Below are positions 1 through 35,429 of a stretch of DNA of 35,429 nt, one piece after another (the first letter of the stretch is position 1; each line of letters opens with the position of its first letter). Source of the DNA: an uncultured Verrucomicrobia subdivision 3 bacterium (GTDB lineage: Bacteria > Verrucomicrobiota > Verrucomicrobiia > Limisphaerales > UBA11358); the NCBI GenBank assembly GCA_903833055.1, contig CAILDU010000154.1, forward strand, positions 1-35,429. The letters are read 5' to 3'. The notes under the pieces are model-generated. The model did no database searches. It was not told the origin of the DNA and saw only the letters and a list, made by a program, of their open reading frames with translations. A program made the position numbers and the translations under genes.

Positions 1-1
1 C

Positions 2-316
2 GTCAAAGTTTCCGTCACCGACAACGGCACGCCGAACTTGAGCGCGACGAACACTTTCACCGTCACCGTGAATGCGCTGACGCAACCGACCGCGACCACG
101 CCGAATTACAGCGCCGGACAATTCAGCGTCGGCGTCAGCGGCCAAGTCGGCCCCGACTACGCGCTGCAAGCCACGACGAATCTCGCGGGTGGCACATGGA
201 CGACCGTGGCCTCGACGAATTCGCCCGCAACCATGCCCGTCATCCTCACCGACCCGAACGCCAGCGCGCAGCCGATGCAATTTTACCGCGTCGTCACCGG
301 CCCGCCGCTGCCGTGA
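2..316 (+). CDS. C-terminal fragment of a larger secreted, Ig/cadherin-like repeat protein (5' truncated by the window edge)
   Basis: Frame 2 is open from the first base (VKVSVTDNGTPNLSATNTFTVTVNALTQPT...QFYRVVTGPPLP). Verrucomicrobial-style extracellular tail; stop at 314-316. Confidence 0.6.
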   Translation, partial: VKVSVTDNGTPNLSATNTFTVTVNALTQPTATTPNYSAGQFSVGVSGQVGPDYALQATTNLAGGTWTTVASTNSPATMPVILTDPNASAQPMQFYRVVTGPPLP

Positions 317-425
317 TTTTGAGGCAAGTTGAATCGGAAAATTCGCGGTGGGCAAGTCGCCCGCCGCGAATTTTTTTCCGAAACCGAAATGAGAAATGGA
401 ATTATCACCTAACCAAAGGCAAACT

Positions 426-1688
426 ATGTTTATGAATCCAAAACTCAAACTGTCCGCCACCATTGCGTTTTTATTTACCCTCGCCATCAGTTTAACGACG
501 GCGAAAACTTTTGACGTTCGCCAGTCCGGTGCGACCGGTGATGGCAAAACGCTCGACACGACGGCCATTCAAAAGGCTTTGGACGATTGCGAAAAATCTG
601 GCGGCGGTATCGTGGAGCTACCCGCTGGAACTTATTTGAGCCGCCCGCTTTTTCTGCGGAGCCAGACGACCTTGCAACTCGATGCCGGAGCTGTCTTGCA
701 GGCGCGCGATGAACCGGCGGATTTTCTGGATGCCAAAGGCGCGACGATTGCGTTCTTGAATGGAAAACAGTTGTCGCACGTCGCCATCACCGGTTCTGGA
801 ATCATTGACGGCGCGGGCGCGCGCTGGTGGGCACCCGTGCGCGCGGCCAAAAAGACCGGCGCGAAGGAAACCACCCGTCGTCCGCGGCTGATTATTTTAT
901 CGAACTGCAAAAATGTCCGCGTGGAAGGCGTGACGTTGCAAAATTCGCCGAGCTTTCACCTTGTGCCGTCGGATTGCACGGACGTGGTTATTTCCGGAGT
1001 GACGATTCATGCGCCCGCAGATTCTCCAAACACCGACGCGATGGATCCGAGTTGTAAAAATCTGCTCGTTACGAACTGCACGTTCGATGTGGGCGACGAC
1101 AACATCGCCATCAAAGCCGGCCACGCCACGGCGGCCGGCGAATTTCAGGACGAAAATATTACTGTGATTGGCTGCACCTTTTTGCACGGCCACGGCATGT
1201 CCATCGGTAGCGAGACGCGCGGCGGCGTGAAAAATTTGCTGGTGACGAATTGCACTTTCAACGGCACGACCAGCGGCATTCGCATCAAGACTTCGCGCGA
1301 CCGCGGCGGTCTCATTGAGGGCGCGGTTTATACCGGCCTCACCATGACGAACGTGGACGTGCCCATCAACATCACTTGTTATTATCCGAAAGTTCCCGTG
1401 ACCGACACCGCGCAGCCGGTAACGGAAAACACGCCAATTTACCGCGACATTTTAATCAAAAATCTTACGGCGTCCGGTCAGAAAAGCGCGGGCTTCATCG
1501 TCGGCTTGCCGGAAATGTGTATCTCCAATGTCGTCTTTGAAAACGTCACGCTGGCGACCAAAACCGGCCTGACTATCCGCAACGCGCAGGGAATCCAATT
1601 CAAAAATTCCACCGTCACGGTGCAGAACGGCGCTGCATTCACGGCAGAAAACGCCACGGTAACCGGTTTGGCCGCGGCGAAAAAGTGA
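426..1688 (+). CDS. Secreted glycoside hydrolase family 28 (polygalacturonase-like)
   Basis: ORF 396-1688; ATG at 426 gives a clean signal peptide (MFMNPKLKLSATIAFLFTLAISLTTA). GH28 features: FDVRQSGATGDGKTLDTTAIQKALD, NTDAMDPS, DVGDDNIAIKAG, GHGMSIGSETRGGVKN, IRIKTSRDRGG. Confidence 0.92.
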   Translation: MFMNPKLKLSATIAFLFTLAISLTTAKTFDVRQSGATGDGKTLDTTAIQKALDDCEKSGGGIVELPAGTYLSRPLFLRSQTTLQLDAGAVLQARDEPADFLDAKGATIAFLNGKQLSHVAITGSGIIDGAGARWWAPVRAAKKTGAKETTRRPRLIILSNCKNVRVEGVTLQNSPSFHLVPSDCTDVVISGVTIHAPADSPNTDAMDPSCKNLLVTNCTFDVGDDNIAIKAGHATAAGEFQDENITVIGCTFLHGHGMSIGSETRGGVKNLLVTNCTFNGTTSGIRIKTSRDRGGLIEGAVYTGLTMTNVDVPINITCYYPKVPVTDTAQPVTENTPIYRDILIKNLTASGQKSAGFIVGLPEMCISNVVFENVTLATKTGLTIRNAQGIQFKNSTVTVQNGAAFTAENATVTGLAAAKK

Positions 1689-1726
1689 CACCGTTTTAGT
1701 GACACCGTTTTTTATTTTCCAATGCC

Positions 1727-3982
1727 ATGAAATTTTCCGCGCACACAAAAAATAGTTTTTTTTGCGCGCGTTTTTTGCTGCTGGCAGTTGGAGTTTTTTT
1801 GTCCGTTCGTCCGGTTTTGGCGTCGCCGCCGTTGCCGATTATCAACACGAACAACATTGTCGTTATCACCAATGCAGCTTACGGCGCGGTGGGCGATGGT
1901 GTGACCGACAACGCGGTGGCCATCTCCAACGCCATCACCAAAGCGGCCAGTGGCGGTGTGACAAATGGCTTGGTCGGCGGCACGGTGAAAATTCCGCCGG
2001 GAATTTTTTTGAGCGGCCCGCTGCTACTGAAAAGTTCGGTCAATCTGCAAATTGACAGCGGTGCGATTTTGCGGATGCTGCCGTTCAACCAATATCCCAT
2101 GAGCTGGTTCACGAACAATGTTACCAATGTTTATTTTGTGGTGACGGGCAATTTTATTTCCGGCTCCAGCCTGACGAACATCGAGATCAGCGGCGCGGGT
2201 GCGATTGACGGGCAGGGCGCGCCGTGGTGGCCCTGGGCCAACACCAACAACGCCGTCCGGCCACGGATGATTTCGCCTTCTTCCTGTTACCGCGCACTGT
2301 TCCAAAATGTGACCTTGTCCAACTCGCCGATGTTTCACCTCGCGCTCAACGGCGGCAACATTACTGTGTCGGGCGTCACGGTCAGTGCGCCAGCATCTTC
2401 GCATAACACCGACGCGTGCGATGTCAGCGGGACGAACATCCTCGTGCAAAATTGCAATATCAGTGTGGGCGATGACGATTACACCTGCGGCGGCGGCACG
2501 CATGATGTGTTGCTGACGAATAATACTTATGGCAGCGGCCACGGCGTTTCAATCGGCAGTTACACCGACGGCGGCGTGTCGAACATTACGGTGATGAATT
2601 GCACTTTCAATGGGACGGACAATGGCATTCGAATTAAATCCGACATCGGTCGCGGCGGGTTGGTGCAGAACATCAACTATTTCAACCTCGGCATGACCAA
2701 CGTGCATATGCCCATTCAGGTTTACGGGTATTATTTGTTTAACGGCGGAGCCTACACTCCCAGCAGCGTCACGCCAGCCATGGCCGCCGGCACCAACGCC
2801 GTGTCGCCCATCGCCGCCAACACGCCGGCATTCCGCAACATCACCTTCAGCAACATCACCGCCACCTCCGTGAGCAGTTATCCCATCGGCATCATTTGGG
2901 CGCGCACAGAAATGCCCGCAACCAACATCGTCTTCAATAAAGTTAACCTCACCGGCGACGAAAGTTTTGATCTCTACAATGTTGTCGGCGCACAGTTCAT
3001 TGACTGCAACCTCAAGCCTTCGTCCGGCAAAACCACCTTCCTGCTTTTTGACGCGCAAGCCATCATCACCAACAGCACGCCGACGGACACGCTATTTTTG
3101 TTCGACGGTCTGACGACTAATGGCTACGGCAATTCACTTTCGTTTTACAATGCAGCGGGTTCGCTTAAAACCACCAACGCCTTTGATGACGGCCCACTCG
3201 TGCTATCCGCCAGCACGTTCTCCGTCAGCAACAATCTCGCGTTACGTTCGACCACGACGCTGAATTATTTTCTCGGCACGAATGCGGCCAAAGTCGCCGT
3301 CGTCGGCAACCTTGCGCTTGGCGGCACAAATAATTTTTCCGGCGGCAGCGGATTTACCAACGGCACTTACACCGTGATGACTTACACTGGAACTTTGAGC
3401 GGCAGCGCGCCCGCACTCGGCTCCGTGCCGTCCGGTTACAATTACGTCTTTAACACCGCCACGGCGGGACAGGTGAATCTGGTGGTGTCGCTCACCGCCG
3501 CGCCGACCAACCTCGTGGCCACGGCGACGAATTTACAAATTAACTTGAAATGGAATTCCCTCGCCGGCGCGACGAGTTACAACTTGAAACGCGGCACGAC
3601 GAGCGGAATTTATCCGACAACTTTTAACGGATTGTCGGCGACAAATTACACCGATGCGAACGTGACCAACGCCGTGAATTATTTTTACATCGTGTCGGCA
3701 TCCAGCGCAGGCATTGAAAGTTCCAACTCACTGCAAGTCACGACTGCGCCGTTGCCGTCCAGCCAACCGACAAACCTTGTTTTGCAAGTCGTGAGCAACC
3801 GCTTGCAACTTTCGTGGCCGCAAGATCACCTCGGCTGGCGGCTACAAATCCAAACGAACAATTTGAGTCGCGGCATTTCGACGAACTGGGCGACGGTCGC
3901 GTATTCCACCAACGTCATCGCCACCAACATAATCATCAGTCCTACCAATGGTTCCGTGTTCCTGCGCCTGATTTATCCGTAA
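1727..3982 (+). CDS. Secreted GH28 polygalacturonase-like enzyme with C-terminal FN3-like region
   Basis: Signal peptide; AYGAVGDGVTDNAVAISNAI, NTDACDVSG, SVGDDDYTCGGG, GHGVSIGSYTDGGVSN, IRIKSDIGRGG. C-terminal PTNLVATATNLQINLKWNSLAGATSYNLKRGTTSG...NYFYIVSASSAGIESSNS resembles fibronectin III. Confidence 0.9.
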   Translation: MKFSAHTKNSFFCARFLLLAVGVFLSVRPVLASPPLPIINTNNIVVITNAAYGAVGDGVTDNAVAISNAITKAASGGVTNGLVGGTVKIPPGIFLSGPLLLKSSVNLQIDSGAILRMLPFNQYPMSWFTNNVTNVYFVVTGNFISGSSLTNIEISGAGAIDGQGAPWWPWANTNNAVRPRMISPSSCYRALFQNVTLSNSPMFHLALNGGNITVSGVTVSAPASSHNTDACDVSGTNILVQNCNISVGDDDYTCGGGTHDVLLTNNTYGSGHGVSIGSYTDGGVSNITVMNCTFNGTDNGIRIKSDIGRGGLVQNINYFNLGMTNVHMPIQVYGYYLFNGGAYTPSSVTPAMAAGTNAVSPIAANTPAFRNITFSNITATSVSSYPIGIIWARTEMPATNIVFNKVNLTGDESFDLYNVVGAQFIDCNLKPSSGKTTFLLFDAQAIITNSTPTDTLFLFDGLTTNGYGNSLSFYNAAGSLKTTNAFDDGPLVLSASTFSVSNNLALRSTTTLNYFLGTNAAKVAVVGNLALGGTNNFSGGSGFTNGTYTVMTYTGTLSGSAPALGSVPSGYNYVFNTATAGQVNLVVSLTAAPTNLVATATNLQINLKWNSLAGATSYNLKRGTTSGIYPTTFNGLSATNYTDANVTNAVNYFYIVSASSAGIESSNSLQVTTAPLPSSQPTNLVLQVVSNRLQLSWPQDHLGWRLQIQTNNLSRGISTNWATVAYSTNVIATNIIISPTNGSVFLRLIYP

Positions 3983-3988
3983 AAATTT

Positions 3989-5689
3989 ATGAAGCAAAAA
4001 ATTATTGCCATCACCATCGCGTCGCTGCTTGCCAATTTTTATTTACTGCGCGCCGCGGAAGTTTCCACTCCCGAACCTAAAATTAAAATCGTTCTCGTCG
4101 GTGATTCCACCGTGCAAGACAGCTCTGGTTGGGGGCTTGGTTTTCGGGAATTTATTGACACTAACAAAGTCGAACTCATCAACACCGCGCGCGGCGGTCG
4201 CAGTTCTTTGAGTTTTATTAAGGAAGGTCGCTGGACGAATGCGCTCGCGTTGCACGGCGATTATTATCTCATTCAATTCGGCCACAACAACCAGCCCGGA
4301 CATCCGGGCCGCGAGACCGACATGCCGACGTTCATTTCCAACATGACGCAATATGTGACCGACACGCTCGCCATCGGCGCAAAGCCAATTCTCGTCACGC
4401 CGCTCACGCGCCGCCAATGGGATAAAAATAATCCGACAAAAATAAATTCCACGCTCGAACCTTACGCCGCCGACGTGCGCGCCATTGCCGCGCTGGAAAA
4501 AATTTCGCTCGTGGATTTGCACGCGCGCAGCATCGAGTTGGACGAAAAACTTGGCCCGAAAAAATGTGAGTCGTTCAGTCCGGTCAAGAAAGTCAACGGC
4601 ACAAACGTTTATGACGGCACACACTTAAAACCTAATGGTAGCGTAATTTTTGCGCGCTTGGTCGTCGCCGAACTTTGCAAAAATGTGCCGGAACTTGCGC
4701 CCTATTTGCGCGACGAACCGCGCAACAAGAATCCCAAGTCGGTGGATTCAAAATATGACGCCGTCGTTTCCGCCGACGGTTCTGGCACGCAAACCAATTT
4801 GCAGAACGCCATTAATTCTGCGCCCGACAACGGCACAAATCCATTTTCAATTTTGATCAAAGCCGGAACCTATCAAGGCCAGTTCCTTGTGCCAAAAACG
4901 AAATCGCACATTCATTTGGTCGGCGAAGAAATGGCGAATACGATTTTCACCGGCTCGCTCAACCAGCAAGACCCGCAACAATTTCCTGACCGTCCGTTTT
5001 ACAACAACGCCAGCACGGTGATTCTCGGCGATGATTTTAGCGCGGAAAATATTACGTTCCAAAACACGTCCGGCGATCACGGTCAGGCGCTTGCGTTGCG
5101 TGCGGATGGCGACCGCGAGATTTTTAACAATTGCCGACTGCTCGGCTGGCAGGACACTTTGCTCGTGCAAAATGGCCGGTATTATTTCACGAATTGTTAC
5201 ATTGAAGGTCGTGTGGATTTTATTTACGGATCGGCGGCGGTGGTTTTTGACCGCTGCGAAATTCACAGCAAGAATGGCGGCCACGTCACCGCTGCGAACA
5301 CGCCGAAGGACAAGCCGTTTGGTTTTGTTTTCATGAATTGCAAACTTACCGGCGACCCGACGCCGTGGGTTGCGCCGACCAACGCTGCCGCCGCATCAAA
5401 AAAAGTGCTGGGCGATCTTGGTCGTCCGTGGCGGCCTTACGCGAGCGTGACGTATTTGAATTGCGAAATCGGCAGTCACATCGCGCCCGCCGGTTGGAAC
5501 AATTGGCGCAATCCGACGAACGAATTGACCGCGCGCTACGCCGAATACAACAGCACTGGGCCGGGCGCAAATCCCGACAAGCGCGTGAAATGGGCGAAGC
5601 AACTCACGAAAGACGAAGCGGAAAAAATTACCATCGAAACCGTTTTGGGCGGCAGTGATAATTGGAATCCGACTGCGTCCGCACAATAA
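3989..5689 (+). CDS. Bifunctional esterase: N-terminal SGNH/CE12 rhamnogalacturonan acetylesterase-like domain + C-terminal CE8 pectin methylesterase
   Basis: SGNH motifs IKIVLVGDSTVQDSSGWG, ARGGRSSLSFIKEGRW, IQFGHNNQPG, DGTHLKPNG. CE8 motifs GDHGQALALRADGDREIFNNCRLLGWQDTLLVQNGRYYFTNCYIEGRVDFIYGSAAVVFDRCEI and LGRPWRPYASV. Confidence 0.93.
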   Translation: MKQKIIAITIASLLANFYLLRAAEVSTPEPKIKIVLVGDSTVQDSSGWGLGFREFIDTNKVELINTARGGRSSLSFIKEGRWTNALALHGDYYLIQFGHNNQPGHPGRETDMPTFISNMTQYVTDTLAIGAKPILVTPLTRRQWDKNNPTKINSTLEPYAADVRAIAALEKISLVDLHARSIELDEKLGPKKCESFSPVKKVNGTNVYDGTHLKPNGSVIFARLVVAELCKNVPELAPYLRDEPRNKNPKSVDSKYDAVVSADGSGTQTNLQNAINSAPDNGTNPFSILIKAGTYQGQFLVPKTKSHIHLVGEEMANTIFTGSLNQQDPQQFPDRPFYNNASTVILGDDFSAENITFQNTSGDHGQALALRADGDREIFNNCRLLGWQDTLLVQNGRYYFTNCYIEGRVDFIYGSAAVVFDRCEIHSKNGGHVTAANTPKDKPFGFVFMNCKLTGDPTPWVAPTNAAAASKKVLGDLGRPWRPYASVTYLNCEIGSHIAPAGWNNWRNPTNELTARYAEYNSTGPGANPDKRVKWAKQLTKDEAEKITIETVLGGSDNWNPTASAQ

Positions 5690-5693
5690 AATT

Positions 5694-7229
5694 TCAGCCA
5701 GCCGTCGTTGGCCGGAAGCGGAAACATTTGAAGTCAGCGTGGTCGGCGGAATTTTCCGAATCGCGTTTAAGCGTGTAAATACCGGTCTTTGCGCCGATCC
5801 AAGTGCCCGCCGTCGCCTGAAATTTTTGTGGCACGGAAACAAAATGATTCAGCTCTGCGAAACTAAATTCGCAGAGGCCGCCGTCGGCCACGGTCACGCG
5901 CAAAGTGATTTGTCCGCCGGAAATTTCCCGTAGCACTTCGTCCTTTTCGCCGTGGCGGAAGACGATTTGATTTTTATCTCCCGCGCGTCGCATCGCCAGC
6001 GCCGCGCACGTTCTGCCCGCGATTACCAAGCCAGCTTCGACGCCGGATTTTTCCGCAGCAAATTCCAAAATGGTTTCCGCCACGAAACTGCGCGCCGGAA
6101 ATTTTTGCAGCAATAAGTTTGGCGCTTGAAGCAAGTTTCCGTCGCGGACAAATTGCGGGAACAGTCGCAGCCAGCCCGGACACGCGGTGAGCGAATGCCA
6201 GTCGTCGCTGTGATTGGCGTGCCATTGCCATTGCAATCCAAGTTGCGGCGAATTGAATTCGTCACTCGTGGCCGGTTCGGAAATTTTTTGCGCTGCGGCC
6301 ACGCGCGGTTTTGCGTGATGCGAAACCGGTTCGCCGTGTTCGCCCATCAACGGCCAGCCGTCGTGCCAGTGAACCGGTTGCAGATGAAGGATGCGCCCGT
6401 AAACATTGGCGTCCTGAAAATGCACGAACCACCAGTCGCCGTTCGCGGTGTCCACGAGCGCACCCTGATGCGGGCCGTTGACGACGGTGCGACCTTGCGC
6501 CAGCACGATTTTATCTTCGTAAGGGCCGTAAATTTTTTTGGAGCGCAGCACGACTTGCCAGCCGGTCGCCACGCCGCCAGCCGGCGCGAGAATGTAATAC
6601 CAGCCGTCGCGCTTCAAAAATTTCGGGCCTTCGAGCGTGTGATGTTTTTTCGGATTGTGAAAAACAATTTCGCCTTCGCCCAAAAGTTTTTTGCCATCTG
6701 GCGACATCGGGCGCACGCGCAATTGGTGTTTAATGCCAGCGCGTGAGCCAGCGTAGGCGTGAACGAGATAGGCTTTGCCGTCGTCGTCCCACAGCGGGCA
6801 GGGATCAATTAAACCTTTGCCCGCCTGCACCAAATGCGGTTCCGACCATTTCTCGGCGGGATGATTGGCGGTCGTGACGTAGATGCCTTCGTCCGGCATC
6901 GGAAAAAAAATCCAGAATTTACCGGCGTGAAAACGGATGGCGGGCGCCCACACGCCGCAGCCGGGTTGCACCTCGGCGTAACGCGGATGCGGCAGATTTT
7001 TTACGGCGTGATTGATGAGCGTCCAGTTGACCAAATCTTTGGAATGCAGAATCGGCAGTCCCGGCGTGCAGTTGAAACTCGAGGCGACGAGGAAAAAATC
7101 CTCACCGACGCGGATCACATCTGGGTCCGAATAATCGGCGCAAATAATCGGATTGCGAAAAGTTCCATCGCCGCAATCGGGCTGCCACGGAAAGGCGCAG
7201 TTGAAATTTTCTGGCTTTACGTTGTTCAT
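5694..7229 (-). CDS. Glycoside hydrolase family 43 (beta-xylosidase/arabinosidase-like)
   Basis: FRNPIICADYSDPDVIRVGEDFFLVASSFNCTPGLPILHSKDLVNWTLINHAV, GVWAPAIRFHAGKFWIFFP, GLIDPCPLWDDDGKAYLVHAYAGSRAG, EGPKFLKRDGWYYILAPAGG. C-terminal region resembles a concanavalin-like domain. Confidence 0.92.
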   Translation of the reverse strand: MNNVKPENFNCAFPWQPDCGDGTFRNPIICADYSDPDVIRVGEDFFLVASSFNCTPGLPILHSKDLVNWTLINHAVKNLPHPRYAEVQPGCGVWAPAIRFHAGKFWIFFPMPDEGIYVTTANHPAEKWSEPHLVQAGKGLIDPCPLWDDDGKAYLVHAYAGSRAGIKHQLRVRPMSPDGKKLLGEGEIVFHNPKKHHTLEGPKFLKRDGWYYILAPAGGVATGWQVVLRSKKIYGPYEDKIVLAQGRTVVNGPHQGALVDTANGDWWFVHFQDANVYGRILHLQPVHWHDGWPLMGEHGEPVSHHAKPRVAAAQKISEPATSDEFNSPQLGLQWQWHANHSDDWHSLTACPGWLRLFPQFVRDGNLLQAPNLLLQKFPARSFVAETILEFAAEKSGVEAGLVIAGRTCAALAMRRAGDKNQIVFRHGEKDEVLREISGGQITLRVTVADGGLCEFSFAELNHFVSVPQKFQATAGTWIGAKTGIYTLKRDSENSADHADFKCFRFRPTTAG

Positions 7230-8482
7230 TCTACTTTCACCGGTTTAATTTTAGGCACGCCGATGTGGAACATCAGCCACGCGACGAGATACGCGCTGCC
7301 GCAGACGAGCATGATGGTTTTGTAAGTGCCTTCGCCTTGTAGCACATGACCGACGAGATAGAAAAAGCCCATGGATAAAAACGCCGCCAACATGCCACCA
7401 AACCCGACGACCGACGCCACGGCGCGTTTCGGAAAAATATCGGATGCGACCGTATACATTGTGGCGGACCAACCTTGATGTGCCGCGCCGGCCAGTCCGA
7501 AACAGGCCGCCGCCAGCCACGGACTGCTGAGATATGGCGTCATAATTACCGGCAATGTGCAACAGGCGCAAATGAACGAAGCGGTCTTGCGTGCGCGGTT
7601 CAACGGCCAGCCGCGTTTCAGAAAATATGCGCTCAAACTGCCGCCGCCAATGCTGCCCAATGCTGCTGACAACGCGACGAACGCGAGCGGCAGACCAAAA
7701 TGTTTCAGGTCGAGGTGAAATTGTTTGTTGAAAAAATCCGGCAGCCAGAAGCCGTAAAACCACCAGACCGGGCCGAGGATGCAGGTGCTAAAATACGCCC
7801 ACGCCTCGCGGTAGCCCATGATTTTCAGCCACGGCAATTTTTTCTCCGCCGTCGGCGTGACGCCTTCATGGATGTGCGCCAGTTCAGTTGCGCTGACGTG
7901 CTGGGATTTTTCCGGTGCGTCATAAAGTTTCAGCCAGAACATCAGCCAGACCAAATCCACGCAGCCCAAAGTGATGAACGCCGCCTGCCAGCCGCCAAAC
8001 GCGCCAACGATGAGCGGCACGAGCAGGGGCGCAAAAATCGCGCCCATGTTGGAGCCGGTATTGAAGATGCCTGTCGCCACGGAACGTTCCTTGGGCGGAA
8101 ACCATTCGGTCACGACGCGAATTGCGGCGGGAAAATTTCCTGATTCGCCTAGACCGAGTGCCAGGCGCGCTGCGCTAAAACCTGGCACGGTGCGGCACAG
8201 CGCGTGCGACATGGCCGAAAGGCTCCAAAATAAAACGGATATGGCATACGCCTTTTTGATGCCAATCCAATTCATGAAAGAGCCGAAGCCAGCCTGACCG
8301 ATGGCATAGGCGAATTGGAAAAAAATCGCCATGCGGGCGTAATCGGTTTCCGACCAGCCGTAAGTGCGCGACAAATCCGGCTTGAGCAAACCGAGCACTT
8401 GTCGGTCCATGTAATTCACCACGCACGCGGCGAACAGCAGCGCGCAAATCACCCAGCGGAATTTTCCGATTTTAGAATTCAT
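7226..8482 (-). CDS. MFS transporter, ACS/hexuronate (ExuT-like) family
   Basis: Multi-TM protein: MNSKIGKFRWVICALLFAACVVNYMDRQVLGLLKPDLSRTYGWSETDYARM, ALGLGESGNFPAAIRVVTEWFPPKERSVATGIFNTGSNMGA. 4-nt overlap with the downstream GH43. Confidence 0.9.
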   Translation of the reverse strand: MNSKIGKFRWVICALLFAACVVNYMDRQVLGLLKPDLSRTYGWSETDYARMAIFFQFAYAIGQAGFGSFMNWIGIKKAYAISVLFWSLSAMSHALCRTVPGFSAARLALGLGESGNFPAAIRVVTEWFPPKERSVATGIFNTGSNMGAIFAPLLVPLIVGAFGGWQAAFITLGCVDLVWLMFWLKLYDAPEKSQHVSATELAHIHEGVTPTAEKKLPWLKIMGYREAWAYFSTCILGPVWWFYGFWLPDFFNKQFHLDLKHFGLPLAFVALSAALGSIGGGSLSAYFLKRGWPLNRARKTASFICACCTLPVIMTPYLSSPWLAAACFGLAGAAHQGWSATMYTVASDIFPKRAVASVVGFGGMLAAFLSMGFFYLVGHVLQGEGTYKTIMLVCGSAYLVAWLMFHIGVPKIKPVKVE

Positions 8483-9849
8483 TTGGCGTCGTTAAAAATA
8501 TTGATGCGTGCCGCGTTAGTGATGGTGTTGGCGTTTGCCTTCGCCGGAAATTCACAATTCGCAATCGTCACATCCGTAATTTGCGCAGCGGGTGATAATC
8601 CTTCGATGAAAATAGGCTGTTTCGACAGTGTGCCAAAAGTGCAATTGCGAATGTCAATATTGCGGACGACAGGAATGCTAGCGCCTTGCGACAGGCCGGA
8701 CGATGCGTATTTCATCGTCATATAAATTCCGTAACGCGCCGATTTCACGCGGCAATTGCGGATGTAAATATTTTCAATAAAACCGCCGCGCGCCGGATTG
8801 GTTTTGAAGCGCATTGCTTGATCGAGATTCGGACTGTCAAACTCGCAGTTCTCGGCGAAAACATTTTTCAAACCGCCCGCCGTTTCGCTGCCGAGCGTCA
8901 CGCCGCCGTGACCGTCCTTGAAAATACAATTTTGAATCACGACATTTTGACAAGGAATATTGACGCGGCGACCATCGCGGTCGCGACCGGCTTTGACGGA
9001 AATGCAATCGTCGCCGGTGTCGAAAGTGCAATTCGTGATGAGAACGTCCGTGCAGGAATCGGGATCGCAGCCGTCATTGTTGTGGCCGTGCGACGAAATG
9101 CTAACGCCGCGCACGGTGACGTTGGTGCAGTAGAGCGGATGCAATTCCCACATCGGCGAATCAATGACGCGGACGCCTTCAAGCAAAACATTTTGGCAAC
9201 GCACCGACTCGATAAAATTCGGGCGGATGAAATGGCCGTCGCCAAAAATTCTTTGCGCGACGGGGATTTCTTCATCGCCCATTTTGGTCAGCCGCTCGCC
9301 GTCGGCTCCCGATTTTTTCACCCAGCTCATCCAGACGGATTTTGAAGTTTGTCCGTCGAGCGTGCCTTCGCCGGTGACGGCAATGTTCGTTTGTTCAAAC
9401 GCGTAAATGAACGGCGAGTAGTTCATCATCTCGGCCACGTCGCGCGAAAAAACGACGGGCAGAAATTTTTTCGGATCAGTGCTGAACAAAATTGTCGCGC
9501 CTTTTTCCAAATGCAGATTCACGTTGCTCAACAAATGAATTGCGCCGGTCAGAAATTTTCCCGTTGGCACGATGACTTTTCCGCCGCCGGATTTGTTGCA
9601 CGCGGCAATCGCGTTCGCAAAGGCGGCGGTGCAATCGTTCGTGCCGTCGCCCAGCGCGCCGAATTTTGTGGTGTCGAATTCGCGGTCGGGAAAAGTCGGC
9701 GGGACGATGCGGGCGAGAATTTCCGGCACGCCCGCCCACGCGCGCGCGGCGTCAGTCTGCGCCAGAATTTTGCCGGGGAAAAGCGACAGTAAAAATGCGG
9801 CGGCCAGCGTCAGATGAAGACGATTCAGGCGTGCGATGAAAAAACCCAT
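8479..9849 (-). CDS. Secreted GH28 polygalacturonase / exo-pectate-lyase-like right-handed beta-helix enzyme
   Basis: FDTTKFGALGDGTNDCTAAFANAIAACNKSGGGKVIVPTGKFLTGAIHL, GHNNDGCDPDSCTDVLITNCTFDTGDDCISVKAGRDRDGRR, GHGGVTLGSETAGGLKNV. 4-nt overlap with the MFS gene. Confidence 0.92.
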   Translation of the reverse strand: MGFFIARLNRLHLTLAAAFLLSLFPGKILAQTDAARAWAGVPEILARIVPPTFPDREFDTTKFGALGDGTNDCTAAFANAIAACNKSGGGKVIVPTGKFLTGAIHLLSNVNLHLEKGATILFSTDPKKFLPVVFSRDVAEMMNYSPFIYAFEQTNIAVTGEGTLDGQTSKSVWMSWVKKSGADGERLTKMGDEEIPVAQRIFGDGHFIRPNFIESVRCQNVLLEGVRVIDSPMWELHPLYCTNVTVRGVSISSHGHNNDGCDPDSCTDVLITNCTFDTGDDCISVKAGRDRDGRRVNIPCQNVVIQNCIFKDGHGGVTLGSETAGGLKNVFAENCEFDSPNLDQAMRFKTNPARGGFIENIYIRNCRVKSARYGIYMTMKYASSGLSQGASIPVVRNIDIRNCTFGTLSKQPIFIEGLSPAAQITDVTIANCEFPAKANANTITNAARINIFNDAK

Positions 9850-9916
9850 GATATTGATGCGCCAAGTTTAACGGGATTTGGCCGTGATTGAATCATACCT
9901 TTCTACATTAAGCCTT

Positions 9917-10029
9917 GAAATTTCTCCATCGGATGTTTGGTCGAGCCGTTTTTGGTTGCGGTGAAAAATTCAGGTTCAAAACAAAGACTTGAAAAATTTG
10001 CGGGCGCATTCCACGTTTGGAGAAATTTC
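9917..10029. promoter_or_regulatory. Divergent promoter region with paired 12-bp inverted repeats GAAATTTCTCCA / TGGAGAAATTTC
   Basis: GAAATTTCTCCA at 9917-9928; its exact reverse complement TGGAGAAATTTC at 10018-10029, between the divergent GH28 operon and the regulator gene. Confidence 0.6.
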
Positions 10030-10033
10030 ACAA

Positions 10034-11179
10034 ATGCGAAAAAGGCAAAAACGAATTTTACTAGCGATGGGCTGGTATGACCATCGCGTGTGTCAGGGCA
10101 TCGCCAAATATGCGGAGGAGGTCGGCTGGCATCTGTGCGCGGATGTGACGAAGGAAAAAGTGATTCCGTGGGGCTGGTCGGGCGATGGAATTCTGGCGTG
10201 GCTGGGCGCGGGCGATGACTTGGCGGATTTTGTGGTGTCGGCAAAATTGCCGACGGTGGATTTCAGTTTTCGTCGTCCGCAACTGCCGTTTCCGCGCGTG
10301 CTGACGGATCACGCGCTGGCGGCGCGACTGGCGGCGGAACATTTTTTGGTGCGCGGCATGAAGAATTTCATGTTTTATAGCGCGGCGGAAAATTGGTCGT
10401 TTGACGAAGTTGGCAGTGCGTTTGTGCAGACGGTGAAAACGGCGGGTCACGATTGTCAGTGGATTCGCTGGCATAAATCATCGGCGTTCGCGACGGGACA
10501 TTTTCAGTGGAAGGACAGAATGCGCTGGCTGGCGTCGCAATTAAAAGCGGCCCCGAAACCGCTGGCCTTATTTGCGGCGTCGGATGATCACGCGTTGGAG
10601 GTGATTGAAACCTGCGAGAACATCGGTTTGGCCGTGCCGGAACAGGTGAGCATTATCGGCATGGATAATTCTTTGCTGGCGGTCGAGGCGATGCACACGC
10701 CGATTTCCAGTGTGGATCGGAATCTGGAAGCGCTGGGTTATCGCGGCGCGGAATTACTCGACCGTTTGATGCATGGCAAATCGCCTCCGAGTAAGCCGAC
10801 GCGCATTCCGCCGAAAGGTTTAATCGAACGCAAGAGCAGCGATTTGCTTGCGGTGAATCATCCGGGCGTGGCGCGCAGTTTGCAGTTTTTGTGGAAAAAC
10901 TTTCACCGTCCGATTGGCGTGGAAGATTTGGTGACGGTCGCGGCAATGTCGCGGAGCGCACTGCATCAGGCTTTTTTGGAACACATCGGGCGGCCGCCGG
11001 GCAAAGAGCTTCATCGCATCCGCATCGAAAATGCCAAAAGAATTCTGGCGCAATCAAACTTGAAACTAGAAGCGGTGGCGGAAGCATGCGGCTACCAAAG
11101 CGCGAACAGCTTCTGGCTGGCGTTCAAGCATACGACAGGTATTTCGCCCAAGCAGTTTCAGAAACGTTTTTGCAACTAA
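10034..11179 (+). CDS. XylR-type transcriptional regulator: LacI-like sugar-binding domain + C-terminal AraC HTH
   Basis: ORF 9989-11179; ATG at 10034 (MRKRQKRILLAMGWYDHRVCQGIAKYAEEVGWHL) is favoured. Sugar-binding core ALFAASDDHALEVIETCENIGLAVPEQVSIIGMDNSLLAVEA; AraC HTH RSALHQAFLEHIGRPPGKELHRIRIENAKRIL...ACGYQSANSFWLAFKHTTGISPKQFQKRF. Confidence 0.93.
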   Translation: MRKRQKRILLAMGWYDHRVCQGIAKYAEEVGWHLCADVTKEKVIPWGWSGDGILAWLGAGDDLADFVVSAKLPTVDFSFRRPQLPFPRVLTDHALAARLAAEHFLVRGMKNFMFYSAAENWSFDEVGSAFVQTVKTAGHDCQWIRWHKSSAFATGHFQWKDRMRWLASQLKAAPKPLALFAASDDHALEVIETCENIGLAVPEQVSIIGMDNSLLAVEAMHTPISSVDRNLEALGYRGAELLDRLMHGKSPPSKPTRIPPKGLIERKSSDLLAVNHPGVARSLQFLWKNFHRPIGVEDLVTVAAMSRSALHQAFLEHIGRPPGKELHRIRIENAKRILAQSNLKLEAVAEACGYQSANSFWLAFKHTTGISPKQFQKRFCN

Positions 11180-11313
11180 TGCCGGACCGGTGATTGGGAA
11201 AATCGGAATGACGGTGATGGTCAGTATTTTTGTGTGCTGGAGAATTTTCATACTTCTTTGAAGAAACGCACGAGGAATAATTGGGGCGCTTCGGTTAGGT
11301 TTTAGACACACCA

Positions 11314-12227
11314 ATGAAGCAGCCTTACGAACTCGCGACCAGCCATGCAATCTATTTTTCCCGCGCGCAGACTTTAACTTTTTCGCGCCGCCGGGGATTC
11401 ACGCTCATCGAGTTGCTGGTGGTGATTGCTATCATTGCGATTTTGGCGGCGATGCTGTTGCCGGCACTCGCGACTGCAAAAAGCAAAGCCTATCAGGCGA
11501 ATTGCATTTCTAACTTAAAGCAGTCCGGCTTGGCTATGCAGATGTATTTCAATGATTTCACCGACTGGTTGCCGCCGGGTGCAGGTTCGAGAACTCCAAA
11601 CGACGACTATGGTTTGACGCAAGGGCAGTTGCCCACCTACAGCTCCAACGCAAATACTCGCAAATGGCTTCCATATTATTTGGCAAGTTATTTGGGCATG
11701 AAGGATCCATCAACGATTCCCAACACGACATATGAAGTGACCAAAGTTTTTTGCTGTGCAGGTTATGGCAGCGCGGCTGGCAATTTATCTGATGGTGCAG
11801 GTGGTAAGAGTGGTGATGACCCGACGGGAAATAATTACAGTGTGAATTACGCCAAAGGTGGTGTTGGTTCTTACACTGTAACCCAGCCTTCGAGTTCAAC
11901 GGTTTATATGGCCATGTTAAAGACGGCTTATCCGAATGGAGCCAATGCAGTCAATGGCACTGTGGGCTGGCTGCCTTTTGCAAAGAACACGCCTATGAGC
12001 CGATGAAGTTAAATCAAATTTCGGGTGCCGGAGTTCCGCTGTCGGATTTTTGGGAAATAGGCGACTATGATTGCCTGGCCGTGAACGACACCTCCAAGTT
12101 TGATCTAGCGATCACACCCGTTCACAAAACCGTTCGCAACTTTGCTTATTTTGACGGTCACGCGGGCAATCGAAAAGTCACGACCACTGCAATCGGAAGT
12201 TTGCTGCCTGGACAATATGATCAATAG
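11314..12227 (+). pseudogene. Type IV/II secretion pseudopilin (DUF1559-like), disrupted by an apparent frameshift at about 12003
   Basis: Prepilin motif [46 protein letters not shown] in ORF 11314-12006. The C-terminal part, with the typical FAYFDGHAGNRKV end, continues in ORF 12003-12227. Confidence 0.75.
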
Positions 12228-12438
12228 TTTTATTCCGGTTCACCGCAAAAGTAATTGCCGTATTCCATTCTGCCAGTCAGCCAAAAAATTTTTCTACGGA
12301 CGGAGATACTCTTTATCTTCCTGCCCGTCATAAAAGTGGCTGGTTAAGTTGCGAGTTTGGTCTGGCTTCGGTCGCCATCACGGCGGACGTCGTTCTGGGT
12401 TTAATTGTCGGTAGCAGCCAGCAAAATTAATTTTCGGA

Positions 12439-12479
12439 TGCGCGGTTAGCACAGTGGTGGAGCATTACCTTGACACGGT
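12439..12479 (+). repeat. Truncated tRNA-Val copy (5' acceptor strand through anticodon loop)
   Basis: tgcgcggttagcacagtggtggagcattaccttgacacggt matches 33324-33364 of the intact tRNA-Val with 2 mismatches over 41 nt; the T-arm and 3' acceptor are absent. Confidence 0.88.
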
Positions 12480-12684
12480 TTCTGGCGCTTATAAGTGATT
12501 ATATTTAGCTATTTACAATCTTATTGTAGCAATTCTCTGTTCGCCAAATTTCAATTGTAGCAATTCCCCTATTTTTCAGAGGTCAGGCATTTCATTGTTG
12601 GAATCCCGCTTTGTTTTTAACCTTGTGAAACCACATTAAGCATAAGCAGGCTTAACTATTCTTCCCATTTCTGATCAAAGCCAT

Positions 12685-12882
12685 TTGTGCTGGTTGCGAC
12701 TAGACCGAGTATGGGGCATACGAATCTCTGGCAAAACACAGCGTGCTGATTTGACTTTGGTTGGATGTTTGGCACATGCGCGGCGAGGCTTTCACGAAGC
12801 GTTGGCGGAGACCAAATTGGCGGCGTGGTTTGTGGGCCAAATTGGACAGCTTTACGCGGCGGAGAAGAAGCTGCGCGAATAA
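12685..12882 (+). pseudogene. IS66-family transposase remnant
   Basis: RADLTLVGCLAHARRGFHEALAETKLAAWFVGQIGQLYAAEKKLRE resembles the IS66 transposase core (GCWAHARRKF-EA...IGxLYxxExxxRE), but only about 65 aa remain. Confidence 0.75.
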
Positions 12883-13434
12883 ATGGCTTCTTGCTCAAGC
12901 AGGATAAACCTGTTTCATTGCAAAACGTGTTCGTGATAATTCGCAAAAATATGTCAACTCAATGGTTCATCATCCCGCTCTTCACCGTCCGGCTGCTGGC
13001 ATCGCTGGCAAGATAGAAGTTGCCGACTGTAGCGGATCAGACGGATACTTTGTTTATTTCATAGCTAGAAAGACTGGCCAATCATCATCTGAACGGCGGC
13101 ACCTTCTTCGCCATAGGCAATATCTAGGCGTCCGACCAATCGCTTGAATAGTGCGCCCAAAGCGAATCTCTGGCATTGATTTAACATGGTGAGAAGTTTT
13201 CCAAAAATATCTATGCCGAGCATGGGATGATAGAAATTAAATCAAGTGAATGGCGTCCCGGATTTTTTTGCCGAACGCAGTCGTCCAAGTTCCATATTGT
13301 CATCTTTATTTTATCCAATTTGTTTCCCCGCCATGGCGCAACCATGGACATATCACCAAAAAAAATTCAAGTCGACTGATTGATTAATGCGAAACCATTT
13401 TGTGATTTGGCTGTTTAACCATTAAAATTATTCC

Positions 13435-14385
13435 ATGCCAATGCACCATTTTGAAACCGCTAGGGAAACTTACCGAAAAATTGCCAGCAACATCGCGCTG
13501 ATCATGCGGGGGCAGGATGTCGCCACACGACAGCTGCTGGCGGCGATGGCGGCAGGTGGTCACGTCTTGCTGGAAGATTTTCCCGGCACCGGCAAGACGA
13601 CGCTTGCCAAGGCGCTCGCCAAATCTATTGACGCGCAATTTAAACGATTGCAGTTTACGCCGGATTTACTGCCGTCGGATATTCTTGGCGTTTCTATTTT
13701 CAGTCAGCGAGACCAGCAATTTCATTTTCACGAAGGCCCGGTGTTCACGAACATTCTGCTCGCGGATGAAATTAACCGCGCCTCGCCGCGCACCCAATCC
13801 GCGTTGCTCGAAGCGATGGGCGAAGCCCAGGTGAGCGTCGAAGGTGAGCGCCGAAATTTGCCGGCACTTTTCTTTGTCATTGCCACGCAAAATCCGGTCG
13901 AGTTTCGCGGCACTTATCCGTTGCCGGAGGCGCAGATGGACCGGTTCGCAATGCAATTCACGCTTGGCTACGTTTCGCCCGCCGAGGAAGTCGCCATCCT
14001 CACCGCGCAGGAACACAATCATCCGATTGACGAATTGAACCCAGCCGTATCGCTCGCTGACGTGGTGGCTTTGAAACACGCGGTGGAAAATGTCCGCATC
14101 AGCGCTGAATTGAAACGCTACGCCGTTGATCTCGTCGCGGCGACGCGCACCGCCGCCGGCGTGCAACTGGGTGCCAGCCCACGCGCGTCCATCGCGTTGA
14201 TGAAAATCGCGCAGGCCGAGGCGTTGTTCGACAATCTAGAATTTGTCACGCCGGAGCATATCCAAAAACTGGCCGTGGCTGTCATTGCGCACCGGCTCGT
14301 GCTGGATCCGCAGTCGCGCTTTTCCGGCATAACCGCGCGCGGCGTGGTGGAAGATGTTCTTAAAAAATTGCCTGTGCCAGCGTGA
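13435..14385 (+). CDS. MoxR-family AAA+ ATPase
   Basis: GGHVLLEDFPGTGKTTLAKALAKSI (Walker A), GPVFTNILLADEINRASPRTQSALLEAMGEAQVSVEG, FFVIATQNPVEFRGTYPLPEAQMDRF. Confidence 0.96.
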   Translation: MPMHHFETARETYRKIASNIALIMRGQDVATRQLLAAMAAGGHVLLEDFPGTGKTTLAKALAKSIDAQFKRLQFTPDLLPSDILGVSIFSQRDQQFHFHEGPVFTNILLADEINRASPRTQSALLEAMGEAQVSVEGERRNLPALFFVIATQNPVEFRGTYPLPEAQMDRFAMQFTLGYVSPAEEVAILTAQEHNHPIDELNPAVSLADVVALKHAVENVRISAELKRYAVDLVAATRTAAGVQLGASPRASIALMKIAQAEALFDNLEFVTPEHIQKLAVAVIAHRLVLDPQSRFSGITARGVVEDVLKKLPVPA

Positions 14386-15728
14386 AGCTGCTCTACAAAC
14401 TGATTTACTGGAATTACCACGCGACCTCCGGCGTATGGTATTGGGCGCGGCGGCGCTTCACGCTCGCGGGCATGTGTGTGGCCGGCGGTTTCGTGCTCGC
14501 GGGCGCGACGGGCATCGACATTGAGAACACCGTAATTTACCAGTCGTTCACATTGCTGTTGGCACTTTTGCTCCTCGCGTTCGCCGGCAGTTTTTTCTTC
14601 CGCGCCAAATTTTCCGTGACGCGTTTGCTGCCGCGCTTCGGCACCGCCGGCCAGCCGTTGAGCTATCGCATCAGCGTAAAAAATCTGACGGCGAAACCGC
14701 AGATCGGCTTGACGCTGCTGGAAGAACTCGCCGACCCGCGTCCGGCTTTCGACGACTGGCTTGCATTTCAATTGGCCGAAAGTCGGCGCGTCCGTCCGTT
14801 CCGCGTGTCCCAGCGTCGCCGGAAAAATCCGTTCCGCATTGCGAACGTAAAAAACGCCGAAATCCCGTCGCTGCCGCCGCGCGGTGAAGTTGAAACGAAC
14901 GTAGAATTGCTGCCGCTGCGCCGTGGCATTTTGCACCTCACCGGCGTTTCACTCGCGCAACCAGATCCGCTCGGCTTGTGTCGCGCGCTCCAGAAAATTT
15001 CCGCGCCGCAGACCGTTTTAATTTTGCCGAAACGTTATCCGTTGCCGCCGATTGCGCTGCCGGGCGCGCTGCGTTATCAGGAAGGTGGCGTGGCACTGGC
15101 GGCGAACGTCGGGCGCAGCGAGGAGTTTGTCGCGCTGCGCGATTACCGGCACGGCGACCCGTTGCGGAATATTCACTGGCGGAGTTGGGCGAAAACCGGC
15201 AAGCCCATCGTGAAGGAATTCGAGGACGAATTTTTCGTGCGGCACGCGCTCGTGCTCGACACGTTCGACGACGAGCCGAATAGCGAAATTTTGGAAGAGG
15301 CGGTGTCCGTCGCCGCGTCGTTCGCCTGCACCGTGCTGACGCAGGAATCGCTGCTTGATTTACTTTTCGTCGGCAACCATTCGTATTGCTTCACCGTCGG
15401 TCGCGGCCTCGGGCACGCCGACCAGATGCTGGAGATTCTGGCGTCCGTGAAAAATTGCGCGGACAAAAATTTTGAAATGTTGGAGCAACTCGTGTTGAAC
15501 CACGTTTCATTGGTCAGCGGCTGCATTTGTGTTTTGCAGCGCTGGGATGAACCGCGCCGCAAATTTGTCGAGAAACTCAAGGTGCTCGGCGTGCCGCTGC
15601 TGGTGTTGATCATCGTGCCACCGGGCGGCGGGATTTCCGGTGCGGGCGGTGAACTGGTGGACGCACCGGGAACCATCCGCGTTTTGGAGATCGGAAAAAT
15701 CGCGGAAGAATTGGTGAAACTAAAATGA
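14382..15728 (+). CDS. DUF58 domain protein
   Basis: Two N-terminal TM segments, then EEFVALRDYRHGDPLRNIHWRSWAKTGKPIVKEFEDEFFVRHALVLDTF, the DUF58 signature; 4-nt overlap with moxR. Confidence 0.92.
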   Translation: MKLLYKLIYWNYHATSGVWYWARRRFTLAGMCVAGGFVLAGATGIDIENTVIYQSFTLLLALLLLAFAGSFFFRAKFSVTRLLPRFGTAGQPLSYRISVKNLTAKPQIGLTLLEELADPRPAFDDWLAFQLAESRRVRPFRVSQRRRKNPFRIANVKNAEIPSLPPRGEVETNVELLPLRRGILHLTGVSLAQPDPLGLCRALQKISAPQTVLILPKRYPLPPIALPGALRYQEGGVALAANVGRSEEFVALRDYRHGDPLRNIHWRSWAKTGKPIVKEFEDEFFVRHALVLDTFDDEPNSEILEEAVSVAASFACTVLTQESLLDLLFVGNHSYCFTVGRGLGHADQMLEILASVKNCADKNFEMLEQLVLNHVSLVSGCICVLQRWDEPRRKFVEKLKVLGVPLLVLIIVPPGGGISGAGGELVDAPGTIRVLEIGKIAEELVKLK

Positions 15729-17830
15729 AGATTCCGCCATTCCTGTTGCTCGCGACACTGGCCTTCTGGGGCTGGCAGTCGGGACTTTTGTGGATTGGTG
15801 TCGCGCTGGGGGTCGTGATTGAAAGCCCACGCTTCATCAAAGCGCGCTTCGATTTGGCGGACGAAGATTTCCGTCGCATCTGGAATTTGTGTGTCGTGCT
15901 CACGTTGGCCGTGGCGGCAATTGTCTTCACGACGAATGACGAAGGTGGCGGCGGATTAATCAGCAATCCAACCGTCAATAATGCCAGCAACGCCACCGTT
16001 CACACTGCCACCACGCTGTTGCGCTGGCTGCCAATGACGTTGTTTCTGTTCGTCGCCGCGCAAAAATTTAGCGAACGCGGCGGTATTCCTTTGTCGGCCA
16101 TTTCCCTGACCTTTCGCCGTCGTCGGCACAAAACCGGTGACGCCGCGCCGGAACGCGAGGTGGATATTTCGTATCCCTATTTTATGGCGTGCCTGTTCGC
16201 GGCGGGCTTTCATCCCAATCAAGGCGCGCCCACCTATTTTTGGGGACAATGCATTTTGCTGGCGTGGGCAATTTGGCCGGCGCGTTCACGGCGTTCCGGA
16301 ATTTTCATCTGGCTAGCCGCCTTGACGCTGGCCGTCGCGATTGGCTATGGCGGCACGCGCAGCATCGGTTTGCTGGCACAGGTCAGTCAGGGTTTCGATG
16401 CGCGATTGCTTTCGTGGATGCTCCAGCCCAAAACCGATTCGAAGCAAAGCATGACTTCCATGGGTCGCATCGGAAGACTCAAACTTTCTCCGCGCATCGT
16501 CATCCGGCTCGAACCGATCAATGGCAGTCCCGCTCCAGCCTACCTGCGCGAAGCCACTTATCATTCCTATCATTCACCGAGTCAAACCTGGCAGTCCGGC
16601 GCGGCGGGAAATGAATTCGTGGATGTGCCCGCCGAAGCTGGCGGACTAAATTGGAATTTACTTCCCAGCGTGACGAACCATTCCGTCGCGCGCATCGCCT
16701 GTTATCTCAACGGCTGGTCGGCGGATTTGAAAGTGCCGGAAGGCTTGCTACCATTGCCAACGGGCAGCAGCCGGCTGGAAAATGTTCCATTGAATATCGT
16801 CGCCATCAAAATGAACCACACCGGCGCGGTGATGGCCAGCGGACCGGGCTTGGTAATTTTTAATGCGCGCTTCGGCGGCGACGCCACATTTGATTCGCCG
16901 CCGGACGCCAGCACAAATTTGTGGGATTTGTCCGTGCCCACCAACGAAGCCGCCGCGCTTGATAAAGTGATTTTGGAAATGAAAATTTCCGGCACAAACG
17001 AGGAACAAAAATTTCAAGCCGTCCAAAATTTCTTTGCCGATAAATTCACTTACAGCACTTGGCAGGGCTCCGATAAACTGGCAACGATAAACGCAACACC
17101 GCTGGCGCGCTTCCTGTTGAGCAGCCGCAGCGGACATTGCGAATACTTCGCCACCGCCACGGTTTTGCTGTTACGCGAACTCGGAATCCCAGCGCGTTAT
17201 GCGGTCGGCTATTCCGTGCACGAAGCTAGTGGCCAAGGCTATGTCGTCCGCGGGCGCGACGCCCACGCGTGGTGTCTCGCCTGGAACAGCCGCAAAAAAA
17301 TCTGGGAAGATTTCGACACCACGCCCAGCTCTTGGATTGCCACCGAAGAACAGCGCGCTTCGATGTGGCAATGGGTTTCGGATGGCTGGTCTTGGCTGAG
17401 GTTTCAATTCGCCAAGTTTCGCTGGGGCCAGACTCATCTGCGCCAATATGTATTGTGGGGCATGGTGCCGGTGCTGACCGCGCTGCTGTTTCAAATCATC
17501 TTCCGGCGCCGCAAACGAAAAACGGCGGCGGGAAATAAAAATTCGGTGGAGAAATTTTTCTGGCCGGGACTTGATTCCGAATTTTACCGGCTGGAAAAAA
17601 TGCTCGCCGCGCGGGGCGTGCCGCGCCAGCCCAGCGAACCGCTCGCCGACTGGCTGGAGCATGCACTGGCCGAACCCGCGCTCGCCCAACTCCGCGCGCC
17701 GTTGCAGGAATTGTTGCGGCTGCATTACCGCCACCGCTTCGACCCAAACGGCTTGGACGAGGCCGGTCGAAAATTACTCGCACAAAAAGTTCGCGAATGT
17801 CTGGAATCGCTTACACGTCTCGGCAGTTAA
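15725..17830 (+). CDS. TgpA-like membrane transglutaminase
   Basis: Multiple N-terminal TM helices; SSRSGHCEYFATATVLLLRELGIPARYAVGYSVHEASGQGYVVRGRDAHAWCLAWN (Cys-His-Asp transglutaminase core); C-terminal TM and DUF4129-like tail; 4-nt overlap with the DUF58 gene. Confidence 0.93.
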   Translation: MKIPPFLLLATLAFWGWQSGLLWIGVALGVVIESPRFIKARFDLADEDFRRIWNLCVVLTLAVAAIVFTTNDEGGGGLISNPTVNNASNATVHTATTLLRWLPMTLFLFVAAQKFSERGGIPLSAISLTFRRRRHKTGDAAPEREVDISYPYFMACLFAAGFHPNQGAPTYFWGQCILLAWAIWPARSRRSGIFIWLAALTLAVAIGYGGTRSIGLLAQVSQGFDARLLSWMLQPKTDSKQSMTSMGRIGRLKLSPRIVIRLEPINGSPAPAYLREATYHSYHSPSQTWQSGAAGNEFVDVPAEAGGLNWNLLPSVTNHSVARIACYLNGWSADLKVPEGLLPLPTGSSRLENVPLNIVAIKMNHTGAVMASGPGLVIFNARFGGDATFDSPPDASTNLWDLSVPTNEAAALDKVILEMKISGTNEEQKFQAVQNFFADKFTYSTWQGSDKLATINATPLARFLLSSRSGHCEYFATATVLLLRELGIPARYAVGYSVHEASGQGYVVRGRDAHAWCLAWNSRKKIWEDFDTTPSSWIATEEQRASMWQWVSDGWSWLRFQFAKFRWGQTHLRQYVLWGMVPVLTALLFQIIFRRRKRKTAAGNKNSVEKFFWPGLDSEFYRLEKMLAARGVPRQPSEPLADWLEHALAEPALAQLRAPLQELLRLHYRHRFDPNGLDEAGRKLLAQKVRECLESLTRLGS

Positions 17831-17834
17831 ATTT

Positions 17835-20800
17835 TCAAGCGCGCCGGGCATTTCGGTTTTGCGTCGTGCGCGACAAAACCGAAACCATCACCCACAACAT
17901 CAGAAACACCGCGAGTCCCGCGCCGAGCCGTGTCGGCCAATGAATTATCTTGGTGTTTTCCGCCGCGAGCAAAAACGTCATCGGCTTGCCGCCTTCTGTT
18001 TGCAACACCTGCGTGAACGCGAACCGCTCGCCGCGCACCGGCAAATTCACGCGCAGCGGCTGGATTTTGGCCGTCACGATTTCCTGCGCCTGCTGTAATT
18101 TCGTCCATTGCTCGCCGGCGGCGTTGTTGTCGTTGATACCAAGATTGTAATTCAGCCGCGACTCGCTGGACTTGCCGCCATCCGCCGCGAGCGTCCCGGC
18201 ATTGCGAAAATAAAAATCGTTTTGCGCGTTGATCAAATTGCTCGCCTGCGCGGTCTTCAAATCGTCACCAAGTTTTTTTACTTCCGCGTCTTCGTCCTTG
18301 CCGGAATAAAATTTCGCCTTCGCGCGGCTGAAATTCGCCGTGGCCTCGCGCACATTGCCGCCGGCCAGTTGCTGCCGTGCCACCGACACATCGCGACGCA
18401 CTTCGGTTTTTGCGGAAGCTTTATTCACCTGCTCCATGCGCGAATAATCCAGAATGGAAAAGCTCGACGACAGCGGCTGCGCCATCGGCGCGAGTTCACG
18501 CGTCATCGTGCCTTTCTGCAAATCCAGATAGTTATAATCCGGCGGCAGATAAACTTCCCAGTGTGCGTTCTTCAACGGTACGTCGAATTTCGGTGAAGTA
18601 AAACCAACTTCGCCGCGCGCCTTCGGAAAAACATTGGTGCCGACATAAGTCAACTCCACGGCCATCGCCTCATCGTCCGACGATTGAATTGGCAGTAGCA
18701 ATTTTCCGTCGCGCACGCTGGGCCGCACCGGTTGGCCGGCGACAAATGCCGACCAGACCTGCGCGTTCGCCGGTAATTCGACTTCGAGAAATTGCCGGCC
18801 ATTGTTACGCACGGACAGCGACATCTCGGTCATCATTTGACCGTCGTCTGCGACTACGCTGGTGAAATTTGCGCTGTCCACCAAGGCTTCCAGCACCGCC
18901 GCATCGTCGAACCGCCGCACGTCGAGCGTCAGCCGCGCGCCCGCTTTGGCGTAGCGATACGCGAGCGTGGTCGTGTTGCCGGAGACGTTCGCCCAGTCCG
19001 GCAAATCCGCTGCGTCTACGCGTTGTAAATCCGGCGCGCTGGCTTCGTTGACTTGCAGCGGCGCTTTGGCTGACACGACATAATATCCGGTTTCACGTTC
19101 CACGTTTTCGGCGGACACACCGGCCAGCTCCAGCGAATTGGTTTTCGCCGAACGCGGTTCGTCCCACGTCACGGTCAGCGTGTAATTGCCGCGCACCGGA
19201 CTTTGCAATTCCACGCGCCAGATGTTTCCGTCCTGCGCGCGGCTGCGGATGTTGGCGCCGCTGATCTCGACGTTTTGGAATTCTGGCGGCACGGTCACGC
19301 GCAATTCCTTCACCGGCGAATTGGCGATGTCGTAGCGCACCAGCGCGCGTCCGCTCACGAGCGTTTCCGTGAGCGTAAACGTGTTGACGATTTCCGTCCG
19401 CACCCACGCGGCTACCGCCTCGGTCGCCACCGACAATTTCCAATCCGGCAACGCTTTCGGTTCGGAAGAAATAAATTTGTAAGCAAGTAAATTTCCCGAA
19501 CTGGCAGCGGGCATATCACTAGCGAGTGCCGCCGCCGGAATTTCCGTCAGCCCGTCGAACGATTCCGTTTTCACCGCCACGCCCGGCTCGGCGGAAACCG
19601 CGACGAAGCCGGTGAGCTTCGCCGTGCCGAGCGGATGCACGCCCGCGATGGACAATGATTTCGGCAGTTGCTTGATATTTTTTACGAGCGCGACGGTCAG
19701 CGCGTAGCTGCCGCTCGTGCGATCTTTCAACGTCACTTCCAGCACGCGTCCGTCGGCGTCATTGCGCTCGACCTGCTGCTGGATATTTTCGCCGGTGACA
19801 TGCTCGACGCGATAACCGTCCGGCAAGGCAACTTTCAAACTGAACACGCCCGCGCGCTTGATGGTGTAATTGATTATCGCCGAAAGTGAAATCTGTTCAG
19901 CGCTCACGCGAAATTGATTTTGCACCACGACTTCAATCTGCGGCTGAACCGCCTCGGCGCGGACGCGCAGCGAAAATTGCGGGCTGGCAAAACGGAATAC
20001 GCTCACGAGTGCGCCGGAGTTTTCTGCGCCGGTGCGCGCAAATTCCTCAGCATCCACGCGCTCCAAACCAGCGGCGGACTCGATGGACAGTCCGAGTTCT
20101 TCCGCGCCGCGCAAGGCGATCAGGCCGTTCTCACGTTTCACATCCAGTGCGTGCGGCAGTTCCACGACGGCGCTCGTCGGCAACGCGTCGAACGATTTTT
20201 CCGTCTCCACCGTGAGCCGCCAGCCGAGCGGAATTCCCTTCATCAAATCCACGATTAGGATTTGCCCGCCGCCGGCATCCTTGATTTCCCAAGTGCGGAT
20301 GTCGCGGCCTTCGACACGTAGTAATTTTTGACCGGCGGGCAGTTGCACACGCGCCTGACGCAATTCGCCCTGCGTGATTTGGTAGTCTAAAGTTGCGCGC
20401 AGGTTCATCACGCCGCCGCCAAACGTGGCGAGCGCGGCGTTGCGACAAAAAACTGTCGCGGCCACTTCTTCGGCGCGCTTCACGCGCGGCGTCCAGAGCA
20501 GTTCGATCCGGTTGGCGGAACCCATTACGGCGTCAACACCCGTCGTATCCTTGTTCAAACTGCGCTTAAATGAAATCGCGCCGGGAAAATCCACGTCCGC
20601 CTCCGGCTGATTCAGCACGAGTGAAATCTGGCTGGTCAACGCCGGTGGAATGGCAAAAGCCAGTTTGCGTTTTGTCACGTCGCCGGAAATTTTCACGAGC
20701 ATTTTGATTTGCAAAGTCGTGTTGCCATTGCGATCAAAACGAACGGAAATAATTCCACCATTGCGCACGAGTGAGGCGCTGCCGCTTTTGACCGTGAACT

Positions 20801-23800
20801 GCTGCACCGCCACGTCATCGCCGAACAGCGGAACGGTTTCGCCGGATTTCGCGGCGGAAAATTGCAGCGTGGCGTCGAGCGCGGCGACGCGGTCGTTCAC
20901 GGTGCCGGAATAATTTGCCGACACAATGGAAGCTTGTGAATTGTAAGTTGTGGATCGTGAATCAGCGGCGGTCGCAGAATTGGCCGCGAACAAAATGGCG
21001 ATGGCAATGGACGCCATCACCGGCGGCAGACCGGAATCCGGCGCAGCGGGCGTGATGGGTTCCGCCGGTTTTTCTTCCGATTTTATTTTGCGGCCACGCG
21101 GCCAGTATTTCCAGACGAGCAGCGCGATGACCGCGACGACGACCATCGGAAACCCGATGATCAGCGCGTCGTGCAGCGCGCGCCATTGGATGAGCAGGCT
21201 GCCCACCGAGCCGACCATGAGCGCGAGTGCGAGCGTGAGAATGAAACTGTTGCGCTGCGCTCGCCGCCATTGCGTCCACCACACGCCGAGGCCGAGCAAA
21301 AATGCCGCCGACTGCCAGAGCATTTGCATTGTTTGGAACGTGCTCAAGCGGATGACGTGGGCGCGGATGGAAAGCGGTTCGCCGTGAACGTTCAAAACTT
21401 TCGTGAACAAAAACGGCTGGCCGGTCTGCGGCAATTCGATGCGGATGGAACGAATGCCAGCGACGACCGGCGGCGGAACTGCCAGCGCGGCGGGAGTGCC
21501 AGCGGTGCCACCGATGTTGCCGCTAAAATTTCCGCCACCACCGCCAAAGTTGTTCACGCCATTCAACGCAAAGGTTCCGCTGGCAGCCACGGGCGCAGCC
21601 ACCGCGACTGGCCGGTCAAATCCGGGGCGGTTGTCGGCCAACTGGCTTTGCGCCACGACTTCGCGCTGCTTCTCGGCGAGTTCCTGCGGCGCGGCGACCT
21701 GCACCAATCCACGTTGCGACAGTTCGGCGAACCGTTGCGCGCTGGTCGTCTCCACGCTGCCATCGGCGAACAGCACGGCACTGCGGCCATTTTGGTCGGG
21801 TGCGCTGTAAGCCAGCACCGAATCGGGCTTCAAATTATTTTCCGACATGCCGCCGCCGAGATAAACATAACGCTGTCCCGTGGCCGGATCGTAAGTGACC
21901 TTGTCGGTGCCGAGTTCACTTTTCATTTCCTCGAACGACGCGGGCAAACGATCGCTGTTGTCGCCGGAAAAAATCCGCACCGCGAGGCCGATTTGTTTCA
22001 GGTTGTTGACGGAATTTATTTTTTGCGCCTTGGATTTGGCCGCCGAAAGCGCCGGTAACAGCATTGCGCCGAGCACGGCAATGATGGCGAAGACCGCAAA
22101 CAACGTGATGATGCCATTCCAGCCACGTCGCGCCGCCGAAATGACCAGCGCGAACACCAGCAGCGCCAGAAAGCCGATGAAAAAAATCGCGCCGCCGGCT
22201 TCGCGCAACACTGCGCAATAGAACGCGAGAAATTTTCCCCACGCGTCGAGCAGTTCGTAAGTCGTGCCCTGCGTGACGCTCATGCTGCCGCCGAAATCCG
22301 AAAGCCGCAGCGTGGGCGGCACGAAGATTTGCCACTCGGCGTAAGTGTTCGGCACGTCGGTGCGCGGCGCATTGAGCTCCAGATTTTTTCCAAACGTCCC
22401 GGCCAGCGCGCCGTTGGTCTGGGCATACATGATGTCCACGGCGAATGCCTGGTCGCGATTCACATCGCGCGGCAGCGAGACGAGCACCCAGTCGCCGTCC
22501 TGCGCCGGCTTGGTCGGCTGGCCGTTGACGTAGCAGCCCCAGAGCTTCGCGTCGCGCGGCAATTGAAAACGCTGAAACTGTTTCTCATTATTTTTCACCA
22601 TGAACGACGCCTGCGTGAGCATCTCGCCCGCTTCGGTCAGCACGGAAGTAATTTGCGTGCGGTCGGCCACGGCTTCGAGCACGCGCGCCTCGGCAAAGCG
22701 TTTCACAGCCACGTTCAAGTTGTATTGGTCACCGCTGTATTGCCACGCGAGCACGACGGCGCGCGTCACGAGCGAACGGTCGGCGGCGGAAAGTTCGCTC
22801 TCGTCCACGCGCCGCAACGTGTCGCCGACGTTTTGTGCGGCGAGCTGCAAGCTCGCGGCGGTCGTCACGGCGATGGAACCGGTCTCGCGCTCCACATCCA
22901 CCGCATGAATGCCGCCGACCGGCAGCGTCGTGCCCTTCGCGTCGAATTGATAATCGTAAGTGACGACGAGCGTGTAGCCGCCCCAAACCTTGTCTTGCAA
23001 ACCAATCGTCCACACGTCGCCGCTTTGCTCTTTGCGGCGGATGTTCGGGCCGGTGAACTCGACATTCTTGCAATTCGCCGGCACGCGCACCTTGAATTCC
23101 TGCACGCCTTGACTGACGAGACCATAACGAATCGTCGCACTGCCGCCGACCAGTCCGTCGCCGATGGTGACGAGATTGAAAACATCCGCCACGACGCGCG
23201 CGGCCAGTTTTTCCGTGCCGATAGCGAGCTGCCAGTCCGGCTGCTCGGCGGTGTAAGCGAGAATTTCGTCTGCGCGGTTCGGCAATTGGTTGACGGGCAT
23301 TTCGCGCAGACCGGAAATGGCGCCGGTCTTCAAGCGGATGCCGGGAACCGCCGCCGCGCCGATCTGCGAACTTTCCTTCGCCGCGCCGGTCACGCGCAGC
23401 GGCGCGATGCTAATCTGTTCGGGAAATGTTTTCTGCGCTTGCTCCAATTGAACTTCGATTTGCCGCTGGCCGAGAGCGCGCTGTGAAAAATTCACGGTCA
23501 GTTTGCCGGCGGTAACTTTCCAATCTTCAATGCCGTCACCGCGCACGTCGGCGACGGCGAAACCGGTTTGCGGCAGTAATTCCAGCGAGTAAACACCAGC
23601 CTTTTCTACGTTCAGCGAAAGTGTGTGTGCGACGACCAGTCGCGTTTCTTCGAGCCGCGTGTTCACGCGATCGGTGACGGCGATGACCGGTTCAATGTGT
23701 TTCAATTTCAGCGCCAGCGTGAACGGCTGCGCGTTAAAACGATACGCGACGACGGCTTTGTCCGGCGCGTTGACCTGCCGCAGACCGTTGAGCGAGGCGA

Positions 23801-24731
23801 CTTCCACCAGCGTGTCTTCGGCGGAAATCGTGAGCGATCCGGATTCGCGTTCGACACCGAGTGGCTGCGGCGGATTCAACGCCGAATTTTCCGCCGCACT
23901 TTCCACTGCCTGCTCGGAATAGATCGTGAGGTCGTAAGAATTTTCCACCGGCTTGATAAATTCCACCGTTAATGTCTGACGGTCGCCCTCGACGGTCGTG
24001 TGCCAGTCGCGAATTTGTTCACCGTCAAGTTTGGTCAGCGCCTGCGACGCGGGCAACGTGAGCGTAAGCTGCGCGGCGTTGCCTTGGACAATGTCGTAGT
24101 GAAACTTGCCGGTGTATTTGATGACCGTCGGCGTGACGAGCGCGGTGAGGGTGGAATCCGCTGTGAGCAGCGCCTTACGCGCAACCGCCGCGACCTTGCC
24201 CTGCCAGCGCAACGCGACGGTCTGATCCGCGCCGAGAAAACCTTTCACGCCAGAGACGCCGCCGGTTTTGAAATTTTCCAGCAGCGTGCCGTTGAGCAAC
24301 TGGACTTCCGTGTTTGTGCCGTTGGCCTGCGCGGTGATGGATGCGATGGTCGCCGCCGGGCCGGTGAACGTAACTTGGTTCCACGGTTCGTCGTGCTGGA
24401 TTTTGGCGATGACCTCAAGACCGAACTTGAAATGTCCGGCGCGCGACGCGACTAGAAAATAGCGATTGCCGTTACGGACGATTTTTAGCGCGTCCGGCAA
24501 TTTCGGCGGCAGCACAGCGACGTCGCCATCCAGAATTTTTACGGAACATTCGCCCGCGCCGGTGGCGTCGGCGGTGACTTCCAGCGTGAATCGCGCCTCG
24601 TCGTCCGCGAACTGCGCGACGTAGCGGATTTCACCGACCGTGAGCGTCGCCGCCGGCGTGACGACGGTTTTGGCGGTGGCGTTGAAGTTCAAAACCAATC
24701 CGGTTAGCAGGGCGGCGATGATCGTTTTCAT
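17835..24731 (-). CDS. Giant (2298 aa) envelope protein: two paralogous extracytoplasmic lobes around a central TM / pseudopilin-like / TM segment
   Basis: Single uninterrupted ORF with signal peptide MKTIIAALLTGLVLNFNATAKT. Repeated blocks in both halves (VERETGSIAVTT/VERETGYYVVSA; VKNNEKQFQRFQLPRDAKLWGCYVNGQPTKP/VRNNGRQFLEVELPANAQVWSAFVAGQPVRP). Central AVLGAMLLPALSAAKSKAQKINSVNNLKQIGLAVRIFSGDNSDRLP. Confidence 0.93.
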   Translation of the reverse strand: MKTIIAALLTGLVLNFNATAKTVVTPAATLTVGEIRYVAQFADDEARFTLEVTADATGAGECSVKILDGDVAVLPPKLPDALKIVRNGNRYFLVASRAGHFKFGLEVIAKIQHDEPWNQVTFTGPAATIASITAQANGTNTEVQLLNGTLLENFKTGGVSGVKGFLGADQTVALRWQGKVAAVARKALLTADSTLTALVTPTVIKYTGKFHYDIVQGNAAQLTLTLPASQALTKLDGEQIRDWHTTVEGDRQTLTVEFIKPVENSYDLTIYSEQAVESAAENSALNPPQPLGVERESGSLTISAEDTLVEVASLNGLRQVNAPDKAVVAYRFNAQPFTLALKLKHIEPVIAVTDRVNTRLEETRLVVAHTLSLNVEKAGVYSLELLPQTGFAVADVRGDGIEDWKVTAGKLTVNFSQRALGQRQIEVQLEQAQKTFPEQISIAPLRVTGAAKESSQIGAAAVPGIRLKTGAISGLREMPVNQLPNRADEILAYTAEQPDWQLAIGTEKLAARVVADVFNLVTIGDGLVGGSATIRYGLVSQGVQEFKVRVPANCKNVEFTGPNIRRKEQSGDVWTIGLQDKVWGGYTLVVTYDYQFDAKGTTLPVGGIHAVDVERETGSIAVTTAASLQLAAQNVGDTLRRVDESELSAADRSLVTRAVVLAWQYSGDQYNLNVAVKRFAEARVLEAVADRTQITSVLTEAGEMLTQASFMVKNNEKQFQRFQLPRDAKLWGCYVNGQPTKPAQDGDWVLVSLPRDVNRDQAFAVDIMYAQTNGALAGTFGKNLELNAPRTDVPNTYAEWQIFVPPTLRLSDFGGSMSVTQGTTYELLDAWGKFLAFYCAVLREAGGAIFFIGFLALLVFALVISAARRGWNGIITLFAVFAIIAVLGAMLLPALSAAKSKAQKINSVNNLKQIGLAVRIFSGDNSDRLPASFEEMKSELGTDKVTYDPATGQRYVYLGGGMSENNLKPDSVLAYSAPDQNGRSAVLFADGSVETTSAQRFAELSQRGLVQVAAPQELAEKQREVVAQSQLADNRPGFDRPVAVAAPVAASGTFALNGVNNFGGGGGNFSGNIGGTAGTPAALAVPPPVVAGIRSIRIELPQTGQPFLFTKVLNVHGEPLSIRAHVIRLSTFQTMQMLWQSAAFLLGLGVWWTQWRRAQRNSFILTLALALMVGSVGSLLIQWRALHDALIIGFPMVVVAVIALLVWKYWPRGRKIKSEEKPAEPITPAAPDSGLPPVMASIAIAILFAANSATAADSRSTTYNSQASIVSANYSGTVNDRVAALDATLQFSAAKSGETVPLFGDDVAVQQFTVKSGSASLVRNGGIISVRFDRNGNTTLQIKMLVKISGDVTKRKLAFAIPPALTSQISLVLNQPEADVDFPGAISFKRSLNKDTTGVDAVMGSANRIELLWTPRVKRAEEVAATVFCRNAALATFGGGVMNLRATLDYQITQGELRQARVQLPAGQKLLRVEGRDIRTWEIKDAGGGQILIVDLMKGIPLGWRLTVETEKSFDALPTSAVVELPHALDVKRENGLIALRGAEELGLSIESAAGLERVDAEEFARTGAENSGALVSVFRFASPQFSLRVRAEAVQPQIEVVVQNQFRVSAEQISLSAIINYTIKRAGVFSLKVALPDGYRVEHVTGENIQQQVERNDADGRVLEVTLKDRTSGSYALTVALVKNIKQLPKSLSIAGVHPLGTAKLTGFVAVSAEPGVAVKTESFDGLTEIPAAALASDMPAASSGNLLAYKFISSEPKALPDWKLSVATEAVAAWVRTEIVNTFTLTETLVSGRALVRYDIANSPVKELRVTVPPEFQNVEISGANIRSRAQDGNIWRVELQSPVRGNYTLTVTWDEPRSAKTNSLELAGVSAENVERETGYYVVSAKAPLQVNEASAPDLQRVDAADLPDWANVSGNTTTLAYRYAKAGARLTLDVRRFDDAAVLEALVDSANFTSVVADDGQMMTEMSLSVRNNGRQFLEVELPANAQVWSAFVAGQPVRPSVRDGKLLLPIQSSDDEAMAVELTYVGTNVFPKARGEVGFTSPKFDVPLKNAHWEVYLPPDYNYLDLQKGTMTRELAPMAQPLSSSFSILDYSRMEQVNKASAKTEVRRDVSVARQQLAGGNVREATANFSRAKAKFYSGKDEDAEVKKLGDDLKTAQASNLINAQNDFYFRNAGTLAADGGKSSESRLNYNLGINDNNAAGEQWTKLQQAQEIVTAKIQPLRVNLPVRGERFAFTQVLQTEGGKPMTFLLAAENTKIIHWPTRLGAGLAVFLMLWVMVSVLSRTTQNRNARRA

Positions 24732-24814
24732 ATTCAGTCAGACGGAAGGCTGTGAAAAATGCTCCCGCAAAGAATCTTTTCAAACGACCCGCCGCGAAAT
24801 AAAGTCAGAGCCGC

Positions 24815-25435
24815 ATGAACCCGGAAGGTGAACTGCTGGCGCGCTGTCAGCACGGCGACGCGACGGCGTGGGACATTCTGTTCGACGCGCACTACGCGGC
24901 GGCGGGACGCTTCATCTTCCAGCTTTCGTCCGATTTCACGGTCGAAGACGCCGAGGAAATCTGCCAGGAAGTTTTTCTGTCGGTCATCAAGAACCTCAAT
25001 TCATTTCAGGGCGAAAGCCAGTTGCAGACGTGGATTTTCCGCATCGCCGCCAACAAGGCGCGCGATTATCGCGAGAAACGCAACGCCGCCAAGCGCGGCG
25101 GCGGACAGGCGACAATTTCGCTGCACGCAGAAAATCCGGAAACTGGCCTGACGCCTGATCCGCCGAGCACCGCGCCCGGCCCGGATGAATTTCTGATGAA
25201 CGCGGAATCCACCGGACTGGTGCGTGAATCGCTCGGCCAGCTTGGTGAACCGTGCCGCGAAATCGTGGAGCTGCGCTATTTTGGCGACTTGAGTTACGAC
25301 GAGTTGAGCGCGACGTTGAAACTGAATCCGAAGACCGTCAGTTCGCGCCTGAGCAAATGCCTTGATCGGCTGGAGGAAATTGCGCGAAAAATATTTTCGC
25401 GGGAAAATTCGGATTTTTCCCGTCCAACAGATTGA
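24815..25435 (+). CDS. ECF-type RNA polymerase sigma factor
   Basis: Sigma-70 region 2 (DAEEICQEVFLSVIKNLNSFQGESQLQTWIFRIAANKARDYREKR) and region 4 (REIVELRYFGDLSYDELSATLKLNPKTVSSRLSKCLDRLEEIARK). Confidence 0.96.
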   Translation: MNPEGELLARCQHGDATAWDILFDAHYAAAGRFIFQLSSDFTVEDAEEICQEVFLSVIKNLNSFQGESQLQTWIFRIAANKARDYREKRNAAKRGGGQATISLHAENPETGLTPDPPSTAPGPDEFLMNAESTGLVRESLGQLGEPCREIVELRYFGDLSYDELSATLKLNPKTVSSRLSKCLDRLEEIARKIFSRENSDFSRPTD

Positions 25436-25442
25436 CGAACGA

Positions 25443-26831
25443 ATGGAACCGGAACGCAACATCGAAAAACTGCTGCGCGCTTATGCGAAGAAACGCCGCG
25501 CGAATGCCGGCGATGCGTTCACGCTGCATCCGACCACGCGCCGGCGATTACAAAGTGAAATTGAAAAGCAATTTGCCGAATCGCCGGAGGAAGAATCAGT
25601 TTCGCTGTGGCAGTTGTTCCGGCAGCAATGGGCGGTGCTGGCGGGTTTCGCGCTGGTGATTTTCTTTGTGGCAACGATGTTTTTGCCGAACTTGAGCAAG
25701 GCCAAGATGAAAGCGCAAAGCGCTTCCGCGATGTCCAACCTCAGGCAAATCGGCGTAGCGGCACAAATCGTCGCTGGAGACAACAACGGTCGGCTGCCGG
25801 CTACGCTGGATGAATTGACGAATAATCATTTGCTTTCTGAAAAAGTTTTGACCGACCCAATGAGTGGTAAGCAGTTTGTGTTTGTCGTTGGCGGTGAAAG
25901 ATTGGATGCGCTGTCAAACAACACGGTGCTGGCGTATTCGCCAACGGACAAAAAGAACCGCGCGGTGCTGCTGGCCGACGGTTCGGTGCAACTGATGAGC
26001 CGGAAACAATTCGACGATTTGGATCAGCGCGCGTTGAGGGCGCCCGCTGTGCCGATGGAAGTTACGAGCACGCGGCGCGAGGTAGTCGAACAAAGTCAGT
26101 CGAGCGACAAGTTATCTTTTGACCGTCCGGTTCCGGCGGCCGCGCCCATGACTTCCAGTGGAACCTTCGCGTTGAATGGTGTGAACAACTTCGGTGGCGG
26201 TGGTGGTGGAAAAGATTTTGGCTTGGAAAATAAAGACCGTTTGGTGGCCACAGCAGCACCGGCCGCGGCTCAAGCGAAACAGCTTTTCAAAGACGCAGAG
26301 CGCGCCAAGTCCGAAGCGCTGGGCGTGAACAATAATTCGCAACGGTTTCGGAACGCTGTCGCCACTACCGCGCCGGTGCTGGTGTCGTTTGAGTTGCAGC
26401 AGAATGGCAACGACCTGGCCGTGGTGGACGCCGACGGCTCGGTCTATCAAGGTTCGCTCCAGACCAACAGCCCGGTTTCGCAAAACTTATTGCCGGCGGT
26501 CACACCGTCCGCTGTGCAAAATCAAATTTCCAACGTGGCGAAAAATGAAAATGGGGCGGGCAACAATTTTTACTTCCGCGTCTCCGGCCAGAATCGCACG
26601 TCGAAACAAAACGTGGTGTTCACCGGCAATTTGATTCCACTGGCCGCCGCGACAACCTCAAACGCGCAACAAACTCCACCGGGAAATAATTCCAATGCGC
26701 GTGGCGAGTTGCAATCAGCGGCGATTGGTCAATTGGAGGGTATGCTGATTAACAACTCGAGCATTGCAGGAATTGTGACAGTGGATGCCACCAACCAAAT
26801 TGAAATCTATGCCGTGCCAACGACGCCTTGA
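25443..26831 (+). CDS. Sigma-linked single-pass membrane protein with pseudopilin-like segment (possible anti-sigma / surface sensor)
   Basis: ATG at 25443, 7 nt after the sigma stop. Short charged N-terminus, TM (WAVLAGFALVIFFVATMFLPNLSKAKMKAQSASAMSNLRQIGVAAQIVAGDNNGRLP), AVLLADGSVQLMS and SGTFALNGVNNFGGGGGG shared with the giant protein. Confidence 0.85.
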   Translation: MEPERNIEKLLRAYAKKRRANAGDAFTLHPTTRRRLQSEIEKQFAESPEEESVSLWQLFRQQWAVLAGFALVIFFVATMFLPNLSKAKMKAQSASAMSNLRQIGVAAQIVAGDNNGRLPATLDELTNNHLLSEKVLTDPMSGKQFVFVVGGERLDALSNNTVLAYSPTDKKNRAVLLADGSVQLMSRKQFDDLDQRALRAPAVPMEVTSTRREVVEQSQSSDKLSFDRPVPAAAPMTSSGTFALNGVNNFGGGGGGKDFGLENKDRLVATAAPAAAQAKQLFKDAERAKSEALGVNNNSQRFRNAVATTAPVLVSFELQQNGNDLAVVDADGSVYQGSLQTNSPVSQNLLPAVTPSAVQNQISNVAKNENGAGNNFYFRVSGQNRTSKQNVVFTGNLIPLAAATTSNAQQTPPGNNSNARGELQSAAIGQLEGMLINNSSIAGIVTVDATNQIEIYAVPTTP

Positions 26832-27047
26832 CCAGCGGCCTTTCGTATTAAAATCTGCGCTCATAAATCGATCGAGACAACTCAACCGACCGCAACGCCA
26901 GATGTTTGAACCGACAGACTTCGTGGAACTAATTCTTCAAACGAGCCTTCGGATTGGCGCAATAAGCCGAATGGAAATGCGATTCCAATTTTTGTCCGAT
27001 TTTATAATTGTGACTCGGCGGACGGAAGCTAGACTCCAATTGTAATC

Positions 27048-27686
27048 ATGAAAAAACTAGCCATTGTTGTTGGCGTTCTAGCCGTGCTGGGACTATTCGT
27101 TTTAATCCTAATCGGAGTTGCGGGCGGCAGCTATAACCGCCTCGTGAAACTTTCACAAGGAGTGGATAGTCAATGGGCGCAGGTGCAGAATGTCTATCAA
27201 CGACGAGCCGACCTCGTCCCCAATCTGGTGGCGACGGTTTCCGGCGCGGCCAATTTCGAGAAATCCACACTGACGGAAATCACCACTGCGCGAGCCTCGG
27301 TGGGACAGGTAAAAATTGACCCCAACGCTGCGCCGACCGACCCCGCCAAACTGGCCGCATTTGAACAAGCGCAGGGCCAACTTGGCTCCGCTTTGTCCCG
27401 CCTGCTAGTAGTGGTGGAAAAATATCCTGACCTTAAGGCGACGGAAGGTTTCCGCGATTTGCAGGCGTCGTTGGAAGGAACGGAAAACCGTATCAGCGTT
27501 GAACGCCGGGATTTTAATGCTGCCGTGCAAAATTATAATACCGCCGTTAAATCCTTTCCGGCGGTGTTCTATGCCGGGTTCTTTGGTTTCACCGCAAAAC
27601 CTTATTTTGCCGCCAGTGCCGGAGCTGAGACGCCGCCGAAAGTTTCATTCGATTTCAATCAACCGGCACCTGCTGCCAAACCTTGA
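27048..27686 (+). CDS. LemA family protein
   Basis: N-terminal TM then YNRLVKLSQGVDSQWAQVQNVYQRRADLVPNLVATVSGAANFEKSTLTEITTARASV...FRDLQASLEGTENRISVERRDFNAAVQNYNTAVKSFPAVFYAGFFGF. Confidence 0.97.
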   Translation: MKKLAIVVGVLAVLGLFVLILIGVAGGSYNRLVKLSQGVDSQWAQVQNVYQRRADLVPNLVATVSGAANFEKSTLTEITTARASVGQVKIDPNAAPTDPAKLAAFEQAQGQLGSALSRLLVVVEKYPDLKATEGFRDLQASLEGTENRISVERRDFNAAVQNYNTAVKSFPAVFYAGFFGFTAKPYFAASAGAETPPKVSFDFNQPAPAAKP

Positions 27687-27689
27687 ACC

Positions 27690-28481
27690 GTGCGCAATCT
27701 CTTCGCCATCCTGATTTTGCTGGCTAGTTTTCGGCTATGCGCGGAAGAAGTGATTCCGCCCGCGCCAGCGGCTTATTTCAATGACTATGCCCACGTCGTT
27801 TCGACCGGGACGGCGGCGCAATTGAATCAGACACTGGAAAATTTTGAGCGGCAAAGTTCCGACCAGATTGTGGTGGCCGTTTATCCCACGATGCAATCGG
27901 ATTCGTCGGTGGAAGATTACACAGTGCGCGTAGCGCGGGCGTGGCAAGTGGGACAAAAGGCTAAAAACAACGGCGCGGTGCTGTTCGTCTTCGTGCAGAA
28001 TCACAAACTATTTTTGCAGGTCGGCTATGGCCTTGAAGGTGTCCTGCCGGATGCGCTTTGCAAGCGGATCATTGACGAGCAGATTACGCCTCGTTTCAAG
28101 GCCGGTGATTTTGACGGTGGATTGACGGCTGGTGTGCAGGCAATTCTTGCAGCGACAAAAGGCGAATATAAGGGCACTGGGGCGACCGTGGGAGAGCAAC
28201 GGCAGGTGGTTCATCTCCGTGATAATGCGCAGGCGGCGATTCCGCTCATCATTTTGGTAATTGTGGTGGTTCTTTTTTTCCTCATTCGCACTCGGTCATT
28301 GTTGTCTGGCGGCCTCCAGTATTGGGGCGGCGGGTATTCCAGCGGTCGTTCCTATGGCGGTGGATTTTCTAGTGGAGGAGGCTTTTCTTCTGGAGGCGGA
28401 TTTAGTGGAGGCGGAGGCGGGGGGGGATTTTCGGGTGGTGGGGGAAGTTTTGGTGGCGGCGGCGCGGGAGGGAGCTGGTAA
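27690..28481 (+). CDS. TPM-domain (YgcG-like) membrane protein with Gly/Ser-rich tail
   Basis: GTG start; YFNDYAHVVSTGTAAQLNQTLENFERQSSDQIVVAVYPTMQSDSSVEDYTVRVARAWQVGQKAKNNGAVLFVFVQNHKLFLQVGYGLEGVLPDALCKRI; TM; (G/S)n tail. Confidence 0.93.
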   Translation: MRNLFAILILLASFRLCAEEVIPPAPAAYFNDYAHVVSTGTAAQLNQTLENFERQSSDQIVVAVYPTMQSDSSVEDYTVRVARAWQVGQKAKNNGAVLFVFVQNHKLFLQVGYGLEGVLPDALCKRIIDEQITPRFKAGDFDGGLTAGVQAILAATKGEYKGTGATVGEQRQVVHLRDNAQAAIPLIILVIVVVLFFLIRTRSLLSGGLQYWGGGYSSGRSYGGGFSSGGGFSSGGGFSGGGGGGGFSGGGGSFGGGGAGGSW

Positions 28482-28484
28482 CTT

Positions 28485-28883
28485 ATGCACCCGAAAACTT
28501 TTGCCAAGCACCTGGAACACGACGGCATCGTCGCGGCCATCCATGACGCCGAACACAAGACCACTGGCCAGATCCGCGTCATCATTAGTTCCAAACACAC
28601 CGACGATGCCGTGGCCGAAGCGCAAAAGGAATTTCTCCGCCTTGGTTTGAACAAATCTCCCGAACGGAACAGCGTGCTAATTTTTGTAGCCCCGCGCGCA
28701 CACAAATTTGCCGTCATCGGCGATGAAGCCGTGCACGCCAAATGCGGCGACGAATTTTGGCGACAGCTTGCAGACGCAATGGCCGGATATTTTCGCAAAT
28801 CCGAATTTACGCCCGGCATTATCCACGGATTGCAAAAGGCCGGCGAACTGCTCGCGGAACATTTCCCGCGTCACCGGGGATGA
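28485..28883 (+). CDS. Second TPM-domain protein
   Basis: IVAAIHDAEHKTTGQIRVIISSKHTDDAVAEAQKEFLRLGLNKSPERNSVLIFVAPRAHKFAVIGDEAVHAKCGDEFWRQLADAMAGYFRKSEFTPGIIHGLQKAGELLAEHFP. Confidence 0.88.
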   Translation: MHPKTFAKHLEHDGIVAAIHDAEHKTTGQIRVIISSKHTDDAVAEAQKEFLRLGLNKSPERNSVLIFVAPRAHKFAVIGDEAVHAKCGDEFWRQLADAMAGYFRKSEFTPGIIHGLQKAGELLAEHFPRHRG

Positions 28884-28892
28884 ATTTACACC

Positions 28893-29276
28893 ATGAAAAC
28901 CTGTCCCTATTGTGGTGCTAAATATCCTGACGGCACACCTTGTTGTGTGATTGACCAAACGCCTCTATCACCTCCGCAACCAACACCGCATCCCACTTCC
29001 CATCCGGTTACGGAATCACTACCACCCGCCGAATTTGAATTTGCTCCGCTCACGGAAGAACAGAAGCAGATGGATTTGGTCACATTGGTCAGGTGCGGCA
29101 CGCTGCTTTCGGCAGACCTGATTAGCACCCGACTTCGCGCGGCAGGGATTGAGACGTTCATTCCCGACCAATCTGTCGTGCAGGCCATGGGGTTTAATTT
29201 AAACTCGGTTGGCTACGTTCGGGTTCAAATATCACCCGCTGACTATGACGCTGCGAAAGAGATTATTTCCGGTTGA
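28893..29276 (+). CDS. DUF2007-like signal-transducing protein with N-terminal Zn-ribbon-like motif
   Basis: MKTCPYCGAKYPDGTPCCVIDQTPL and LVRCGTLLSADLISTRLRAAGIETFIPDQ...VGYVRVQISPADYDAAKEIISG. Confidence 0.75.
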   Translation: MKTCPYCGAKYPDGTPCCVIDQTPLSPPQPTPHPTSHPVTESLPPAEFEFAPLTEEQKQMDLVTLVRCGTLLSADLISTRLRAAGIETFIPDQSVVQAMGFNLNSVGYVRVQISPADYDAAKEIISG

Positions 29277-29282
29277 ATAACC

Positions 29283-30101
29283 TTGAAAACTAAAATGCGT
29301 CTGAATCCGTATGCTAACACCCCCATGACCGCACGAATTCTAATTCTGCTCGCCGCCGTCGTCACCCTAATCGGCCATCCATCGCGCGCCATGGCAGCGG
29401 ATGCTGAAAAACCGCAGTATTACGAAGTCCGGATCTACACCATCCAATCAGTGGAGCAGCAGCAGCGAGTCAACAACTATTGGCAGCAGGCGGCGGTTCC
29501 CGCCTATAACCGTATCGGCATCCACCCGGTCGGGGTATTCACCGAGTTACAGGATTCCGCGACCAACCACATTTATGTGCTCATCCCGTGCGACTCGCCG
29601 GAACAATTTGCCGCCATACCGGCCAAGCTCGCCGCCGACGTTGATTACCAGAAGACGGCCGCTGAATTTTTGAACGCACCAAAATCAAATCCAGCCTATG
29701 TCCGTTTTGAAAGCTCCTTGCTGGTCGCTTTCGACGGCATGAAGCGGATGTCATTACCGGCGGCGGACAGGAAGCCAGATGTATTTGAGCTGCGCACGTA
29801 TTTGAGTTTCAGCGAGGGCAAGGGCTTGAATAAAATTAAAATGTTCGAGAGCGGTGAAATTCCGTTGATGAAAGAAGTTGGGCTGGCGCCAATTTTTTAC
29901 GGACGGACGATTGCCGGGCTGAACATGCCCTGCCTAGTTTATATGACCAGTGGCGAAACGCTGGACGCACACAAGCAACACTGGCAGGCCTTCTCCGCGT
30001 CCCCCGCCTGGAAACAGTTGAAGGGCGATCCGCAATACAAAGACAACGTGTCACGTGTCATTAGCATCCTGCTCAAGCGCACCGCCGCCTCACAAATTTG
30101 A
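29283..30101 (+). CDS. NIPSNAP family protein (secreted)
   Basis: Probable start at 29325 (MTARILILLAAVVTLIGHPSRAMAADAEKPQYYEVRIYTIQS...); two NIPSNAP-like ferredoxin-fold halves (YYEVRIYT... and VFELRTYLSFSEGKGLNKIKMFESGEIPLMKEVGLAPIFYGRTIAG). Confidence 0.88.
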   Translation: MKTKMRLNPYANTPMTARILILLAAVVTLIGHPSRAMAADAEKPQYYEVRIYTIQSVEQQQRVNNYWQQAAVPAYNRIGIHPVGVFTELQDSATNHIYVLIPCDSPEQFAAIPAKLAADVDYQKTAAEFLNAPKSNPAYVRFESSLLVAFDGMKRMSLPAADRKPDVFELRTYLSFSEGKGLNKIKMFESGEIPLMKEVGLAPIFYGRTIAGLNMPCLVYMTSGETLDAHKQHWQAFSASPAWKQLKGDPQYKDNVSRVISILLKRTAASQI

Positions 30102-30114
30102 AAGTGGCCTGCGT

Positions 30115-30545
30115 CAGCGCCAACGACGGGTGGCTCAAAGAAGTATTCAACTGAGGGAGCAGGGGGCCTTCGGCTGGCAAGTCTCTCAACAGATTGAGCG
30201 CCTCGGATCCCAACCGCACAATCACCGGCACCTTTGTTTTTTTGCGCGTGAAGTTCACTGTGTTGTTTTCCCAATCCATGTCCTCGCCTTTAAGCATGGC
30301 GATATCGCCCTGACTCGCGCCCAAGTGCCAGCACAGTTGATAAAAACCTTCCGCTCCGCATTCACCTCCGCCGTGAGGATGGCCGCGTGTTCTTCCGCCG
30401 TGATTGCCCGTTTTTCTTTGAACACTGGCTTCGGCCATTGCAAACGCGGGATTACAGATTTGAGCAGCCATTCCATACCGAGCGCGTGATTGTGAATTCG
30501 CCGCAGGTAGCCTAACCGCCATGGTCGGTTGAATAACCAAGGATG
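30115..30545 (-). pseudogene. Tyrosine recombinase/integrase remnant (core-binding end + start of catalytic domain), frameshifted
   Basis: Minus strand, two frames: RPWRLGYLRRIHNHALGMEWLLKSVIPRLQWPKPVFKEKRAITAEEHAAIL, then FYQLCWHLGASQGDIAMLKGEDMDWENNTVNFTRKKTKVPVIVRLGSEALNLLRDLPAEGPLLPQL. The C-terminal R-H-R-Y part is missing. Confidence 0.8.
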
Positions 30546-30555
30546 AAAATCCAAC

Positions 30556-32400
30556 TCACTTCGAGTCTTCGGGGATTTCAAGGTCAGGTTGACGACCAAG
30601 CAAATACGCGGCCAGGTCGCGGGCATAGCTAATGACCCAGATTTCCGAGCGGTTGATGTGCCCCAACATCCGGTATTCGTGCGCCAAAGGGTGGGCATCA
30701 TCCAGAAACGACGGCGGCGGGTCAGGTTTTTCCTTTACCACCACGCCGCCTTCGCCAGTTTCATTGTCGCCCTCCTCGTCATCGCTTTCCCAAGGTGGCG
30801 GAGACATCGGCTCGGCCGGCGGCACGGCGAAATCTTGTGGATTAATTTTTTCGCCAGCTTGTTGCTTCAAATCCAACCGGTAAAGGCGTTCAAGATATTC
30901 CCGATGCTCCCGCTGGTAACGTTCGTATTCCTCTTTATCCCGCGTCTCCTGAAATTGTTTTTCCAGTTCAATCTGTGCCGGAGTCGGCTCAATGGTGGGT
31001 GCTTTCAATGAAATCATGAAGCCCCCAGCATAATCCGGTCGCAGGCAGGCAATCGCTTCGCGCAATCCTTCCACCATCAGCGGAAATTTTTCGATCAAAG
31101 CAAAGCTGGTAATGGTGGCAAAAAAGCAGCGGTCAAGACCGCGCGCCGTGACTATGCCCCACTCGGGATGACCACCGATTTTGGCGGTGACGGTGCGATG
31201 GATAAATTTTTCAACCCAGCGACCTTCGCACAGGCGTAAGCCTTCATCAGCCAATCCATTATCTTCCGGCTCCAGTGCCACCTCGGGCAAGCGTGGATGT
31301 TTTTGCAGTGGAGCCACAATGAACCGGAGGGGCGGCACGGCTCGTGACTCTGGCGCGAGCAATACGTCGTCCCACGTCGGAAACAAGTTGTTGAGATTGG
31401 CCACTTCCGCCGTCACAGGCGGACAACCGGTGACTACGAGTTCACGCAACTGGGGCGAATCTAGCAGCGGCATATAATCGCGAGGCCGAGCTTTATCTAT
31501 GTTGTAAATATGCTGGGTGGTGAAGGCCGCATATTGAAGCTTTGGTAGGCGGGTTAATGGTGTTACGTCCAGCGGCAACGCGCCGCTGTGAGTAAAGCAG
31601 GTCAGTTGTTTTAAGACCGTCAACGGTTCAAAGTCACGCACGACACCGGTCACAGTTAAATTGCGTAATTTGGGAAAAGCCTCGACGCCGTCCAGACGTT
31701 CCACGCCGCCGAGGTGAAGGATTTCGCAGGCGGGTAATTGCGGTAGGTCGCGCACCGAACGAACGGCCAGTGGTGAGCAAATCAAACTGCCACGCCGGAC
31801 GCGCGGACAGCTCAGGCCGGATGGCAGGGCAATCAGATTGCCGTTTAGTGTGAGCGACTCCAATTGTTCCAACTTCTCTAACCCACCTAGTTCCGGCCAA
31901 TGCACTTGTAGTCCGAGGGAGAGTGAACGCAATTGGGCGCAACGCGCGAGTGGTCGGTAATCTTCACAGGTGCGACTGGTAAACTCCAGCGTGCGAAGGT
32001 TAGGTAGCTCGCAGAGTGGGCTGATGTCCGTGATTTCGCTGGAACCGATTTTGATTTCTTCCAGATGCGTGAAGAATCGCAGCGCGGATAAGTCGCGGAT
32101 AGGACGTTTTTCAAAACCTAAGTGAACCCACCAAAATTTTCGTTCCGGCCAGACTTCGACGGCCCGGCGCAGGTCGGTTTCCGAATAACCCGGCACATAG
32201 GCAGGATTTAAGTAACGCTGCCGGTCTCGTTCATATTTGGCCTCGAATCCCTCGTAGTGACCAGTCTTGTGAACAACATGCCAGCGGCCAAGTATGTCTT
32301 CCACGAGAATTTCCACGGTGAAGCGCTCTTCCGTGGTGCGCGCGTCATCCAAGGCCCAAGCGATAAAGCCTGCCTGATTCATGACTTGGTTATCGCACAA
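30556..32400 (-). CDS. Leucine-rich-repeat-containing protein (cytoplasmic-looking, no signal peptide)
   Basis: Irregular LRRs: LRFFTHLEEIKIGSSEITDISPLCELPNLRTLEFTSRTCEDYRPLARCAQLRSLSLGL...LEKLEQLESLTLNGNLIALPSGL...FPKLRNLTVTGVV. Acidic/Pro-rich linker near the C-terminus. Confidence 0.8.
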   Translation of the reverse strand: MCDNQVMNQAGFIAWALDDARTTEERFTVEILVEDILGRWHVVHKTGHYEGFEAKYERDRQRYLNPAYVPGYSETDLRRAVEVWPERKFWWVHLGFEKRPIRDLSALRFFTHLEEIKIGSSEITDISPLCELPNLRTLEFTSRTCEDYRPLARCAQLRSLSLGLQVHWPELGGLEKLEQLESLTLNGNLIALPSGLSCPRVRRGSLICSPLAVRSVRDLPQLPACEILHLGGVERLDGVEAFPKLRNLTVTGVVRDFEPLTVLKQLTCFTHSGALPLDVTPLTRLPKLQYAAFTTQHIYNIDKARPRDYMPLLDSPQLRELVVTGCPPVTAEVANLNNLFPTWDDVLLAPESRAVPPLRFIVAPLQKHPRLPEVALEPEDNGLADEGLRLCEGRWVEKFIHRTVTAKIGGHPEWGIVTARGLDRCFFATITSFALIEKFPLMVEGLREAIACLRPDYAGGFMISLKAPTIEPTPAQIELEKQFQETRDKEEYERYQREHREYLERLYRLDLKQQAGEKINPQDFAVPPAEPMSPPPWESDDEEGDNETGEGGVVVKEKPDPPPSFLDDAHPLAHEYRMLGHINRSEIWVISYARDLAAYLLGRQPDLEIPEDSK

Positions 32401-33089
32401 ATTTCAAAAGCTGACAAGTCGGCACGAGCCTCCGGCGTGATTCATTTGAGATACGATCATGATGAAAAAATCGCCATAAAGATTTGAATGCTCAAGCAAG
32501 CATTTTTATTAATATTATCTTATCGCAATCCACACTGTGAATTAGACTCACGGATATCTCGATAAAAGGTATCGCGCTGGATGAAGCGGACGCATTCGGG
32601 AATAGCGGGAAGATAGCAACCCTCAGTTGGCAATTGTTCCACAAGCCAAAAACATCGCTTTCATTGGACATATATCAGATACGTGGAACATTGTTCCGCG
32701 TAGTTTTACTAATTATCAACGACTTACAAAAGTCACATGTAGGGAATCTTGGCTAAAAATCGGGAATCGGTAACGATATATCGTTCCCGTTAGCCATTTA
32801 TGATGTGCGATTTTTCAAAACAAGAGGAGCTGAACCGGGAACGTTTTAGCCCTTTGCGTTCCCGCTGGGCAAAAAACTACAGCGTCAAAAGGGTCGAAAC
32901 TGTTAAAATCTGAGATGTTAACACCCCTTAACAGAAAAAGGCTGTTAACATTTTATTTTTTAACAGCCCCCGATTTTCCCAATAAAACCGCTTATTCTGC
33001 GACTTGAAGCACCGAATTGCCTAACCTTGCCAAAGTCGGCAGCATCACGCCGCCGGACCCACTCAAATGGCTTTGGTGGCTCCCGCTAC

Positions 33090-33207
33090 ATGGCCAATCA
33101 AGACCGAGGCGGTGCTGGCGGCCATCAAGCGAGTAGCGATACCAAAAAATCTTGCCACGCAAATAAACACCAGATAGTCTTTTGGTTCCTGATGAACGTG
33201 TTTTCAC
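33090..33207 (-). pseudogene. Integrase N-terminal (arm-binding domain) remnant
   Basis: MKTRSSGTKRLSGVYLRGKIFWYRYSLDGRQHRLGL resembles the N-terminus of tyrosine integrases (GVYxRGxxYWYRYxxDGRQxRxSL); the reading then degenerates. Confidence 0.65.
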
Positions 33208-33323
33208 AAAAAATTGTGCTAAAGGTTTGTGCTAAGTTAGCGAACTTAAGCACACTTTACTGTGCTTTAGCAATTAGCACAATATTTTCAGGAAGCGCTG
33301 TAAGTTCATTGTTTTAATTAGGT

Positions 33324-33399
33324 TGCGCGGTTAGCTCAGTGGTAGAGCATTACCTTGACACGGTAGGGGTCGGAGGTTCGAAACCTCCACCGCGCACCA
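33324..33399 (+). tRNA. tRNA-Val (anticodon GAC), CCA encoded
   Basis: Acceptor tgcgcgg/ccgcgca, D-arm gctc..gagc, anticodon arm ttacc-ttGACac-ggtag, T-arm ggagg-ttcgaaa-cctcc, 3' CCA. Confidence 0.97.
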
Positions 33400-33607
33400 T
33401 CCTTTATTATCAGTGTTTAATTGGTTTCTTGGGTCAAAACTAACAACAAAACTAACAACAAGTCCAAGTCAAATTGAGTTGTTTTAAAGTTGTTCAAGTC
33501 TGTTTTTCGCCGGCCTTTCCACCAGTTCTGCAACAGCAATTCTTTGTTTTCAGTTCCGCCAGCAGCTTTTTTACAACTTTCGTCATTTGGCGAATCACTG
33601 GTAAAAA

Positions 33608-33641
33608 ATAAAAAAGGCACTCCGAAATTAATCAGAGCGCC
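33608..33641 (-). terminator. Rho-independent terminator of the HU gene
   Basis: Minus strand: ggcgctctga-ttaatt-tcggagtgcc (10-bp stem with two G-U pairs) followed by TTTTTT, just after the HU stop. Confidence 0.8.
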
Positions 33642-33659
33642 TTCGATTAGAATCTAAAA

Positions 33660-33950
33660 TTATTTCTTCACGCCCAGGATCGCGTCTTTAGCAGCTTTGG
33701 CTACGCGAAACTTCACGACTTTTTTGGCCTTGATCTGAATCGTTTCCCCAGTTGCAGGATTACGTCCGACACGCGCTTTGCGATTCACGAGCACCAATTT
33801 GCCGAGACCGGGAATGGTGAACGAGTCCTTGGCGTGTTTGTAAGCGAGCGCCGCGAGTTGCTCCAGAATTTCAGCGGCCTGTTTTTTGGTGAGACTGCTT
33901 TTCTCAGCGACTGCAGATACGATTTGGGATTTGGTCAGAGCTTTAGCCAT
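33660..33950 (-). CDS. HU family DNA-binding protein
   Basis: MAKALTKSQIVSAVAEKSSLTKKQAAEILEQLAALAYKHAKDSFTIPGLGKLVLVNRKARVGRNPATGETIQIKAKKVVKFRVAKAAKDAI. Confidence 0.97.
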   Translation of the reverse strand: MAKALTKSQIVSAVAEKSSLTKKQAAEILEQLAALAYKHAKDSFTIPGLGKLVLVNRKARVGRNPATGETIQIKAKKVVKFRVAKAAKDAILGVKK

Positions 33951-34291
33951 GATTTAGTTGTGTGTTGTTGTTTGATGTTTACCGAACCCCTATTAAATAT
34001 GGGCAGAATTGACTCAACAAGATTAAAATGTCGATTTTATTGAGGAAAAATGCACTTCTATTGTAGCGAGCTTGACATCCAAAGAATCAGGACGATGTTC
34101 AATTGGCTGGTGTGAGCGTAAGTGCAGTTGATGGTTGCAGACAGAAACAGTTATGGTTTGTTTGAAGTCAGTCAGTGGTAGATACGCCCACGCCAGCCAT
34201 TTCCTTAACCGTTCGGTTTCCGCACCGCTTAAAATTGATTTCTCCCCCAATCATCGTCTAATTCAACTTTATCAATCTGCTTGAATACATT

Positions 34292-34918
34292 GTGTTGGCA
34301 GCCAGTTCGCTCTTCGTAATTGTGGATCCGCTAGCCGTGGTGCCGGCGTTTTTGGCCATGACACCGAACGACACGGTGGAGCAGCGCATCCGCACGGCAA
34401 GGCTGGCATGTTGGGTCACGGCAGGCGTCATGCTGGTGTTCTCCTTGGCTGGCCAAATTATTTTCAAGTTCATGGGCATCACCATGCCCGCATTCCAGAT
34501 TGCTGCAAGCATCTTGCTATTGATCGTGGCGCTGGACATGGTGCGGGCCCAACGCTCGCGCGTCCAAGAAACGCACGAGGAGACCAAGGCCGGAACGGAG
34601 AAGACCGACATCGCCGTGACCCCGCTGGCAATTCCAATGCTGGCTGGTCCCGGCGCAATTTCCACCACTGTTCTGCTACAGAACGAGGCTAAAACCATTC
34701 CTCAGCACATTGCGCTCTACGGTTGCATTCTAGCAGTATCGTTTGTGAGCTACCTCGTCCTGCGGGTCGCTGCCCGGGGTACTCGGTGGTTGAACCCGAT
34801 CATGATGAACATTGCCATTCGAATTATGGGGTTATTGCTGGCGGCGGTCGCCATCCAGTTCATGCTCAATGCCATCAAAGCCTTCCGCCTCGAATTGCTT
34901 GCGCCGGTAGTGAGCTAA
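34292..34918 (+). CDS. MarC family integral membrane protein (start uncertain)
   Basis: SSLFVIVDPLAVVPAFLAMTPNDTVEQRIRTARLACWVTAGVMLVFSLAGQIIFKFMGITMPAFQIAASILLLIVALDMVRAQ...VTPLAIPMLAGPGAISTTVLL...MMNIAIRIMGLLLAAVAIQFMLNAI. Confidence 0.92.
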   Translation: MLAASSLFVIVDPLAVVPAFLAMTPNDTVEQRIRTARLACWVTAGVMLVFSLAGQIIFKFMGITMPAFQIAASILLLIVALDMVRAQRSRVQETHEETKAGTEKTDIAVTPLAIPMLAGPGAISTTVLLQNEAKTIPQHIALYGCILAVSFVSYLVLRVAARGTRWLNPIMMNIAIRIMGLLLAAVAIQFMLNAIKAFRLELLAPVVS

Positions 34919-34942
34919 CTTTCGGTGCGTCTGATTTGCCGT

Positions 34943-35320
34943 TCACATCATAAATTTCATCCGCAGTTCTGATAGCAACGTGCTTTCCCAAGTGCTGACA
35001 TTAAAATCAGAACTCATGATTTGATGAACCGCTGCCAACACTTTCGTCTGTTGTGCGCGATCGGTAAATTCATCAGCTAACAAAAGAGCCTGCGTCTTGG
35101 CTTTGTAGATCGATTGAATCCAGGGTCTAATTCTGGTAACAGCTGCATCGAATTCCCGTTGCCTATCAATCTCGTCAACAAATCCCATCGCAGCCAACAA
35201 CTTTTGCAACTGTTCATTTTCAATACTCGATAAATGCCCGTCCGCATACATGGCCAAAATTAACAGATCGAAAAGCGCGTGTTGTTGGGCTGTTGTAAAA
35301 CCGGTCAAATCGATGTCCAT
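34943..35320 (-). CDS. TerB-like (tellurite resistance TerB fold) protein
   Basis: HALFDLLILAMYADGHLSSIENEQLQKLLAAMGF...RIRPWIQSIYKAKTQALLLADEFTDRAQQTKVLAAVHQIMSSD is consistent with the all-helical TerB/DjlA-N pattern. Confidence 0.65.
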   Translation of the reverse strand: MDIDLTGFTTAQQHALFDLLILAMYADGHLSSIENEQLQKLLAAMGFVDEIDRQREFDAAVTRIRPWIQSIYKAKTQALLLADEFTDRAQQTKVLAAVHQIMSSDFNVSTWESTLLSELRMKFMM

Positions 35321-35429
35321 GGAGAGACGATACCAGATTTGAGGGAATTACACACATTTGAGCTCGAAAGATACCATGCAGTCCTTTGGCAAACTTCCAG
35401 ATGGCACCAAACAGAATTCCCCCCCCCCC

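Follow-up and report, generated by a model that had tools for sequence, protein, structure and literature searches.

The stretch of DNA analysed in the present work (hereafter, the window) comprises 35,429 nucleotides of contig CAILDU010000154.1, from an uncultured Verrucomicrobia subdivision 3 bacterium. It harbors a gene coding for a protein of 2298 residues (hereafter, the giant; Table 1). The gene is present in a single copy in its genome, where the other matches correspond to the pilin-like module alone, and the ORF is intact across many independent genomes, which rules out an assembly artefact. Probing Pfam and NCBIfam with the giant did not retrieve anything above the cut-off, in agreement with the earlier note on this DNA, which had recognised no named family; the same was true of a sequence search on the PDB. 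CBM35 was discarded as a candidate, its Pfam match being sub-threshold (20 bits versus a cut-off of 28, over 49 residues). The literature searched contained no paper describing the family.

As for the rest of the window, positions 396-11179 embed a pectin-use cluster (three GH28, a pectinesterase with a GDSL domain, a GH43, and an MFS transporter), which also includes an AraC-type regulator whose sensor domain is like periplasmic binding proteins. A free-standing prepilin-like DUF1559/N_methyl protein, with many alike in the genome, is encoded at 11314-12006, and a LemA protein, two TPM-domain proteins, and a DUF2007 protein are encoded in a row at 27048-29276. In locus L052, LemA and TPM genes lie near the MoxR, DUF58, and transglutaminase genes of the giant.

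Table 1. Features of the giant gene and of its neighbours, in positions of the window.
Feature	Position	Strand	Basis
MoxR-type AAA ATPase	13435..14385	(+)	AAA_3 E 2e-63
DUF58 protein	14382..15728	(+)	Pfam
TgpA-like membrane transglutaminase with DUF4129, convergent with the giant	15725..17830	(+)	Transglut_core E 2e-16, DUF4129 E 4e-9
Giant protein gene, 2298 aa, ATG start	17835..24731	(-)	ORF and translation
C-terminal transmembrane helix, residues 2269-2287, then RTTQNRNARRA	17871..17927	(-)	hydropathy
Helical coiled-coil-like stalk, residues about 2093-2220	18072..18455	(-)	AF2 helices 834-961 of model, low-confidence gap
Half 2 beta array, residues 1264-2078	18498..20942	(-)	profile A3 match; AF2
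Repeat M4 of half 2 (partial, weaker), residues 1942-2051	18579..18908	(-)	hhalign
Repeat M3 of half 2, residues 1767-1941	18909..19433	(-)	hhalign
Repeat M2 of half 2, residues 1592-1766	19434..19958	(-)	hhalign
Repeat M1 of half 2, residues 1429-1591	19959..20447	(-)	hhalign
Internal signal peptide, residues about 1235-1255	20967..21029	(-)	conserved AxA after last central helix
Further central transmembrane helices, residues about 1130-1207	21111..21344	(-)	hydropathy, alignment, AF2 helices
Inserted type-IV-pilin-like module, residues 874-1012	21696..22112	(-)	profile match, AF2
First central transmembrane helix, residues about 845-866, then ARRG	22134..22199	(-)	hydropathy
Half 1 beta array, residues 26-818	22278..24656	(-)	profile A3 match
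Predicted N-terminal signal peptide, residues about 1-21, MKTIIAALLTGLVLNFNATA/K	24669..24731	(-)	sequence
ECF sigma factor, divergent neighbour	24815..25435	(+)	TIGR02937 E 4e-27; Sigma70 domains
Presumed membrane anti-sigma factor, pilin-type partner	25443..26831	(+)	position, one-TM layout

Duplication, internal repeats, and distribution of the giant

The earlier note had described the protein as a head-to-tail duplication, the two halves of which repeat the same ordered blocks. All the blocks quoted there fall inside the ORF and in the order given, and the duplication is borne out by the comparison of the halves. BLASTP aligned residues 1-1238 with residues 1239-2298 over 809 columns, with 30% identity (E 7e-101); furthermore, hhalign, a negative outcome of which would have refuted the note, was carried out on profiles built from 12 relatives per half and revealed a significant match over 786 columns (probability 100, E 7.6e-96). 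A membrane-proximal motif also matches separately between the halves (IRSIRIELPQTGQPFLFTKVL / IQPLRVNLPVRGERFAFTQVL, BLASTP E 7e-4). The duplication is thus well supported, and we consider it, like the existence of the family, practically certain. The description of the product as two membrane-anchored secreted parts, with half 2 ending in a transmembrane helix, is supported as well.

Each half consists, in turn, of about three and a half tandem repeats of ~165 residues (modules of about 165-175 residues). When the unit profile was split, hhalign matched M1 with M2 (E 4e-20), M1 with M3 (E 9e-23), and M2 with M3 (E 1e-20), the match of M1 with M4 being weaker (probability 59, E 9e-5). According to the AF2 model of residues 1260-2298 (31 rows, mean pLDDT 81.7), an all-beta chain is followed by a helical stalk and a C-terminal helix, and each half is predicted to be a chain of beta-sandwiches. 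Among solved structures, Foldseek matched the half 2 model best with ribophorin I/Ost1 (E 1.5e-9) and with integrin alpha subunits, the legs of which likewise represent a beta-sandwich chain; however, identity is about 10% and the TM-scores are low, as for flexible chains, so we read this likeness only as one of fold, that is, as tandem beta-sandwiches. No Pfam match and no PDB sequence match linked the giant to ribophorin I.

Within the class, a profile of both halves matched 94 out of 390 genomes, and within the phylum 80 out of 394 (E 1e-8), mostly twice per frame, in frames of about 2050-2800 residues. The double form is therefore present in about a quarter of the sampled genomes of the class, as well as in other classes of Verrucomicrobiota, and judging from these sequences it is old. 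When GTDB genomes were scanned with the alignment of the window type, 44 loci were retrieved; most of them bear a Verrucomicrobia label, with subdivision 3 and Limisphaerales among them. The genus of the window holds two types, the window type and a canonical type, sharing about 26% identity. The family also appears in MAG records (L151, L157, L160, L162, L171) that bear the names Methylacidimicrobium, Proteobacteria, Klebsiella pneumoniae, and Lentisphaerae; these are probably mislabelled or from mixed bins.

In L114, L116, and L117, three adjacent co-directional ORFs (A, B, and C) harbor one unit each, their lengths being 1236/1466/1300, 1112/1110/1403, and 1196/1531/1637 residues, respectively; most of them have an N-terminal signal peptide and C-terminal helices (gene starts not curated). 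In L115 the second and third ORFs are fused, with the signal peptide of the latter retained inside, and in L209, L210, L212-L214, L217, and L218 the second and third units form one ORF with an internal signal-peptide-like segment. Since B and C occur as one fused ORF in other classes but as separate ones in L114, L116, L117, and L211, a simple polarity with fusion as the derived state is not evident.

The unit tree places A, B, and C in a single group (support 97). On the basis of the AU test, the split ORFs B and C were rejected as direct orthologues of half 1 and half 2 (H1 and H2): neither H1+B (p 0.0036) nor H2+C (p 0.008) was compatible with the data, with the caveat of long branches, whereas all H2 as a single clade is not rejected (p 0.27). 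The fusion of two adjacent secreted paralogues, proposed in the earlier note together with a search for split adjacent ORFs, is plausible in that separate secreted units do occur and coexist with fused states; the relationship of the separate ORFs to the halves, however, is not one of simple orthology. Either fusion may have taken place repeatedly, or there may have been interconversion between the joined and the split form. Single-unit homologues of 450-600 residues (L119-L124), which may represent outgroups, are followed by a gene matching the inner membrane protein CreD in the two loci scanned.

The central bundle and the junction between the halves

Several hydrophobic helices lie between the halves in all the full-length relatives. 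In the giant this bundle includes the pilin-like module, made up of a transmembrane helix, a long alpha-1, and a small alpha/beta domain ending in VLFADGSVE. In the profile search the transmembrane/alpha-1 part matched the solved pilins GspG and PilA (5wda, E 1e-5), and the AF2 model likewise has a long helix and a small alpha/beta domain, with a pLDDT of 80-94 over most of it. Foldseek retrieved no match at E 0.001 for the whole central model, which is of low confidence outside the pilin-like part. The module sequence, WNGIITLFAVFAIIAVLGAMLLPAL, lacks a prepilin leader with its cleavage site and Glu5, and Pfam yielded no N_methyl match in the giant; being without leader or Glu5, the module is not expected to be processed or assembled. 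According to the alignment, it is absent from canonical-type relatives. Its nearest sequence in the window is that of the pilin-type partner (47% identity over 196 residues, linker included). In a small tree, the modules of giants and those of partners form two groups, with the sole exception of L154, whose partner module groups with those of the giants, a hint that the two genes may have exchanged modules a second time. The ALNGVN linker motif was discarded as a general feature, since it is not conserved.

The last hydrophobic segment of the bundle, MASIAIAILFAANSATAADS, begins at residue 1239 (21.02-20.96 kb) and has a predicted cut at SATA/ADS (A1255/A1256). An AxA follows the last central helix in 36 out of 61 relatives, as against 47 out of the 308 remaining central helices, with an odds ratio of 8, and the hydrophobic core of the segment is shorter than that of the other helices (median 17 versus 20); the p-values for the internal-segment comparisons (6.6e-12 and 5e-9) are optimistic, the sequences being related. 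The N-terminal signal peptides of the same proteins have an AxA at the same rate as the junction segments (11/20). Moreover, B+C fusions from other classes have signal-like junctions too (ARA/ADG, AQA/PV, NARA/DVA), while a few relatives, such as L038, L040, and L131, have no clean AxA site. The Met of MASIAIAILFAANSATAADS is replaced by Leu, Val, and Ile in relatives; since it is not conserved, it does not represent a retained start codon, and a translation restart at M1239 is ruled out.

The earlier note had considered this segment a signal-peptide-like scar. The position and the signal-like character were correct, whereas the term scar does not hold, since the signal-peptidase features are kept throughout the phylum. 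In principle, two secreted genes might have fused, leaving the second signal peptide as non-functional debris; the architecture would fit, and the L115 fusion lies beside relatives with separate genes. However, the double form extends across several classes, and the junction retains its signal-peptidase-type form while its flanks have diverged to about 23% identity, which argues that it is no scar. Furthermore, half 2 would require a translocation signal at the junction, since the loop before the last helix, KYWPRGRKIKSEEK, has a strong positive charge that, according to the positive-inside rule, probably places it in the cytoplasm. Debris is therefore a very improbable explanation. The last helix would instead export half 2, with the AxA site on what the same rule places as the periplasmic side. 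The internal signal peptide is well supported, and we deem it likely to be functional.

Whether the signal peptide is also cut has to be weighed against a single uncut polytopic protein, in which the junction would be nothing more than a signal-anchor helix, with the two rods remaining an intramolecular pair linked through the central bundle. An uncut signal anchor would yield a topology identical to that of the cleaved model. The junction segment is the last central helix in every full-length relative examined, and some AxA sites (L038, L040) are poor; moreover, the fusion is retained in most genomes, which uncut linkage would account for. On the other hand, an AxA is found in 59% of the junctions versus 15% of the other helices, as at N-terminal signal peptides, the core is shorter, and separate ORFs serve in L114, L116, and L117. 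On this basis, the uncut protein seems rather unlikely, and we infer that the precursor is probably cut by signal peptidase I.

Gene context and a possible role in envelope signalling

The ECF sigma factor possesses both sigma regions 2 and 4, and the probable ATG of the partner lies 8 nt past its stop. The partner has about 65 cytoplasmic residues, a transmembrane helix, and then a pilin-like module of the giant's type with its linker; it has no Pfam or NCBIfam match, its N-terminus matching no anti-sigma family, and it is from position and architecture that it is presumed to be the anti-sigma factor. The window and its close relatives share this organization, that is, ECF sigma factor, pilin-type membrane partner, and then the divergent giant. 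In canonical loci, the ECF sigma factor, a long membrane protein, and the giant are all co-directional, and the partner carries vWF_A, VWA, and YfbK_C domains. A vWA/YfbK-type protein is encoded directly upstream on the same strand in 25 out of 32 loci (10 of those 25 were used to build the vWA profile); some of the remaining seven are of the window type (L183 and L188, which are contigs of L157 and L145). An ECF sigma factor is embedded in the operon of the giant in 19 out of 32 loci, and is absent beside L181, L185, L188, and L191 and beside long window-type forms. The synteny of ECF sigma factor, membrane partner, and giant is conserved across the class. This linkage, like the repeats inside each half and the pilin-like insert common with the neighbouring gene, had been missed in the earlier note.

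We can depict the following scenario. The precursor would consist of a signal peptide, half 1 as a periplasmic rod, an inner-membrane helix bundle, which in the window has captured a pilin-like domain, then the internal signal peptide, and finally half 2 as a second chain with its stalk and C-terminal anchor. The internal signal peptide would export half 2, which signal peptidase I would free from half 1, giving two membrane-anchored rods in equal amounts. Together with the ECF sigma/anti-sigma pair, the rods would form an envelope-sensing or envelope-maintenance module; the anti-sigma factor would carry, as a fusion, a pilin-like domain here but a von Willebrand A domain in most of the relatives. 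The pilin-like domains common to giant and partner represent a possible contact point, their direct contact being a guess.

A two-part envelope polyprotein, cut by signal peptidase I and working with the ECF sigma/anti-sigma module, is in our opinion slightly on the probable side. Taken by itself, a part played by the giant in the sensing or upkeep of the envelope alongside the ECF pair, which we infer from gene context, is tentative and falls a little short of an even chance. In its fullest form, in which a phylum-wide polyprotein would yield two paralogous beta-rods acting as the periplasmic sensor of the ECF circuit, with pilin-like domains that were exchanged in this clade touching to signal, the scenario is doubtful.

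Proteins of over 2000 residues, old and common in Verrucomicrobiota, have thus been covered by no curated family. With units separate, fused, or mixed among related lineages, they offer a natural test of internal signal peptides in bacteria; moreover, the gene context provides a specific hypothesis on their role, ECF envelope signalling, and the module present in both giant and partner a specific one on their contact.

Comparison with known systems

The module resembles type IV pilins and DUF1559-type prepilins in its transmembrane helix plus alpha-1, its DG motif, and its GspG and PilA profile matches, but it is embedded in a large protein, without leader or Glu5. The locus recalls ECF sigma/membrane anti-sigma pairs and YfbK-type vWA proteins, in that an ECF gene is followed by one for a one-TM protein; here, however, the partner is undescribed, and in the window a pilin-like domain replaces the vWA. 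Among the prokaryotic polyproteins cut by signal peptidase, the cytochrome b/c1 polyprotein FbcH of Bradyrhizobium is encoded by one ORF with an internal signal peptide. The giant shares with it the single ORF, the internal signal peptide, and the predicted export of the second part; unlike FbcH, to which it is unrelated in sequence, its two parts are paralogues and its cleavage is predicted.

Finally, the bifidobacterial PFNA cluster (pkb2-fn3-aaa/MoxR-duf58-tgm) pairs a large secreted, membrane-linked beta-domain protein with genes for a MoxR ATPase, a DUF58 protein, and a transglutaminase (PMC8430577). The same trio is found together in the window, and one or more of its genes lie beyond the giant in seven genomes, the window's included. 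The giant might accordingly stand outside the ECF circuit, as a surface protein with a structural or adhesive function that this trio would serve, in the manner of the FN3 protein of PFNA. This appears unlikely, since the MoxR-DUF58-transglutaminase adjacency is restricted to close relatives of the window whereas the ECF linkage is wider, and Pfam revealed no fn3 domain in the giant up to E 1; nor was a kinase domain of the pkb2 Ser/Thr type found among the window proteins scanned. The giant differs from the PFNA protein in being doubled, with an internal signal peptide, in having an ECF sigma pair as its regulator, and in being linked to the trio in the clade of the window only.
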